Assembly: GCF_001509795.1 (NCBI RefSeq)
Contig: NZ_LLZN01000063.1
Location: forward strand, 66,199 to 130,198
Source: Streptomyces sp. NRRL WC-3605
Lineage (GTDB): Bacteria > Actinomycetota > Actinomycetes > Streptomycetales > Streptomycetaceae
Direction of reading: 5' to 3'
DNA length: 64,000 nucleotides
A program made the position numbers and the translations under genes. The notes under the pieces were generated by a model that ran no database searches, was not told the DNA's origin, and was given only the letters and a program-made list of their open reading frames with translations. Each line of letters starts with the position of its first letter. Position 1 is the first letter of the stretch. Positions 1 through 64,000 of the stretch are shown here, one piece after another.

Positions 1-83
1 TGAGACGTACGGCGTACCGCGTACGGCCGGACGCGACCGTCGTCCGTCCGTGCCGTCGCCCTCCGAGACGGGAGCCCCACAGC

Positions 84-701
84 ATGGACATGAAACTCGA
101 GGTCGTCGTGGTGCCGGTGTCCGACGTCGACCGGGCGAAGGACTTCTACACGGCGCTGGGCTGGCGGCTCGACGCGGACGTGCCCACGGACGACACGTTC
201 CGGGTGGTGCAGATGACCCCTCCGGGCTCACCGGCGTCGGTCATCTTCGGCACCAACGTGACCGAGCAGGCACCCGGCACGGCACGCGGTCTGCACCTGG
301 TGGTCGACGACATCGAGGCGGCCCACACCGAGCTGAAACGCCACGGCGCCGACCCGAGCGAGATCTTCCACGACGCCGGGGGCGTCTTCCACCACGGCGG
401 CACGGACGCGCGGGTGCCGGGCCCCGACCCGCAGCGCGGCAGCTACGGCTCCTTCCTGTCGTTCAGCGATCCCGACGGGAACGGGTACGTGCTCCAGGAG
501 ATCACCACCCGGCTGCCGGGCCGTCTGGACCCCGCGACCACGGCGTACGCGTCGGCCGACGACCTGGCGGGCGCCCTGCGCCGGGCCGCCGCCGCACACG
601 GCGAGCACGAGGCGCGCACCGGCGCGGAGGACCCCGACTGGCCGGACTGGTACGCCCGGTACATGGTCGCCGAGCAGTCGGGAGCGGAACTCCCGCAGTG
701 A
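84..701 (+). CDS. VOC (glyoxalase/bleomycin resistance) family protein
   Basis: A 205-residue single-domain VOC protein. The N-terminus (KLEVVVVPVSDVDRAKDFYT, then LGWRL) is the classic first beta-alpha-beta unit, and SFSDPDGNGYVLQEI (about residues 130-145) is the conserved metal-binding strand of the second half. The family includes metal-dependent lyases, dioxygenases and drug-binding proteins; the substrate cannot be read from sequence. The C-terminal 50 residues are a charged helical tail with a WPDWYARYM motif often seen in Streptomyces members. The ATG at 84 follows a GGGAG-like ribosome site. The gene stands alone, with a convergent MerR gene downstream. Confidence 0.85.
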   Translation: MDMKLEVVVVPVSDVDRAKDFYTALGWRLDADVPTDDTFRVVQMTPPGSPASVIFGTNVTEQAPGTARGLHLVVDDIEAAHTELKRHGADPSEIFHDAGGVFHHGGTDARVPGPDPQRGSYGSFLSFSDPDGNGYVLQEITTRLPGRLDPATTAYASADDLAGALRRAAAAHGEHEARTGAEDPDWPDWYARYMVAEQSGAELPQ

Positions 702-729
702 CGTGACCACGTGACCACGGGTCCCGCGC

Positions 730-1740
730 TCAGGACCGTTCGTCGAGCAGCCCTGCGAAGGCCGCGGCGACGCGGGCGACGGCGTGGTCGTCGTCCCGGG
801 ACAACCGGCCCAGGACCTCGCGCACGCCGGGCCCGGGCAGTTCGACGAGCGCCTGCATCAGACGGACACGGGTCGCGGAGTCGGCGCCGGGCGCGGTGAG
901 TTCGCCGGTCAGGGCGGTCAGGGCGCGTGCGGCGCACGCCGGGTCCTCGGACAGTGCGCCGAGGATCTCCGCCGCGTCGACGTCGTTGACGCCGTCGACC
1001 ACCATGGCGACGAGCACGGGTACGGCCGCGGTCTCACCCTGCCGGCCCAGCGCGAGGGCGGCCGGGCGGCGGACCGCCGGATCGGGGTCGGCGAGTGCTT
1101 CCCGTAGAGCGGCCGCCGCCTCGGGGACCTCGGCCAGGTCGGCGAGCGCCCGCGCGGCCCGCCGCCGGACGGCGGGCTCCCCCTCGCGCACGGCGGCGGT
1201 CAAGGCGCTCACTCCCGCGTCGCCGGCCCGGGCGAGCGCCCAGCGCAGGGCACCCGACACCACCGGGTCGGGCTCGGCCAGGACGGCCTTGGCCAGCACC
1301 TCGGCGGGGACGGGGACGTCGTCCTGCCGGGCGAGGACGGCCTGCTGCCGGCGCGCCGCGTCGGGCGAGTCCAGGCCGTGCAGGAGGGCGACGACACCGA
1401 GGACGTCCTGCCAGTCCGCGGGCGCCGAGGCGTCGATGGCGCGGAGCCGTTCGAGCAGTTCCCGTTCCCGGTCCAGCCGCTCCTGCGTCCAGCGGATGAG
1501 GTCGCCGACCAGGGCGGCCGGGGTGAAGTCCGGGTCCCGCAGCGCCTGCGCGACCTGCTGGAGCGAGAGGCCGAGGGAGCGCAGGCTCTCCACGTGGAAG
1601 ATCCGGCGGACGTCCTCGGCGGAGTATTCGCGGTAGCCGCCCACGGTCCGGCCGGTGGGCCGCACCAGCCCGAGGGCGTCGTAGTGCCGCAGCATCCGCG
1701 CACTCACCCCGGAGCGGCGGGCGACCTCACCGATCAGCAC
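730..1740 (-). CDS. MerR-family regulator with C-terminal HEAT repeats
   Basis: 336 residues. Residues 1-70 are a MerR winged helix (LIGEVARRSGVSARMLRHYD, then a GYREYS wing), followed by a coiled-coil dimerisation stretch with the WTQERLDRERELLERL helix. From about residue 125 the protein consists of HEAT/PBS-lyase-like alpha-helical repeats (for example DPDPAVRRPAALALGRQGE). Domain order predicts a DNA-binding protein whose effector region is a protein- or ligand-binding solenoid. It starts with GTG and overlaps the end of the upstream HEAT gene by 7 bp, so the two are co-transcribed. The inducer is unknown. Confidence 0.88.
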   Translation of the reverse strand: MLIGEVARRSGVSARMLRHYDALGLVRPTGRTVGGYREYSAEDVRRIFHVESLRSLGLSLQQVAQALRDPDFTPAALVGDLIRWTQERLDRERELLERLRAIDASAPADWQDVLGVVALLHGLDSPDAARRQQAVLARQDDVPVPAEVLAKAVLAEPDPVVSGALRWALARAGDAGVSALTAAVREGEPAVRRRAARALADLAEVPEAAAALREALADPDPAVRRPAALALGRQGETAAVPVLVAMVVDGVNDVDAAEILGALSEDPACAARALTALTGELTAPGADSATRVRLMQALVELPGPGVREVLGRLSRDDDHAVARVAAAFAGLLDERS

Positions 1741-2468
1741 GGGCCGGTCCCCTGGGCGGCCGTCGGGGCCGGGGCTGGCCGTGCGGCCCTCTCGGGGCCG
1801 AGGGCGACGATCCGCCGGGCCTCGTCCACCGCCGCGTCGAAGCCGGTATCCGGCCGTTCGCGGAGCACTTCGGTGGCGGCGGCGTGCGTGGCGACCGCCG
1901 GTTCTGGGTCCGCGGCGGCCCGCTCCACGACGGGCCTGGTCACGTCCCCGAGGTCGATGAGCGCGCGGCTCAGGCTCAGCCGTACGGCCCGGTCGCCGCG
2001 GCCGAGCTGCCGGACCAGTTCACCGGCCAGATCCGCCCGGGTCTCCTCGTCGTCCGGCGCGAGGGCGACCGTGACACGCCAGGCGGTCCGTGCCACCTCG
2101 TCGTCCGGGTCGTGCAGCAGCGGGCGCGGGATCCAGGTCCAGGCGCTCCTGTCGCCGATCTTGGAGAGCGTGTGCAGGGCCTGGGCGCGCGCCTGGGCAC
2201 GGTCGGCGTCGAGTTCCCCGCGGACCCGGGCCAGCACCGGCCCGGACGGCAGGCGGGTCAGGGCCCAGGACAGCATGTCCCGTACGAAGAAGTCCGGTTC
2301 GACCGCGCAGCGCTCGACCAGGGCGTCCAGCAGGCCGGGGTCGGGAGACGAACCGGCGGCCAGGGCCGCCTTGAGCCGGACCGACGGGTCGTCGGCGCCC
2401 AGGGCGACGGTCAGGCGGGCGGTGTGCGGGGTCGTGTGTGTCGGGTCGATCGGGACCACCTCCTGCAC
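1734..2468 (-). CDS. HEAT-repeat protein, partner of the MerR-HEAT regulator
   Basis: 244 residues built almost entirely of HEAT-like helical pairs (DDPSVRLKAALAAG, EPDFFVRDMLSWALTRLP, DDEVARTAWRVTVALAPDD). There is no signal peptide or catalytic motif. It is the first gene of a two-gene operon with the downstream MerR protein, which carries repeats of the same type, so the two may hetero-associate (inference). The proposed GTG start at 2468 lies just beyond a MerR-type dyad, close enough that the transcript could be leaderless or nearly so; a start a few codons further in is also possible. Confidence 0.75.
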   Translation of the reverse strand: MQEVVPIDPTHTTPHTARLTVALGADDPSVRLKAALAAGSSPDPGLLDALVERCAVEPDFFVRDMLSWALTRLPSGPVLARVRGELDADRAQARAQALHTLSKIGDRSAWTWIPRPLLHDPDDEVARTAWRVTVALAPDDEETRADLAGELVRQLGRGDRAVRLSLSRALIDLGDVTRPVVERAAADPEPAVATHAAATEVLRERPDTGFDAAVDEARRIVALGPERAARPAPAPTAAQGTGPC

Positions 2469-2474
2469 CCAGGG

Positions 2475-2498
2475 GACACCTTGTCACGGTGTCAAGGT
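2475..2498 (-). promoter_or_regulatory. MerR-type dyad upstream of the HEAT/MerR operon
   Basis: Two overlapping inverted repeats occur here: ACCTTG-9-CAAGGT (2478-2498) and GACACC-7-GGTGTC (2475-2493). Read on the minus strand, a TTGACC box precedes the dyad and a TCCCCT box lies about 19 bp beyond it, the long spacer expected of MerR-controlled promoters. Autoregulation by the MerR gene is inferred. Confidence 0.5.
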
Positions 2499-2596
2499 CA
2501 AGGCCGACGGTCCGCGCGACGGGTGCGGTGACCTCCGCGCACGTCCGCCGGCGACCACGGCGGATTCCGCCGCCGGCGCGGCGGAGCGCCCGCTCG

Positions 2597-2640
2597 GTGA
2601 GCCACGAGGCGGGTGAGCCACGAGGCGGGTGAGCCACGAA
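2597..2640. repeat. 16-bp tandem direct repeat, 2.75 copies
   Basis: The unit GTGAGCCACGAGGCGG is repeated exactly at 2597-2612 and 2613-2628, with a partial third copy at 2629-2640. It lies in the noncoding interval between the MerR/HEAT operon promoter and the LysR gene. The role is unknown; replication slippage is the simplest origin. Confidence 0.8.
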
Positions 2641-2754
2641 ATCGGGCGGGTCCCGGCCACCGGCGAGGCGTATGCCCGGCCTGTCCACCACGAGACGGGG
2701 GTGACGTCCCTGACGGTGACGGCGGCCCCGCGGCGCCTCAGGCCGTGACCTGGC

Positions 2755-3681
2755 TCAAAGGGTGACGTCTGCGGACCCGTCCCAGGCCGTCGTCATGATG
2801 TGGCGGGTGCGGTCGCGCAGCAGCTGGTGGGTGCGGTCGTGGTCGTTGCGCGGGTGCCACGCCATGCCGACGGTCAGGGGTGGCAGTTCCAGCGGGATCG
2901 GGAAGGTGTGCAGTCCGAGCGTGCGCAGCATGGACCGGCCGAGTCCGGCCGGGGCGACGCCGACGACGTCGGTCTCGCGGGTCAGGAACAGGGCGGTCGC
3001 CACGCTGGGGACCACCGCGACCACGCGCCGGCTCAACCCGGCCTCGGCGAGCCGCTCGTCGATGGGGCCGTGCGCCCGGCCGCGCCGGGACACCACGACG
3101 TGGTCGGCGGCGGCGAACCTCCGCGCCGTCACCGTCCGCGCCCTCGCGAGGGGGTGGTCCGGGCGTACGACGCCGGTGAGCGTCTCCGTGAGCAGGGTCT
3201 CGGAGCGGATCTCCGGGTGGCCCTGCCGGACGATCCCGACCTCCAGGTCGACCATGCCCTCGCGCAGGGCGGGGCTGTCCTCCAGGCTCTCCGGGCGCAG
3301 CCGCAGGGAGATGCCGGGCGCCTCGGCCCGCAGGTCGTCGAGGAGGCGCGGGATGAACGTCGTGGACAGCATGTCGCCGACCTGCAGGTCGAAGGTGCGG
3401 ACGGCGGTGCGTGGGTCGGCGGTGGCCGACGGCGCGAACAGGGCGCGGGCGCGGCTGGTGACCGCGTGCACCTCGCCGCGCAGTTCCAGGGCCCGGGGTG
3501 TCGGGACGAGGTCGCGTCCGGCCCGTACGAGGAGCGGGTCGCCGAAGGCCCGCCGCAGCCGGGCCAGGGCGCGGCTCATGGCCGGGGGCGAGGTGTGCAG
3601 CCGTTCCGCCGCCCTGGTCACGCTGTTCTCGGCGAGCAGGGCGTCCAGCGCCTCGATGAGGTTCAGATCGACGTGGTCCAC
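2755..3681 (-). CDS. LysR-family transcriptional regulator
   Basis: 308 residues, the usual LysR length. The N-terminal winged HTH reads DLNLIEALDALLAENSVTRA followed by AERLHTSPPAMSRALARLRR. The remainder is the two-lobed periplasmic-binding-protein-like effector domain (about residues 90-300). The gene diverges from the PPOX flavoprotein gene at 3817 with a 135-bp shared intergenic region, the standard arrangement for a LysR protein that controls its neighbour. The likely targets are the 3817-5536 genes (inference). The effector is not identifiable. Confidence 0.9.
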   Translation of the reverse strand: MDHVDLNLIEALDALLAENSVTRAAERLHTSPPAMSRALARLRRAFGDPLLVRAGRDLVPTPRALELRGEVHAVTSRARALFAPSATADPRTAVRTFDLQVGDMLSTTFIPRLLDDLRAEAPGISLRLRPESLEDSPALREGMVDLEVGIVRQGHPEIRSETLLTETLTGVVRPDHPLARARTVTARRFAAADHVVVSRRGRAHGPIDERLAEAGLSRRVVAVVPSVATALFLTRETDVVGVAPAGLGRSMLRTLGLHTFPIPLELPPLTVGMAWHPRNDHDRTHQLLRDRTRHIMTTAWDGSADVTL

Positions 3682-3816
3682 GTAGTCGATTATCAGGATC
3701 GGAAAGGGTCTGTATCAAGGTTGCACTGGTCGGAATCGGCTGTCGCTCCTACCGTCGAGGACAACCCCCTTCCGCTCAGCGGGGGGCGTGTCGGGAGCGA
3801 CTGGAAGGCGACCTGA

Positions 3817-4482
3817 ATGATCACTCGTGACGTCCCGGCGGCGGGCGACGGCTCCGTCGCCCCGGGCCGCCGCCCGCGGCGCATGACCTTCGCGGAGGTA
3901 CGTGCCCGGATCGGCGAGCCCGGGGAACTGGTCAAGCGGAAGAACCACGACCGGCTCGACCACCACGCACGCCGTTTCATCGCCCACTCCCCCTTCGTGG
4001 CCATGGCCACCGCGGACGCGGCCGGGCTCCCCGACAGTTCGCCGCGCGGCGACCACCCGGGGTTCGTCAAGGTGCTGGACGCGCGCACGCTCGCGATCCC
4101 CGACCGGCCGGGCAACAATCTCGCCGATTCCTTCCGCAATCTCGCCGAGAACGACGGGATCGGGCTGATGTTCGTCGTCCCCGGGATGCGGGAGGTGCTG
4201 CGGGTCAACGGCCGTGCCTACCCCACCGACGATCCGGAGATCCTCGCCCGGATGCGCGTCGACGGGAAGGAGGCCCGGCTGGCGGTCGTGGTGGACGTGA
4301 AGGAGGTCTTCTTCCACTGCGGCCGCGCGCTGATCCGCTCCCGGATGTGGGATCCCGCCAGCCAGGCCCTGGCCGCCGAACTGCCGTCGATCGGGGAGAT
4401 CGCCGCCGATCAGATGCAGGTCGACGCCGACCCGACGGTGCTGACCGAGATGCTCGAACACGACTACCGGCACCTGTACTAG
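3817..4482 (+). CDS. FMN-dependent PPOX-type flavoprotein (MSMEG_1061-like)
   Basis: 221 residues of pyridoxamine-phosphate-oxidase fold. The segment HHARRFIAHSPFVAMATADA followed by SSPRGDHPGFVKVLD (about residues 47-85), then IPDRPGNNLADSFRNLAEN and GLMFVVPG, matches the split-barrel flavin reductase group I know as MSMEG_1061-like. These bind FMN or F420 and reduce small electrophiles; the substrate is unknown. The C-terminal part (FFHCGRALIRSRMWDP) is the family's conserved helix. It diverges from the LysR gene and precedes a flavin/iron-sulfur reductase gene, so the pair could form an oxidoreductase unit. Confidence 0.85.
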   Translation: MITRDVPAAGDGSVAPGRRPRRMTFAEVRARIGEPGELVKRKNHDRLDHHARRFIAHSPFVAMATADAAGLPDSSPRGDHPGFVKVLDARTLAIPDRPGNNLADSFRNLAENDGIGLMFVVPGMREVLRVNGRAYPTDDPEILARMRVDGKEARLAVVVDVKEVFFHCGRALIRSRMWDPASQALAAELPSIGEIAADQMQVDADPTVLTEMLEHDYRHLY

Positions 4483-4627
4483 GGCCTCTCGTTTGGATCG
4501 GGCCGGATCAGGGAGCGGGGTCTGGTGCCGTGCATCGCAAGGCGGAGGAGGGCGCCATGGCGGAGCCATGGCAACCGACGACAACGCGGCGAGGTGCGGC
4601 GACAACACACCCCCTAGGAGGTCCCAC

Positions 4628-5536
4628 ATGCAACGCACCATCCTCGACCAGGCCGAACCGGTCGCCCGGGGCGTCGTGTCCCTGCGCCTGCGGGGCGCCG
4701 ACGGCCCGCTGGCCCCCTGGGAGCCCGGCGCGCACATCGACCTGTCCCTGCCGAACTGGCTGACCCGGCAGTACTCGCTGTGCGGCGATCCGGACGACCC
4801 GGAGACGTACCGCGTCGCCGTCCGGCACGACCGGCTCAGCCGGGGCGGCTCGGAGTACATCCACCTGTACCTCGGCGAGGGGCACGCGCTCAAAGTCTCG
4901 ATGCCCCGGAACACCTTCCCCCTGCGGCCGGCGCCGGAGTACCTGTTCGTGGCGGGCGGCATCGGGGTCACGCCCCTCATGCCCATGCTGACGGCGGCCG
5001 TCGCGGCGGGGGCGTCGGCCCGGCTGCTCTACGTCGGCCGGTCTCGGGCCACCATGCCGTTCGCCGACGACCTGCGGGCGACGCACGGCGACCGGGTCCG
5101 CGTCCACGCCACGGAGGAGTTCGGCCGCCCCGACCTCGCCGCGGAGGCGGCGGCACTGGGCCCCGGGGCACTGGTGTACTGCTGCGGCCCGGCATCGATG
5201 CTCGACGCGGCCGAGGCGCTGTTCCCGCCGGAGCGCCTGTACGTCGAGCGGTTCCGGCCGACGCCGAAGGAGTTCGCGCCGGACCAGCCCTTCGACGTAC
5301 GCTGCGCCCGCTCCGGACGCGACGTCCGCGTCGAGGCGGAGGCCTCCCTGCTGGACGCGCTGGACCACGCGGGGTTCCAGGTGCCGTCCGGTTGCCGGGA
5401 AGGGGTGTGCGGCAGTTGCGAGGTCGTCGTGCTGGACGGCGAGCCGGAGCACCGGGACGACATCGGCGCGCCGCCCGGCCGGATGTACACCTGCGTCTCC
5501 CGGGCCCGGTCGGCCGCGCTCACCCTCGACCTGTGA
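4628..5536 (+). CDS. PDR/VanB-family oxidoreductase (flavin, NAD(P)H and 2Fe-2S domains)
   Basis: 302 residues. I chose the ATG at 4628 because an AGGAGG-type ribosome site ends 7 bases before it; upstream in-frame codons give non-homologous sequence. Domains in order: flavin-binding barrel with RQYS (47-50), NAD(P)-binding domain with GGIGVTP (110-116) and CCGP (185-188), and a plant-type ferredoxin domain with Cys256, Cys261, Cys264 and Cys289. This is the phthalate dioxygenase reductase/vanillate demethylase reductase layout: electrons pass from NAD(P)H through flavin to the 2Fe-2S centre and on to an oxygenase. No oxygenase component is adjacent; the PPOX protein upstream is the nearest possible partner. 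Confidence 0.9.
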   Translation: MQRTILDQAEPVARGVVSLRLRGADGPLAPWEPGAHIDLSLPNWLTRQYSLCGDPDDPETYRVAVRHDRLSRGGSEYIHLYLGEGHALKVSMPRNTFPLRPAPEYLFVAGGIGVTPLMPMLTAAVAAGASARLLYVGRSRATMPFADDLRATHGDRVRVHATEEFGRPDLAAEAAALGPGALVYCCGPASMLDAAEALFPPERLYVERFRPTPKEFAPDQPFDVRCARSGRDVRVEAEASLLDALDHAGFQVPSGCREGVCGSCEVVVLDGEPEHRDDIGAPPGRMYTCVSRARSAALTLDL

Positions 5537-5564
5537 CGGACGCGGCGGTGCCACACTGGAGAGC

Positions 5565-5843
5565 GTGACGGAGACGGACCGGCAGCTCGAGCAGCGGCTG
5601 GAGCGGGCCATCGTCGGCCTGCTGGAGTGCCGTGCGGCCACGTCCTCGATCTGCCCGTCCGACGCCGCGCGCGACGCGTACGACGGCGACGACGCGGGCT
5701 GGCGCGCCCTCATGGAACCGGCCCGCCGGGCGGCCTGGCGGCTGGCGGCGGAGGGCAGGGTCGAGGTCACCCAGGGCGGTGAGCCCGTCACGGAGGACGA
5801 GGCCCGCGGCCCCCTCCGCATCCGGCGCGCGGCGGGCTGGTGA
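5565..5843 (+). CDS. DUF3253 family small protein
   Basis: A 92-residue protein that starts 28 bp after the reductase gene. The pattern LLECRAATSSICPSDAARDA, then WRALMEPARRAAWRLAAEGR and VEVTQGGEPV, is the DUF3253 winged-helix-like fold found as a free-standing protein in many bacteria. The function is unknown. The GTG start is consistent with a short leader in the same transcript as the PDR reductase. Confidence 0.75.
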   Translation: MTETDRQLEQRLERAIVGLLECRAATSSICPSDAARDAYDGDDAGWRALMEPARRAAWRLAAEGRVEVTQGGEPVTEDEARGPLRIRRAAGW

Positions 5844-6041
5844 GGTCGCCGGCCCCCTGTGCCAGGGCGCGTCCGCCGGAATCTTCCCGGCACTCGACCA
5901 CCTTTGGCCATGAATCGCCGCCCAGCCATCTATCCGCGTAGACGAAGAGCCTCCACACTGAAGCCGCACTCGCACGAGCACGACCGCCGTGCGCCGTACG
6001 GCGGTACTTCCGGCATGCCCCCACCCGGGCAACGCCCTTGT

Positions 6042-7223
6042 ATGGAGGACAAGTTGTTCGCTGAGAGACGGCTCCGCGCGGCTCTGACCGCGCTCGCGCT
6101 GAGCGGGCTGGCCCTGACCACCCTTCAGGGGACCGCGAGGGCGGCCGACGCCCCCGCCGCACCGGCCCCTCGCGCCGGCGACTCGCCCGTCGCCTCGATC
6201 GAGGACACGACGGCCCGCGCGTTCGCCCGTACGCTCGCCGAGCCCGCCTGGCGCGAGCAGGTCGCGGCGGCGACGCTGGCCGACGAGGACGTGGACCTGC
6301 TGGCCCTGACGGCGAAGTCCCGTACCGCGTCCGTGAAGGCGTTCCGGAGCACCCTCACCGGGGCCGAGACGGACGTCGCCCGCGCCAAGGGGCTCGGCAA
6401 GGACGTGCCGTCCCTGCTGCGGGTGAGCCTCACCGGCCCGTCCGTGAACGCGGCCGGCCTCGCCCGCACCACCCCGCTGGTCGCGTCGGCGCCGGACGAG
6501 GACGCCGAGGTCGTCGTCGCCTACGACAGCGCGGGCAGGGCACACGAACTGGACGCGACCAAGGCGCCGGACCGGCCCGTCTACGTCGTCGGCGTCGACG
6601 GGCAGACGGCGCTGACCGCGGGCCTGAAGGTCATCGACAGGGAGCTGGCCGCCCGGGGCCTGTCCCGTCCGGACGCGACCACCACCCCGTCGGCATCGGC
6701 GGCGGACTCGGCGTCGGCGCCGGCCGCGGACTCCGGCTTCTGGACGACGCGGATCACGTCGATCGGTGTGGCGGACGTCAAGGAGCCCTTCTTCAAGGGC
6801 GACGCGGAGATGTTCGGCCTGGTCACCGGCTTCGGCACGGACGGGAAGGTCCGCGTCGACACGGTCACCATGCCGTACGTGGACGACGCGAACACGACCT
6901 ACTACCCGGGCCAGATCCTGGTCAACTGGTCGAACTACAAGTACAACCTGGCCGACGCCGTCCTCATGGAGGACGACGGCGACACCAACTACTCCTCCCT
7001 GGCCAAGGCGCTCGCGGCGGTCCTGCTGACGATCACCGACCAGGGTGCGTACATCCCGCTGGTCGACGCGATCGTCGACGCCATGCCCACCTCGTGGTGG
7101 ACCGACGACCCGGACTACGTCGACTCCTTCTACACCCTGGCCCGCGAGACCACCGGCACCCGCGTGGGCGCCTCGGCCAACGCGCGGATGACGGTGGAGC
7201 GTTACTACGTCTCCGCCCTCTGA
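6042..7223 (+). CDS. secreted protein of unknown function (DUF3103-like)
   Basis: The likely start is ATG 6042, giving 393 residues; an in-frame start at 5859 would add 61 residues of arginine-rich sequence with no signal character. The N-terminus is a Sec-type signal peptide (arginines, ALTALALSGLALTTL, then a TARA cleavage site). The mature protein has an alpha-helical first half, an Ala/Ser linker near residues 215-230, and a C-terminal domain rich in aromatics and acids (VNWSNYKYNLADAVLMEDD). It resembles secreted DUF3103-type proteins, but that assignment is from memory. No catalytic motif is recognised. A strong hairpin follows the stop. Confidence 0.65.
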   Translation: MEDKLFAERRLRAALTALALSGLALTTLQGTARAADAPAAPAPRAGDSPVASIEDTTARAFARTLAEPAWREQVAAATLADEDVDLLALTAKSRTASVKAFRSTLTGAETDVARAKGLGKDVPSLLRVSLTGPSVNAAGLARTTPLVASAPDEDAEVVVAYDSAGRAHELDATKAPDRPVYVVGVDGQTALTAGLKVIDRELAARGLSRPDATTTPSASAADSASAPAADSGFWTTRITSIGVADVKEPFFKGDAEMFGLVTGFGTDGKVRVDTVTMPYVDDANTTYYPGQILVNWSNYKYNLADAVLMEDDGDTNYSSLAKALAAVLLTITDQGAYIPLVDAIVDAMPTSWWTDDPDYVDSFYTLARETTGTRVGASANARMTVERYYVSAL

Positions 7224-7230
7224 CCCCTAG

Positions 7231-7256
7231 GGCCCGGCCCCCTCGGGGGCCGGGCC
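7231..7256 (+). terminator. GC-rich hairpin after the secreted protein gene
   Basis: An 11-bp perfect stem (GGCCCGGCCCC paired with GGGGCCGGGCC) with a CTCG-type loop begins seven bases after the stop codon at 7223. The 280 bp between it and the next start codon hold only a CGTCGTCGCC-type low-complexity run (about 7290-7330) and no gene that I can support. Confidence 0.7.
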
Positions 7257-7537
7257 ACCCGACCGCGGCCGCCTGCCGCCCGGTCCCGGTACGTCGTCGC
7301 CGTCCTCGTCGTCGCCGTCCTCGTCGGCACCGGCCTGGCGGAGGACCGGCTCGCGGCCGATCCCGGGCAGGCTGTAGCCGCCGGATCGCCCCGGCCTCCC
7401 CGCACGGGCGCCGGCAGCGCCCCGCCGACGTTTCGCGGGTAGCCGCGCGGTTACCCAGGAAACGTCCCTCGCGCCCCTGTGCACGGTCCGGGCGCACGGG
7501 ACGGTCGTCCGACAGCGGGATCGAAACGGAGCGCGGC

Positions 7538-9382
7538 ATGGCCAGCACCAAAGTGTCCGACCACGTCCTGCAGCGGCTGCGGGAGTGGGACGTCCAGCAT
7601 GTCTTCGCCTACGCGGGCGACGGCATCAACGGCCTGCTGGCGGCCTGGGGACGGGCGGACGACCGGCCGAAGTTCGTCCAGGCCCGGCACGAGGAGATGG
7701 CCGCGTTCCAGGCCGTGGGCTACGCGAAGTTCTCCGGCAAGGTCGGTGTCTGCGCGGCCACTTCCGGTCCCGGTGCCATCCACCTGCTGAACGGGCTCTA
7801 CGACGCCAAGCTCGACCACGTGCCGGTGGTGGCCCTCGTGGGGCAGACCAACCGCAGTGCCATGGGCGGTTCGTACCAGCAGGAAGTGGACCTCGCGAGC
7901 CTCTACAAGGACGTCGCCTCGGCGTTCTGCGAGACGGCCACGGTCCCCGAGCAGCTGCCGAACCTGATCGACCGGGCCTTCCGCACCGCGTACGCCGAGA
8001 GGACCGTCACCGCGGTCATCATCCCGGCCGATGTGCAGGAGCTGGACTACAGCCCGCCCACGCACGCCTTCAAGATGGTGCCCTCCAGCCTCGGTCTGGG
8101 CCGGTACGCGCCGGTCCCGGACGAGGAGGACGTGCAGCGGGCCGCCGACGTGCTGAACGCCGGGGAGAAGGTCGCCGTGCTGATCGGGCAGGGCGCCCGC
8201 GGAGCGCGGGAGGAGGTCGAGCGGCTGGCGGACGTGCTGGGCGCGGGCGTGGCCAAGGCCCTGCTCGGCAAGGACGCCCTGCCCGACGACCTGTCCTATG
8301 TCACCGGCTCCATCGGGCTGCTGGGCACCCGGCCCTCGTACGAGCTGATGCAGGAGTGCGACACCCTGCTGATGATCGGCTCCAGCTTCCCGTACACCCA
8401 GTTCATGCCCGAGCTGGACCAGGCACGGGCCGTGCAGATCGACATCGACCCGCACATGATCGGTCTGCGCTACCCCAACGAGGTCAACCTGGTCGGGGAC
8501 GCCCGCGAGACCCTGCGCCGGCTGCTGCCCAAGCTGCACCGCAAACAAGACCGGGCGTGGCAGGAGAAGATCGAGAAGAACGTCGCGCGCTGGTGGGAGG
8601 TCATGCAGCGGCGGGCCGCGGTGAGCGCCGATCCGGTCAACCCGGAGTACGTCGTCCACGCCCTGGACGGCCGGCTCCCCGACGACGCGATCATCTCCGC
8701 GGACTCCGGCTCGGCCGCCAACTGGTACGCCCGCCATCTGCGGCTGCGCGGCCGGATGCGCGGTTCCCTGTCCGGCACCCTGGCCACGATGGGCCCGGGT
8801 GTGCCGTACTCGATCGGCGCGAAGTTCGCCCACCCGGACCGGCCCGCGATCGCCCTGGTCGGGGACGGGGCGATGCAGATGAACGGCATGATGGAGATGG
8901 TCACCGCCGCGAAGTACTGGCGGGAGTGGTCCGATCCGCGGCTGATCGTGGCCGTGCTGAACAACGGCGATCTGAACCAGGTGACCTGGGAGATGCGCGC
9001 CATGTCCGGCGCCCCCCAGTTCGAGGAGTCCCAGCACATCCCCGATCTGCCGTACGCGGACATCGCCCGGAACATCGGCCTCGACGGTGTCCGGGTGGAG
9101 AAGCCCGAGGAGGTCGAGGCCGCCTGGGACCGGGCCCTCGCCGCCGACCGGCCGTTCGTCATCGACTTCCGCACCGATCCGGCCGTGCCGCCGATCCCGC
9201 CGCACGCCTCCCTGGACCAGATCGAGGCCGCCGCACTCGCGGTCCTCAAGGGCGACAGCGACCGCGGGTCCATGGTGAAGCAGGGGCTCAAGGCCAAGGT
9301 GCAGGAGATGCTGCCGGGCAGCCGGCACCGCGACGACCGCCCCGGCGCCGGCGAACAGGACAGCGGCGCCGGGACCCCGTGA
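7538..9382 (+). CDS. thiamine-diphosphate-requiring enzyme, pyruvate oxidase/acetolactate synthase-like
   Basis: 614 residues, typical for the family. The start is ATG 7538; upstream codons in the same frame are arginine-rich noise. Domain 1 (Pyr) contains RHEEMAAFQAVGYAKFSGK with the catalytic glutamate and GPGAIHLLNGLYDAK; the middle domain follows; domain 3 (PP) contains the ThDP-binding signature GDGAMQMNGMMEMVTAAKYW ending in NN. The enzyme decarboxylates a 2-keto acid, probably pyruvate, giving acetyl phosphate/acetate or a condensation product; sequence alone does not separate these. The C-terminal 40 residues are a charged extension. It overlaps the next gene by 4 bp (GTGA), so the enolase-like gene was its operon partner. 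Confidence 0.9.
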   Translation: MASTKVSDHVLQRLREWDVQHVFAYAGDGINGLLAAWGRADDRPKFVQARHEEMAAFQAVGYAKFSGKVGVCAATSGPGAIHLLNGLYDAKLDHVPVVALVGQTNRSAMGGSYQQEVDLASLYKDVASAFCETATVPEQLPNLIDRAFRTAYAERTVTAVIIPADVQELDYSPPTHAFKMVPSSLGLGRYAPVPDEEDVQRAADVLNAGEKVAVLIGQGARGAREEVERLADVLGAGVAKALLGKDALPDDLSYVTGSIGLLGTRPSYELMQECDTLLMIGSSFPYTQFMPELDQARAVQIDIDPHMIGLRYPNEVNLVGDARETLRRLLPKLHRKQDRAWQEKIEKNVARWWEVMQRRAAVSADPVNPEYVVHALDGRLPDDAIISADSGSAANWYARHLRLRGRMRGSLSGTLATMGPGVPYSIGAKFAHPDRPAIALVGDGAMQMNGMMEMVTAAKYWREWSDPRLIVAVLNNGDLNQVTWEMRAMSGAPQFEESQHIPDLPYADIARNIGLDGVRVEKPEEVEAAWDRALAADRPFVIDFRTDPAVPPIPPHASLDQIEAAALAVLKGDSDRGSMVKQGLKAKVQEMLPGSRHRDDRPGAGEQDSGAGTP

Positions 9383-10077
9383 CCAGGGCGGCACCACCGG
9401 ACGGGGCGCGCGGCGACGGGCCCCGGGTGGAGCGGCTGGCCGTCTCCGTGTACCGGGTCCCCACGGACCTGCCGGGCGGCGATGCCACCCTGAGCTGGGA
9501 CGCGACGACGATGGTGCTGGTCGAGGCGGGTGCGGAGGGGCGCACGGGGATCGGCTACACCTACGGCTCCCCGGCCGTCGCGTCCGTCGTCGAGCACGAA
9601 CTGGCCGGTCTCGTCGTGGGGCACGACGCCTTCGCCGTGCCCGCCGCCAACGACCGGATGAGCCGGGCCCTGCGCAACGCGGGCCGGCCCGGGATCGCCG
9701 CCGGAGCCGTCTCCGCCGTCGACACGGCCCTGTGGGACCTGAAGGCACGCCTGCTCGACCTGCCCCTGGTCCGGCTGCTCGGCGCGGCCCGCGAGGAGGT
9801 CGCGGTGTACGGCAGCGGCGGCCTCACCCCGTACGACGACGCCCAGCTCGAACGGCAGCTGCGCGGCTGGAGCGAGCAGGGCGTCGACCGCGTGAAGATC
9901 AAGGTCGCCGAGTCCTGGGGACGGCGCGAGACCCGCGACCTGCACCGCGTCGCGCTGACCCGGCGGACCGTGGGCGACGATGCCGAGGTGTACGTCGACG
10001 CCAACGGCGGCTACACCCGCAAGCAGGCGGTGCGCGTGGCGTCCGCGATGGCCGGCCTCGGCGTCACCACCGCCTGA
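9379..10077 (+). pseudogene. enolase-superfamily (mandelate racemase-like) enzyme, C-terminally truncated
   Basis: The frame encodes 232 residues of the N-terminal capping domain and the first barrel strands of a mandelate racemase/muconate lactonising enzyme: AVDTALWDLKARLLDLPLVR, then a VKIKV strand with the first catalytic lysines, and VYVDANGGYTRKQAV with the first metal-ligand aspartate. Homologues run to about 370 residues with two more metal ligands and a second acid/base. Here the frame breaks off after GLGVT and stops two residues later. No barrel remainder exists in any downstream frame, so this is a deletion rather than a simple frameshift. The product should be inactive. Confidence 0.8.
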
Positions 10078-10157
10078 ACCGCCCCTACGACCCCGATCCG
10101 CGCGCGGACAGCCCCTGGGCGCTGCGCGACTACCCCCTGATCGCCGACGCCGACCGA
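10074..10157 (+). pseudogene. fragment of the N-terminus of a GH15 (glucoamylase-like) gene
   Basis: In the third forward frame, immediately past the enolase break, the translation contains PWALRDYPLIADADR. This matches the start of Streptomyces GH15 glucoamylase-like proteins (a PW-x-LRDY-x-L(I/L)ADGER pattern). Nothing downstream continues the domain. It seems a deletion joined the middle of the enolase-like gene to the beginning of a formerly downstream GH15 gene. Recognition rests on about 15 residues. Confidence 0.55.
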
Positions 10158-10182
10158 GTTCCTTTCCCGAGAGAGGTCATGG

Positions 10183-11508
10183 TCATGACTGTCGATGGAC
10201 ACGGCTGGCTGAAGCCCGCCGAGTGTCGGCACCGGAGCTGACGTTCCGCAGGGTCTGCTCAGGACCGTGCCAGTCCAGACACATCACCGTGGCGTCATCC
10301 GCAAGCCGGCCCCCGGCCGCGTCCCGGACCGCGGACGTCAGTGTACCCGCCGCCTCCCGCGGATGCAGATCGCGGGTGCGTTCCAGCAGGGCCGGCAGGT
10401 CGACCGCCTCTCCGTGGCGTTCGAGCATGCCGTCGGTCACCATGAGCAAGCGGTCCCCCGGGCGTAGATCGAGGTCCTGGACCCGGTAGGGGTGGGGCAC
10501 GGGCACTGCCAGCCCGAAGGGATGGTCGACCTCGCATGTGATCGTTCGCGCGGCCCCCTCGCGCATGCGCAGCGGCCAGGGGTGGCCGGCGTTGACGAGC
10601 TGGGCGCGACCGGTGTGGAGGTTGATACGCAGCAGCTGCCCGGTGGCGTGACCGTGACCCTGGTCGGCCAGGGCCCGGTCCGCCTGGTGAGCCTGCTCGG
10701 CCAGGTCGGCTCCTGCGCGGCGGGCCCCGCGCAGGGCGCCCACCAGCACCGTGGCGGCCAGAGCGGAGGCGATGTCGTGGCCCATGGGGTCGGTCACCGA
10801 CACGTGCAGGGTGTCGCGTTCGAGCGCGTAGTCGAAGGTGTCGCCGCTGAGGTCCTCCGAGGGCTCCAAGCTCCCGCACAGCGTGAACTGCGCGGCCTCG
10901 CACGACAACGACTGGGGCAGCAGCTGGTACTGGATCTCGGCTGCCAACGTGGGAGGCCGGGAGCGCTTGCCCCAGGTGTAGAGGTCGGTGAAGCGTCCGT
11001 TGGCGATCACGACGTAGGCCAGGATGTGGGCGGACTCCCCGACCTCGTCGAGAACGTCGGCCCCGGGATGGGCGGGCAGGAGCAGTTCCAGCAGTCCGAT
11101 CGCGTCCCCCCGGTTGGTGACCGGAACGATCACTCGGTGTCCTTCTCCAGTCGCTTCCTGATACAACCGCTGGGTGCGGATCACCTGCTCGTAGGCAGTG
11201 CCGTGCAGGGCGATCCGTTCCGCTTCCCGTCCGCCCCCCACACCCACGGCGGCCGTCAGCCGCGCCACCGCCTTCCCCGTCAGGTCGACGATGAGGAACG
11301 AGACTCTCGCGGCCGAGAAGCGCCGCCTCAGGTCCTCGGCGACCACCGCGACGGCGTCCACCGGCGCCGCTCTCTCCGCCGCCGTAAGGAGCCGGGTAAG
11401 TCCGCTCTGCCCACCGCTCACGACCACGGTCCCTTCCACCGGCCCCTCTACCAGCTTCGGGACCCGCGCGGCAGGCGTCAATCCGTGCGCCGCCGGCACG
11501 GTGGTCAC
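10183..11508 (-). CDS. SpoIIE/PP2C-type serine/threonine phosphatase
   Basis: 441 residues. The N-terminal half (about 45-190) is GAF-like. From about residue 200 it is a SpoIIE-type PP2C domain: [18 protein letters not shown], then [12 protein letters not shown] (usual metal-site motif GGDwyD, here D/T variant), [43 protein letters not shown] and [12 protein letters not shown]. These enzymes dephosphorylate STAS anti-anti-sigma factors. The usual family end is just after LDWHG; here 20 further residues run into the enolase/GH15 deletion scar, so the tail is probably new sequence. STAS substrates may include the product at 20307-20696. Confidence 0.85.
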
Positions 11509-11629
11509 GCCGGGCGCGCAGCGAACCGATTCGTCTCCGGCAGCGGCACGGGGCGCCGCCGCCTCAGGCAGGCGGCGGCGTCATCCGTCCCTGTCCGGTC
11601 CTCGCTGTCCAGGGCCACGGACGACGGGC

Positions 11630-13618
11630 TCAGTCGCCGACGTGGATGCCGGGGCGGCGGTCGGGGTCGGGTTCGTTTCTGCGGATGATCTCGCGGGTGA
11701 CGGGGGCGGTGTCGCCGCGGCCGAGGAGGAAGTAGCGGAACATGTGGACCAGGGGGCTGCCTTCGGCCCAGGCGAAGTAGCAGTGCGGCCGCACACCGGT
11801 GGCGTCCCGCAGGGCCAGCAGAATGGCGGCGATGGCGTTGGGCGCTGCCGGAGCCTGGGCGCGCAGGATGCGGTGGCCGTCCACTTCGACGCCGTGGACG
11901 GTGAGGGTGTCGCTGAAGTCGGAGGGGTCGACGACGTCGATCTCGAGGAAGAGCACGTCGGCCGGGCCCGGCACCGGGTTGGTGCCGCGTTGTTCGCGTT
12001 CCTTGGCGCTGTACTCGGCGGCGTCGCCGGCCTGGCGGCGGTTGGTGATGATGTTGATGGACTGGTCGTGGGCGAGGGTGTCGGTGATGAAGTGGCGGGC
12101 GGCTTCGTCGAAGACGATGCGGTCGGCGCGCAGTTCGGTGGTGCGGGAGATCCGGGAGATGAGCGACACGACGACGATGCCGAGGATGAAGAACCCGGAG
12201 ATGGCGATGCCGTCGGGCTTGTCGACGATGTTGGCGATCAGTGCGTAGAGCAGGACCGCGGTGAGCAGCGTGAAGCCGACGGTGGCCGCGCGTCGGTGGT
12301 TGCGGGCGACGAAGACGGTGACGGCGAAGGCTCCGGAGACCATCATCGCCAGAATGCCGGTGGCGTAGGCGCCGGCCTGCTTGTCGACGTCGGCGTCGAA
12401 GGCGATGGTGATGATGATGCACAGCGCGGTGTACACGAGGACGACCGGGCGCACGGCGCGTCCCCATTCGGGGGCCATGCCGTAGTCGGGCAGGTAGCGG
12501 GGCACGATGTTGATGAGTCCCGCCATGGCGGAGGCGCCGGCGAACCACAGGATGAGGATGGTGCTGATGTCGTAGACGGTGCCGAACGCCTCACCGACGT
12601 GCTCGTGCGCGAGCCAGGCCAGGGCACGGCCGTTGGCGGCGCCTCCGGCCTTGAACTCGTCCTCGGGGATGAGGACGGTGGTGACGAAGCTGGCGGCCAG
12701 CAGGTAGACACTCATGATGAGCGCGGCGGCGGTGAGCAGCTTGCGGGTGTTGCGGATGCGGGCCTGCAGGCGCTGTTCCTCGTCTGCCCCGTCGGCCGCC
12801 ACCAGCGGCATCATGCTCACACCGGTTTCGAAGCCGGACAGGCCCAGCACCAGCAGGGGGAACGCCAGCAGCGCAGGGCCGACCAGATCACCGAAGCCGC
12901 CCAGGTCGGTGAGGGATCCGGTCCACGCCGACCAGGCGTCGGGATCGGTGAGCACGTGGGCCACGCCGACGCCGATGACGACGGCGTTGAGGGCGAGAAA
13001 AACCGCCACCAGAGGGATGGCCACCTTGACCGCTTCGCTGAAGCCCAGCAGGAACACTCCGCCGAGGATCAGCAGCAGCACCACCGTCAGGGCCACCTCA
13101 TGGCCGTGCAGCACCGAGGGGAAGAAGGGGTTCTCCACCACGTGCACCGAGGCGTCCGCCGTGGACAGGGTGATGGTGATGATCCACGAGGTGGCCACGA
13201 AGCCGAGCAGGACCAGCACGAACAACTTGCCCCACCAGAACGGCAGCAGGTCCTCCAGCATCGCCACCGACCCCGCACCGTGCGGGCTCTGCCTGGCCAC
13301 CCGGCGATACATCGGCAGCATCCCCAACAACGTCAGCGCCACGATCAGCAACGTCGCCAGAGGCGACACGGCCCCCGCCGCAAGGGCAGCGATCGCCGGG
13401 ACGTACGCCAGGCTGGAGAAGTAGTCCACGCCGGTCAGGCACATCACCTTCCACCAGGCATGCGGCTCGGCATGACTCTCACCGGCCGCCGGCCCCACCG
13501 GCTGCACCCGGTGCCGCAGCAGCCACCGCGCCGCCGCACCGGTCGGCTGCGCCCGCAGCGCGGGACTGTCCACCGTCTCCGGCATCACCGGCCTGCTCAC
13601 CTCGCTCATATCCCCCAT
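11630..13618 (-). CDS. large APC-superfamily permease with cytoplasmic C-terminal domain
   Basis: About 662 residues (ATG at 13618, with a second possible ATG at 13609). After a 45-residue tail comes [20 protein letters not shown], the first transmembrane helix with the APC unwound region, followed by about twelve hydrophobic helices to residue 480. The last 160 residues are soluble ([20 protein letters not shown], then a ferredoxin-like domain ending [11 protein letters not shown]). Length and domain layout fit the APC subgroup of amino-acid/cation permeases; the substrate is unknown. A close but damaged paralogue lies at 15125-17158 on the opposite strand. Confidence 0.85.
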
Positions 13619-13660
13619 GCCCTCTTCATCCTGACGGTCGGAACGATCGCCGCAAGCCAC

Positions 13661-14161
13661 CGCTCTGGCTCCGGCGCGACGATCACCGAGTATGCGCCCT
13701 GCCGACTCCCGCCCCGGTACCGAGGCCCCGGGAGTGGATCGAGCTTCGGTGGGCTGCCAGGAGTGGGCGGCCGACGGGGCCCCTTACTGCGCCGCCTCGC
13801 CTTCCAGACTGTCGATGGCCGTCCGGAAGGCGTCGGTCACGTCCAGGTACTGGTCGGCACAGGCTGCGGGGCTGGTGCCGGACCGCGCTCGAGCTGAGGG
13901 GGCGTTTCCAGCCGACCGCGCGCCGGGTCCAGGGGTGGACACTCGGCACGCTCGCCATCGCCTCGCCGTCCTGTCGTCGGCGTCCGCTCGTCTTACCCGT
14001 CACCACCTACGACGTGGCCCTGACCGCCCTGCGGCTGTGGCTCCCCCGGAGGGCCACCGGCCATGGCGGGACGTGCTGCCTACGGGGCGCATGCCGCGCG
14101 GTCGGCGGTCCCCGGGACAGCGGGACAGCGGGAAGAGCAGGTCGCGGTTCTCGTCACACCG
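13661..14161. other. 501-bp interval without a supported gene
   Basis: Open frames here are arginine/proline-rich shadow frames. The only protein-like stretch is on the minus strand (about 13785-13865), ending DQYLDVTDAFRTAIDSLEGE and then a stop. It resembles the helical C-terminus of a small protein, but it has no start codon or upstream domain that I can identify, so it may be a gene remnant. Confidence 0.4.
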
Positions 14162-14611
14162 TCATCGGCGCGGCCACGGCCGGCGGAGGCCCTCAGGCCC
14201 CGCGCTCGCCGCGGCCATCAGCCGAGCGGCTGCCGGCGCGAAGGTCCCAGGCGGTACCACGAGGAGATCCCATCGGCCTGTGGAGTAGGACTGCAGAAGA
14301 ATCCGGTGAGGGTCCAGGCCAGGGGCGAACCAGTCGATCCTCACGTCGTGGTCGTTGACGAGGACGGTGCTACGCGGGACGTGAGACCAGTGACGGGGGT
14401 TGGCTGCGACGTGGGTGATCCGTCCCCACAGAGGGTCGAGGACATTGGCCAGCTCGCGAAGCTCGGACGCCAGGTCGTGCGTGCGCGGCCACCAGGCGCC
14501 GTCCGGGCCGGCTGGGGTGAAGGAAGAAGTCACATGCCGGAGAGCGAGGCGGACCGACGTGGTCCGGTAGGGCTCGACGGACGGCGCACTGTGCGCGGTA
14601 GTCACGGGCAT
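14162..14611 (-). CDS. DUF5994 family protein
   Basis: 149 residues from the ATG at 14611, which has a GGAGA ribosome site; an ATG at 14635 would add eight residues with no site. The conserved pattern DGAWWPRTHDLASELREL, then LWGRITHVAANPRHW, VRIDWFAPGLDPHRI, SYSTGRWDLLVVPP and AAARLMAAA is that of DUF5994, an actinobacterial family of unknown role often encoded near stress-response sigma/anti-sigma genes. It is a soluble alpha/beta protein without catalytic motifs. It stands alone between two permease genes. Confidence 0.8.
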   Translation of the reverse strand: MPVTTAHSAPSVEPYRTTSVRLALRHVTSSFTPAGPDGAWWPRTHDLASELRELANVLDPLWGRITHVAANPRHWSHVPRSTVLVNDHDVRIDWFAPGLDPHRILLQSYSTGRWDLLVVPPGTFAPAAARLMAAASAGPEGLRRPWPRR

Positions 14612-15124
14612 GGCGTGCAACCTGTCTCCGGACACTGCCTGTCGATGACCGCCCGGTGCGGGACGGGATCAGTAGTGGTCCGGTGTGCGAAAGCCCTCAG
14701 TGCGTTCAGGCTACTCCCCGGCAGCGCCGGGTGCCTCCAGCCCGGAAGCTCCCACTCGTCGAGACCTCGGGGCAGGCCAACGGCTGCCCTGGCACTCATC
14801 CTGATCCACTCGCGTCCCGGCTGCGGGTCTGCGTGGCGGTCCAGCGGTTCGATTCCGGCCGGCGGCCGGCCGGCTCCGCCGCAGGACCGTTCACCAGGCA
14901 CGCCGCGGGGCGCCCTGTGGCACACGATCGGCTCAGCGCCGAGGAAGGCCCCGCAGGTACGTCCTCCCGCCCCCGCGAGGCCGTTCACACGGCAACTCTT
15001 AACGGGATCCTGACGGACCTGCGCCGTACATCCACGGGCCCGGACGTCACTCTCTGCTTACGCTGTTCAAGCCGTCCGCGTGATGGCCGGACCTCACGCC
15101 GCGGAGCACATCAGGAGCAGGCCG
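14612..15124. other. 513-bp interval without a supported gene
   Basis: No frame on either strand shows family-like composition. The interval presumably holds the promoters of DUF5994 (minus strand) and the damaged permease gene (plus strand); an AGGAG ribosome site stands just before the ATG at 15125. Confidence 0.5.
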
Positions 15125-17129
<2,005 letters not shown>

Positions 17130-17158
<29 letters not shown>

Positions 17159-17477
17159 GCCCGGCAGAAGGTGGAGCCGCGTTCACGTCCCAGGTGATCA
17201 GGGCCTTTGGCTTGCGCGTCGGCCTGGAGCTGGGGTGACGATCCGAGCTCAGGTGCCATCCCGCTGCCAGCGGCGGAACAGATCATAGACCCGGCCCCAG
17301 AGCCCGTATCGTTCCGGCGCATCCCGCCCGCCAGGGCGCAACCGTCCGGGGTCGCCACCCAATGCCGTCTATCAGCTGCCGCCGCGTCCATACCGGTGGA
17401 CGGCCCGGCTTGATGCCTTGCGGCAACAACAGTCCCAGCCGCGCTCGCTGGCGGCTCGTCAGATCACCGTGTCCCAC
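17130..17477 (-). pseudogene. IS5-family transposase remnant
   Basis: From GTG 17477 the minus strand encodes MGHGDLTSRQRARLGLLLPQ, then GRPPVWTRRQLIDGIGWRPR and APWR, the N-terminal domain of IS5-type transposases (DLTDxxWxRLxPLLP ... R..ING(I/L)LW..RTGxPWRDLP). Shifting frame continues with YDLFRRWQRDGT and, in a third frame, CRAHQHAAG, both hallmarks of the same family. The C-terminal DDE half is absent. At least two frameshifts and a truncation leave it inactive. It abuts the 3' end of the damaged permease gene. No terminal inverted repeats were found. Confidence 0.75.
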
Positions 17478-17766
17478 GACGCGTGATCATCCACGACCAA
17501 GATCCGCTTCCGTAGAAGCCCCTGGGCCCCGTCCGACGGCCGAAGGGGTCAGCCGCTCCCTGGGGTGCAGCAGGGGGCATCCGGGAGCGCAGGAGCGGAG
17601 CGGATGAGCTGGGCATGCTTGCACTACCCCTCAACTGGTGATTTTGCCGCAGGAGTTGAGGATGGGACCTGAATGCGTCCCTAGCGTGGTTCGCGCCGTG
17701 GTCTGCGGGCTGCGGTGCGGCGTCGCGTCCCGCGGCACCGGAGCAGCGACAGGCAAGGGGCACTGA

Positions 17767-18071
17767 ATGGCGAACTTCCAGGCATCGTCCTGGCCGTCCC
17801 GGCGGCCAACCAGGCCGGTTGGTCGGGCGACATGTGGATCAGCTTCGGCTCCGCCTGGGGGGATGCGAAGATCAAGGTGAACTGGCACGACGGCTCCAAC
17901 TGGAGCGCCGCCGTGGACCTGAACGTCACGCAGGCAGGCGGCCGGGTCCACAACGGCGCGAAGCTCCCGACGAGTACGCAGAAGATCGCCATCGGCCGCG
18001 TCAGGAAGAGCGCGAGCGACACCGAGGACGACATCCCGGTCAGCTGGCTGCTCCAAGTGGCCGAGGCGTGA
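17767..18071 (+). pseudogene. small protein of unknown function, probable frameshift after codon 5
   Basis: The frame ending at 18071 encodes GIVLAVPAANQAGWSGDMWI, then KIKVNWHDGSNWSAAVDLNV, GGRVHNGAKLP and IPVSWLLQ: a compact, Trp-rich, beta-type soluble domain of roughly 98 residues that I do not recognise. The best start (ATG 17767, AAGGGG 8-9 bases upstream) is in another frame and reads MANFQ; adding one G near 17783 would join MANFQ to GIVLAVPAAN. An upstream GTG at 17715 is in frame but gives arginine-rich sequence without a ribosome site. Either a 1-bp deletion has occurred or the sequence is wrong. A perfect 18-bp hairpin follows. Confidence 0.6.
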
Positions 18072-18091
18072 CCCAGGCAGTCCCTATGACC

Positions 18092-18132
18092 CCGATGCCC
18101 GGTCCGGCCTGCTGGGCCGGACCGGGCATCGG
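18092..18132 (+). terminator. 18-bp perfect-stem hairpin
   Basis: Arm 18092-18109 (CCGATGCCCGGTCCGGCC) pairs exactly with 18115-18132 around a 5-base loop, 20 bp after the stop of the small gene. It is a strong candidate terminator and may also act on the minus-strand sigma operon. The following 270 bp to 18401 hold no supported gene. Confidence 0.85.
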
Positions 18133-18401
18133 GAGTGGTGGCCGTAGCAGCCGAGGTGAACCGGACCGGCTCGGACACGTGCAACAAGGACACCGGGGCC
18201 TCCCCCCACTTCTCGGTCGGAATCTGCATACCCGAGCTACCGAGAGCCCCTGTCTCCGTGCGCGTGATCATCCACATTTCGTCCGGCGTCTTCATCGGCC
18301 GACTTCGGCAACCGCCCACCTCGACGGCAGCGCAGCCGCCCGGTTCTGGCCGAGGTCCATCGGGGGCCTTTGCGGACCTGGCGTCGCTTTTTCCGGTGGC
18401 C

Positions 18402-19249
18402 TCAGCGCTGGGTGAGCATGCCTTCACGCAGGCGGCCCAGGGTCCGTGACAGGAGTCGGGAGACGTGCATCTGGGACACGCCCAGGTGTTCGCCGATCTG
18501 GGCCTGGGTGAGTTCCTCCACGAACCGCATGTGGATGATCTGCCGGTCTCGCTCGTCGAGTTCAGCGAGGAGCGGGGCGAGGGTGTGGAAGTCCTCCACC
18601 AGTTCCAGCGACTGGTCTTCGGCGCCGATGAAGTCCTGCAGAGCGCTCTCGCCGTCTTCGCTGCCGCCGATCGCGGCGTCCAGGGAGGAGGAGTTGTAGC
18701 CGTTGGCGGCAAGTCGGGCTTCCCGTACCTCGTCCTCGGGCAGGCTCATCAGCTCCGCAGTTCCTTGACCGTGGGGGTGCGGCCGAGCCGGCTGCGCAAT
18801 TCCTCGGTGGCGCGGGCGAGCTGGACGCGGGCTTCCTGCAGCCGACGCGGCACGTGCACGGCCCAGGTGGTGTCGCGGAAGAACCGCTTGATCTCGCCCA
18901 CGATGTAGGGGATCGCGAAGGAGGTGAACTCCACTTCGCGCGTCAGCTCGAACCGGTCGATGGCCTTGATCAGGCCGATCATGCCGACCTGGACGATGTC
19001 CTCCATCTCTTCCGCGCCGCGGCTGCGGAAACGACCGGCCGCGTACCGGACCAGGGACATGTTCATCTCGATCAGTGTGCTGCGGGCGTAGCTGTACTCG
19101 GGCGTGCCCTCTTCCAGGACCGTCAGCTGTTCGAAGAACAGCTTGGAGAGCTGGCGAGCGTCTTTGGGCGCAACCCGGGAGGGGTCGGCGACCTCCGGCA
19201 GCTCGCTCGTTCGTGCGTCCAGTGCCGCCGGAATGCTCATGAGCGCCAT
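18402..19249 (-). pseudogene. SigB/SigF-type RNA polymerase sigma factor, frameshifted
   Basis: The first 166 residues contain sigma region 2 (SLVRYAAGRFRSRGAEEMED, then QVGMIGLIKAIDRFELTREV and FTSFAIPYIVGEIKRFFRD) and the start of region 3. Residue numbering continues perfectly in the next frame with ELMSLPEDEVREARLAANGY (region 3) and region 4 (DERDRQIIHMRFVEELTQAQ, then IGEHLGVSQMHVSRLLSRTL). The join at about 18758 lacks one base: CTGCGG where CTGGCGG would give VKEL-A-ELMS. Without it the product stops at residue 166, lacking region 4 and hence -35 recognition. Composite length is about 281. It is the last gene after the STAS and MEDS/HATPase genes, the classic partner-switching layout. 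Confidence 0.85.
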
Positions 19250-19374
19250 GCTGTGCCCCTCCCAAAGTTCGAGCCGACCGCTACCGCCTGCAAAACGGCC
19301 GACGGCGCACCGGATACCCCGCTTTCCCGCACCTATACCTGTGCTGTGTTGAGCAGGCTCGCTACCTGGTCGTG

Positions 19375-20310
19375 TCAGCTGGGGAGGTAGCAGCGAATGG
19401 TGGTGCCGTCGGGGCCGGTGTGGACACGGACGAGGTCGGCGAGTTGGTGGACCAGCAGGAGTCCGCGGCCGCCGGGCTGCGTGGGATTCGGCGGGCGGCG
19501 GCCGGCCAGCGGATCGGTCAGCTGTCCGCCGTCGTGGACCTCGCAGACGATGCGGTCGCTCTCGGCCCAGACCCGCAGCGTCCCCGAGCCGGCGCCGTGG
19601 ACGACGCTGTTGGTGGTCAGCTCCGCCACCGCGAGTTCCAGGTCGCCCAGGCTCACGCCGGACACGCCCAGGGCCCGCGCCCGGGACACGGCGAAGTCGC
19701 GAGTCTCGGGCAGTGTCGGTGCGGCGAAAGTACAGGCCGCGGCATCGAGTGGCGCGAGCAGGGGCTCGTTGTAGCGAGCAATGATCTCTTCGGGGCTGTA
19801 GGCGGTGGATTGCCTCTCACCGTCGGCGCCGATGACGACCGGGTGGGTCGCCAGGGCGTCGCCGAGAGCCTGCTGCTCTAGTCGCCCGGCGTCGTAGGGA
19901 CAGAGGATGGTCACCGCGCGTCCGGTGAAAGCGGCATTGATCAGCGCCTCGTGCTGGACGCACGCCGGGTACTCGTCGGCGGAACGGCCCTGCCAGATCG
20001 GCTCGCCGATGATACGGACCCGGCGGGCGCCGGATTGGGCGTCGGCGAACTTGCGCAGCACGTTGGGGATGATGCGGCCCGGGTTGCGGCCGGCCTGGGT
20101 CATGTCGATGAAGCGGACCTGTGCCGCTCGCTCACCGAGCCCCTCGCGGATCAGCTCCAAACGATCCGGCGGAGCTGCGACGGCTGCGGGCTCACCGGCG
20201 TCCAGCCCTTCCCGCAGGAAGGGAACCGTTCCCGCGACGTACTGGTCGGTTCCCTCGTAGAAGAGCGCCGGGTGCACGAACGGCTCGTGCGAGGTGACTG
20301 TGGTCATCAC
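19375..20310 (-). CDS. MEDS-HATPase anti-sigma regulatory protein
   Basis: 311 residues. Residues 10-175 form a MEDS domain (HPALFYEGTDQYVAGTVPFL, then GEPAAVAAP, WQGRSADEYPACVQHEALIN), thought to sense small ligands. Residues 195-311 are an RsbW-like GHKL ATPase: AVAELTTNSVVHGAGSGTLR (N box), VHDGGQL (G1) and PGGRGLLLVHQLADL (G2). By family, it would phosphorylate a STAS antagonist and hold a sigma factor. GTG 20310 overlaps the upstream STAS stop (GTGATGA; ATG 20307 is the alternative). The neighbouring STAS protein and sigma factor are the natural partners. Confidence 0.9.
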   Translation of the reverse strand: MMTTVTSHEPFVHPALFYEGTDQYVAGTVPFLREGLDAGEPAAVAAPPDRLELIREGLGERAAQVRFIDMTQAGRNPGRIIPNVLRKFADAQSGARRVRIIGEPIWQGRSADEYPACVQHEALINAAFTGRAVTILCPYDAGRLEQQALGDALATHPVVIGADGERQSTAYSPEEIIARYNEPLLAPLDAAACTFAAPTLPETRDFAVSRARALGVSGVSLGDLELAVAELTTNSVVHGAGSGTLRVWAESDRIVCEVHDGGQLTDPLAGRRPPNPTQPGGRGLLLVHQLADLVRVHTGPDGTTIRCYLPS

Positions 20311-20696
20311 GCGGCCACCTCGATCACGGCAAGCCCGGGCCAGAAGAGTTCGAGGATGCGCGGCAGCTGCGCCGGAGGCCGGTGAAGTACGATGCGCTGT
20401 CCCTCGGGGAGACGCTGGGCGGTGACCGCAAGGTCCGTCACGCCGGCCACATCCACGAATCGCACCCGGGACAGATCGACGTGATGCACGTCTGTGTCAC
20501 GCTCGACCAGTTGCTGCAGCGCCTGCTGCCAGACTGTCCGTGTGTTCATGCTGATCTCCCCGATCGCCCACAGCCCCGAACTGTCGGGCAACGGATCGAT
20601 CTGCAGTACCGCCTCACGTGGCGGCGCGGCGGAGGGCCCGCCCATGCCGGGTGCGACATCCACGCTTTGCCCCCAGTTCCCCGGGCTCGGCCGCAC
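20307..20696 (-). CDS. STAS-domain anti-anti-sigma protein
   Basis: 129 residues, with a 30-residue Pro/Gly-rich lead (the true start may be further in). The STAS core reads WQQALQQLVERDTDVHHVDL, then SRVRFVDVAGVTDLAVTAQR: the usual phosphorylatable Ser/Thr of the D(S/T)SG motif is replaced by DVAGVT, so the acceptor may be Thr in the next turn or may be absent. It is first in the operon with the MEDS/HATPase and sigma genes, implying release of the sigma factor when unphosphorylated. The missing canonical serine is worth noting. Confidence 0.8.
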   Translation of the reverse strand: MRPSPGNWGQSVDVAPGMGGPSAAPPREAVLQIDPLPDSSGLWAIGEISMNTRTVWQQALQQLVERDTDVHHVDLSRVRFVDVAGVTDLAVTAQRLPEGQRIVLHRPPAQLPRILELFWPGLAVIEVAA

Positions 20697-20890
20697 GGCG
20701 GCTCGTATCGATCGCCTTCACGATACCCGGTCAGGCACGGCGGACGCCCAGTCCGGCCACGCGAGAGATCCGGGCCGGGCCTGACCTGCGCGGGTCCGAT
20801 GACGTGAGCTGGTGGGGCTCGTGCGACCGAGTACGTGTGTCCTCCTGTAGCGGCGCCCCTGCCAACTCAGGCTTGGCCGGTAGGGCGAGC

Positions 20891-21295
20891 TCAGGGAGCG
20901 AGGCTGAGTTCCACCCAGACCGTTTTGCCGGGGTGGCACGGGGTGACGCCCCAGCGGTGCGCGAGCCGCTCGAGGAGTTGCATGCCGAAGCCGCCAGGCT
21001 CGGTGTTCTTGGTGGCACGCATGCGCGGCCAGCTGTCACTGTCATCGCTGACCGCGATGCGCAGCAGCCGGCCGTTCCAGGTGAGCCGGATCAGGGGTGG
21101 GCCGACGCCGTGGCGGATGGCGTTGGTGATCAGTTCCGAGACGAGCAGCTCGGCGGTCTGGATCATCCGGTGCTGGTGCAGCGGACCGCCGAAACCTTTC
21201 ACGCAGTCGCGGACCCAGTGCCGGGCGGCCGCGATGCTCGCCGTAACAGCGGGGAAGCGCGACTCGCAGGATGGGATGGTCGGTTCGCCGTTCAC
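20891..21295 (-). CDS. RsbW-like HATPase anti-sigma protein
   Basis: 134 residues, a stand-alone GHKL ATPase of the Streptomyces regulatory type: AELLVSELITNAIRHGVGPP (N box with E and N), LRIAVSDDSDSWPR (G1), PGGFGMQLLERLAHRWG (G2) and KTVWVEL. No transmembrane segment. These proteins act as anti-sigma kinases or as partners of SpoIIE phosphatases. It lies between the STAS/sigma operon and the metOD1/PP2C operon, so it belongs to this signalling cluster. Target unknown. Confidence 0.88.
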   Translation of the reverse strand: MNGEPTIPSCESRFPAVTASIAAARHWVRDCVKGFGGPLHQHRMIQTAELLVSELITNAIRHGVGPPLIRLTWNGRLLRIAVSDDSDSWPRMRATKNTEPGGFGMQLLERLAHRWGVTPCHPGKTVWVELSLAP

Positions 21296-21562
21296 GAGGT
21301 TCCTCCAGCAAGGGTGGCGGCCCTGCTCTGCCGGCGGCTGGCGCCGCGTACAGCCGGTCGCAGTCGTCTGTCGGGTTACCCCTGCCTGCGTGGTGAACCA
21401 TCTGTGTCCGTCGGGTGACGGACTGATCCTGTGAAGGGTTGATCACCGCTGTCGACGGGGCTGGTGGTGGCGGACTGGAGTGCGCTGGCAGAATCTTCCC
21501 GCACACGACACGAGGCCACGCCGGTCGCGCGGCCACCGTGGCCCGAGGACGAGGGAGCCGGC

Positions 21563-22093
21563 ATGGAACAGATTGCGGATGTGGAGATTCCGCTGGACCG
21601 TGATGTGTTCCTGCGCACTCTGGTGCGTGAGCTGGCGACGTCGCTGGAGTCGGTGATCGGTCTGGAGGAGGCGTCGGGCTACGTCAGCCTGGTGGGGCAG
21701 GCCGTCGGCACGCAGATCGACGAGATGTACCTCAAGGCACTGGGAACCGACCGTCTCACGGGTGAGCAGGTCGCCGAGGCGCTGGTGGACCTCAAGCGCC
21801 GTATCAGGGGTGATTTCCACGTCATCGAGCACGACGAGACGAAGATCGTGCTGGGCAACCGGGTGTGCCCGTTCGCGGAGAAGGTGGTGGGCCGGGAGTC
21901 GATGTGCATGATGACGTCCAACGTCTTCGGCACTGTCGCCGCCCGCAATCTGGGCTACGCGCGGGTGGTGTTGGAGGAGACCATCGCGCGCGGCGACGCG
22001 GGCTGCCGGGTGGTGGTGCACCTGGTGCCCGACGTGGACATCGAGACGGTGAGTGGCCGTGAGTACTTCGGCGACCGGGCTGTGGCTCCATGA
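21563..22093 (+). CDS. methanogen output domain 1 (metOD1) protein
   Basis: 176 residues from ATG 21563. It matches the metOD1 family: [20 protein letters not shown], then [33 protein letters not shown] and [14 protein letters not shown]. Two cysteines (CPF and SMCMM) are family-conserved and might bind a metal or cofactor. The gene ends in an ATGA overlap with a PP2C phosphatase gene, a recurrent pairing in Streptomyces, so it is probably a sensor or regulator of the phosphatase (inference). Confidence 0.8.
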
Positions 22094-23670
22094 CCCTTGG
22101 CCTCTTCCGGGCCATCACGAGACCGCTGCCCCATCCGGTGCTGTTGTGCGGGGCCGACGGCCGCGTGCTGGCCGCCAACCCGGCGGCCGTCCGCTGTGAC
22201 GACCGGCTGCGCCCGGGCACCAGCGTGTTCGATCTACGGCCGGACGACACCCCGCAGCTGCGTCAGCAGTTGGCTGTATGGCTGCGCAGCGGCAGTCCCG
22301 TGCCCGGCGCGCTGGTCCTCAAGGACGCCGACGGCCGCACGCGGCGTTTCCGCTGTCACGGGGCGCGGGCCACGTGGTGGGACGGCCCACAGCCGGCTCT
22401 GCAGCTGCATCTCGTCGAGGCCGGGGCGTCGGACCGGTTCGTCGTGCTCAGCCAGCAGGTGGAGGCACTGAACCAGGAGGTGGCCTTCCGTCGGGCCACC
22501 GAAGTGGACCGAGCGCGGCTGCTGGCCGCCGAACAGGCCGCCCGTGCCCGGTTGCAGCACCTGTACGACCTGACCGCCGCCCTGGCCGGAGCGATCACTC
22601 TCGCGGAGGTCTCCCGCGCTGTCAGCGAGGTGGCACCGGCAGCCCTGGGGGCCACCGCGGCGGAGCTCTATCTGCACTCGTCACGGCTGGTACCGCCCCT
22701 ACAGCCGGAGGACAACGGCCTTCCGGTCGGCGCGGGCGGCTGGACCGACCTGGACCGGCCCTCTTCCTCGGACGGCCCGCTCACTCGTGACGCCGCGGAC
22801 GCGGTTCCCCTGGCCCTGTCCCTGGAGGCGGACGGCGTCCACCTGGGCATGCTGATCGTCTACGGCTCGCTCAGCGCCACCGCTCCCGAGCATGTGACAG
22901 CGGTCACCCAGCAGATCGCCCAGGCTCTGCGCCGGGCCGGGCTGCACGAGCACGAGCACCGGGTCGCCGAACGCCTGCAGCTCAGTCTGCTGCCCCAGCT
23001 GCCACAGCTGCCCGGTCTGGAGTCTGCCACCTGCTACGCCCCGGGCAGTGACCTGCTGTCGGTCGGCGGCGACTGGTACGACGTCTACGACGTGGACTCC
23101 GATCACATCGGCCTGAGCATCGGCGACGTCGCCGGTCACGGACTGCGCGAAGCCACCGTCATGGCACAGATCACCGCCGCCCTGCGCAACATCGTGCCGC
23201 GCTGCGGCACCGACCCCGCCGCCGTCCTGGACGAGCTCAACACCTTCCTGGGCCGCTACCATCCGAACCGCATGGCCACCGCCTGCTACCTGGTCTTCGA
23301 TCGCCGGACATGCACCCTGACCTACGCCAGGGCAGGCCATCCGCCGCCGCTGCTCATCCACTCCGACGGCACCAGCGCCTACCTCGACCGCGCCACCTCC
23401 CCGCCTCTCGGCCCCATCCGGAACGTCCGCTACCGGCAGGCCGACACCACCGTGACCGAGACCGACACCCTGCTGCTGTACACCGACGGCCTGATCGAGC
23501 GCCGTCGCGAGGACCTCGCCATAGGAATGGAACGGCTGACCGAGTTCGCCCACACCACCAGCGGCCTGAGCATCACCGAGCTGTGCGACCGGTTCCTGCA
23601 CCACCAGCCCGAAGCGGCGTTTCCCGACGACCGCGCCCTGCTCGCCGCCCGCTTCCCCTCACCCTCCTGA
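22090..23670 (+). CDS. PAS/GAF-SpoIIE (PP2C) phosphatase
   Basis: 526 residues. Residues 5-115 are PAS-like ([20 protein letters not shown]), 115-155 a coiled linker, 155-285 GAF-like and 295-526 a SpoIIE-type PP2C domain: [32 protein letters not shown] (metal site), [40 protein letters not shown] and [12 protein letters not shown]. All usual metal aspartates are present, so the enzyme should be active against phospho-STAS proteins. Translation is coupled to the metOD1 gene. Confidence 0.92.
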
Positions 23671-24108
23671 GCGCGTCTCCGCTCAGCGAGAGCAGGGCCT
23701 GGGTGTATTGATCACGAGCGTTGTTAACGCGGGCCGGTCTTGATCGTGGCGGCCGGTGGACCTCGCCCCTGTCCTGTCGCGGGCGGAGGCCGTCCCGACG
23801 GGGAGCGGGCCGGCTGCCCCGACGCGGGACAGAGCAGTCGCAGACGAGTAAGTCGGGGCCAGTTATGACCAGGCAGCCCGCGTGCCACCCACCTGATGGT
23901 CCGTCGGAAGCAGCGTCAAACGAGCGTCGGGACGGTTTCCCCTCCACCTCCATGGACCGAGGAAAACGCGTCCATCACCTCGCGAGACCTCCCACGAAGC
24001 CACAGGTCAAACCCACCCCCCGGCACCAGGACACGTTCCACATCGTGCATTTCGAGGAACACGTCGAGCGCACCCGAACGCGCTTGAGCAACCTGTGAAA
24101 TCTGCCGG
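23671..24108. other. 438-bp interval without a supported gene
   Basis: A 125-codon plus-strand frame (23721-24098) spans most of it but has no ribosome site or recognisable pattern and is rich in Arg, Pro, Ser and Thr, so I do not call it. No strong hairpin was seen downstream of the phosphatase gene. Confidence 0.5.
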
Positions 24109-25437
24109 TCAGAGCCCCTTTGTAGCAGGCTCGAGAATTGCCACGCACTCCACGTGCGACGTCATCGGGAACAGGTCGAACGCCCGCAGCGTCCGCACCC
24201 GGTACCCCCCGTCCCGGAAGTACGCCAGGTCCCGGGCCAGGGCGGCCGGGTCGCAGGCCACATAGGCGATGCGGCGGGCGCCCAGGGACGCCAGGTGCTC
24301 GACGGTCTTGCGGCCGGCGCCCGCGCGGGGCGGGTCCAGGACGATGAGGTCGACCTCGGTGATGCCGGTGCGCGGCAGGACCGCCTCGACCTTTCCCTGC
24401 TCGATGCGGACCCGGTCGAAGTCGGCCAGGTTGTGCCGGGCGTCCTCCACGGCGCGCTTGCCGGACTCGATGCCGAGGACCGCGCCCTTGTCGCCGAGGC
24501 GGTCGGCGAGGGCGCCCGCGAAGAGGCCCACACCGCAGTACAGGTCGAGGGCCATCTCGCCCTTGCGGGGCAACAGGCCCTGCATGACGGCCGTCACCAG
24601 GGTGTCCGCGGCCTTCGGGTGGACCTGCCAGAAGCCGCCGCTGCCGACGCGGTGGGTCCGGCCGTCGGCGCGCTCGCGGACGAAGGGGCGGCCGTGCACC
24701 CGGTGCGTGCCGCCGTCCTTATCGCCGACGCGCATCACCGAGACCGGGCGGTCGAGCTCGACGATCGGGAGGCGCGCTCCCGGCCGGGGCGTCAGGATGA
24801 CCTGCCGGTCCTGGGAGCCGGTCGCCGCGATGGCCTCCACCGACGCCATGCCGGACCAGTCCCGCTTCTCGATGCCCAGCTCGCTGACGCCCTCGGCGGC
24901 GATCATGCAGTGGTCGATCCGCTCCACCTCGTGCGAGCGGTGCCGGCGCAGTCCGGCGTGTCCCTCGGCGTCGACGGCGTACTGCACGCGGGTGCGCCAC
25001 TGGGGCACCTGTCCGGCGGGCAGCTTGTCGCCCTCGGCCGGCATCACCGTGCCGTCCCAGCCGACGTCCTCCGGGGACAGCCCGGCGAGCCGCTGGAGCT
25101 GCTCGGCGACGACCTCGCCCTTGAGCCGGCGCTGGGCGCCGGGCTTGGCGTGCTGCCAGTCGCAGCCGCCGCAGCGGCCGGGGCCGGCGAACGGGCAGGG
25201 CGCCTCGACGCGGTCCTTGGACGCGGTGAGGATCTCCACGGCGTCCGCGCGCAGGAAGCGGTCGCCCTCCTCGCCCTCGGTCACCCGGGCCACGACGCGC
25301 TCGCCGGGCAGGGTGTGCCGGACGAACAGGACCTGGCCGGCGTCGGTGCGGGCGATGCAGTGCCCGCCGTGGGCGACGGGGCCGATCTCGACCTCGTACT
25401 CCTCCCCCACCAGCGACTTCTTCTCTTCTGCCTGCAT
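24109..25437 (-). CDS. TRAM-domain class I SAM-dependent RNA m5U methyltransferase (TrmA/RlmD type)
   Basis: 442 residues from ATG 25437; an upstream in-frame start adds 22 non-homologous residues. Domains: TRAM (EEYEVEIGPVAHGGHCIART, then FVRHTLPGERV), a 4Fe-4S motif (CPFAGPGRCGGCDWQH), a Rossmann methyltransferase with LDLYCGVGLFAGALAD (SAM loop), VLDPPRAGAG (motif IV) and VACDPAALARDL with the nucleophilic cysteine. It methylates uridine C5 in rRNA or tRNA; the exact site is not readable. It lies tail-upstream of the KimA-like permease gene, on the same strand with a 148-bp gap. Confidence 0.92.
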   Translation of the reverse strand: MQAEEKKSLVGEEYEVEIGPVAHGGHCIARTDAGQVLFVRHTLPGERVVARVTEGEEGDRFLRADAVEILTASKDRVEAPCPFAGPGRCGGCDWQHAKPGAQRRLKGEVVAEQLQRLAGLSPEDVGWDGTVMPAEGDKLPAGQVPQWRTRVQYAVDAEGHAGLRRHRSHEVERIDHCMIAAEGVSELGIEKRDWSGMASVEAIAATGSQDRQVILTPRPGARLPIVELDRPVSVMRVGDKDGGTHRVHGRPFVRERADGRTHRVGSGGFWQVHPKAADTLVTAVMQGLLPRKGEMALDLYCGVGLFAGALADRLGDKGAVLGIESGKRAVEDARHNLADFDRVRIEQGKVEAVLPRTGITEVDLIVLDPPRAGAGRKTVEHLASLGARRIAYVACDPAALARDLAYFRDGGYRVRTLRAFDLFPMTSHVECVAILEPATKGL

Positions 25438-25585
25438 GGTGGGGTGACTCCAGATCGAGTGGGGGTTACGGCCCGGGCGCGCGGCTCCCGGTGGGCCTGA
25501 CAACAGCCCACCAGTCTACGTGCGTCCGCGGGCTGCTCGTCCCGGCCCGGTCAGGTCCGGGTCCCGGGCTGCTCGTCCCGGCCCG

Positions 25586-27634
25586 TCACTTCCGGGTCTC
25601 GGGCTCCTTCGGCCGCTCGTGTGCAGGTCCGCGCCGCACCGACCCGGGGGCGTTCCACTCGCCGCGCCTGCGGGCGCGCAGCTTGGCCGCCTCGGAGGAC
25701 TGGAGCTGGTAGGGCACCGACGTGACCATGATGCCGGGGGTGAACAGCAGCCGCCCCTTCAGACGCAGTGCGCTCTGGTTGTGCAGCAGGTGCTCGTACC
25801 AGTGGCCGACGACGTACTCGGGGATGATCACGGACACGGCGTCGCGCGGGGACTCCTTGCGCAGCCCCTTCACGTACTCGATGATCGGCCGCGTGATCTC
25901 GCGGTAGGGCGAGTCGAGGACCTTGAGCGGTACGTCGATGCCGCGCCGCTCCCACTCCTCGCGCAGCGACTTGGTCTCGGCCGGGTCGACGTTGACGCTG
26001 AGCGCCTCCAGGGTGTCCGAGCGCAGCAGCTTGGCGTAGGCCAGGGCGCGCAGCGCGGGACGGTGGATCTTGGAGACCAGGACGACCGAGTGCACCCGGG
26101 ACGGCCGAGCGCTGTCGTCGCTGGGCTCGTCGGGGGCGGCGAGCTCGGCGGAGACGCGGTCGTAGTGGCGGCGGATCGCGGTCATCGTGCCGAAGAAGAT
26201 GACCATGCCGAGCAGGGCCACCCAGGCCCCGTGGGTGAACTTGGTGACGAGGACGACGATGAGGACCAGGCCGGTGAAGAAGGCGCCGAAGGTGTTGATC
26301 GCGCGGGAGCGGACCATGTGGCGCCTCTTGGCCTGGTCCTTCTCCGTGGCGAGCAGCCGGTTCCAGTGCCGGACCATGCCGATCTGGCTGAGCGTGAACG
26401 ACACGAACACGCCGACGATGTACAGCTGGATCAGCCGGGTGGAGTCGGCTCCGTAGACCCAGACGAGGAGGGCGGCGGCGCCGGCGAGGAGCACGATGCC
26501 GTTGGAGAAGGCGAGCCGGTCGCCGCGGGTGTGCAGCTGGCGCGGCAGGTAGCGGTCCTGGGCGAGGATCGAGCCGAGCACCGGGAAGCCGTTGTAGGCG
26601 GTGTTGGCGGCCAGGAACAGCACGAGGGCGGTGGCCGCGGCGAGCACCAGGAAGAAGAAGGTGCCCTTGCCGAAGACGGCCTCGGCGACCTGGGTGATGA
26701 CCGGGTTCTGCACGTAGCCGGAGCCGACCGCGGCCCCGTCCTTGATCAGGTCGACGGCCGGGTTCTCGGCCATGCGGACCTTGGTGACCATGGCGAGCGC
26801 GATGATGCCGCAGAACATGGTGACGGCGAGCAGGCCCATCATGGCGAGCGTGGTCGCGGCGTTCTTCGACTTCGGCTTGCGGAAGGCCGGGACGCCGTTG
26901 GAGATCGCCTCGACGCCGGTGAGCGCGGCGCAGCCGGAGGAGAAGGCGCGCAGCAGCAGGAAGACGAGCGCGAAGCCCGCGAGTCCCTGGTGCTCGGGTT
27001 TGATCTCGAACGTCGAGGTGGGTGCCCGCATGGTGTCGCCGAGGACGATCCCGCGGAAGGCGCCCCACGCGATCATGATGAAGACGCCGGCGACGAACAC
27101 GTACGTCGGGATGGCGAAGAGCCCGCCGGACTCCTTGACGCCGCGCAGGTTCATCACGGTCAGCAGCAGGATCACGGCGACCGCGCACTCGACCTTGTGC
27201 TCGACGACGAACGGGATCGCCGAGCCGAGGTTCTCGATGCCGGAGGAGATGGACACGGCCACGGTCAGGACGTAGTCGACGAGCAGGGCGCTCGCGACCG
27301 TGAGCCCGGCCTTGGAGCCGAGGTTGGTGGTGGCCACCTCGTAGTCGCCGCCGCCGCTCGGGTAGGCGTGGACGTTCTGCCGGTAGGAGGCGACCACCGT
27401 GAACATCAGCACGACGACCGCGACGGCGATCCAGGGACTGAAGTGGTAGGCCGACACCCCCGCGATGGAGAGGACGAGCAGCACCTCGCCCGGCGCGTAC
27501 GCAACCGAGGACAGCGGGTCGGAAGCGAACACGGGCAGGGCGATGCGCTTCGGCAGGAGCGTTTCCGCCAGCCGGTCGCTGCGCAGGGCGCGCCCGATGA
27601 GGATCCGCTTGGGCACGTCGGTCAGTTTGGACAC
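25586..27634 (-). CDS. APC-family permease, KimA-like, with C-terminal cytoplasmic domain
   Basis: About 682 residues from GTG 27634 (KLTDVPKRILIGRALRSDR follows at once); ATG 27655 is an alternative. Twelve hydrophobic helices follow FASDPLSSVAYAPGEVLLVL; PSGGGDYEVATTNLGSKAGL marks the early substrate region. From about residue 510 a soluble USP-like domain follows (SVVLVSKIHRPALRALAYAK, then IIPEYVVGHWYEHLLHNQSA). Architecture and motifs fit the potassium-importing KimA/YdaO group, and the divergent neighbours encode two TrkA-type regulators of K+ transport. Potassium as substrate is therefore a reasoned inference. Confidence 0.85.
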   Translation of the reverse strand: MSKLTDVPKRILIGRALRSDRLAETLLPKRIALPVFASDPLSSVAYAPGEVLLVLSIAGVSAYHFSPWIAVAVVVLMFTVVASYRQNVHAYPSGGGDYEVATTNLGSKAGLTVASALLVDYVLTVAVSISSGIENLGSAIPFVVEHKVECAVAVILLLTVMNLRGVKESGGLFAIPTYVFVAGVFIMIAWGAFRGIVLGDTMRAPTSTFEIKPEHQGLAGFALVFLLLRAFSSGCAALTGVEAISNGVPAFRKPKSKNAATTLAMMGLLAVTMFCGIIALAMVTKVRMAENPAVDLIKDGAAVGSGYVQNPVITQVAEAVFGKGTFFFLVLAAATALVLFLAANTAYNGFPVLGSILAQDRYLPRQLHTRGDRLAFSNGIVLLAGAAALLVWVYGADSTRLIQLYIVGVFVSFTLSQIGMVRHWNRLLATEKDQAKRRHMVRSRAINTFGAFFTGLVLIVVLVTKFTHGAWVALLGMVIFFGTMTAIRRHYDRVSAELAAPDEPSDDSARPSRVHSVVLVSKIHRPALRALAYAKLLRSDTLEALSVNVDPAETKSLREEWERRGIDVPLKVLDSPYREITRPIIEYVKGLRKESPRDAVSVIIPEYVVGHWYEHLLHNQSALRLKGRLLFTPGIMVTSVPYQLQSSEAAKLRARRRGEWNAPGSVRRGPAHERPKEPETRK

Positions 27635-27961
27635 AACAGAGAATCGTATGCCCATGGCCGGGGGCGGAGCACATCCGGGGGATCGCCGTGCGCGGCGCAC
27701 CGCCGTCACCTGCGTCCGCGCCGTGGTCCGGGGGGCGGAATCCGGACGTTACCTTGGAGCGTGGGTGCGGGCGGGACCCCGGCACGGGGGCCGCTGAGCC
27801 CACGATGCGAACCGCGGGGGATCATCGGCGGGAAAGCCCGGCATGATGTTGCCCAGCGGTCTGCGACCGGACCGCGCCTGTTGCCCGGCGATTCGAGAGA
27901 AGAGATATGAGCGCCACGTTCACGCAAGTCGGACGCCTATCGAGGAGTGCGGGGTAGGACC

Positions 27962-28633
27962 GTGCACATCGTCATCATGGGGTGCGGCAGGGTGGGCTCC
28001 GCTCTGGCCCAGACCCTGGAGCAGCAAGGGCACACGGTCGCAGTGATCGACCAGGACCCCACCGCGTTCCGCCGGCTGGGCCCTGGCTTCGGAGGGCGCC
28101 GGGTCACCGGCGTCGGCTTCGACCAGGACACGCTGCGCGAGGCGGGCATCGAGGAGGCGGGCGCCTTCGCGGCCGTCTCCAGCGGGGACAACTCCAACAT
28201 CATCGCAGCGCGCGTGGCCCGCGAGATGTTCGGCGTGGAGAACGTCGCGGCCCGGATCTACGATCCGCGGCGCGCCGAGGTCTACCAGCGCCTCGGCATC
28301 CCGACCGTGGCGACGGTCCGCTGGACCGCCGACCAGATGCTGCGGCGGCTGCTGCCCTCGGGGGCCGAGCCGCTGTGGCGCGACCCCACCGGCGGCGTGC
28401 AGCTCGCCGAGGTGCACACCTCCCCGGAGTGGGTGGGCCACAAGATCAGCCGGCTCCAGGAGGAGACGGGCGTGCGGGTGGCGTTCCTGACCCGCCTCGG
28501 TGAGGCGATCCTGCCCACCTCGCAGACGGTGCTGCAGGACGGCGACCTGGTGCACGTGATGATGCGCGCCGACGAGGTCGACAAGGTCGAGGCGGCGTTC
28601 GCCAAGGGTCCCGATGAGGAGGGCGGTCACTGA
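27962..28633 (+). CDS. TrkA-type K+ transport regulator (RCK N + RCK C), first copy
   Basis: 223 residues from GTG 27962. Rossmann RCK-N with IVIMGCGRVGSALAQTLEQQ, VIDQD at strand 2, and AAVSSGDNSNIIAARVAREM; an RCK-C domain from about 140 (VQLAEVHTSPEWVGHKISRL ... DLVHVMM). It binds nucleotides (NAD(H)/ATP, and c-di-AMP in some relatives) and gates potassium transporters from the cytoplasm. The stop overlaps the ATG of a second TrkA-like gene (TGATG), and the pair diverges from the KimA-like permease. Confidence 0.9.
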   Translation: MHIVIMGCGRVGSALAQTLEQQGHTVAVIDQDPTAFRRLGPGFGGRRVTGVGFDQDTLREAGIEEAGAFAAVSSGDNSNIIAARVAREMFGVENVAARIYDPRRAEVYQRLGIPTVATVRWTADQMLRRLLPSGAEPLWRDPTGGVQLAEVHTSPEWVGHKISRLQEETGVRVAFLTRLGEAILPTSQTVLQDGDLVHVMMRADEVDKVEAAFAKGPDEEGGH

Positions 28634-29310
28634 TGAGGGTCGCCATTGCCGGTGCCGGTGCGGTGGGCCGTTCCATCGCGGGCGAACTGCTGGAGAACGG
28701 GCACGAGGTCCTTCTGATCGACAAGGCGCCGACCGCCATCTCGGTGGAGCGCGTCCCGCAGGCGGAGTGGCTGCTGGCCGACGCCTGCGAGATCACGTCG
28801 CTGGACGAGGCGGCGCTGCAGCGCTGCAACGTGGTGATCGCCGCGACGGGCGACGACAAGGTCAACCTGGTCGTCTCCCTGCTGGCGAAGACGGAGTACG
28901 GCGTCCCGCGGGTCGTCGCCCGGGTGAACAACCCGAAGAACGAGTGGCTGTTCAACGAGGCCTGGGGCGTGGACGTGGCGGTCTCCACCCCGCGTCTGAT
29001 GTCGGCCCTGGTCGAGGAGGCGGTGAGCGTCGGCGACCTGGTGCGTCTGCTGCGCTTCAGCCACGGCGACGCCAACCTCGTGGAGCTGACCCTGCCGGAG
29101 GAGTCGGCCCTGGCCGGCACACAGGTCGGGGACGTGGAGTGGCCCCAGGACACGTCCCTGGTCACGATCATCCGCGGCACCCGGGTGCTGACCCCGTCCC
29201 GGGAGGACTCCCTGGAGGCGGGCGACGAGCTCCTCTTCGTGGCCGCGCAGGCCCGTGAGGAGCAGCTGGAGGACCTGCTGTCGGTCCGCCGTGAGGACGC
29301 GGCCGGCTGA
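28633..29310 (+). CDS. TrkA-type K+ transport regulator, second copy
   Basis: 225 residues. RCK-N with VAIAGAGAVGRSIAGELLEN, LLIDKAP at strand 2, and VVIAATGDDKVNLVVSLLAK; RCK-C from about 140 (ANLVELTLPEESALAGTQVG ... ELLFVAAQ). It resembles the second member of the tandem actinobacterial CeoB/CeoC-type pair. The two proteins probably assemble as an eight-domain ring on the permease. A 14-bp perfect hairpin 24 bp after the stop ends the transcript. Confidence 0.9.
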   Translation: MRVAIAGAGAVGRSIAGELLENGHEVLLIDKAPTAISVERVPQAEWLLADACEITSLDEAALQRCNVVIAATGDDKVNLVVSLLAKTEYGVPRVVARVNNPKNEWLFNEAWGVDVAVSTPRLMSALVEEAVSVGDLVRLLRFSHGDANLVELTLPEESALAGTQVGDVEWPQDTSLVTIIRGTRVLTPSREDSLEAGDELLFVAAQAREEQLEDLLSVRREDAAG

Positions 29311-29333
29311 CGACCGGCCTCCCCTACGACGGC

Positions 29334-29365
29334 GGAGGGCGCCCCGCACACGCGGGGCGCCCTCC
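29334..29365. terminator. bidirectional terminator hairpin
   Basis: Perfect 14-bp stem (29334-29347 with 29352-29365, GGAGGGCGCCCCGC arm) and a 4-base loop between the convergent trkA-like and DUF3159 genes. Confidence 0.85.
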
Positions 29366-29387
29366 GTTCGTCTCGGTACCCGGGGTC

Positions 29388-30164
29388 TCAGACCTCGCGG
29401 CGGTGCCGTCCGCCGGTCATCTCGCCGGGCTCGCCGGCCTCGGCGGCCGTCGCGGCCCGGCGCTCCTCCTCGGCCTTCTCGGCCGCCTCCATCTCCGCGA
29501 AGACGTCGATCGGCGCCGGGGCCTTCGCCAGGAACACCCAGGTCAGCCAGACGGCCAGCAGGAACGGCGGGATCTTCAGGGCGACCAGCACCCAGCCCAG
29601 CTGGGTGGTGTCGGCCCACCAGTACAGCGGGAAGAGGATCGCGCACTTGGCGAGCAGGATCAGGCCCCAGGCGTAACTGGCCTTGGCGTACGCCTTCTTA
29701 CGGCCGGGGTTGCGGGTACGCCAGGAGAGGTTCTCCTTGAACACCGGTCCGAGGATCAGCCCGATCAGGGGGACACCGCACAGCGTCGTGATGATGTACG
29801 CGAGGGCGAGGCCCAGCGTGTAGAGCATGCCGGGCAGGTAGAAGTCCTTGGCGTTGCCGGTCATCATCGCGAAGACGACACCGAAGGCCACGCCGAAGAC
29901 GCCGCTGAAGGCGTGCTTGACCGTGTCCCGCTTCACCAGGCGCACCACGACGAGCACGACGGACACGGCGAGGGCCGCGAGGGCCGACATGTGCAGGTTC
30001 TTGTCGATCGTGTAGATCGTGACGAAGAGCAGGCCCGGCAGGACCGTCTCGATCATGCCGCGCATGCCGCCGAAGGCCTCGAACAGCGCGGCCTCCGTCA
30101 CCGCGCGGGAGTCGTGCCCGGCGTCTGCGGTGGTGTCTTCGGTCGGCTTGTCGAGCGACGTCAC
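29388..30164 (-). CDS. DUF3159 integral membrane protein
   Basis: 258 residues. A charged N-terminus is followed by FGGMRGMIETVLPGLLFVTI and about six transmembrane helices (LAALAVSVVLVVVRLV, GVVFAMMTGNAKDFYLPGML, YIITTLCGVPLIGLI, then two helices between 160 and 225). The C-terminus is a cytoplasmic, Glu/Ala-rich tail. DUF3159 is an actinobacterial family of unknown role. It starts 3 bp after the stop of an OB-fold gene, a pair that recurs in Streptomyces. Confidence 0.88.
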   Translation of the reverse strand: MTSLDKPTEDTTADAGHDSRAVTEAALFEAFGGMRGMIETVLPGLLFVTIYTIDKNLHMSALAALAVSVVLVVVRLVKRDTVKHAFSGVFGVAFGVVFAMMTGNAKDFYLPGMLYTLGLALAYIITTLCGVPLIGLILGPVFKENLSWRTRNPGRKKAYAKASYAWGLILLAKCAILFPLYWWADTTQLGWVLVALKIPPFLLAVWLTWVFLAKAPAPIDVFAEMEAAEKAEEERRAATAAEAGEPGEMTGGRHRREV

Positions 30165-30167
30165 CGG

Positions 30168-30566
30168 CTACTCCCGTCCGAGGGGTCTCAGTTCGTATTT
30201 CGGGTTGAACAGCACCCGGCGGCCCCGGCTCATGGCGATCCTGCCGGATGCGATCAGCCGGCGTCCGGGCTCTATCCCGACTATGGAGCGCCTGCCGAGC
30301 CACACCACGTCCAGCGCGGCCGTGCCGTCGAACAGCTCGGCCTCCAGCGCCGGGACTCCGGCGCGCGGCCGCAGGGTGACCGTGCGCAAGGTACCAGTAA
30401 CCGTCACGATCTGGCGGTCCCGGCAGTCACCGATCCTGGTGCATCCGGCGGTCTCGGCGTCCTCACGCAGCTCCTCGGACTCCAGGTCCTCCTGCGACGA
30501 GGAGAGCCGGTCGAGCATGCGCCGGAACCGGCCCACCGCCTTTTCCGATCGAGGAACAGCAGTCAT
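30168..30566 (-). CDS. OB-fold nucleic-acid-binding domain protein
   Basis: 132 residues. Residues 40-130 form an OB barrel: VTVTGTLRTVTLRPRAGVPA, then LEAELFDGTAALDVVWLGRR and GIEPGRRLIASGRIAMSRGR, similar to the anticodon-binding/RecG-wedge type. The N-terminus is helical and charged. Role unknown; it is the promoter-proximal gene of the DUF3159 operon. The 249 bp upstream (30567-30815) contain imperfect GC-rich inverted repeats but no supported gene. Confidence 0.85.
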   Translation of the reverse strand: MTAVPRSEKAVGRFRRMLDRLSSSQEDLESEELREDAETAGCTRIGDCRDRQIVTVTGTLRTVTLRPRAGVPALEAELFDGTAALDVVWLGRRSIVGIEPGRRLIASGRIAMSRGRRVLFNPKYELRPLGRE

Positions 30567-30815
30567 GTCTTGAAGCGTACCGGGCCCGGCTTCCCGAACC
30601 GATAGCCCGCCCCCGGCCCGGTGACGATGCTCACGGGGCGTCGCCGTACCGCTGGAAGGGCCCGAGGACGCCCTCCAACGCCGCGTCGGGGACTCCCGGG
30701 CCGCGGTCGACCACTGCGCCCCGGCCTGGCCGGCGAGGGCGCTGGGGGCCGGGTGAAGCGGCGGCGGCGTCCTTGACGCGACGCCGACGCCACCGCCGCC
30801 ACCCGTGGGGGGTGG

Positions 30816-31982
30816 TCAGGCCGGGTTGTCGCCGTGGGTGAGGGTCTCCCAGGCGACGAACAGGTTGTTGGTGCCGGAGGGCCGGTTGCGCTGGTTCAGC
30901 GCCTCGGTGTTGGTCATGGCGTGGCCGAGCCGGTTGGCCAGGGCGTTGTGCCCGACCTCGGTGACGGGGCCGAGGCCGAGGTGCAGCGATCCGCCGCACA
31001 GCGAGCCGGGCACGGCGGCGCCGAGTTCGTACTTGGCCTGGAAGCCGAGCGCGTGCCGCAGCCGCTCGCCGACGTCGGTGCCGTAGAGGTCCTGGCCCTG
31101 GATGCGGCTGGTCTCGGCGACGTGGGAGATCGCGGAGATGCCGTATCCGGTGTGGGTGAGGTCGCGACAGGTCTCCTGGGTGAGGCCGGTGACGAACGTG
31201 CCCTGTCCCTGCCAGTAATCGACGATCTTGTCGCGGGTGTTCAGGTTCTGGCTGGGCACCGTCTTCGGCAGGTCGCCGTCGGAGGCGAGGTAGACGTAGG
31301 CGGCGGTGCGGGTGCGGAACTTCGCCATGGCCTTGTCGTAGGACGCCTTGTCCTCCAGGAAGACGGAGATGCCGACGGCGGCCTCCATCATCGACAGCTC
31401 CCAGTTCCCGTTGGAGTTCGAGCCGTTGATGATCTCGGGCAGGTAGACGGTGCGCAGCATCGTGGCGAACCGGCCGGAGTTCGCCCATCCCCCGCCGTAG
31501 GTGTACTTGATGATCTCGGCGGCCTTGGGCCAGGAGGAGCCGGCCCAGCCGGTCTGGAGGGGCGCGTTGCTGTTGGTGTGGTCCCTGATCACGGCGGACC
31601 AGGCGTCCATGAGCTCGATGGCCTTGCGGGCGTGCCGTTCGTCGCGGGTGACGTACCAGGCGAGGGCCTGGGTGTAGGCGGCGATGGCGTCCTCGCGCTC
31701 GTCCGTGCAGCCGTTGTTGGGGTTCGAGTACGAGCCGCACTCGACGACGGCACGGGGCTTGGGGGCGCGGTTGAGGTCCGCGTACTTGCTCGCCATCATC
31801 CGGTCGTAGGCGCCCTTCCAGGGCTGGGCGCCGGCCTGGACCTGGGAGCGGGCGAAGTCCAACTGGGCCTGGGAGACGGTGACTCCGGGGTGGACGAAGG
31901 TCGTGGGGGCGGCGCCGGCGGGCCGGGTGAGGGCGGTGGCGAGCAGGGCGGCGGCGACGGCGAGGAGAGCGGTTCTGCGCAT
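30816..31982 (-). CDS. secreted alginate-lyase-family polysaccharide lyase
   Basis: 388 residues with a signal peptide (MRRTALLAVAAALLATALTR, then PAGA). The mature domain is an (alpha/alpha) toroid of the alginate lyase family (PL5-like, PF05426): AYTQALAWYVTRDERHARKA, NSNGNWELSMMEAAVGISVF with the catalytic-site N-W-E, and DLTHTGYGISAISHVAETSR with the His/Tyr pair. It is likely to cleave uronic-acid polymers outside the cell. It has its own transcript: an upstream terminator ends the DUF3710 operon. It seems an insertion within otherwise conserved core genes. Confidence 0.85.
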   Translation of the reverse strand: MRRTALLAVAAALLATALTRPAGAAPTTFVHPGVTVSQAQLDFARSQVQAGAQPWKGAYDRMMASKYADLNRAPKPRAVVECGSYSNPNNGCTDEREDAIAAYTQALAWYVTRDERHARKAIELMDAWSAVIRDHTNSNAPLQTGWAGSSWPKAAEIIKYTYGGGWANSGRFATMLRTVYLPEIINGSNSNGNWELSMMEAAVGISVFLEDKASYDKAMAKFRTRTAAYVYLASDGDLPKTVPSQNLNTRDKIVDYWQGQGTFVTGLTQETCRDLTHTGYGISAISHVAETSRIQGQDLYGTDVGERLRHALGFQAKYELGAAVPGSLCGGSLHLGLGPVTEVGHNALANRLGHAMTNTEALNQRNRPSGTNNLFVAWETLTHGDNPA

Positions 31983-32096
31983 GCGTGGGGGGCCTTCCGT
32001 TCTCGTATGTGAACGCGAAGCGCCTTTATGAACAGGCGCGCTGAGCCGAGACGGTAGGTACAGACCAATAGGGCGTCAAGGGTTCACGCATGAGAA

Positions 32097-32124
32097 AGGG
32101 CCGCACCCCCGGGGGTACGGCCCT
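32097..32124 (-). terminator. terminator of the PaaI-dut-DUF3710 operon
   Basis: Arms 32097-32110 (AGGGCCGCACCCCC) and 32111-32124 pair at 13 of 14 positions, 16 bp beyond the DUF3710 stop codon. Confidence 0.75.
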
Positions 32125-32139
32125 CGACTGATCTCCGAC

Positions 32140-32898
32140 TCAGCGGACCTCGGTGATCTCCGGTCCGCGCTGGAGCTGGCCCATGCCGCCGGAGAAGCGG
32201 GAACCCGCCTCCTCCTGCTGGACGCCTTCGGCGACCATCTGGGCGTCGTCGGGCAGCTTGAGGACGATCGGGTCGCGCGGGGCCATCGGGCCCTCGCCGC
32301 GGACCACGACCGTGTCCCGGAAGATCTGCTCGAGCAGGCCGGCCGCCTGCGGCTGCACCGCGCCCTGGCCCGAGATCACCCCGCGCAGGAACCAGCGGGG
32401 GCCGTCCACACCGACGAACCGCACGACCTGGAAACCGCCCGTGCCGTCCGGCAGCTGCACCGGCACCTGGGCCCGCAGCTCCCAGCCGAGCGGGCCCTCG
32501 ACCTCGTCGACGATGCCACCCTGCTGGGTGATGCCCGAGCCGATCTCCTCGCGCACCTCGCCCCAGATGCCCTCGCGCTTGGGGGCGGCGAAGCCCTGGA
32601 GCTGGATGGCGCTGTCGCGCAGCACGACGGTCGCCGCGACGATGGCGTCGCCCGCGACCTCCACGCGCAGTTCCATGCCGTCGACGCCCGGTACGAACAG
32701 GCCGCCCAGGTCCACTCGGCCCTCGCCGGGGTCCCTCACCTCGGAGCTGTCCCACGGCCCGTCGGGACGCGGTCCCGGCTCGAGCCGTACGCGCTCGCGC
32801 GTGCCGTCGTCGTCCGCGTCGGTGTCGATGTCGACGACCTGCTCGGGCTCGCCGGCCGCGTCCTCGGCGGCACCCTTCTTCTTGCGACGTCCGAACAC
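32140..32898 (-). CDS. DUF3710 domain protein
   Basis: 252 residues from GTG 32898 (FGRRKKK follows), which lies one base beyond the dut stop. After an acidic 40-residue lead comes the conserved DUF3710 core: RVDLGGLFVPGVDGMELRVE, IQLQGFAAPKREGIWGEVRE, GPLGWELRAQVPVQ and VDGPRWFLRGVISGQGA. It is an actinobacterial cytoplasmic protein of unknown role, regularly encoded directly after dut. Confidence 0.9.
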   Translation of the reverse strand: MFGRRKKKGAAEDAAGEPEQVVDIDTDADDDGTRERVRLEPGPRPDGPWDSSEVRDPGEGRVDLGGLFVPGVDGMELRVEVAGDAIVAATVVLRDSAIQLQGFAAPKREGIWGEVREEIGSGITQQGGIVDEVEGPLGWELRAQVPVQLPDGTGGFQVVRFVGVDGPRWFLRGVISGQGAVQPQAAGLLEQIFRDTVVVRGEGPMAPRDPIVLKLPDDAQMVAEGVQQEEAGSRFSGGMGQLQRGPEITEVR

Positions 32899-32899
32899 G

Positions 32900-33460
32900 T
32901 CACTGTCCTTCCCGGTCGGATACGACCGAAGCGTATCGATTCCCACCCGTAGCGCCGCCAACGGCGGCCCCATCGCCTGTATCGCTTGTGGCGCTTTCGC
33001 CGCCCACCTCGGCATGACCGCCGGTGGACCCGAAGCCCCCCTCGGCCCGTGCCGAATCGGGAAGCTCCGCGACCTCCTGGAAGCGAACCCTCTCGACCTG
33101 CTGGACAACCAGTTGGGCAATCCGGTCGAAGCGCTCGAACCGCACGGACTCGCGCGGGTCGAGATTCACCACGATCACCTTGATCTCCCCACGGTACCCG
33201 GCATCAACCGTCCCCGGGGCATTCACGAGGGCGACACCGAGGCGGGCGGCCAGCCCGGAGCGGGGGTGCACGAACGCCGCGTACCCCTTGGGCAGGGCGA
33301 TGGACACCCCGGTGGGCAGCACGGCCCGCTCCCCCGGCTTCAGCTCGCGGCCTTCCGTGGTCCGCAGGTCGGCGCCCGCGTCCCCGGGGTGCGCATACGC
33401 CGGAAGCGGTACGTCCGGATCGACGCGCCGGATGAGGACGTCCAGGGGGGCGCGGCTCAC
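32900..33460 (-). CDS. dut: dUTP diphosphatase
   Basis: 186 residues. Five trimeric dUTPase motifs are visible: AYAHPGDAGADL (1), PRSGLA (2), VNAPGTVDAGYRGEIKVIVV (3), RIAQLVVQ (4) and GGFGSTGGH (5), the last reaching the active site of a neighbouring subunit. It hydrolyses dUTP to dUMP and pyrophosphate, protecting DNA from uracil. A Gly/Ser/Thr-rich tail of about 30 residues is longer than the family norm. GTG 33460 overlaps the upstream PaaI stop by 4 bp. Confidence 0.95.
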   Translation of the reverse strand: MSRAPLDVLIRRVDPDVPLPAYAHPGDAGADLRTTEGRELKPGERAVLPTGVSIALPKGYAAFVHPRSGLAARLGVALVNAPGTVDAGYRGEIKVIVVNLDPRESVRFERFDRIAQLVVQQVERVRFQEVAELPDSARAEGGFGSTGGHAEVGGESATSDTGDGAAVGGATGGNRYASVVSDREGQ

Positions 33461-34041
33461 GGGTTCACCTCGAAGGCGCGGGCCCGGCGCACCTGGTCCG
33501 GGTCGTTCATGGCCGCCTGGATCTCCTCCTGGCGTCCGTTGTCGATGAAGTGGTCGACCTTCACCTCGATGAAGAGGGCGTCCGCGCGGACCGCCACGGG
33601 GCCGCCGGGGCCGCCGATCCGCCCGGTGGCGGTGGAGTAGATCTTGCGGCCCGCGACCGCCGTCACCTCCGCCTCCAGGTGCAGGACCGTGCCGACCGGG
33701 ACCGGCCGCACGAAGTCGGTCTCCAGACGTCCGGTCACGGCGATCGTGCGCAGCAGCCAGTTCAGCGAGCCGAGGGTCTCGTCGAGCGCGGTGGCGAGGA
33801 CGCCGCCGTGCGCGAGGCCGGGGGCGCCCTGGTGGGCGGGCTGCACGGTGAACTCGGCGGTGATGCTGACGCCGTCCCCCGCCCGTGCCTCCAGATGCAG
33901 TCCGTGCGGCTGCTCGCCGCCGCAGCCGAAACACTCGCCGTAGTGCGCGCCCAGGAGCTCGCCGGGCGCGGGAGCCTCCGGGTGCCGTACGGGTTCCACG
34001 GCGTCGGCCGGAGGCTGAAGAGCTGGGGAAGTACCTCTCAC
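33457..34041 (-). CDS. PaaI-type hotdog-fold thioesterase
   Basis: 194 residues from GTG 34041. A short zinc-knuckle-like CFGCGGEQPHGL precedes the hotdog domain: PGLAHGGVLATALDETLGSL (catalytic Asp/Glu on the long helix), TGRLETDFVRPVPVGTVLHL and VRADALFIEVK. It probably cleaves small acyl- or aryl-CoA thioesters. It is the first gene of the thioesterase-dut-DUF3710 operon and diverges from the DUF3093 gene. Confidence 0.88.
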   Translation of the reverse strand: MRGTSPALQPPADAVEPVRHPEAPAPGELLGAHYGECFGCGGEQPHGLHLEARAGDGVSITAEFTVQPAHQGAPGLAHGGVLATALDETLGSLNWLLRTIAVTGRLETDFVRPVPVGTVLHLEAEVTAVAGRKIYSTATGRIGGPGGPVAVRADALFIEVKVDHFIDNGRQEEIQAAMNDPDQVRRARAFEVNP

Positions 34042-34099
34042 AGGCGCAGACCTTACCCGCGCGTCGGCCGAGTCCCGACACCGTGCCAAGCTTGGATCC

Positions 34100-34561
34100 A
34101 TGCAGCTCTCCGCCACCCCGTACGAAGAACGTCTCACCGCCCCACGCTCGTGGTGGCTGGTCTCGTTCCTGGTGGGGCTCTCCCTGGCCCTGATCCTGCT
34201 GCCGTTCGGCACCCTGCCGATGCTCGTCGGCCTGGCCGGCGGCACCGCCGCGGCGGCGGTCGTCGCCAGCTCCTACGGCTCGGTCCGCATCCGGGTGGTG
34301 GGCGACGCGCTGATCGCGGGCGACGCCCGGATCCCGGTACGGGCGCTCGGCGAGGCGCAGATCCTGGACCGCGAGGAGGCGCGCGCCTGGCGGACGTACA
34401 AGGCCGACACCCGCGCCTTCCTGCTGCTGCGGGCCTACATCCCGACGGCCCTGCGCGTCGAGGTCACCGACCCCGAGGACCCGACGCCGTACCTGTACCT
34501 GTCGACGCGGGAGCCGGAGCGGCTGGCGGACGCGATCCGGACGGCACGGGCCGCGGCCTAG
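34100..34561 (+). CDS. DUF3093 membrane protein
   Basis: 153 residues with two transmembrane helices (about 19-37 and 41-58; GLSLALILLPFGTLPMLVGL) and a cytoplasmic domain resembling a PH-like fold (VRIRVVGDALIAGDARIPVR ... YLYLSTREPERLADAI). DUF3093 is a conserved actinobacterial family without known function. A short GCCTCC/GGAGGC hairpin just after the stop (34567-34581) may terminate it and the convergent neighbour. Confidence 0.88.
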   Translation: MQLSATPYEERLTAPRSWWLVSFLVGLSLALILLPFGTLPMLVGLAGGTAAAAVVASSYGSVRIRVVGDALIAGDARIPVRALGEAQILDREEARAWRTYKADTRAFLLLRAYIPTALRVEVTDPEDPTPYLYLSTREPERLADAIRTARAAA

Positions 34562-34610
34562 ATTTTGCCTCCGGGAGGCGGAAGTTTGACCGGCCGGCCG
34601 CGCCGGGGGC

Positions 34611-35528
34611 TCAGGCCGGGCCGCCCAGCCCCTTGTGGCCGCGCTCGGGCAGGATCTCGTCCAGGTCGAGGGGCTGCTCCGGCCGCTCCAGCGGCGGCAG
34701 TTGCGGCAACTCCTCCCAGGGCACCCGGACCTTGCGCAGGTCGGCGCGGATGCGTGCCGCGAGCTTTCTGGTGTCCCGGCGGTTCATGACCGCGCCCACG
34801 GCGGCGCCGACCATGAAGGGCATCAGGTTCGGCAGGTTGCGCACCATGCGCTTCATGATCTGCTGACGCAGTTCGCGTTTCATCTGGCCGCCCAGCGCCG
34901 CGTTGATCGTGACGGGCTTGAGGGGGTCGATGCCGCGTTCCTCGGTCCACGAGGACAGATAGGCGGTGCTGCGCTCCCGGAGGCCGCCGGGCGGGCGTAC
35001 GCCGTACACCTCGTGCAGTTCGGCGATCAGTTTCAGTTCGATGGCGGCCACGCCGGTGATCTCGGCGGCCAGTTCGGTGGGCATCGCGGGCGGCACCGGG
35101 AGCATCGCCGCGGCACCGACGCCGGCCCCGACCGTGGAACTGGCGTTCGCGGCGCCCGCCACGAGCTTGTCCGCGAGCTGCTCGGGGCCGAGGCCCGGGA
35201 ACTGGCGGCGCAGTGTCGCGAGGTCGCGTACGGGGATGCGCGGGGCGTACTCGATGAGGCGGTCGGCGAGGTATCCGATGCCGGCTCGGGCGCGGCTGCC
35301 GCCCTTGCGGACGCCTTGCGCGGCCCTTTCCCGCATCACCGCCGCCCGGCGCCGGGTCGCGGAAGCCCGCACCGGGTCGGGCACAGCAGGGGCGGGCGCC
35401 GGATCGAGCGAGGCTCCCTGGTCGGGTGAGCCCCGCTCGCCGTCACGCGCGCCGTGCGGGCCGTCGGACGGCCCGGGGTCCGCTCCCCGCAGGAAGCGGC
35501 GCTTCCGAGGAGGGGTCGAGCCGGTCAT
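34611..35528 (-). CDS. hypothetical protein, weakly EcsC-like
   Basis: 305 residues. The N-terminal 70 are disordered (Pro/Gly/Asp-rich, ending RRRAAVMRERAAQGV). The central region has Gly/Ala-rich hydrophobic segments (VGAGVGAAAMLPVPPAMPTE, then LAAEITGVAAIELKLIAELH) and NLMPFMVGAAVGAVMNRRDT, recalling EcsC-type proteins that pair a LP-P(A)-EL helix with a late Gly-rich hydrophobic segment. No catalytic motif. It ends with an acidic DEILPE region. Membrane-associated function is a guess. It starts 13 bp downstream of the DUF4193 gene, so the two may be co-transcribed. Confidence 0.7.
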   Translation of the reverse strand: MTGSTPPRKRRFLRGADPGPSDGPHGARDGERGSPDQGASLDPAPAPAVPDPVRASATRRRAAVMRERAAQGVRKGGSRARAGIGYLADRLIEYAPRIPVRDLATLRRQFPGLGPEQLADKLVAGAANASSTVGAGVGAAAMLPVPPAMPTELAAEITGVAAIELKLIAELHEVYGVRPPGGLRERSTAYLSSWTEERGIDPLKPVTINAALGGQMKRELRQQIMKRMVRNLPNLMPFMVGAAVGAVMNRRDTRKLAARIRADLRKVRVPWEELPQLPPLERPEQPLDLDEILPERGHKGLGGPA

Positions 35529-35541
35529 GCCCGACCCGTCC

Positions 35542-35838
35542 TCAGTCGCAGTCGCGGCAGATCGGCTGGCCGTTCTTCTCGCGGGCCAACTGGCTGCGGT
35601 GGTGGACCAGGAAGCAGCTCATGCAGGTGAACTCGTCCTGCTGCTTGGGCAGGACCCGGACGGCCAGCTCCTCGTTCGAGAGGTCCGCTCCGGGAAGCTC
35701 CAGGCCTTCCGCGGCCTCGAACTCGTCGACGTCCACTGCGGAGGTCGACTTGTCGTTACGCCTGGCCTTGAGCTCTTCAAGGCTGTCCGAATCGACGTCG
35801 TCGTCGGTCTTGCGTGGGGTGTCGTAATCCGTTGCCAT
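35542..35838 (-). CDS. DUF4193 zinc-ribbon protein
   Basis: 98 residues from ATG 35838. The acidic N-terminal half (DDDVDSDSLEELKARRNDK) and a C-terminal zinc ribbon, CMSCFLVHHRSQL ... CRDC, are diagnostic of DUF4193, a small universal actinobacterial protein. The CxxC pairs would hold one zinc; a role in transcription or RNA binding is plausible but unproven. Confidence 0.9.
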   Translation of the reverse strand: MATDYDTPRKTDDDVDSDSLEELKARRNDKSTSAVDVDEFEAAEGLELPGADLSNEELAVRVLPKQQDEFTCMSCFLVHHRSQLAREKNGQPICRDCD

Positions 35839-36252
35839 GTCGCTCTCCCCCTCTGGGTGTCTGCGGTGTCTCCAGCGCACGTAACGCGTGAGAGGCCGGA
35901 CTTGTGCCCGACCCGAGGCGGAGATTTTGCCTCACATCAAGGTCTGTTACTCAATCGACACCCAACCGGACTCCTCAAGAGTGATCGGCTTGGATGGCGA
36001 ACGGGACCGTACACGGTCCGATTGCCGCTGTTCAAAGGCATCTCACCGTGTACTTCCCGTGATCAGGACCCCCGAAAACCCGGATTTTCCCGGCTTTCCG
36101 ACCGGTCACATGATCACGGACAGTAGATGGCCGGAAAACCGTCCTTGTGATCGATCACACACGGGTTCCCTTCCGGGGCGGTGTGAAAATTCCGCGCAAA
36201 GCGAACAAGCCCACGGAGTGCCGTGTGTCGGCCCGTGTCGGTGCACATGCTC
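35839..36252. other. 414-bp gene-free, relatively AT-rich interval
   Basis: Between DUF4193 and cutS (both minus strand). Base composition is visibly less GC-rich than its surroundings around 35925-36210. It presumably contains the DUF4193 promoter and leader. It includes the perfect palindrome TGTGATCGATCACA (36146-36159). No open frame with codon structure is seen. Confidence 0.55.
36146..36159. promoter_or_regulatory. Crp-like palindrome
   Basis: TGTGATCGATCACA is a perfect 14-bp palindrome that fits the GTG-N6-CAC core described for Streptomyces Crp. It lies about 310 bp upstream of DUF4193 and about 95 bp past the cutS stop, so its target is unclear. Confidence 0.3.
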
Positions 36253-37512
36253 TCAGACCGGGAAGGTCACCCGCATCACGAGACCACCTCCCTCCCTTGG
36301 CTCCGCCGCGATGTGCCCGCCGTGGGCCCGGGCCACGGACCGCACGATGGACAGCCCGAGGCCCACGCCCTTGTCGCTGCCGGTGCGCTCGGTGCGCAGC
36401 CGCCGGAAGGGCTCGAAGAGGTTGTCGATCTCGTACGCCGGCACCACCGGCCCGGTGTTCGTCACGACGAGCACCGCCTGCCCGTGCCGGACCTCGGTGG
36501 CGACCTCCACCCAGCCGCCCTCCGGCACGTTGTACCGGACGGCGTTCTGCACCAGGTTCAGCGCGATCCGCTCCAGCAGCACGCCGTTGCCCTGTATGAC
36601 CGCGGGTCTGTGCTCGCCGCGGATCGTCACGCCCTTGGCGTCGGCCTCCGCGCGGACCTGGTCGACGGCCTGCTCGGCCACCTCCGCGAGGTCCACCGGC
36701 TTGCGCTCGACGATCTGGTTCTCGCTGCGGGCGAGCAGGAGCAGGCCCTCCACGAGCTGTTCGCTGCGCTCGTTGGTGGCCAGCAGCGTCTTGCCGAGCT
36801 GCTGGAGCTCCACGGGCGCGCCCGGGTCGGAGAGGTGAACCTCCAGGAGGGTCCGGTTGATCGCCAGCGGGGTGCGCAGCTCGTGCGAGGCGTTGCCGAC
36901 GAAGCGTTGCTGGGCCGTGAAGGCCCGCTGGAGCCGCTCCAGCATCTCGTCGAAGGTGTCGGCGAGCTCCTTCAGCTCGTCGTCCGGTCCGTCCAGCTCG
37001 ATACGGCGGGACAGGTCCGAGCCGGCCACCGCGCGGGCGGTGCGCGTGATCCGGCCGAGCGGCGAGAGCACGCGGCCGGCCATCGCGTAGCCGAACGCGA
37101 AGGCGATCACGGCGAGGCCGAGCAGGGCCAGCAGCGAGCGGCTGAGGAGGTTGTCCAGGGCGGCCTTGCGCTCGTGGTCCATGCACGCGTTGATCGCGTC
37201 GTTGAACTCGGCGAGCGACAGGTCGCCGGACGAGTTGAGCGACGAGATCCCCGGGCAGTTGTTGCTGGTGATCTTGAGGCCCTGGAACTGGACGATCTTG
37301 AACAGTGGTTCGTTGCCCGTGCGCAGCGCCTGGGCGGCCAGCAGATAGATGATCGACAGCAGCAGGATGCCGGCGATCAGGAACATGCCGCCGTACAGCA
37401 GGGTGAGCCGTATGCGGATCGTCGGGCGCAGCCACGGGAAGGGCTGGTCCGGCTTGCGCGGGTCCCACGTCGGCTTGGGTGGCGCGGCGGGCGGTGCGGG
37501 TGTCGCTGCCAT
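36253..37512 (-). CDS. cutS: sensor histidine kinase CutS
   Basis: 419 residues. TM1 36-60, an extracytoplasmic loop of about 60 residues with two cysteines (Cys86 in NNCPG and Cys110 in INACMD), TM2 124-146, HAMP, then a HisKA domain with VGNASHELRTPL (His210) and HATPase (ERIALNLVQNAVRYNVPEGG, GVGLGLSIVRSVARAHGG). Size, the neighbouring 217-residue regulator and the dut-cutRS-hemH-sepH setting identify it as CutS. The paired cysteines agree with reports that CutRS monitors the extracytoplasmic redox/protein-folding state. Confidence 0.88.
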   Translation of the reverse strand: MAATPAPPAAPPKPTWDPRKPDQPFPWLRPTIRIRLTLLYGGMFLIAGILLLSIIYLLAAQALRTGNEPLFKIVQFQGLKITSNNCPGISSLNSSGDLSLAEFNDAINACMDHERKAALDNLLSRSLLALLGLAVIAFAFGYAMAGRVLSPLGRITRTARAVAGSDLSRRIELDGPDDELKELADTFDEMLERLQRAFTAQQRFVGNASHELRTPLAINRTLLEVHLSDPGAPVELQQLGKTLLATNERSEQLVEGLLLLARSENQIVERKPVDLAEVAEQAVDQVRAEADAKGVTIRGEHRPAVIQGNGVLLERIALNLVQNAVRYNVPEGGWVEVATEVRHGQAVLVVTNTGPVVPAYEIDNLFEPFRRLRTERTGSDKGVGLGLSIVRSVARAHGGHIAAEPREGGGLVMRVTFPV

Positions 37513-37518
37513 CGCCGG

Positions 37519-38172
37519 TCAGATCCGGTAGCCGGAGCCGGGCACGGTGACGATCACCGGCGGCTCACCGAGTTTGCGGCGCAGGGTCATGACGGTCACG
37601 CGCACCACGTTCGTGAACGGGTCGGTGTTCTCGTCCCACGCCTTCTCCAGCAGTTGCTCGGCGGAGACGACGGCTCCCTCGCTGCGCATCAGCACCTCCA
37701 GGACGGCGAACTCCTTCGGGGCGAGCTGCACCTCCTTGCCGTCGCGGAAGACCTCGCGGCGGTTGGGGTCCAGCTTGATGCCGGCGCGCTCCAGGACGGG
37801 CGGCAGCGGCACGCTGGTGCGGCGGCCCAGGGCACGGACGCGTGCGATCAGCTCGCTGAAGGCGAAGGGTTTGGGAAGGTAGTCGTCGGCGCCGATCTCC
37901 AGGCCCTCGACCCGGTCGCTGACGTCGCCGGAGGCCGTGAGCATCAGCACGCGCGTGGGCATGCCGAGTTCGACGATCTTGCGGCAGACGTCGTCGCCGT
38001 GCACCAGGGGGAGGTCGCGGTCGAGGACGACCACGTCGTAGTCGTTGACGCCGATGCGCTCCAGGGCGGCCGCACCGTCGTACACGACGTCGACGGCCAT
38101 GGCCTCCCGGCGCAGTCCGGTGGCCACCGCATCGGCGAGCAGTTGCTCGTCCTCGACGACGAGTACGCGCAC
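37519..38172 (-). CDS. cutR: OmpR-family response regulator CutR
   Basis: 217 residues from GTG 38172. Receiver domain with VRVLVVEDEQLLADAVATGL, phospho-acceptor Asp51 (VVVLDRDLPL), LMLTASG and KPFAFSELIARV; then an OmpR-type winged helix (LAPKEFAVLEVLMRSEGAVV ... VVRVTVMTLRRKLGEPPVIV). It is 6 bp upstream of cutS, as in other Streptomyces, where CutRS was first described as a repressor of antibiotic production. Confidence 0.9.
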   Translation of the reverse strand: MRVLVVEDEQLLADAVATGLRREAMAVDVVYDGAAALERIGVNDYDVVVLDRDLPLVHGDDVCRKIVELGMPTRVLMLTASGDVSDRVEGLEIGADDYLPKPFAFSELIARVRALGRRTSVPLPPVLERAGIKLDPNRREVFRDGKEVQLAPKEFAVLEVLMRSEGAVVSAEQLLEKAWDENTDPFTNVVRVTVMTLRRKLGEPPVIVTVPGSGYRI

Positions 38173-38606
38173 GTCGCTTGTCCTTCCTGTGTCCACCCGC
38201 GTAGCGCGCGGCGGCGCGCGCGGGCAGGGGTGTGGTCGGGTCCGTAGGCCTCCATCCTGCCCTTTTCGGCCATAAGTCGGCGGTAAGACGGGTGCGGGGC
38301 GACGGGGGCCGGCGCGAGACCAGGGAAGACGGGGCACCGGCGCGGGAATGCCAGATTTTTCGCGCGGGTTGAGGTTTCCGAGAAAGACGGCAGGGGGAGG
38401 ACGGCATGTACACCCCGCGATCACGCTCTGCTTGTGCCGCACCACGTGCGGTACGGGATGATCCGCTTCCGCAGAGTGGTGGTGGGTGTCCGGCACCGTC
38501 GCCGCCCGGCTCGGGCAGCGCTGGGCATCTACTGGAGACGTGATCGCCCCTTCCGACGGCACACCCCCGTGCCACCGACCCACGACCCAGGACGAGGGGG
38601 CGCAGC
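38173..38606. other. 434-bp divergent intergenic region upstream of cutR
   Basis: It separates cutR (minus) from a small plus-strand gene. It contains a direct repeat TAAG-7-TAAG (38273-38276 and 38284-38287), 100 bp upstream of the cutR start, with the 11-bp period expected for an OmpR-type operator and so a possible CutR autoregulatory site. No further gene was found. Confidence 0.4.
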
Positions 38607-38780
38607 ATGGACGCTTTCACCGCAGGACTTCTGCAGCGCATAAAGGCGACCGAGTCCGACCTGACGCGGGCTCGCGACGAGGGCGACGAGTTCCTCGTCG
38701 AGGTCGAGCAGGGAGAGCTCGACGACCTGCGCCGCCTCGCGGCCGAGCACGGCGTCGAGGTCGGCGTGACCACGGTCTGA
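38607..38780 (+). CDS. small conserved-looking protein (57 residues)
   Basis: ATG 38607 follows GACGAGGGGG. The product MDAFTAGLLQRIKATESDLT continues RARDEGDEFLVEVEQGELDD and LRRLAAEHGVEVG, an acidic amphipathic helix pair with good codon bias. It ends 14 bp before a perfect terminator hairpin, which supports it as a real gene. Function unknown; I do not recognise a named family. Confidence 0.7.
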   Translation: MDAFTAGLLQRIKATESDLTRARDEGDEFLVEVEQGELDDLRRLAAEHGVEVGVTTV

Positions 38781-38793
38781 CCGCCTCGGCACA

Positions 38794-38828
38794 CGAGGGC
38801 CCCGGTGAATCCAGCACCGGGGCCCTCG
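38794..38828. terminator. bidirectional terminator hairpin
   Basis: Perfect 14-bp stem (arms CGAGGGCCCCGGTG at 38794-38807 and 38815-38828) with a 7-base loop, between the small plus-strand gene and the convergent inositol monophosphatase gene. Confidence 0.88.
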
Positions 38829-38842
38829 CGCGTGCGGGCGGC

Positions 38843-39670
38843 TCAGTCGTGCCAGGCGCCGAAGTCCTCCAGGAGCCGCTGGAGGGGCTCGAAGACGCCG
38901 GGTGTGGCCGCCACCGTCAGATCCCGTGAGGGGCGCTCACCGGGGCGGCCACCGGTCACCGCGCCCGCCTCCCGGGCGATGAGGTCCCCCGCCGCGACGT
39001 CCCAGGCGTTCAGCCCGCGCTCGTAGTAGCCGTCCAGGCGGCCCGCCGCGAGATCGCACAGGTCGATCGCGGCCGAGCCCGAGCGCCGGATGTCCCGCAG
39101 CAGCGGGATCAGGCGCCGGGCCACCTCGGCCTGATGGGTGCGGACCTCGCTGACGTAGTTGAATCCGGTCGACACCAGCGCCTGCTCCAGGGGAGCCGTG
39201 GGACGGCAGGTGAGCCGGCGCTCGCCCTCCCAGGGGCCCGTCGCCCAGGCTCCCCCGCCGCGCACCGCGTGGTACGTCTCGCCGCGCATGGGCGCCGCGA
39301 CCACCCCGGCGACCGTCTCGCCGTCCTGCTCGGCGGCGATGGAGACCGACCAGGTCGGCAGGCCGTAGAGGTAGTTGACCGTGCCGTCCAGGGGGTCGAT
39401 GACCCAGCGGATGCCGCTGGTGCCCTCCGTGGCGGCGCCCTCCTCGCCGAGGAAGCCGTCCTGCGGGCGGTGGCCGGAGATCACGTCGGTGATCAGCTTC
39501 TCGGCCGCGATGTCCATCTCGGTGACCACGTCGATCGGGCTGGACTTGGTCGCCGCGACGGCGAGGTCGGCCGGGCGCCCGTCGCGCAGCAGGTCACCGG
39601 CGCGGCGGGCGGCCTCGCGGGCCAGGGCGAGCAGGTCCGAGGGCTGGACGTCGGTCACGGGGCTCCTCAT
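38843..39670 (-). CDS. inositol monophosphatase family protein
   Basis: 275 residues from ATG 39670. Metal/phosphate motifs: FLGEEGA (first Glu pair), [20 protein letters not shown] (motif A, DPLDGT) and [20 protein letters not shown] (motif B, WDxAAGxLI). It dephosphorylates inositol phosphate or a related small phosphate (histidinol-phosphate, fructose-bisphosphate and PAP are family alternatives). It overlaps the hemH stop by 4 bp (ATGA) and is translationally coupled to it. Confidence 0.9.
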
Positions 39671-40794
39671 GCGTAGGGGCTGTCGGCACCGGCCGCGGCG
39701 GGCCTGGGGGTGCGGGCGGGGCAGCAGCCGGCAGGGCACAGATGGTGGCTCGGGCCGAGGGTGCCGAGGGCGCAGGGCCTGACCTCCGCGCCCCGCTCGA
39801 CGGCCGCCCGCTCCAGGACGAGGTCGCGGATCGCGGCGGCGAAGCGCGGATCGTCGCCGACGGTGGCCGAGCGGCGCATCGGCAGGCCCAGCTCCTCCGC
39901 CTTGGCCCTCGCCTCGGTGTCCAGGTCGTACAGGACCTCCATGTGGTCGGAGACGAAGCCGATGGGCGCGATCACGACCGCGGGGACACCGGCCGCGTGC
40001 CGCTCCTCGAGGTGGTCGCAGATGTCGGGCTCAAGCCACGGGATGTGGGGGGCGCCGGAGCGGGACTGGTAGACGAGCTGCCACGGGTGGTCCCGGCCGG
40101 TGCGCTCGCGGACCGCCTCGGCGATCGTGCGGGCCACGTCCAGGTGCTGCGTGACGTACGCGCCGCCGTCGCCGTGCGACTCCACCGGGCCGGAGGTGTC
40201 GGCCGCCGACAGCGGGATCGAGTGGGTCGAGAAGGCGATGTGGGCGCCGGCCCGCACCCCCTCGGGCAGGTCGGCGAGGGACGCGACCACGCCGTCGATC
40301 ATGGGCTCCAGGAAGCCGGGGTGGTTGAAGTAGTGCCGCAGCTTGTCGATCCGCGGGAGCTCCGTGCCCTCCGCCTCCAGGGCGGCCAGCGCGTCGGCGA
40401 GGTTCTCGCGGTACTGGCGGCAGCCCGAGTAGGAGGCGTAGGCGCTGGTGGCGAGGACCAGGATGCGGCGGCGGCCGTCGGCGGCCATCTCGCGCAGGGT
40501 GTCCGTCAGGTACGGGGCCCAGTTGCGGTTGCCCCAGTAGACCGGCAGGTCCAGTCCGTGGTCGGCGAAGTCCTTGCGCAGGGCGTCCAGCAGGGCGCGG
40601 TTCTGGGCGTTGATGGGGCTCACGCCGCCGAACCCGAAGTAGTGCTCGCCGACCTCCTTCAGGCGTTCCCTGGGGATGCCCCGGCCGCGGGTGACGTTCT
40701 CCAGGAAGGGGATCACGTCGTCCGGGCCCTCGGGGCCGCCGAAGGAGAGCAGGAGCAGGGCGTCGTAAGGGCTGGCATCACGCGGATCTGGCAT
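39667..40794 (-). CDS. hemH: ferrochelatase (coproporphyrin ferrochelatase type)
   Basis: 375 residues. [20 protein letters not shown] at the N-terminus, [31 protein letters not shown] with the catalytic His, and [17 protein letters not shown] with the second metal ligand Glu. The actinobacterial C-terminus carries cysteines (CALGTL ... LCPAGCC) that fit a 2Fe-2S cluster. It inserts Fe2+ into coproporphyrin III in the Gram-positive haem route (also named cpfC). Its upstream region contains an iron-box-like element. Confidence 0.93.
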
Positions 40795-40861
40795 GGGGTC
40801 GATCCTGTCATCCGGTACGGACAGCGGGGCAGCCGACCGGGTGCCCGGCTCAGCCGGACGA

Positions 40862-40880
40862 GTACGTTAGGGTCACCTAA
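40862..40880. promoter_or_regulatory. DmdR/IdeR-type iron box in the hemH/MFS divergent promoter
   Basis: GTACGTTAGGGTCACCTAA matches the published DmdR1 iron-box consensus TTAGGTTAGGCTCACCTAA at 16 of 19 positions by my count, with a perfect TTAGG-4-CCTAA core. It lies 30 bp upstream of the MFS start and 68 bp upstream of hemH. Confidence 0.6.
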
Positions 40881-40909
40881 CTCGTACGTCGTGTCGGACA
40901 TCCGTACCG

Positions 40910-42214
40910 GTGTCGAGACCCTTTCCGTCCGCCGAGCCGCCGCCGTCAGCTGCTCCCGCCCGCCCGGAGTCCGCCGTGCCGAGCCCCTATCGCGCCCTGT
41001 TCGCCGCTCCCGGCAGCAAGCGCTTCACCAGCGCGGGCCTCCTCGGGCGGATGCCGCTGTCGATGATGGGCATCGGCGTGGTCACGATGGTGTCGCAGCT
41101 GACCGGGCGCTACGGCCTGGCCGGCGCCCTGTCGGCGACCATCGCGCTGTCGGCCGCCGCGGCGGGCCCCCAGGTCTCCCGCCTGGTCGACCGGCACGGG
41201 CAGCGGCGGGTGCTGCGCCCGGCCACGCTGCTCGCGCTCGCGGCGGCCGCCCTGCTGCTGGTCGCCGCTCACTTCTCGTGGCCGGACTGGGTGCTGTTCG
41301 CGGCCTGCGTCGGCATCGGCTGCGTGCCCAGCGTCGGGGCGATGGTCCGGGCCCGCTGGGCCGCGCTGTACGGCGGAACGGAGAAGCTGCACACCGCGTA
41401 CTCGTTCGAGTCGGTGATCGACGAGGTGTGCTTCATCTTCGGGCCGATCATCTCCATCGGGCTGTCCACGGCGTGGTTCCCGGAGGCAGGGCCGCTGCTC
41501 GCCGGCTGCTTCCTGGCCGTCGGCGTCTTCTGGCTGACCGCGCAGCGGGAGACCGAGCCCGCGCCGCACCCACGTGAACGCCGGGGCGGGCGCACCGCGC
41601 TGGCCGCGCCGGGACTCCAGGTGCTCGTGGCCACCTTCGTGGCGACGGGCGCGATCTTCGGCGCCGTCGACGTGGTCACCGTCGCCTTCGCCGAGGAGCA
41701 GGGGCACAAGGGCGCGGCGAGCGTGGTGCTCGCGCTGTACGCGGCCGGTTCCTGCGGGGCGGGCCTGGTCTTCGGGCTGCTGCGGTTCAAGGGGGCGCCC
41801 GAACCTCGCTGGCTGCTGGGCATATGCGCGATGGCCGTGAGTATGATCCCCCTCCTACTGGTCGGGAACCTGCCGTTTCTGGCCGTGGCGCTGTTCGTCG
41901 CCGGCATGGCCGTCGCTCCCACGATGATCACGACCATGTCGCTGATCGAGCAGCACGTACCACGCGCGCAACTGACCGAGGGCATGACCTGGGTGAGCAC
42001 CGGGCTCGCGGTCGGCGTCGCGCTCGGCTCGTCCGTGGCCGGCTGGGTGATCGACGCCGCCGGAGCGGGCGCCGGGTACGTGGTCCCGGCGGTGTCCGGG
42101 GCCGTCGCGGTCGCGGTCGGTTTCCTGGGGTACCGCCGGCTCAGCAGGCCGGCGCCACGTCGGGGAGGCACCGTTGGGCAGCACGGCGAGCGCGAAGAAC
42201 GGCACGTGGCGTAA
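40910..42214 (+). CDS. MFS transporter, probably iron-regulated
   Basis: 434 residues, twelve predicted helices. LGRMPLSMMGIGVVTMVSQL (TM1) is followed by RLVDRHGQRRVLRPATLLAL (the MFS A-motif in the 2-3 loop) and IDEVCFIFGPIISIGLSTAW in the N-half; a basic loop at about 205-225 (HPRERRGGRT) separates the halves. It belongs to the drug/siderophore exporter type without a specific match. The upstream iron box suggests a role in metallophore or haem-related efflux (inference). Its 3' end overlaps the next gene by 41 bp. Confidence 0.82.
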   Translation: MSRPFPSAEPPPSAAPARPESAVPSPYRALFAAPGSKRFTSAGLLGRMPLSMMGIGVVTMVSQLTGRYGLAGALSATIALSAAAAGPQVSRLVDRHGQRRVLRPATLLALAAAALLLVAAHFSWPDWVLFAACVGIGCVPSVGAMVRARWAALYGGTEKLHTAYSFESVIDEVCFIFGPIISIGLSTAWFPEAGPLLAGCFLAVGVFWLTAQRETEPAPHPRERRGGRTALAAPGLQVLVATFVATGAIFGAVDVVTVAFAEEQGHKGAASVVLALYAAGSCGAGLVFGLLRFKGAPEPRWLLGICAMAVSMIPLLLVGNLPFLAVALFVAGMAVAPTMITTMSLIEQHVPRAQLTEGMTWVSTGLAVGVALGSSVAGWVIDAAGAGAGYVVPAVSGAVAVAVGFLGYRRLSRPAPRRGGTVGQHGEREERHVA

Positions 42215-43493
42215 CTGGGGCGGCAATGTGGCGGCGCGCCCCGCGCGGGAGGTCGCTCCGGCGTCGGTGGAGGAACTGGCCGGGGCGATACGCCGGGCCG
42301 CCGAGGACGGCCTGAAGGTGAAGGCGGTCGGCAGCGGCCACTCCTTCACGTCCATCGCTGCCACCGACGGCGTGCTGGTGCGTCCCCATCTGCTGACCGG
42401 TATCCGGCGCATCGACCGGGAGGCCATGACGGTCACGGTGGAGGCCGGCACTCCGCTGAAGCGGCTCAACATGGCCCTGGCGCGCGAGGGCCTGTCCCTC
42501 ACCAACATGGGCGACATCATGGAGCAGACGGTCTCCGGCGCCACCAGCACCGGCACCCACGGCACCGGCCGCGAGTCGGGGTCGATCGCCGCCCAGATCC
42601 GGGGCCTGGAACTGGTCACGGCGGACGGCTCGGTCCTCAGCTGCTCCGAGCGGGAGAACCCGGAGGTCTTCGCGGCGGCCCGGATCGGCCTGGGCGCGCT
42701 CGGGATCGTCACCGCGATCACGTTCGCCGTGGAGCCTGTCTTCCTGCTCCAGGCCCGTGAGGAACCGATGCCGTTCGACCGGGTGCTCGCCGAGTTCGAC
42801 GAACTGTGGGCCGAGAACGAGCACTTCGAGTTCTACTGGTTCCCCCACACCGGCAACACCAACACCAAGCGCAACAACCGCAGCGCGGGCCCCGAGCAGC
42901 CGGTCTCCCGGCTGAAGGGGTGGTTCGAGGACGAGTTCCTCTCCAACGGCGTCTTCCAGGCGGCCCAGTGGGCGGGCCGCGCGGCACCCGCCGCGATCCC
43001 GGCGATCGCCCGGATCTCCAGCACGGCGCTGTCGGCGCGGACGTACACGGACATCCCCTACAAGGTCTTCACATCGCCGCGCCGGGTCCGCTTCGTGGAG
43101 ATGGAGTACGCCGTCCCGCGCGCGGCCGTCGTGGACACGCTCCGCGAACTGAGGGCCATGGTCGACGGGTCGGGACTGCGGGTCAGCTTCCCCGTCGAGG
43201 TGCGCACGGCCCCCGCCGACGACATCACGCTGTCCACGGCGTCCGGCCGCGACAGCGCGTACATCGCGGTCCACATGGCCAAGGGCACGCCGTACCAGCG
43301 GTACTTCACCGCCGCCGAGCGCGTCTTCACCGCGCACGAGGGGCGCCCGCACTGGGGCAAGGTGCACACACGGGACGCCGAGTACTTCGCGAAGGTCTAC
43401 CCGCGCTTCGGCGAGTTCACCGCGCTGCGGGACCGCCTGGACCCCGGCCGCCTCTTCCAGAACGACTACCTGCGCCGGGTGTTGGGGCCCTGA
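42174..43493 (+). CDS. FAD-linked D-arabinono-1,4-lactone oxidase-like oxidoreductase
   Basis: 439 residues, starting at TTG 42174 with a GGGAGG ribosome site. FAD-binding PCMH domain: WRNWGGNVAARPAREVAPAS, VKAVGSGHSFTSIAATDGVL and STGTHGTGRESGSIAAQIRG; the ALO C-terminal domain ends HWGKVHTRDAEYFAKVYPRF with the conserved GK-H. It oxidises aldono-1,4-lactones or sugar alcohols with O2. The overlap with the MFS gene implies co-translation. Confidence 0.9.
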   Translation: MGSTASAKNGTWRNWGGNVAARPAREVAPASVEELAGAIRRAAEDGLKVKAVGSGHSFTSIAATDGVLVRPHLLTGIRRIDREAMTVTVEAGTPLKRLNMALAREGLSLTNMGDIMEQTVSGATSTGTHGTGRESGSIAAQIRGLELVTADGSVLSCSERENPEVFAAARIGLGALGIVTAITFAVEPVFLLQAREEPMPFDRVLAEFDELWAENEHFEFYWFPHTGNTNTKRNNRSAGPEQPVSRLKGWFEDEFLSNGVFQAAQWAGRAAPAAIPAIARISSTALSARTYTDIPYKVFTSPRRVRFVEMEYAVPRAAVVDTLRELRAMVDGSGLRVSFPVEVRTAPADDITLSTASGRDSAYIAVHMAKGTPYQRYFTAAERVFTAHEGRPHWGKVHTRDAEYFAKVYPRFGEFTALRDRLDPGRLFQNDYLRRVLGP

Positions 43494-43920
43494 CCGGGGG
43501 CAACCGCACCACAGGAGACCATTCGCCTCCGTTTCTGCGCATTGCGTGAAGTACGCCACGTCCAAGATCCTCGAAGCGCTCAACGGACGGCCGAGTCACG
43601 CTTCTTGCCAGAAGTTGGGCGGCGTGCCAATCCACGCACGTGGCCCGAATGGAGTACTGTTGCGAGCCCTGGGTCCGGTCTCCCGCCTGGGCGTCCGTGG
43701 CCTTCAAGGACCGCCGGGAGGGGGCTAGTTGCACAGGGTGACGGAGTTCGTCACTTAGCGTTGCGAATAGGTAACCGTGCCATAACGGCGATCCAGGGCC
43801 CTGGCCCGACACGCCGGGCAACTCGGCAAGGTTGTGGCAGGCTGCACCCGGGCAGGCCACACTCGACTAGCGGAAGCAGCGACGCACGTGACGTCGGCAG
43901 GCACCACCCGGGAGGTCCCC
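43494..43920. other. 427-bp interval upstream of sepH without a supported gene
   Basis: Frames on both strands are short and lack family resemblance. A small inverted repeat (GTGACG-5-CGTCAC, about 43738-43755) is present. The region presumably contains the sepH promoter; TTGCGAATAGGTAACCG at about 43761-43777 is relatively AT-rich. Confidence 0.5.
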
Positions 43921-44973
43921 ATGCCCGAACTGCGTGTCGTGGCCGTCTCCAATGACGGCACACGGCTGGTGCTGAAGGCTGCCGACGCGACGGAGTACAC
44001 CCTTCCGATCGACGAACGCCTGCGCGCCGCCGTGCGCGGCGACCGTCCTCGCCTCGGCCAGATCGAGATCGAGGTGGAGAGCCATCTCCGCCCCCGCGAC
44101 ATCCAGGCGCGTATACGAGCCGGTGCGACCGCGGAAGAGGTCGCCCAGCTCGCCGGCATCCCCGTCGACCGTGTCCGGCGCTTCGAGGGCCCCGTGCTCG
44201 CCGAACGCGCCTTCATGGCCGAGCGCGCCCGCAAGACCCCGGTGCGCCGCCCCGGTGAGAACGCGGCGGGGCCGCAGCTCGGCGAGGCCGTCCAGGAGCG
44301 GCTGCTGCTGCGCGGCGCCGACAAGGACACCGTGCAGTGGGACTCGTGGCGCCGCGACGACGGCACCTGGGAAGTGCTCCTGGTCTACATGGTGGCGGGT
44401 GAACCGCACTCGGCGAGCTGGACGTACGACCCGCCGCGACGGCTCGTCCAGGCCGTCGACGACGAGGCGCGCTCGCTGATCGGCGAGTCCGACGACCTCG
44501 CCGCGCCCGAGCCGAGCTTCCCGTTCGTGCCGCGGATCGCCCGGCTGCCGCGTGAGCGCCAGGAGCGCTCGATGGACCGCGCGCTGGACCGTGCGCTGGA
44601 GCGGCCGAGCCTGCCCGCGCAGGCGTCCGAGCCGGCCGAGGAGATGACGGAGGAACGGGACTCGCTGACCAGCCTGCTGGAAGCGGTGCCGAGCTTCCGC
44701 GGCGACCTGGTGGTCCCGGAGCGGCCCACCGAGCCCGACCCGGAGGAGCCCGCGGTCGAGCCGGCCGCCGAGGAGCCCCCGGCGCCCGCCGCGTCGGCCG
44801 GGTCCGCGTACGCGGACGTCCTCATGCCGCGCTCCGTCGGCAGCCATCGCGACCGGCTCATCGGCGCCACGGACCGTCAGGCCGAGGCGGACGGTGTCCG
44901 CCCGGGCCGCCGGGCCGCCGTGCCGAGCTGGGACGAGATCGTGTTCGGCACGCGGAGGAAGAAGCAGGAGTAG
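43921..44973 (+). CDS. sepH: septation protein SepH (DUF3071)
   Basis: 350 residues from ATG 43921 with a GGGAGG site. The N-terminal DUF3071 domain (PELRVVAVSNDGTRLVLKAA, then LRPRDIQARIRAGATAEEVA) contains the helix-turn-helix-like segment EVAQLAGIPVDRVRRFEGPV, followed by RDDGTWEVLLVYMVAGEPHS. The C-terminal half is long, acidic and disordered and ends in a basic FGTRRKKQE. SepH binds and stabilises FtsZ to position sporulation septa in Streptomyces. The sseA gene lies convergent downstream. Confidence 0.93.
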   Translation: MPELRVVAVSNDGTRLVLKAADATEYTLPIDERLRAAVRGDRPRLGQIEIEVESHLRPRDIQARIRAGATAEEVAQLAGIPVDRVRRFEGPVLAERAFMAERARKTPVRRPGENAAGPQLGEAVQERLLLRGADKDTVQWDSWRRDDGTWEVLLVYMVAGEPHSASWTYDPPRRLVQAVDDEARSLIGESDDLAAPEPSFPFVPRIARLPRERQERSMDRALDRALERPSLPAQASEPAEEMTEERDSLTSLLEAVPSFRGDLVVPERPTEPDPEEPAVEPAAEEPPAPAASAGSAYADVLMPRSVGSHRDRLIGATDRQAEADGVRPGRRAAVPSWDEIVFGTRRKKQE

Positions 44974-44998
44974 CGGGCGGGCGCGTTCACTCGTCGAA

Positions 44999-45082
44999 CG
45001 TCTTTGTGCGAACACCGCCGTGCGCTCGCCTTTGCGTGAACGCGTTTGCGTGAACGCGTTTGCGTGAGCGCCTTTGTGTGAG
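44999..45082. repeat. 14-bp tandem repeat array
   Basis: Four clear units, CGC(C/G)TTTG(C/T)GTGA(A/G), occupy 45027-45040, 45041-45054, 45055-45068 and 45069-45082. A degenerate copy at 44999-45012 stays in the same 14-bp phase, giving six periods overall. The array sits between the sepH stop and a terminator hairpin. Confidence 0.8.
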
Positions 45083-45108
45083 GGCCGCGTCGGATGGACG
45101 CGGCCCTC
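45080..45108. terminator. terminator hairpin between sepH and sseA
   Basis: Perfect 12-bp stem (GAGGGCCGCGTC at 45080-45091 with 45097-45108), 5-base loop, between convergent genes. Confidence 0.82.
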
Positions 45109-45131
45109 GCTCATGTCCGAGCCGCGTGCCG

Positions 45132-45992
45132 CTACTGCGGGTCCGGGCCCACGGCCACCGGCCGGGAGGGGTCGGCCGACCACTCCGACCACGACCCCAC
45201 GTAGAGGGCGGCCGGAATGCCGGCCACCGCGAGCGCGAGCGCCTCATGGGCCGCCGACACGCCCGAGCCGCAGTAGACGCCGACCTCCGTGCCCTCGACG
45301 GCGCCCAGTTCCTTGAAACGGGCGGCGAGTTCACCGGCGGGCAGGAACCGACCGTCCGGGCCCACGTTCTCGTTCGTCGGCGCCGACACGGCACCCGGGA
45401 TGTGCCCGCCGACCGGGTCGATCGGCTCGACCTCGCCGCGGTACCGCTCCCCCGCCCGCGCGTCGAGCAGCACGCCCGACCGCGCGAGCGCCGCGGCGCC
45501 GTCCGCGTCGAGCAGCCCCGTCGCCGACGGCACCGGCTCGAAGTCCCCCTCCGCCGGGGCCGGTGCGGCCGTCTCCAGCGGCCCCTCCCAGGCCGGCAGC
45601 CCGCCGTCCAGGACCCGCACATCCGGGTGCCCGGTCCAGACCAGGAGCCACCAGGCGCGGGCGGCCGCCCAGCCCTGCCCGCCGTCGTACACCACCACGG
45701 GACGCGTCGAGGACACGCCCGCCCGCCGCATCGCCCGTCCGAATCCGGCCAGGTCCGGCAGCGGGTGACGGCCGCGCGGGCCGGGCTCGGACGCCAACTC
45801 CCGGTCCAGGTCGACGTAGACCGCACCGGGGATGTGCCCGGCCGCGTGCGCCGCCCGGCCGTCGAACGGCGGTTCACCGGACGCCGTGGCGAGCGTCAAC
45901 TGCCAGCGGACGTCGAGCAGCACCGGCGGGTCGTCGCCCATCAGGGCCGTGGCCAGTTCTGATGCGGAGATGATGGCGTTCATGGTCCCCAT
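45132..45992 (-). CDS. sseA: rhodanese-type sulfurtransferase
   Basis: 286 residues, two rhodanese domains. Domain 1 (LDVRWQL, AGHIPGAVYVDLDRELASEP) is catalytically silent; domain 2 has LLDARAGERYRGEVEPIDPV, GHIPGAVSAP and the active-site loop VYCGSGVSAAHEALAL with the persulfide cysteine. The CGSGVSA loop is of the 3-mercaptopyruvate sulfurtransferase class. It transfers sulfane sulfur to thiols or cyanide. Starts ATG 45983 or 45992. Confidence 0.9.
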   Translation of the reverse strand: MGTMNAIISASELATALMGDDPPVLLDVRWQLTLATASGEPPFDGRAAHAAGHIPGAVYVDLDRELASEPGPRGRHPLPDLAGFGRAMRRAGVSSTRPVVVYDGGQGWAAARAWWLLVWTGHPDVRVLDGGLPAWEGPLETAAPAPAEGDFEPVPSATGLLDADGAAALARSGVLLDARAGERYRGEVEPIDPVGGHIPGAVSAPTNENVGPDGRFLPAGELAARFKELGAVEGTEVGVYCGSGVSAAHEALALAVAGIPAALYVGSWSEWSADPSRPVAVGPDPQ

Positions 45993-46281
45993 CCTCGCGC
46001 ACAGGGTGGCCGCGGCGGCTCACGCCCGTTAATCTGCCCGCCGGACAGGCCCGATCACGAGGCGTACGGGATCGGGCACAAGCTGTACAGCCGATCGGCA
46101 TCCGTCGTCCCGCGCGCGGGAACGGGCGGTATCGCGCACACAGACGCCACGGTGCGCCCTCCGGGCGCCGGCCGTCCTGCGGCGGCGCGCCCGCGACACG
46201 CGCGGCCACGGTGGTGCGAGCATCGGCTCGGGGGTCCGGACGGCGGAAGCGACACGGCCTGCGCCAGCGGCCGAGGAGAGA

Positions 46282-47109
46282 GTGACGATGACCGAGGCAC
46301 GGGGGTCGGCCGGCCCGAACGGCGCGACGCACGCCCGGCACGCGCCCGGCACACCCTGCTGGGTGAGCCTGATGGTGCACGCGCCGGACGCCACCCAGGA
46401 GTTCTACGGAGAGCTGTTCGGCTGGGAGTTCCAGCCCGGCCCCCGGCAACTCGGACCCTATGTGCGCGCGCTGCTCGACGGTCGCGAGGTGGCCGGAATC
46501 GGCCAACTGCCGCCCGACCTCCATCTCCCCGTCGCCTGGACGCCATACCTCGCCTCCCGCGACGTCGACGCGACCGCGGAGTCGGTACGGATGTGCGGCG
46601 GTACCGTCGGGGTGGGCCCGCTGGACGCCGGTGAGGCCGGGCGCATGGCGATCTGCTCCGACCCCGCCGGCGCCGTCTTCGGCATCTGGCAGGCCGCCGC
46701 CCACCTCGGCGCGGCCGTCTCCGGCGTGCCCGGCACCCCCGCCTGGAACGAACTGCGGACCTTCGAGTCCGAGAACATCGCCAAGTTCTACGCCACGGTG
46801 TTCGGTTACGAGGAGGAGGTGACCGGCGCCGACGGGCCCGACCACGTCACCCTGAGCGTCGACGGCCGCCCCGTCGCGGACGTCCACGGCGTCGGCACCG
46901 CGCTGCCCCGGGACCGGGGCCCCCACTGGCTGACGTACTTCACCGTGCCGGACACCGACGCGGCGGTCGACCGGGTCGTCGCGCTCGGGGGACGGTCACT
47001 GATCCCGTCCCACGACACCGGGCACGGACGCGTCGCCACGGTGGCCGATCCGGAGGGGGCGCGGTTCGCGCTGGTGGGCAGGGCGAGCGCTCTCAACGAG
47101 GCGTCGTGA
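46282..47109 (+). CDS. two-domain VOC family protein
   Basis: 275 residues with two VOC modules. Module 1: CWVSLMVHAPDATQEFYGEL, FGWEF ... SDPAGAVFGIWQA. Module 2: WNELRTFESENIAKFYATVF, GYE ... VADPEGARFALVG. This matches the Streptomyces hydroxylase/antibiotic-induced VOC proteins of about 260 residues; substrate unknown. Starts GTG 46282 or ATG 46288. It overlaps the 3' end of the convergent truncated MFS gene by 17 bp. Confidence 0.88.
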   Translation: MTMTEARGSAGPNGATHARHAPGTPCWVSLMVHAPDATQEFYGELFGWEFQPGPRQLGPYVRALLDGREVAGIGQLPPDLHLPVAWTPYLASRDVDATAESVRMCGGTVGVGPLDAGEAGRMAICSDPAGAVFGIWQAAAHLGAAVSGVPGTPAWNELRTFESENIAKFYATVFGYEEEVTGADGPDHVTLSVDGRPVADVHGVGTALPRDRGPHWLTYFTVPDTDAAVDRVVALGGRSLIPSHDTGHGRVATVADPEGARFALVGRASALNEAS

Positions 47110-48046
47110 AGCGGGCGTCGAGCCGGTAGCGGGACTGCACCGCGAGGGCCGCCGCCATGAGGAGCGCGGGCAGGAGCGTGAAGCCGAGCAGGATGGCCGT
47201 GTGCGCGCCGCCGGACTGGGTGACCTCCTCGCCGGCCCGCGCGGCCGCGTAGCCGCCGAAGGCGAGGGCCGCCGAGTAGAGATAGGGGCCTGCCGCGGCG
47301 CCCGTCGCCTCCGTCGCCGTCCAGACGCCCGTGTAGGCGCCGGTCCGTTCGGTCTCGCCGCCGACCGCGCGGACGGTGTCCGGGACCATCGAGAACGGGA
47401 AGAGCTGGAGCCCCGCGAAGCACACCCCGAGCACGAGGGTGCACAGGACGGGGACCACCAGTCCGGCCGCCCTCCCCGTGGCGAGACCGAGCGCCCCGGC
47501 GACGAAGAGCCCCTGGCACAGCAGCAGACAGCGCTGCTTGCCCCAGCTCCGGGACAGCCGGAACCACAGGGGTGTGGTGAGCAGGGCGGGCGCGACGAAC
47601 GCGGCCATGAGGACCGTGGTGAAACCGGGCCGGTCCAGCTCGTGGCGGGCGTAGTACGGCAGCCCGGCGAGGACGAGGTGGGTCGTCGTGGAGACGAGGA
47701 GATAGCAGGAGACGAGGACGCGGAAGGGGCGGTTGCCGCGCAGGACGTCCCGCGCCTGGGCGAGGGCCGGGCCGTGCGGGGCCCGTTCCGGGTCCGGCCG
47801 GTCGAGGTCCGGGGCGGGCCGGTCGAGGTCCGGGGCGGGCAGCAGATCGCGGACGCCGCCGATGCCGACGTACTGGAAGACGACGGTGAAGACGCCGAGG
47901 ACGGCGGCCATGGCGACGTACCGGCCGACCGAGTCGCCCTCACCCGCGAGCAGCGGGGCCAGCGCGCCGCCGACGAGGATGCCGACGGTGAGGACCACCA
48001 TCCGGAAGGACAGCACCCGGGTCCGGCCGTGGTAGCCGATCGCCAT
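47093..48046 (-). pseudogene. MFS (MelB/GPH-like) transporter lacking its N-terminal third
   Basis: 317 residues beginning YHGRTRVLSFRMVVLTVGIL, which corresponds to the conserved loop and helix near residue 120-150 of MelB-type transporters (ERTR...R...). Homologues run to about 430 residues; TM1-TM4 are missing. Upstream of 48046 the frame reads through a serine run and no transporter sequence, then enters a lipoprotein gene on the same strand. A tandem 21-bp repeat encodes APDLDRP twice near residue 72-85. Loss of the first helices should abolish transport. Confidence 0.75.
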
Positions 48047-48066
48047 GAGCGAGCTGCTGCTGGATC

Positions 48067-48543
48067 TCAGGAGGTAGGTCTCTCGGTGGCCGCGGTCTCC
48101 TTACCGGACTCCCCGGGCTGATGTGTGAAGACCACGAGATGCCAGGCGCCCTTGTCGCGGGTCACGGTGAAGGTGTCCTGCCAGGCCTCCCCCGCCTTGT
48201 CCATGGCCTTGAGCCGAGCCGAGCCGGTGTCCGGTCCCATGTCGTGCTCGATCCGGACGTCCTCGATCCGCCAGCCTTGGCCGCCCCTCTCCGCGAGGAT
48301 CCGCGCGGCCTCCTGCCTCGACCACTTCTCGTCCTCCACACCCCCGACGGCGATCAGCCGGGAGGCGCTGCGCGAGTTCAGGGCTTCCACATACGCCGCC
48401 ACCGCCTGGCGCGCCCCGTCCGGGGAGGACGAAGAGTCTGGACGGCCGGGCGACTCGCTCGCGTCGTCGCCGGACGCGCAGCCGGAAGCCAGGGTTAGGG
48501 CAGCCAAGGCAACCTGTACAGCGAGAAGATGTCGAAGCTCCAC
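48067..48543 (-). CDS. putative lipoprotein, NTF2/DUF4878-like fold possible
   Basis: 158 residues. The N-terminus has a signal peptide ending LASGC, a lipobox-like site, then a Ser/Asp/Pro linker. The mature domain (ARQAVAAYVEALNSRSASRL, then WRIEDVRIEHDMGP and DTFTVTRDKGAWHLVVF) has the alternating helix and beta-sheet pattern of small NTF2-like lipoproteins. Function unknown. Its stop lies 20 bp from the truncated MFS gene, so the junction of rearranged DNA lies between them. Confidence 0.75.
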   Translation of the reverse strand: MELRHLLAVQVALAALTLASGCASGDDASESPGRPDSSSSPDGARQAVAAYVEALNSRSASRLIAVGGVEDEKWSRQEAARILAERGGQGWRIEDVRIEHDMGPDTGSARLKAMDKAGEAWQDTFTVTRDKGAWHLVVFTHQPGESGKETAATERPTS

Positions 48544-48756
48544 AGCGCACTCCTATGCGGTTCCTGCGAGGAGGATCAGCAGCCTGCCAGATGCGGTGCG
48601 CGTACCACAGACGAGGGGGTCTTCGCACAGCAGGAGGGCAATCACGAGTCTGTGAATCGGTCGCGGCGCTGACGGAAGAAGCCACCGCCCCGCTGCACGG
48701 CGCAGAGGAGTCACGCCTGGTGGCGGCCTTTCCTATGATGTCCGCGTCCGCTCAGC

Positions 48757-49215
48757 TCAGCGGGTCGGCGCCTCTGCGGGGAGCGGATTCTCGCCGCCCC
48801 TTTGCTGCGGGGCGAACTCCCCAGCCGTTCCGCACGCGGCGAGGTCTGTGACAAGGACTCCAACGGCCGCCCGCCAGAGTCGCACCTGGGCGCGGGGCGG
48901 GCCGAGTTCGTCGTGGTGGTACTTGCAAGCGGCACTGAGCCGGTTCCAGAGGGTGTGGGCACGGCGGGCTCGGGCGGGGCCGGCGTAGTGGTGCAGGCAG
49001 AGCAGTTTCGCGCGCATGCTGCGGAGTCCGCCGAGTCCGGCTTCCTCAGCCATGAGGGCCGCGTCGACGGCTGCTTCCAAGGCGATGCGCAGGGCGTAGG
49101 CCGCGCCGCGGTCGCGGCCGGCCGAGGTCAGCGGGCCGTCGCCGTTCGGGCTGCCGGTGAGGAGGTCGTCAGCGGCAGCGAGGAGCACGGCGGCCGCAGT
49201 GGGAGTGGCGGGCAT
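48757..49215 (-). CDS. small all-helical partner of the zinc-hook ATPase
   Basis: 152 residues; ATG 49215 shares a base with the ATPase stop (TGATG), so translation is coupled. It is predicted to be nearly all helix: LRIALEAAVDAALMAEEAGL, LCLHHYAGPARARRAHTLWN, RLSAACKYHHDELGPPRAQV and LWRAAVGVLVTDL. The LWxxLSxAxxxHxxEL-P pattern recurs in Streptomyces proteins next to large ATPases and recalls HEPN-type helical bundles, but the RX4-6H ribonuclease motif is not clear (HH/YHH clusters only). I call it unknown, probably a toxin-, sensor- or adaptor-like partner of the ATPase. Confidence 0.65.
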   Translation of the reverse strand: MPATPTAAAVLLAAADDLLTGSPNGDGPLTSAGRDRGAAYALRIALEAAVDAALMAEEAGLGGLRSMRAKLLCLHHYAGPARARRAHTLWNRLSAACKYHHDELGPPRAQVRLWRAAVGVLVTDLAACGTAGEFAPQQRGGENPLPAEAPTR

Positions 49216-51659
49216 CAGGCGTTCGCCTCCGGCTTGCGGATCTTGTTGGCGAGGTCCTCGACCTTCCTCACGAAGGCGACCGGATCCGGCGGGAGGAATC
49301 CGCCGGGGTGGGCGCCCTGCTGGCACTGGTGGATCAGCACCGTGCTCTCACGGCCGTACAAGGAGCGGAGACTGTCCTTGACCTTCTCGTCGGGATGGAC
49401 GGAGCCGTCGTCGAAGAGGGCGAACGACGCGAGGGGGAGGAGCCGTTCGGTCATGTCGATGGCGGCCTGGAGGTCTTCGGCGGGGAGGCCGGTGCGGTTG
49501 CGGCGGAGCCAGGCCGCCTCGACGATCGCCGTCGCCAGCGCCTCGCGGCACAGGGACGGCAGGACGTGACGCAGGGCCGTCTCGGAGCAGTTCTCGGTCC
49601 TGGCGAGGGCCATGGCGTTGTCGACGGCCTCCTTGACCGGGTCGGTGTCGCAGGTGACGTGCACCTTGGACTTCTCGCCGCGCTCCACCTTGAGCACGGT
49701 CACCGGCAGGCCCTGGCTGCGGAAGGCGTGCGGGAGGCGGGTGTCGTGGGTGAAGACGACGACCTGCCGGTCGCGGCCGAGTTCGTCGAGCACCTGGGCC
49801 AGGCCGTCGACCTTCGCCGGGTCCATGGACTGCACGGGGTCGTCGATGACGACGAAGCCGAAGGGGCTGTCGGCCGTCGCGGCGCGGGGCAGGAACAGGG
49901 AGAGGGCGAGCGAGTGCAGTTCGCCCTGGCTCATGACGCCCAGGGCAGAGGCCTCGGTGTCGTCGACGGTGACGTCCATGACCAGCTTGCGGACGGTGGC
50001 CTTCTCGCTGCCGTGCAGGCCGACGCGGGTCAGGTCGACGCTGCTCTGCTGGCGCAGCTTCTCCCAGATCCGCTGCGTGTGACCGGCGAAGGCGTCGACA
50101 CGCAGGTCGCGGACCTCGGTCGTGAGCTTCTTGATCCAGTTGAGGGCGGCGTTGACCTCCGTCCGGCGGGGCCCTGCGGCCTCGGCCTCCCGGGAGAGGT
50201 TCGTCCACTCGGCGAGCAGGCCGACGACGGCGTGCCAGCGTTCGTCCATGGCCGCCAGTTCCTCGCGCGCCGCTCCGGCCACGATCGCGCACGCGTCCGT
50301 CAGCGTCACCGCCGCCTTCAGGGCGCTCTCGGCGAGTACGGCGGGGTCGGTGATCCACCGGCAGTCGCCCCAGGCCTGCCACGGTTCGGCGAGCGCGGCC
50401 GGGATCTCCGGGGGCGGGTTGATCAGGTCGTGCAGTTCGCGCGTCGCGGTCCGCAGACGGGCTTCGGCCTCGCGTACGGCCTCGGCCTCGCGCAGGAGCG
50501 CGGCGATCTGCGCCTCGGCGCGCGCGGCCCACTCCCGGTCCAGTACCTGTTCCGTGCCGCAGACCGGGCAGGCCGTGTCGTCGGCGTGGCGGTCGCTGTG
50601 CCGGAGGGCGGCCTGGAGCAGTGCGGCCCTGCTGTGGGCGTCGGCGGCGGCGGTGCCCTTCAGGTCGTCGACGTCGGCGACGGCGTTCCGCAGCGCGTCG
50701 ACGGCGGCGCCGACCCGGTCCAGGTCAGGACTCTCGGTCTCGGCGGCGGCCTCCAGACGGGCCTCCCGCAGCCGCCCCTCGTCGGCCGTGGGCGCGCCGG
50801 CGACCAGCGCGTCGAGCACGGCGTGATCGGGTCCGTCCTTCTCCTCCATCGCCACCAGCGCCTTGAGCGCCCGGTCGTCGTGCCCGACCTCCTCCAGGGC
50901 CGCGTGCAGGTGCGGCTTCCTGTCCTTCGCAGCGTTGACGGCGGCGTCGAGTTCCTTGTTCGCGGCCGTCAGCCGTCGCGCGGCGGCGTTGAGGTCGTCG
51001 AGGCCGAGGATCGCGGCGATGTTGTCGTACATCTCGGACGGCTTGCCGTTGATCAGGTTGTCCAGGTCGGCGTAGGAGAGGAAGGGCCGGTGGGCGCGGG
51101 TCGCCCGCTCCCAGCCGGTCTCCTCCAGCGGCACGGTGCCGTGTCCCGGCCGCCTGAGCACGGCCTCGGAGTCGGTGAAGGCGTCGCCGGTCCAGGTGCG
51201 GGTGAGGGTGCTCGGCGACGGGTCGCCCTCGACGGTCAGCCTGGCCTCGACGACGGTCCGCTCGCCCTGGTGCAGGTTGCGCCAGCGGACGGCATGACTC
51301 GGGTGCTGGCCGGCGCAGTGGGCGTTGGTGCCGGTGAACAGGGTCTCGATCGCCTCGGCGATGCTCGACTTGCCGGAGCCGTTGCGTCCCACGACGAGGG
51401 TCACGCCGGGCTTGGGCTTCAGCTTGAGCAGTGCCTTGGAGCCGACGCCGCGGAAGCCGGTGACCGCGATGTTCCCCAAGTAGACGGGGCCCGCGGAGGG
51501 CCGGGGTCCGCCTTCGGCGTCCTCGGGGTGGCCGAGCGCCCCGCGGACGAGGGCCTTCACCGGAGCGGACAGCTTGCGGTCGCCGGCCAGGCGGGCCTCG
51601 ACGAGTCCAGGCAAGGGCAGTGCTCTGTCGGGGGTCGGATCGGTCGTCGCGTCGTCCAT
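49215..51659 (-). CDS. Rad50/RloC-like ABC ATPase with zinc-hook motif
   Basis: 814 residues from ATG 51659 (GGGAG ribosome site). Walker A GRNGSGKS (91-98), a coiled-coil-rich middle with a zinc-hook CPVC (364-367), ABC signature MSQGE (576-580), Walker B GFVVIDDP (601-608), D-loop SMDPAK and H-loop FTHD. The 175-residue tail is helical. The domain order is that of Rad50/SbcC-like AAA_13/AAA_23 proteins, which include RloC/PrrC anticodon nucleases encoded near type I RM loci; I cannot identify the ACNase triad in the tail. It is coupled to a small helical protein gene. A palindrome 131 bp upstream is shared with the RM operon. Confidence 0.85.
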   Translation of the reverse strand: MDDATTDPTPDRALPLPGLVEARLAGDRKLSAPVKALVRGALGHPEDAEGGPRPSAGPVYLGNIAVTGFRGVGSKALLKLKPKPGVTLVVGRNGSGKSSIAEAIETLFTGTNAHCAGQHPSHAVRWRNLHQGERTVVEARLTVEGDPSPSTLTRTWTGDAFTDSEAVLRRPGHGTVPLEETGWERATRAHRPFLSYADLDNLINGKPSEMYDNIAAILGLDDLNAAARRLTAANKELDAAVNAAKDRKPHLHAALEEVGHDDRALKALVAMEEKDGPDHAVLDALVAGAPTADEGRLREARLEAAAETESPDLDRVGAAVDALRNAVADVDDLKGTAAADAHSRAALLQAALRHSDRHADDTACPVCGTEQVLDREWAARAEAQIAALLREAEAVREAEARLRTATRELHDLINPPPEIPAALAEPWQAWGDCRWITDPAVLAESALKAAVTLTDACAIVAGAAREELAAMDERWHAVVGLLAEWTNLSREAEAAGPRRTEVNAALNWIKKLTTEVRDLRVDAFAGHTQRIWEKLRQQSSVDLTRVGLHGSEKATVRKLVMDVTVDDTEASALGVMSQGELHSLALSLFLPRAATADSPFGFVVIDDPVQSMDPAKVDGLAQVLDELGRDRQVVVFTHDTRLPHAFRSQGLPVTVLKVERGEKSKVHVTCDTDPVKEAVDNAMALARTENCSETALRHVLPSLCREALATAIVEAAWLRRNRTGLPAEDLQAAIDMTERLLPLASFALFDDGSVHPDEKVKDSLRSLYGRESTVLIHQCQQGAHPGGFLPPDPVAFVRKVEDLANKIRKPEANA

Positions 51660-51790
51660 GGTGTCTCCCGTGATGCCCGTCGAAGAGGGAAAGGGGCGAG
51701 CACCGACAGGCACCGGAGCGGCCGAACCGTTGGGCACCTGTCGACGGACGGGACCGTAGGCGTAGGTGGGATGCGTGCGGTTTCTCCTTT

Positions 51791-51810
51791 CTGATAACGA
51801 CGGTTATCAG
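51791..51810. promoter_or_regulatory. palindromic operator candidate upstream of the zinc-hook ATPase operon
   Basis: CTGATAAC-GACG-GTTATCAG, a perfect 8-bp inverted repeat with 4-bp spacer, lies 131 bp before the ATPase start. It is 16/20 identical to the palindrome at 63135-63154, all differences being at positions 8-11. AT-rich in a GC-rich context. Confidence 0.65.
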
Positions 51811-51875
51811 GTAAGTCGATGACAAGGGAGTGATCATTCGGGGCGAGGAGCGCGCCGGTTCGCCCGCCTCGGTGA

Positions 51876-52490
51876 TCAGTTGCTTTGCCTCCTCGCCTCA
51901 CCGACCCGTCTGGCCGACTCGGCGTCCGGCGTGGCCTGCTCGCGCAGATCGGGGTGGTAGCCGTTCCCCTCCCGCAAGGCGGTGCGTACCTGCTCGTACT
52001 CCGCCCAGACGGTCTTGCCCGGGCCGTCCGGGCGTGGGTGCCAGTCCCAGCGGGTCGCGAGTTGCGACACGAGGAGCAGTCCGCGGCCGGTCTCCTCGAC
52101 GCCGGCTGCACCTTCCGGGATGGCCGGGCGGCGCGGGTGGCGTTCGGTGCGGGTGTCGGTGACCTCGACGCGCACGGTGCGGCCGTCGGGGGTCGCGTGG
52201 AGACGGAGGTGGAAGTCCCGGCCGGGGACGTGGCCGTGGCTCACGGCGTTCGCGGTCAACTCGGCGACGATCAGCACGATCGCGTCATGCGGGTCGGTGC
52301 CGTACGGGATGCCCCACGCATCCAGGCGGACGGCCGCGAGGCGGCGGGCGAGACGGGCTCCGCGCGGTGTGGAGGTGAAGCGCATCTCGAAGGCGGGGCC
52401 CGGTGGCGAGGACGCCTTCAAAGGGGCACTGGGGGTGGTTTGTTGGGTGGTGTCAGTGGGATTGAGGGGTTTCGTCGTCACGCCTCTCAC
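51876..52490 (-). CDS. HATPase anti-sigma-type regulator (WhiJ-cluster type)
   Basis: 204 residues. A GHKL ATPase with AIVLIVAELTANAVSHGHVP (N box), VRVEVTDTRTERHP (G1-like, lacking the usual G-x-G run), GRGLLLVSQLATRWDWHPRP (G2) and GKTVWAEYE. It diverges from an XRE-DUF5753 gene followed by a DUF397 gene. This trio is the WhiJ-like cluster found many times in Streptomyces genomes, which act on development and stress responses. Starts GTG 52490 or 52481. Confidence 0.85.
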   Translation of the reverse strand: MRGVTTKPLNPTDTTQQTTPSAPLKASSPPGPAFEMRFTSTPRGARLARRLAAVRLDAWGIPYGTDPHDAIVLIVAELTANAVSHGHVPGRDFHLRLHATPDGRTVRVEVTDTRTERHPRRPAIPEGAAGVEETGRGLLLVSQLATRWDWHPRPDGPGKTVWAEYEQVRTALREGNGYHPDLREQATPDAESARRVGEARRQSN

Positions 52491-52631
52491 GGTCCCGTCG
52501 GTCGCGTAGCGTGACCAGCGGTGACGCAGCGACAGGGGCCGGCTGTACCCGTGTTGTACGCGCCTGTCGGCGCTGCGCGCCGTGACGGCGTCCCTTGCGG
52601 GGGCGTTGAGCGAGAGAAGGCGGTGGTGGAC

Positions 52632-53573
52632 ATGGCGGAGCGCACGGGTGCGGAGACCGGGGCCGAGGCGGTTACCGGAGAGCGTGGGAACGGCGACGGC
52701 GCGGGGGCGACGGTCGTGAGTCTCGGGGACGGCTGGGAGAACGACGGCGGGGCCGGGCGCCGGCCGGAGGACGAGGCCGGGCGGGGAATCGTGGTCGCGT
52801 TCGGGCAGACCATGAAGACGCTGAGGGTGCGGGAAGGGTTGGAGCGCGAGGAGTTCGGGCGGCGGCTCGGGTACTCGGCGTCCACCATCGCGTCGTTCGA
52901 GCAGGGGCGGAGGATTCCGACACCGAGGACGATCGAACTGGCGGATGAGGTGCTGGGGGCGGGCGGGTTGCTGTGCCTGTGGAAGGAGCAGGTGGAGCGG
53001 GCGCAGTATCCGGTGTTCTTTCAGGGGATGGCGGTGCTGGAGAAGGAGTGCCTTGAGCTACTCATGTACGACACTCATGTCGTCAACGGGCTGCTCCAGA
53101 CCGAGGAGTACATGAGGGCGCTGCTCGCGATGCGGCGTCCGCCCCTGGACTCGGAAACGGTCGAGCAGCGGGTGACAGCTCGGCTGGCCCGACAGGACAT
53201 CTTCGACCGCAAGTCGGCCCCGCTGCTGAGCTTCGTAGTGAACGAGGCGGTTCTGCGTCATCGGTACGGTGGCACGGACGTGCTGCGGGGACAGTTGGAG
53301 TTCATTCTCCTCGCCGGTCAGAAGCAGAACGTCGAGATCCAGGTCATGCCGACCGAGTGTGAGGAGAACGCAGGCGTGAACGGCCCGTTCACGGTTGTCA
53401 CCAGGAAGGACGGCAAGAAGTTCGTCTACACGGAGACGCACACGACCAGCTCCCTTGAGACCGACCCGGAACAGACGGCTCTCGCGGCTGCACGCTATGG
53501 GATTATCCGATCACAGGCTCTCAGTCCGAGAGAGTCAACGAAGTTCATCGAAGGGTTGCTGGGAGCGCTATGA
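52632..53573 (+). CDS. XRE-family HTH regulator with DUF5753 (WhiJ-like)
   Basis: 313 residues from ATG 52632; an upstream start at 52521 adds 37 codons of low-complexity sequence. The HTH is at about residues 60-115 (FGQTMKTLRVREGLEREEFG, then RRLGYSASTIASFEQGRRIP); DUF5753 follows (LLQTEEYMRALLAMRRPPLD ... VEIQVMPTECEENAG). The ATGA overlap with a DUF397 gene is typical. WhiJ-like proteins are thought to be antagonised by their small DUF397 partner. Confidence 0.9.
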   Translation: MAERTGAETGAEAVTGERGNGDGAGATVVSLGDGWENDGGAGRRPEDEAGRGIVVAFGQTMKTLRVREGLEREEFGRRLGYSASTIASFEQGRRIPTPRTIELADEVLGAGGLLCLWKEQVERAQYPVFFQGMAVLEKECLELLMYDTHVVNGLLQTEEYMRALLAMRRPPLDSETVEQRVTARLARQDIFDRKSAPLLSFVVNEAVLRHRYGGTDVLRGQLEFILLAGQKQNVEIQVMPTECEENAGVNGPFTVVTRKDGKKFVYTETHTTSSLETDPEQTALAAARYGIIRSQALSPRESTKFIEGLLGAL

Positions 53574-53785
53574 ACAACGCTGAGTCCTCGACCATCGCCT
53601 CGGACCTCGCCTGGTTCAAGAGCAGCTACAGCGGAACCGAAGGCGGCCAGTGTGTAGAGGTCGCGACTGCTGCGGCAGTTGTGCACGTCCGTGACTCGAA
53701 GGTTGACTCCGGTCCCCTGCTCACCGTCTCCCGTGAGGCATGGGCAGGCCTTATCGAGTTGACTTCGTCGGAACGGCGCGTCTGA
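53570..53785 (+). CDS. DUF397 small acidic protein
   Basis: 71 residues: LAWFKSSYSGTEGGQCVEVA, then VHVRDSKVDSGPLLTVSREA and W. This is the standard DUF397 sequence, the partner of WhiJ-type XRE-DUF5753 proteins. ATG 53570 is inside the upstream gene's stop (4-bp overlap). A strong hairpin 13 bp after the stop ends the transcript. Confidence 0.93.
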   Translation: MNNAESSTIASDLAWFKSSYSGTEGGQCVEVATAAAVVHVRDSKVDSGPLLTVSREAWAGLIELTSSERRV

Positions 53786-53797
53786 CGTTGGACCGCT

Positions 53798-53837
53798 GCT
53801 GACGCATCCGGGCTCACGATGGCCCGTATGCGTCAGC
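53798..53837. terminator. bidirectional terminator hairpin
   Basis: Arms GCTGACGCATCCGGGC (53798-53813) and GCCCGTATGCGTCAGC (53822-53837) pair at 15 of 16 positions with an 8-base loop, between the convergent DUF397 and EcsC-like genes. Confidence 0.85.
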
Positions 53838-53849
53838 GGAGGGAATTGC

Positions 53850-54683
53850 CTACTTTGAGGCAGCGTCGTCCCCGTCGGACCGTTCGACGTAGTCCGTGGC
53901 GGAGGGCTCACGCTCCAGCACGACCTCGACAGACTCGACCCGCACCGTGGGCTTCGTCATGTCCAGCTCGGCGAGGTGGTTCTTCAGCTTCTTCGCCATG
54001 GGTCGGAAGGTCGCGAACGTGAGCCCACCGGAAACGACAGCCCCGACGACGGGGACCGCCTTGGAGACGGTCCTTGCGAAGGTCTGCTTCGTCATCTCCT
54101 TACCGAGGTGACCGGCGATCTTCTTCACGAGGGGGTAGATGAACCCCTTCGTGAGCGCCTTCTGCGGCAGCTTCTTTGCGACCTCCTTCGACATCGCCTC
54201 CGCGGCCTTCGTGACAGCAGTAGTCGCCGAATGGGTACCGAACATCACGCCGACGAAGAGCGTGAGCACTCCCTCGGTCGCGTCGTCCATGTCGTCGCCG
54301 GAGAACAGGTCGGGCCAACTGTAGAGGTAGGCGAGCTTCTGCGAGATGCGCAGCATGTGCCCCATGTACTGCGCCAGGTCGGCAGGGACGGTGGCGGGAA
54401 GGAAGAGCAGGCCGGGCAGTCCGGCTGCCGCGGAAGCGGCGCTGACCTTGGCGGTCTCGTACTTGATGGAGTCGTTGGCCGCCTTCTCCAGGATGTCGAG
54501 GGGGATACCCGCCGCCGCCGGGGTCTCTTCGATCGCTTGCTTGATCTGCTCTTCGGAGCAGTGACGGGACAGCGCCTTCCGAAGGTACGTCTCCCTGTTG
54601 ATACGCACACCCGGAAGTTTCGCCGCAGCGACCAGCACCGTGGAGAAATGCGACCCCGGGTCTTCCATCTCTTTGCCCGCCAT
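53850..54683 (-). CDS. EcsC-like protein, last gene of the type I RM operon
   Basis: 277 residues. LPGLLFLPATVPADLAQYMG followed by HMLRISQKLAYLYSWPDLFS matches the helical core of EcsC family proteins, as does the late hydrophobic glycine-rich VPVVGAVVSGGLTFATFRPM. The tail is acidic and charged. EcsC proteins are poorly understood, membrane-associated, and sometimes encoded with secretion or stress genes. The gene begins 75 bp after the hsdR stop on the same strand without a visible terminator, so it is probably co-transcribed with hsdMSR. A role as RM accessory or membrane effector is speculative. Confidence 0.65.
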   Translation of the reverse strand: MAGKEMEDPGSHFSTVLVAAAKLPGVRINRETYLRKALSRHCSEEQIKQAIEETPAAAGIPLDILEKAANDSIKYETAKVSAASAAAGLPGLLFLPATVPADLAQYMGHMLRISQKLAYLYSWPDLFSGDDMDDATEGVLTLFVGVMFGTHSATTAVTKAAEAMSKEVAKKLPQKALTKGFIYPLVKKIAGHLGKEMTKQTFARTVSKAVPVVGAVVSGGLTFATFRPMAKKLKNHLAELDMTKPTVRVESVEVVLEREPSATDYVERSDGDDAASK

Positions 54684-54758
54684 GAAGTAAACCTGACCTT
54701 CCGGGAGGAGCTACCTCCCTGTATGTCTCCAGAATTTCGGTGAGTCGGTGAGGACAGC

Positions 54759-57700
54759 TCAGCTTTCGGTCTCTCCCTTGGTGGACCACTCGTTGGCGAA
54801 GTGCTCCATCTGGCGGAGAACCAAGTCGATGGCCTCCTTCTGCTGGTCCGGCGGGTAGTTGTTGCGGGCCAGGAGGCGCTTGATGGTGCTGCGCAGGCGG
54901 GCACGGACGGACTCGCGGGCGATCCAGTCGGGCTTGAGCTGGCGGCGGACCTCGGCGACCAGTTCGCGGGCGATGCCGGCCAGGACCTCGTCACCCATGA
55001 GCGAGCGGGCCGTACCGTGGTCGGCAACGGCGTCGTAGAAGGCGAGTTCACGCCAGTTGAGAGGCGGGTCGAACTTCTCGCCCCGCTTGGCGTCGGCCAT
55101 GACGTCCTTGGCCATCTCGACCAGTTTGGCGATGAGTTCGGCGCTGGTGTACTGCTGGCGCATGTAACGCACCATCAGGTCCTGGAGACGCTCGGAGAAC
55201 GTCGTCTGCCGGACGATGTTGTGCCGGGTGACCTCGCGCATCTTCCGCTCGACGAGCCGCCGCAGTGCCTCGGCCGCCAGGTGCGGGGTCTGGCTCTGCT
55301 GGAGCTGGGCGACGAGCGCGTCGGTGAGGTGGGTCAGGTCGGCGGTCTCCAGTCCGGCCTCGGCGAACAGGTCGGTCACTCCACCCGTCTCCACGACGGA
55401 CGACGTGAGCTGGGAGAGGTACAGCTCGACGTCGCGGGCCACCGGAAGGCCCCGTGCCTCGCGCTCCATGGCGTCCAGCTTGGCCATGTAGGCGCGGACC
55501 TCGACGAAGAACTGGATGTGCCTCTTCCAGGCCGGCGTGTCCGCGAACCGCTCCCCCACCTCCTTCGAGCTGCCCGCCAGCGCCCAGAAGCGCTCAAGAC
55601 GGTAGGCGTGGTCACGGAAGCGTCGGCCCAGGGTCTGGCGCGGGTCGTCGAGCTGGTCGGGGTCGTTGCCCTTGGTGCGGGGGTCGCGCAGGTGGTTGGC
55701 CGTCTTCAGGGCCGCGTCGACGAAGGCACGGGGGCCGGGGCGGTCGAGCAGGGGTTCCCACGCGAAGCCGCGCAGGATGCCGGTGAGGATGTCGTACTCG
55801 TTGCGCAGCTCGTCCAGTGCGCGCTCGACGTCCTGGCCGAGGGTGCGGTCGCGCTGGTCGGCCTCGGTGTACTCGGCGATGGCCCGCTGGAGGTTCTCCG
55901 TCAGCGGGGCGTAGCCGACGAGGAGGCCGTCCTCCTTTCCGCGGAAGCGGCGGTTGACGCGGGCCAGGGCCTGCATCAGGTTGGCGCCCTTGAGCGGCCG
56001 GTCCAGGTACATGGTGTGGATCGGCGGGGCGTCGAAGCCGGTCAGCAGCATGTTGTTGACGATGAGCAGTTCCAGCTCGTCGTCGGGGTCCTTGGCCCGG
56101 TTGATGACGGCCTTACGGCGGCTGTCGGTCAGCGCGTGGGCGAGCAGGGCGTCCAAGTCCTTGCGGGAGTTGGACGAGAAGACGATCTTCATCGTGCCCC
56201 TCTCGAACTCGTCGCTGTGCCACTCGGGACGCAGCTCGCGCAGGGCGTCGTAGACGCGGACGCAGATCTCGCGGGTCGCGCACACCACCATCGCCTTGCC
56301 GGGCGCCCCGCCCGACTCGGAGGCGCCGACGAACGGCTTCATCCGCTCCCGGCGCGCCTCCCAGTGCTCCACCAGGTCGGCCGCGAGGTCGCGTATGCGG
56401 GCCGGCGCGCCGTACATGGCGTTCATCGTCGCCACGGCCTGTTCGACGCGGCGGCGCTCGGTGTCGTCGAGGCCCTCGGTGATCCGGTCGGCCTCTTCGT
56501 CGATGGTGGTCGGATCGACGTCGTGGTCCAGGACGAGCTGGATCACGCGGCTCTCGTGGTAGACCTTCACGGTCGCGCCGTCGTCGGCGGCCCGCTTGAG
56601 GTCGTAGACGTCGATGTAGTCGCCGAACACCTCGCGGGTGTTGCGGTCGGCCTCCGAGATCGGGGTACCGGTGAAGGCGAGCAGCGTGGCGTGCGGGAGC
56701 GCGTCGCGCAGATGGCGGGCGAGGCCGTTGAGGTCGTCGTAGTGGCTGCGGTGGGCCTCGTCGACGATCACGACGATGTTCCGGCGGTCGGAGAGCATCG
56801 GGTGGTCGGTGCCCGACTCCCGCTCCTCCTTGGTCTTGCCGAACTTCTGGAGCGTGGTGAAGAGGATCCCTCCCGTCCTCTTCGCCGCAAGCTCCTCCCG
56901 GAGTTCGGCGCGGGTGACGACCTGCCTCGGCGTCTCCGGGAGGATCTCGCTCTCCTGGAAGGTGCTGTAGAGCTGGTCATCGAGGTCCGTGCGGTCGGTG
57001 ACGACCACCACGGTGGGGTTCAGCAGGGCCGGGTCCCGCATCACCATGGTGGTGGTGAGGACCATCTCCTCCGACTTGCCGGAACCCTGGGTGTGCCAGA
57101 CGACGCCAGCCTTGCCGTCGCTCGCCGACGCCGTGCGGACGGCGTCGGCGGCGCGGGTGACCGCGTGGTACTGGTGCGGCTTCGCGATCCGCTTCATCCG
57201 CTTCGACGGGACGAAGTTGATGAAGGACTGGATCAGTTCGAGAAAGCGGGACTGGGTGAACAGGCCGTGCAATGCCAGGTTCTGTCCCGACTCCGAGAAA
57301 CCGTCGGCGGTCAGCGGGTCGACGCGGGCGCCGAACTCGTCCGTGTTCCATGGGGCGAAGTGCTCGTACGGGGTGAACGGCGTGCCGTACTTGGCGGTGA
57401 TGCCGTCGGAGAGCAGAACGACCGCGTTGTAGCGGAAGGCGGTCGGGAACTCCTGGACGTACCGGGCGACTTGGGCGTGGGCAGTCTGGAGGGTCGCGTC
57501 CTCGTCGCCGGCGCGCTTCAGCTCGATGGCGGCGAGGGGCAGGCCGTTGACGTACAGGATGACGTCGAAGCGGCGGTTCCTGTCGCCGTCGATCACCGTG
57601 ACCTGACTGAGGGCGCGATAGGTGTTCGCGTCCGGGTCGTCCAGGTCGAGGAGACGGATGGTGGGGTTGTGCTCGGCACCGTGGGAGTCGGTGTAGGTGA

Positions 57701-58034
57701 CCGAACGTATGCCGGTGGTGAGGTGGCGGTGGGCGGCCCGGTTCTCCTCGTAGGTGTCCTGAGAGCCGGGAGTGGCGGCGGTCGCCACGGCATCGTGGAC
57801 GGCGTCCGGGGGCAGCTCCGGGTTCAGGCGCTCGATGGCCTCCTGGAGGTCCGGGTAGAGGATGAGGTCGTCCCAGGACTTCCGGTGGTCGGAACCGGGC
57901 GCGAACGCGTTACCGGAGGCCGGCTGCCAGGCCAACTCGGCCAGCTCGTCGAGCGCGAGCAGCTCCCAGTCGGCTTCGGTGGGGCGGCGGTGGCTTCTGT
58001 CGTCGGGCTCGTTTCCGTCGTGGGGCGTCGTCAT
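54759..58034 (-). CDS. hsdR: type I restriction enzyme R subunit
   Basis: 1091 residues. Endonuclease domain: Asp157 and the ELK triad (171-173) in FDVILYVNGLPLAAIELKRA. SF2 translocase: HTQGSGKS (Walker A, 314-321), DEAH (425-428), FTGTP (454-458, motif III), and QALARVNRRFRGK (motif VI, about 695). A C-terminal helical domain contacts the MTase. All catalytic residues are present, so the subunit should be active. ATGA overlap with hsdS (58031-58034). It translocates DNA and cuts at unmodified sites. Confidence 0.95.
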   Translation of the reverse strand: MTTPHDGNEPDDRSHRRPTEADWELLALDELAELAWQPASGNAFAPGSDHRKSWDDLILYPDLQEAIERLNPELPPDAVHDAVATAATPGSQDTYEENRAAHRHLTTGIRSVTYTDSHGAEHNPTIRLLDLDDPDANTYRALSQVTVIDGDRNRRFDVILYVNGLPLAAIELKRAGDEDATLQTAHAQVARYVQEFPTAFRYNAVVLLSDGITAKYGTPFTPYEHFAPWNTDEFGARVDPLTADGFSESGQNLALHGLFTQSRFLELIQSFINFVPSKRMKRIAKPHQYHAVTRAADAVRTASASDGKAGVVWHTQGSGKSEEMVLTTTMVMRDPALLNPTVVVVTDRTDLDDQLYSTFQESEILPETPRQVVTRAELREELAAKRTGGILFTTLQKFGKTKEERESGTDHPMLSDRRNIVVIVDEAHRSHYDDLNGLARHLRDALPHATLLAFTGTPISEADRNTREVFGDYIDVYDLKRAADDGATVKVYHESRVIQLVLDHDVDPTTIDEEADRITEGLDDTERRRVEQAVATMNAMYGAPARIRDLAADLVEHWEARRERMKPFVGASESGGAPGKAMVVCATREICVRVYDALRELRPEWHSDEFERGTMKIVFSSNSRKDLDALLAHALTDSRRKAVINRAKDPDDELELLIVNNMLLTGFDAPPIHTMYLDRPLKGANLMQALARVNRRFRGKEDGLLVGYAPLTENLQRAIAEYTEADQRDRTLGQDVERALDELRNEYDILTGILRGFAWEPLLDRPGPRAFVDAALKTANHLRDPRTKGNDPDQLDDPRQTLGRRFRDHAYRLERFWALAGSSKEVGERFADTPAWKRHIQFFVEVRAYMAKLDAMEREARGLPVARDVELYLSQLTSSVVETGGVTDLFAEAGLETADLTHLTDALVAQLQQSQTPHLAAEALRRLVERKMREVTRHNIVRQTTFSERLQDLMVRYMRQQYTSAELIAKLVEMAKDVMADAKRGEKFDPPLNWRELAFYDAVADHGTARSLMGDEVLAGIARELVAEVRRQLKPDWIARESVRARLRSTIKRLLARNNYPPDQQKEAIDLVLRQMEHFANEWSTKGETES

Positions 58035-59236
58035 GTGGCGTCCTCGACAACCTTCTCGGCGTTCTTGACGCGGAGGCGGCCGGAGATGAGTTGGGGGAGG
58101 AGCGTGGCGCGGAGGGTGGTGAGGGTGCGGGACTCCGCTTGGAGTGACTTCATGTGAGCAAAGGCTGCGGAGGCCTCTCGGCCGAAAGCGGCCAGCGCGT
58201 CCGCGTCAGGGCGGTTCACCTCGTAGTTCGCGGCATCTGCCGCGCTGACCCGCTGCCGCCCGGACGTGCCGGCCATATTGCGGATGGCGTGCGCACGGAA
58301 CCGGCTGTCCCGGGCCAGGAAATAGCTGAGTTCGCCGGGAACTCCGGGGAGCGAGCGCATAACGATGAATTCAGTGGAACCAAGCCCGATTTCGCCGTCT
58401 TCCATGAAGTCGACGTAGCCGGTCTTGCCATTTTCCAAGCAGGGGGTAATGCGGGCGAGGAGTGTGTCACCGTTCATGAACCTCGGGCCCGACTTCGGCG
58501 CCCTCCGTGTCCATGCTGGAATACTGGCCCGGTCGGTCTGCAATGCCGCCATGTCCACATAGACGGGCTCATCCGCAGACGGCTTCGCGACCTTTGGATT
58601 GAAAGTCAAGAGGTCCGTGACCGGCACAGCTCTTTCAGCACTCGGCTCATCGGCCAGTCCCAGCTCCGCGTAACGGCACTGCAGCAACTTCTCGTAGGTG
58701 GTCGAGGTGCGTTCGTTGACCGCAATCTTGTCATCCAGTGCGCCGAGGACTGCTCCGATCCGCCGCTGCTCCGCGAGTTCCGGCACTGCCGGGATACGCA
58801 GGTCACGCACCTGGGCAACGCGTAGGTGGGCCACAGTCGACCCGGAGGCCTGGGAGTGCAGCATATCCTGAACCGTGGGGCTAAGGAGGAAATAATGCAG
58901 GAATCGCGAGTCCGTGCGCTGCTCTTTGGGGCGCAGAAGCATCGTCCGCTGCCCGAGGCAGATGCGCATCCCCTCTTCTATACGGCCGACTCGCCCCACT
59001 GGAGCCTCGCGGGTCAGAACGATGTCACCGGCTTGTGGAACCGCGCGCGCTGTCCAGGTGTCGAAGGTCTCACGACTGACCGGCTTGGCGTCCGACAGCC
59101 GAATACGGCCGTCTATGATGTTTGGCGTACCGATGGAGAAACCTGCGATCTCCTCGCCGGGAAAAGCCTCCGGAGGTGTCCGGTTCTTGCAGTCCACGAC
59201 CAGTTCACAGAGGTCGGCAAGAGTCAGCTGCGTCAT
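58031..59236 (-). CDS. hsdS: type I RM specificity subunit
   Basis: 401 residues with two target-recognition domains (about 5-150 and 200-340) separated by a conserved helical spacer ([20 protein letters not shown]) and a C-terminal helix ([16 protein letters not shown]). TRD1 carries [18 protein letters not shown] and GQRTMLLRP. The DNA of both TRDs is clearly less GC-rich than the flanking hsdR and hsdM genes, as expected when TRDs are exchanged horizontally. The two TRDs each read half of a bipartite target; the target cannot be predicted here. Confidence 0.93.
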
Positions 59237-60852
59237 CGGACGTTCTCCAACTGCTCACGGACCGTCTTCTCCAGTTCGGCCGACTTGTCGAAGAGCGCGT
59301 GAAGCTCCTCCGTCAGCTTGCTGATCCTCTCCGCAATCGCCTCTGCGTCCTCTTCCTCCGCCTCGACAGCCCCCACATACCGCCCCGGCGTAAGTACGTA
59401 CCCGTGCTCCCGTACCTTCTCCAGGTCGGCCGAGTAGCAGAAGCCCGGCACGTCCTCATACGTCAGCCCGACCTCACGCGCCGACGCCGTGCCGCGCCAC
59501 GCGTGGTAAGTGTCGGCAATCTTCCCGAGGTCAGCCTCCGTGAAGACGCGCTCTGTCCGGTCCACCATTTCACCCATCCCTCGGGCGTCGATGAACAGGA
59601 TCTCGCCACGCCGGTCGTCCAACCGCCGGGCGCCCTGAGGCGTCTTATCCTTTGACAGGAACCACAGGCACGCCGGGATCTGCGTCGTGCGGAAGAGCTG
59701 CGAGGGCAGCGCCACCATGCAAGCGACCAAATCGGCCTCGATCAGCGCCTGCCTGATCTCGCCCTCGCCGCTGGACTGGGAGCTCATCGAGCCGTTGGCC
59801 AAGACGATGCCGGCCGTGCCCTTCTCCCCCAGCTTGGAGATCATGTGCTGGAGCCACGCATAGTTGGCGTTGTTCTTCGGCGGGACCCCGTACTTCCAGC
59901 GCGGGTCGGTCTCATCCCTCGCCCAGTCCTTGATGTTGAAGGGCGGGTTGGCCATGACGAAGTCGGCCTTGAGGTCCGGGTGCTTGTCGTCGGCGAAGGT
60001 GTCGCCCCAGCGCGCGGCGAGGTTGCCGTCAATGCCGTGGATGGCGAGGTTCATCTTGGCCAGGCGCCAGGTGCGCTCGTTCAGCTCCTGGCCGTAGACC
60101 GCGATGTCGGCCTTGTGGCCCCGGCCCCGGTGCGCCTGGATGAACTTGCTGGCCTGCACGAACATGCCGCCCGACCCACACGCCGGGTCGTACACCCGCC
60201 CCTCGTACGGCTCCAGGATTTCCACGATGAGCCGGACGACGGAGCTCGGCGTGTAGAACTCCCCGCCCCGCTTCCCCTCCGCCCGCGCGAAGTTGCCGAG
60301 GAAGTACTCGTACACCTCGCCCAGCAGGTCCTGCGCCGGCTTGTCCCCGCTCCCCCCGAAGCGGGCGTCGCTGATGAGGTCGACGAGTTCACCCAGGCGC
60401 TTCTGGTCGACGCGGTCCTGGTTGAAAATCTTCGGGAGGACACCCGTCAGGGAGGCGTTCTCCCGCATGATCGCGTCCATCGCCTCGTCCAGGAGCTTGC
60501 CCACACCCTGCGCCTTGGCGTGCGCGGCGATCCAGGACCAGCGGGCGGTCTCCGGGACCCAGAAGACGTGGGCGCCGGTGTACTCGTCGCGGTCCTCCAG
60601 GAAGTCGCCGATCTGCTCCTCGGAGATGCCGTCCTCGGCGAGTTCCTTGGCCAGCTCGGTGCGGCGCTCCTCGAAGGCGTCCGAGACGTACTTCAGGAAG
60701 ATCAGGCCGAGGACGAACTCCTTGTACTGGGCGGCGTCGATGGAGCCGCGGAGCTTGTCGGCCGCCTTCCAGAGGATGTCCTGGATCTCCTTGGCGGTGG
60801 AGGCGCTGAACAGCTCCGCCTGGTCGGCGGGCTTCTTCTGACGTGGAGGCAT
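59233..60852 (-). CDS. hsdM: type I RM N6-adenine methyltransferase subunit
   Basis: 539 residues. HsdM N-terminal helical domain ([20 protein letters not shown]), then the MTase with [22 protein letters not shown]-binding DPACGSGG (222-229) and catalytic NPPF (302-305). Both motifs are intact. The C-terminal helix ([20 protein letters not shown]) docks HsdS. ATGA overlap with hsdS. The upstream gene ends 17 bp before. Confidence 0.95.
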
Positions 60853-60869
60853 CGGGTGGGCCGTCTCCT

Positions 60870-63011
60870 TCAGTGGGTGTCGGTGTGCGGAAGTGGCTGG
60901 ATGGTGAGCGTGCCGTCGGTCATGCCGGCCGCCATCACGCGGGTCAGGTCGTCGAGCGCGGCCGTCTGCTCTCGCAGTAACGCCGCGCGGCTCTCGATCT
61001 CGGCGAGGACGGCCTCGTACAGGTCGGCCTCGGTGCTGCTCAGGTCGGGGACGACCAGGTCCTCGATACGGCGGGAGGCGCGTACCGCACCACTCGTGCG
61101 GGCGTGCTCCCCCGCCGCCGCCCGCAGCAGCGCCGCCAGCACCCGGGGCCGTACCGGCGGGTCCGCGTCGGGATGCACCCGCAGGATGCGGGCCGGTGCC
61201 GCGACCAGCGAGACGCCCTCCACGTCGACGTACACGCCGAAGTGCGGGTGGGCGGTGACCACAAGGTCCCCGGGCTCGGTGAACTGGGCGTGCTCGTAGG
61301 CCGTGAGGAGGATGCCACGGTCCATGCGGCGGCCGCCGATGCGGGCGGTGCCGAGGATCTCCTCGGGGGTGAGGACCGTGTAGTGGCCCTCGGGGGTGAG
61401 GTGTTCGGGGGCGAAGCGGTGGCCGGGGCGGCGGCGCAGGCGGCGGGCGCGCAGGAGGCGGCCGACGGACGTACGACGGACCGGCTGGCTCTCCGGGCGC
61501 AACTCCGCCTGAGCGCGCAGCCGAAGGTCGCCGGCCCGCGCACGCTCGTGGAGTTCACTCAGGCGCCGTTCCAGGTCCGCGATGACCGCCGGGCGTTCCA
61601 CCACCGTCCGCACGTGCCGGGACGCGAGCGTCCGGTGCTGCGGAGTGAACGCGGCACCGGGGCTGCCGTCCAGGTCGGTGCCGTGGACGATGGCGGCGTG
61701 GCGCGGTTCGTGACGTCGGTCGGGGGTCCACCCCGAGGCACGCCAGATGGCGATGTCCTCGGCGAGGGCGTCGAGGACGGGCTCGGTGAGCGGCCGGGCG
61801 GAGTAGTCCGCGAGGAGAACGAGACCCGTGCGCTGCTCCTCGGGGACGCGGGCGAGGATCCAGACCGCCGTGCGGTAGCCGGGGCGGTAGGCGTAGGCGC
61901 CGTCGGGGAGGCTGATCGCCGCCTTGAGTAAACCGGGCTCCAGGAACGAGCGGCGCAGCCGGTCGGCGTCGCCGTGCCGGGCGAGGGGGCCGATGAGGAC
62001 GTCGGCGGGGCCGAGGACGACGGCGGTGGCGCCGGTGTCGAGGTAGTCGGTGAGGGCGGCAACCTGGTCCAGGACCGCCTTGGCGTCGCGGGTCTCGGCG
62101 GCCTCGTACGGGAGGGCGCAGACCATGAGGTTGGGGTAGCCCCACTCGTCGGCGGTCAGCTCCTCGCCCTCGGCGACGTCGAGCCGGAACTCGTACACCC
62201 CGCGCACCAGCATCCGACGGCGGATCATGCGTACGCGGACCGGGTCGGGGTCGGCGGCGAGGTAGACGTGGCGGGAGTCCTCGGCGGCGCGGTCGTGGAG
62301 GGCGGCCGGGAGGTCACCGGAGCGGGCGTGCGGGACGGCGATCACCGCGCCCTCGTCGAGGGTGTCGATGCCGGAGAGGGCGGCGAGGGCGCGGACCACG
62401 GCCGGGGTGGGCCCGTCGGCGGCCGGGTCGTGGGAGCCGAGGCGGGGGCGGGCCTGGAGGATCCAGTCGAAGGCCTCGGCGGGGTTGTAGGCGGCGTCGA
62501 TCAGCTCGTCGGCGAGGTGGGCGAGGGCCGGGCCGGTGCGGTCGGGGTCGGGCAGGGCCCGCAGTTCGGAGAGGAGGAAGCGGTCTTCCGGGTCGAGGTC
62601 GGCAGCGCTGTCCACGACGGCGTTCCAGGGCCGGCCGTCGGCGACGGGGGCGTCGAGCTGCTGGTGCAGGCAGACCAGGGAGGTCAGCGCGCCGAGCAGG
62701 ACGGACGCGGACAGGGTCGGGCTGCGCCAGGCGGCCAGGGTGTGCAGGGCGAGCTCGGCGCGGAGCCGGCGGGGGTCGGTGTTGCCGCGGCCGGTGGAGG
62801 CGAGCCAGTCGACGACCGCGCGGGCGTCGAACAGGGGACGTCCGTCCTCGTGGGCGACGGGAGCGGGGAAGTCCGGGTGGCGGCGGGCCCAGGTGGTGGG
62901 GACCGGGCGCTTGACCTGGGCGAGGGCGGCGATCTCGGCATATGTGATCCGCCAGGCCGGGGTTTCGGGCAGTATTGCGGCGGACGCCCCTGTGGTCGTG
63001 TGTGCCGTCAT
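60870..63011 (-). CDS. HTH plus degenerate N6-methylase plus TRD-like protein, first gene of the RM operon
   Basis: 713 residues. Residues 20-80 are a MerR/excisionase-like winged helix ([20 protein letters not shown] ... [13 protein letters not shown]). Residues about 200-480 follow an HsdM-like MTase outline but with the SAM loop replaced (VPHARSGDL at 226-234 where D-P-A-C-G-x-G would stand) and the catalytic NPPY replaced by CALPY (298-302). Residues 480-690 resemble an HsdS-like TRD with coiled coil ([20 protein letters not shown]). I infer a catalytically dead MTase paralogue that can bind DNA. It is the promoter-proximal gene of the RM operon, with the shared palindrome 123 bp upstream. 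Confidence 0.75.
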
Positions 63012-63134
63012 GGACGTGTCGCCCCCCTCTCCCCGGTCACCGAGGCCGGCTTTGTCGCCTCGCGGTCCTCCCCTCCTTCAGCGGGGCGGACGTCAGCAAT
63101 CTACATCGACCCCTGACTCCTGGAGGAAACTCGG

Positions 63135-63154
63135 CTGATAATACGGGTTATCAG
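63135..63154. promoter_or_regulatory. palindromic operator candidate upstream of the RM operon
   Basis: CTGATAAT-ACGG-GTTATCAG, an inverted repeat (7 of 8 bp) nearly identical to that at 51791-51810. It lies 123 bp before the start of the HTH/degenerate methylase gene and 81 bp before the start of the divergent gene at 63236. Confidence 0.65.
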
Positions 63155-63235
63155 TGATCTCGGCACCGATCCTTCGGTATGGCAGGCACCTTGTGACCAG
63201 CAAGCGCCACGACGCCGAACCGGAGGACCACCGCA

Positions 63236-63871
63236 ATGAGCTACCCGCCCTCGACACCGCCCAGCACCCCGCAGCCCTCCGGGTCCGGGAACGCGCCGAG
63301 CTGGGGCGCCGTACCGCCGATGCCGGTCACGACGGCCGGCCCCGGGCAGCCTCCGGCGGGCGTGCCGACGGGGCCGAAGGCATCGCGCCGCAAGGCCTGG
63401 CTCACCCACGGCGCGACCGCGCTCGTCGCCCTCTTGATCGGCGCGGGCATAGGCGACGACGGGGAAGCCGGCGGCACAGACGACGCCTCCGCACCCGCCC
63501 CTGCCGTCACTGTCACCAAGACAGCATCTGCCGAAGTCGGCGAGCCTAAGCCGGCCGTCACGGTCACCGAGAAGGTCACTGTGACTCCCAAGCCCCCCAA
63601 GCCGGCCAAGAAGGCGGGAGCCGCCACCACGGTAGAAGGCGACGGGCAGTACCTCGTCGGGGAGGACATGCAGGCAGGTACGTACAGGACCGCCGGCCCC
63701 GACAAGGGCAGCGTCATCGAGAACTGCTACTGGGCGCGCACCAAGAACGCCTCCGGGGAGTTCGAAGCGATCATCGCCAACGCGAACCTCCAGGGCCAGG
63801 GGCGGGTGACGGTCAACAAGGGCGAGTACTTCGAGACCAACGGCTGCCAGGAGTGGACCAAGGTCGGCTGA
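63236..63871 (+). CDS. single-pass membrane protein with C-terminal extracellular domain
   Basis: 211 residues. Cytoplasmic Pro/Ser/Gly-rich lead (SYPPSTPPSTPQPSGSGNAP), one transmembrane helix (GATALVALLIGAGIG, about 58-75), a Thr/Val/Lys/Pro stalk (VTVTEKVTVTPKPPKPAKKA), and a small beta domain (DGQYLVGEDMQAGTYRTAGP ... NCYWAR ... ANLQGQGRVTVNKGEYF). The domain recurs in Streptomyces exported proteins of unknown role; two cysteines could form a disulfide. It diverges from the RM operon and shares its intergenic palindrome. Confidence 0.8.
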   Translation: MSYPPSTPPSTPQPSGSGNAPSWGAVPPMPVTTAGPGQPPAGVPTGPKASRRKAWLTHGATALVALLIGAGIGDDGEAGGTDDASAPAPAVTVTKTASAEVGEPKPAVTVTEKVTVTPKPPKPAKKAGAATTVEGDGQYLVGEDMQAGTYRTAGPDKGSVIENCYWARTKNASGEFEAIIANANLQGQGRVTVNKGEYFETNGCQEWTKVG

Positions 63872-63915
63872 CGAGTTGCCGCAGACGCCGCCGCGCTCGT
63901 TGGGGGGGTGCCCCT

Positions 63916-64000
63916 ATGTCTCTGGTCAAGGTAGATGGGTGCTGGTTCGGCGTCTGGGACGATGTGCCTGTGCATGCTGATGACGAGGTTGGCGAGGGTG
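63916..64000 (+). CDS. possible start of a further gene, cut by the window edge
   Basis: ATG 63916 opens MSLVKVDGCWFGVWDDVPVH followed by an acidic run to the window edge. No ribosome site beyond a G-run (GGGGGGG at about 63902-63908). Too short to identify. Confidence 0.25.
   Translation, partial: MSLVKVDGCWFGVWDDVPVHADDEVGEG

Follow-up and report, generated by a model that had tools for sequence, protein, structure and literature searches.

A shared palindrome upstream of a type I restriction-modification operon and a zinc-hook ATPase operon, and a methyltransferase-like protein as its candidate reader

In Streptomyces sp. NRRL WC-3605, a palindrome of 20 bp lies upstream of both a type I restriction-modification (RM) operon and an operon encoding a zinc-hook ATPase and a small partner protein, and comparison of the sequences strongly supports co-regulation of the two operons. 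We take the palindrome to be a dedicated operator of the type I RM system that is read by HMTL, the product of the first gene of the RM operon, and that activates three promoters (probability about 0.6). As a dimer centred near -54, HMTL would probably bind TGATAAC-N4-GTTATCA and would switch on its own operon (HMTL-hsdM-hsdS-hsdR), the divergent SPR gene and the ATPase/partner operon 11 kb away. The three transcription units would thereby be expressed together, and RM enzyme and ATPase may cooperate against phage; in other species the accessory genes behind the operator would be exchangeable. The analysed stretch of 64,000 nucleotides is referred to as the window, and its features are given in window coordinates:

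48757-49215, minus strand: small partner protein without family match; its start codon overlaps the stop codon of the ATPase gene
49215-51659, minus strand: zinc-hook Rad50/SMC-like ATPase with hook CPVC; starts at ATG, the open frame extending from GTG 51737
51753-51758, minus strand: predicted -10 of the ATPase operon, TACGGT, 32 nt from palindrome A
51791-51810, no strand assigned: palindrome A, CTGATAACGACGGTTATCAG = CTGATAAC-GACG-GTTATCAG, in front of the ATPase/partner operon
52521-53573, plus strand: XRE/DUF5753 regulator; homologues scoring above 300 bits in 5 of the 36 HMTL loci
53850-54683, minus strand: EcsC-like protein; PADLOC candidate PDC-S30
54759-58034, minus strand: HsdR, type I restriction subunit
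58031-59236, minus strand: HsdS specificity subunit, varying among loci
59233-60852, minus strand: HsdM, type I methyltransferase with intact DPACGSG and NPPF motifs
60870-63011, minus strand: HMTL, 713 aa; N-terminal HTH, HsdM-fold pseudo-methyltransferase and a C-terminal part of probably half-HsdS-like layout
63098-63103, minus strand: predicted -10 of the HMTL-hsdMSR operon, TAGATT, 31 nt from palindrome B
63135-63154, no strand assigned: palindrome B, CTGATAATACGGGTTATCAG = CTGATAAT-ACGG-GTTATCAG, separating the divergent HMTL-hsdMSR operon from the gene at 63236
63187-63192, plus strand: -10-like CACCTT of the divergent gene at 63236, 32 nt from palindrome B on its opposite side
63236-63871, plus strand: SPR; a single membrane helix (judged by eye), a VTVT-rich stalk and a two-cysteine Rv1352/Rv1906c domain

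HsdM, HsdS and HsdR are all present with their own domains, as expected of a type I RM system. The part of the window left of ~46 kb was covered by pattern, composition and tRNA scans.

The palindrome and its promoters

The two palindromes agree in 16 of 20 bases with every mismatch in the centre, and they lie 131 bp (palindrome A to the ATPase ATG at 51659) and 123 bp (palindrome B to the HMTL ATG at 63011) upstream of the first genes, exactly as an earlier note on this DNA had described. The note had seen no third full copy, and this holds for the entire genome of 7.58 Mb, which contains exactly two such 20-bp palindromes, both at these positions, and not the many unrelated copies that would have spoken against a common regulator. 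Such sites are also rare by chance, as had been assumed: CTGATAA-N6-TTATCAG with up to three mismatches was matched twice in the window against 0.11 expected matches, and only one of 100 shuffled windows reached two. The genome search that the note had suggested returned two exact sites and two sites with two mismatches, and the reversed pattern, used as a control, gave no match in this genome. With the core TGATAAY-N4-RTTATCA, the same two sites were found at 0 mismatches, none at one and seven at two mismatches, six of these seven being of the TGATCA or TGATGA type. Within a sample of 246 genomes of the genus, the exact motif was present in four: this genome, G047 and G229, where it accompanies the same operon, and G184, where it sits within an open frame that, judged by eye, looks like a LacI-family regulator. 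An exact-arm palindrome scan upstream of HTH-methyltransferase and ATPase genes yielded no second common motif; it is a weak test, since several known sites escaped it.

A -10-like element is located at a near-constant distance of 31-33 nt from the palindrome, whose centre lies ~54 bp upstream of the predicted start, and a good -35 element is usually absent. Because of this upstream spacing to the predicted -10, mostly without a good -35, the geometry suits an activator better than a repressor; repression by a large protein at -54 could also be achieved. Palindrome B additionally lies 81 bp upstream of the divergent plus-strand SPR gene, so that a third promoter, absent from the earlier note, has to be considered. 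At this type of divergent promoter the element reads YANNNT at 31-32 nt in all ten deduplicated homologous sites and TANNNT in none of the ten. The near-fixed spacing between palindrome and -10 had likewise been overlooked. Genes found behind the palindrome, 31-33 nt and a -10 probably belong to the system, and accessory defence genes can be looked for by means of this combination.

Recurrence of the site in other loci

When homologous promoters were compared, as had been proposed, the palindrome was found within 300 bp upstream of HMTL in 36 of 36 loci, and it was present upstream in all four further plasmid HMTL loci examined afterwards (plasmid record H1 is L116). Among the matches listed (genome searches scored a few candidates per genome), the same operator occurs with the same operon in Streptomyces, Nocardia, Glycomyces, Microbispora and Arthrobacter plasmids. 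The first HMTL comparison was made without L014, L021 and L022, and upstream sequence is absent from L103. Genes in other loci were called with a simple codon-position script, which makes the HMTL starts used for distance counts approximate. The weaker HMTL matches L020-L037 (E 2.7e-21 and weaker), HTH-methyltransferases of other kinds, were excluded from the HMTL counts; scanned afterwards, 17 of these 18 had no site at up to three mismatches, and L032 had one with a different core.

ATPase matches down to E 2.3e-56 were examined with their 20-kb neighbourhoods (G094 and G098 excepted), and a site with at most four mismatches was found within 700 bp upstream of the ATPase in 16 of 19 loci with HMTL, against 0 of 27 loci without it. 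The sites of L072 and L145 have four mismatches each; the best site at the L071 ATPase has five and is no better than the best chance matches in HMTL-less loci. In L092 and L121 the ATPase has no site of its own and is placed behind another gene that faces HMTL. A single site between back-to-back ATPase and HMTL genes was found in L068, L101 and L120, the one in L101 having no -10 on its ATPase-facing side. The idea of one repressor governing a single defence regulon is upheld in part: one dedicated site for both modules recurs at both operons in other species, is shared by back-to-back genes and has two exact copies in this genome, but the role of repressor is doubtful given the activator-like geometry.

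In other species DUF6119, RmuC-like or other genes stand at the same palindrome site. HMTL is faced by a divergent pair of 507 aa and 890 aa in L070, L071, L073 and L074, the 890-aa product of L070 weakly matching ZacB, and by a DndB-like gene in L118; these were not counted as controlled, since no -10-like element was found at the fixed distance on their side. In L072, a JetA-like gene lies ~1.1 kb away behind another gene.

The candidate binder and competing explanations

Sequence comparisons point to HMTL as the likeliest binder of the palindrome. It heads the RM operon in front of a separate, intact HsdM, and catalytic motif IV is lost in all 24 palindrome-linked copies compared (out of 36; L021, L022, L024 and L025 were left out of this comparison). 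Comparison of structure models assigned HMTL to the HsdM-type adenine methyltransferase fold; the kinship with HsdM rests on the model, since the HMTL profile matched the HsdM of the window only weakly (probability 4%). No match was obtained against Pfam, and a profile search by sequence found no solved structure. The HTH was judged from model helices, from the pattern of the sequence and from a match to the N-terminus of a PADLOC type I methyltransferase model, which at 34.7 bits is weak. In 22 other palindrome-linked copies with an aligned C-terminal part, the HTH is 52-93% identical to the window protein. Of the two HTH proteins of the window, HMTL is the one that accompanies the site throughout, G195 excepted; as HTH and site share a common descent, this co-occurrence is not independent evidence of binding. 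The earlier note had named both proteins, and the XRE protein (52521) was rejected as general binder because its homologue above 300 bits is present in just five of 36 HMTL loci (the window, L071 and L088-L090); weaker homologues occur in four more. HsdS is an unlikely reader, since it differs strongly among loci and the site does not. HMTL may be a methylase look-alike turned gene switch. This would explain why an HsdM-like protein lacking its catalytic motif stands first in these operons, and would provide a concrete regulator and an operator that can be tested in distant actinobacteria.

Instead of activating the promoters, this regulator, probably HMTL, might repress them and release them upon phage infection, as proposed for RptR in E. 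coli, which acts as repressor of a type I RM/DarTG island by way of sites that overlap the -10, according to the part of the report available (PMC12255303). The accessible part of a second report describes an N-terminal region of the methyltransferase M.SsoII that regulates transcription (PMC3978073), and the first position of HMTL in its operon would fit autoregulation. Repression is possible but clearly the less probable mode, as the site is clear of the predicted -35 and -10, stands upstream at a near-constant distance, and a good -35 is usually missing. HMTL could also read the site through its C-terminal, HsdS-like half instead of its HTH, two half-specificity subunits dimerising on the interrupted palindrome. 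Recognition of interrupted palindromes is known from truncated HsdS proteins. The C-terminal part of HMTL ends in a long modelled helix, and its identity with the window protein is 41-76% in all but one of the 22 aligned copies, the exception being L122 with 27%. We consider this unlikely, because the region is modelled at low confidence (pLDDT below 50 at 530-579 and 587-607) and the HTH is the better conserved part.

The remaining explanations turn on G195, which retains SPR, the ATPase and a one-mismatch site (L075) in a genome rated 99% complete, and which has no HMTL orthologue. This may indicate another reader, or decay. A regulator other than HMTL, chromosomal or encoded in the locus, might read the site, with HMTL serving the RM enzyme only. 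To this we give little weight: with two exact sites in the genome and the same operator and operon in several genera and plasmids, a shared chromosomal regulator without any other target is unlikely. G195 also lacks the 11.3 kb between both palindromes, the junction lying at the palindrome (blastn: L075 4749-7661 corresponds to window 48837-51766, and L075 7732-8454 to 63181-63906). The palindromes could accordingly bound a mobile 11-kb block, or be sites of its recombination, rather than form an operator, but many HMTL loci carry one site only and the -10-like spacing is kept on both sides. We regard this as very improbable; the junction is accounted for by recombination of two similar promoters.

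Comparison with known systems

HMTL as an activating reader would resemble regulators of several RM systems. C proteins of type II systems are likewise RM-encoded DNA-binding regulators that act upstream of their own RM promoter and activate it, a position that the predicted HMTL site fits. They are small separate proteins as a rule, whereas HMTL is a 713-aa pseudo-HsdM of a type I operon and the palindrome also serves accessory operons; HMTL was rejected as a C protein on account of its size, its HsdM fold and the absence of Pfam matches, C proteins being small stand-alone XRE-type HTH proteins. According to the model, HMTL combines an N-terminal HTH with a methyltransferase fold in an RM operon, as methyltransferase-regulator fusions do. 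M.SsoII, also encoded in an RM locus, has such an N-terminal DNA-binding region, and M.EcoRII is a methyltransferase with an N-terminal regulatory region. The M.SsoII type comprises type II cytosine-C5 enzymes; the adenine-type HsdM fold and the lost motif IV argue against HMTL being an active C5-cytosine methyltransferase. RptR, from an EPEC island, shares with HMTL the first position in a type I RM island and a conserved palindromic site. Both protein and site are different, RptR being described in the available part of the report as a 79-aa repressor with 6-bp TAGCTA repeats over the -10 (PMC12255303), whereas the palindrome studied here, of 20 bp, precedes the promoter core.

The ATPase has Rad50/SMC-type heads, and its hook reads CP[VAT]C in all 24 sequences. 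The anticodon nuclease RloC similarly has a zinc hook CxxC in an ABC ATPase, and PrrC, another anticodon nuclease, is linked to type I RM systems, as the ATPase is (RloC only rarely). RloC was rejected as an identity, since the C-terminal Arg-x3-Glu-x36-52-His triad described in the accessible part of its report (PMC2610378) was matched by three of 24 sequences, in two cases at the same alignment column. The window ATPase also has a HEPN-like R-x4-6-H motif, whose position is not conserved across the family. Lamassu LmuB, MADS MAD3 and Rad50/SMC ATPases have related heads and coiled coils (E 4.7e-21 against PADLOC LmuB, 3.6e-19 against mad3), but their gene sets differ. The partner matched no PADLOC family, which leaves Lamassu without its effector LmuA, and the MADS profiles reached 54 of 720 bits (MAD2) and 32.9 of 400 bits (MAD5) of the curated cut-offs.

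More speculatively, and in our view rather improbably, the type I RM system might have made a duplicated methyltransferase/specificity subunit its own sensor and transcription factor, calling pluggable back-up effectors when phage anti-restriction proteins block the RM enzyme. HMTL could be a member of the RM complex or a competitor for HsdS or SAM, and such a block could send it to the shared operator. ATPase/partner, DUF6119, RmuC-like and GajA-like proteins could be the effectors, by analogy with PrrC but at the level of transcription. No published account of the palindrome/HMTL system was found among the papers listed from an open-licence collection (subscription papers lie outside this scope). 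For DUF6119/TIGR04141 the same collection gave one unrelated plant paper, so that its placement behind the palindrome is a functional lead. Among the HMTL loci, the EcsC-like gene as a neighbour of hsdR is confined to the window, L088 and L090; in plasmid locus L146, it lies behind hsdR on the opposite strand.

Palindromes in the window and its genome

The earlier note had placed two alike palindromes in the window, and a pattern check bore out both their positions and their likeness (16/20 identical bases). The features concerned are the following:

48757-49215 (-), small partner gene of the ATPase
49215-51659 (-), ATPase, a zinc-hook Rad50/SMC-like protein
51791-51810, palindrome A, before the ATPase/partner operon, CTGATAACGACGGTTATCAG
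60870-63011 (-), HMTL, first gene of the HMTL-hsdMSR restriction-modification (RM) operon; 713-aa protein with HTH and HsdM-fold pseudo-methyltransferase, candidate binder of the palindrome
63135-63154, palindrome B, before the HMTL-hsdMSR operon, CTGATAATACGGGTTATCAG
63236-63871 (+), SPR, membrane-protein gene divergent from HMTL and starting 81 bp right of palindrome B; encodes a single membrane helix (by eye), a VTVT-rich stalk and an Rv1352/Rv1906c domain

At up to three mismatches the pattern matched twice in the window (0.11 expected), a number also reached in 1 of 100 shuffles. The strain's own genome (7.58 Mb, 136 contigs) contains two exact sites and two with two mismatches, and the reversed pattern, used as a control, had no match in it. 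Searching this genome with the core TGATAAY-N4-RTTATCA returned the same two exact sites, none with one mismatch and seven with two. With only two exact sites in the genome, the shared operator is therefore not refuted by many unrelated copies. An exact palindrome (CTGATAATACGTATTATCAG) was also seen in another genome (L085, G184:C27, 9466-9485), with no HMTL gene in the surrounding 20 kb. The site falls early in an open frame resembling a LacI-family regulator and may serve this regulator as its own operator.

The site upstream of HMTL in relatives

Strong full-length HMTL matches (E 3.3e-141 or better) were found in 10 genomes besides the own one in a 246-genome sample of the genus; at E <= 1e-30, HMTL was detected in 11 of 394 genomes of the class, own included, two of these by a piece. 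A pattern scan of the species collection gave at least 16 named loci, from Streptomyces, Microbispora, Sphaerimonospora, Glycomyces, Nocardia and two less well named MAGs. We analyzed 36 fetched loci in which HMTL, whole or as an identifiable fragment, comes with upstream sequence (L103 was dropped, having none upstream). The palindrome is present within 300 bp upstream of HMTL in all 36: eight sites are exact, 19 have one mismatch, seven have two, L102 has three and L072 four. The remaining 725 kb of these loci contain 10 sites with up to two mismatches, eight at the ATPase and two at RmuC-like genes. Four previously unused plasmid relatives were examined later (a fifth record was L116 itself); all four have a site with no or one mismatch before HMTL or an HMTL remnant and, 30-32 nt away, a -10-like element, and in the two Arthrobacter plasmids among them HMTL identity is 32-34% over the aligned part. 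Since the site occurs at HMTL orthologues throughout, absence from orthologous operons does not refute the proposal either. Among weaker HTH-MTase matches (L020-L037) the palindrome is absent, except for a 3-mismatch site with a different core in L032.

Three loci carry HMTL-hsdMSR on plasmids typed as conjugative (L145, L146, L147; Streptomyces anthocyanicus, Arthrobacter). In L124 (G132, 10455-10474) the site adjoins an HMTL remnant and both half-sites are altered symmetrically (CTGATAGC-AGGT-GCTATCAG), in keeping with a dimer site.

The chief objection to HMTL being the sole reader of the site comes from G195 (L075), in which the ATPase, its partner and SPR surround a single 1-mismatch site (7686-7705) and the RM genes are absent. 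By blastn, L075 lacks the stretch that separates the two palindromes in the window, and the junction lies at the palindrome, an arrangement that represents either a deletion or the state before an insertion. The close relative L076 (G159, 9993-14536) shows two deletions compared with the window, one removing the ATPase start and the palindrome, the other hsdR through most of SPR; XRE and EcsC-like genes are kept.

Promoter geometry at the site

Offsets were counted from the palindrome edge to the element start after removal of near-identical sequences. On the HMTL side, TANNNT is located at 31 (13), 32 (7) or 33 (1) nt in 21/21 sites (26 before deduplication), and on the ATPase side at 32 (9) or 31 (2) nt in 11/13 (15 before deduplication), the exceptions being L068 (CACTCT at 32) and L101 (no element). 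The SPR side has YANNNT at 32 (9) or 31 (1) nt in 10/10 sites (11 before deduplication), mostly CACCTT and never TANNNT. Any other offset occurs at most twice, and the TANNNT background is about 1 per 2200 positions (window plus strand). For the 44 promoters with an element, the best -35 (against TTGACA, spacings 15-19) matches at no more than 3/6 positions in 38, at 4/6 in five and at 5/6 in L100.

If transcription starts 6-7 nt past the predicted -10, the palindrome centre would lie at about -54. At an activated promoter the site usually lies directly before the -35 region and keeps a constant distance to the -10, and the -35 itself is poor. Because the site-to--10 distance is constant and the -35 is poor, activation is preferred to repression as the probable action at the palindrome. 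Of the earlier idea that one repressor governs both modules, the shared site thus stands, in relatives too, whereas the geometry makes the repressor mode less likely.

Controllers of type II RM systems are well known, and no published account of this palindromic operator or of HMTL was found in the open-licence literature searched; hence HMTL would be an RM-encoded controller, a known principle, but one built in a new way and serving a broader regulon. For type I systems, a review mentions a single C-protein case, in Mycoplasma, and calls information scarce (PMC12707154), and RptR is described as a regulator (PMC12255303).

The ATPase and exchangeable accessory genes

In the 19 loci with both HMTL and ATPase, the best site was sought in the 700 bp preceding the ATPase match. 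A site with up to four mismatches was found in 16, three of which have a site common to both genes, placed back to back (L068, L101, L120). The L071 ATPase has a symmetrical site with five mismatches, 32 nt from a -10; for L092 and L121, another gene faces HMTL across the site and the ATPase follows that gene. None of 27 ATPase loci without HMTL (L077-L081, L086, L087, L125-L144) has a site with up to four mismatches (best 5-7); L075 and L076 are outside both groups. Among the 27, L077-L081 carry related ATPase/partner pairs near another type I-like RM set, whose first gene is an HTH-HsdM with intact motifs, and lack the palindrome. In L091 (5197-7589) the ATPase match is in two pieces, possibly a frameshift.

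The heads of the ATPase are similar to Rad50, SMC and Lamassu proteins, the zinc-hook cysteines are conserved in 24/24 ATPases, and the C-terminal domain is all-helical. By analogy, the nearest functional idea would be RloC, which PMC2610378 describes as a tRNA-cleaving zinc-hook ATPase, distantly homologous to RM-linked PrrC and rarely linked to RM genes. The window family shares the zinc hook; however, the catalytic triad of RloC is not conserved in it, so the ATPase may work in an RloC-like way without being RloC.

SPR homologues stand opposite HMTL across the site in nine other loci (L069, L088-L094, L099) and opposite the ATPase in L075; further homologues are present in L115, L116 and plasmid locus L145. 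DUF6119/TIGR04141 genes (assigned by profile in L084, by tblastn elsewhere) are located opposite HMTL across the site in nine loci (L082-L084, L095-L098, L117, L124), preceded in L082 and L097 by an RNase H-like gene or a piece of one, and YANNNT lies at 31-33 nt on the DUF6119 side in 9/9. RmuC-like genes encoding an N-terminal membrane helix (by eye) have their own palindrome copy in L099 (7175-8845) and L102 (8058-9728). SPR is followed by an RmuC-like gene in L094 and by a GajA-like ATPase in L115. With such varied genes behind the same site, the putative operator therefore marks a core, HMTL-hsdMSR, plus interchangeable accessory genes. In the window, an EcsC-like protein is encoded behind hsdR (53850-54683) and matches the PADLOC candidate PDC-S30 (E 3e-111).
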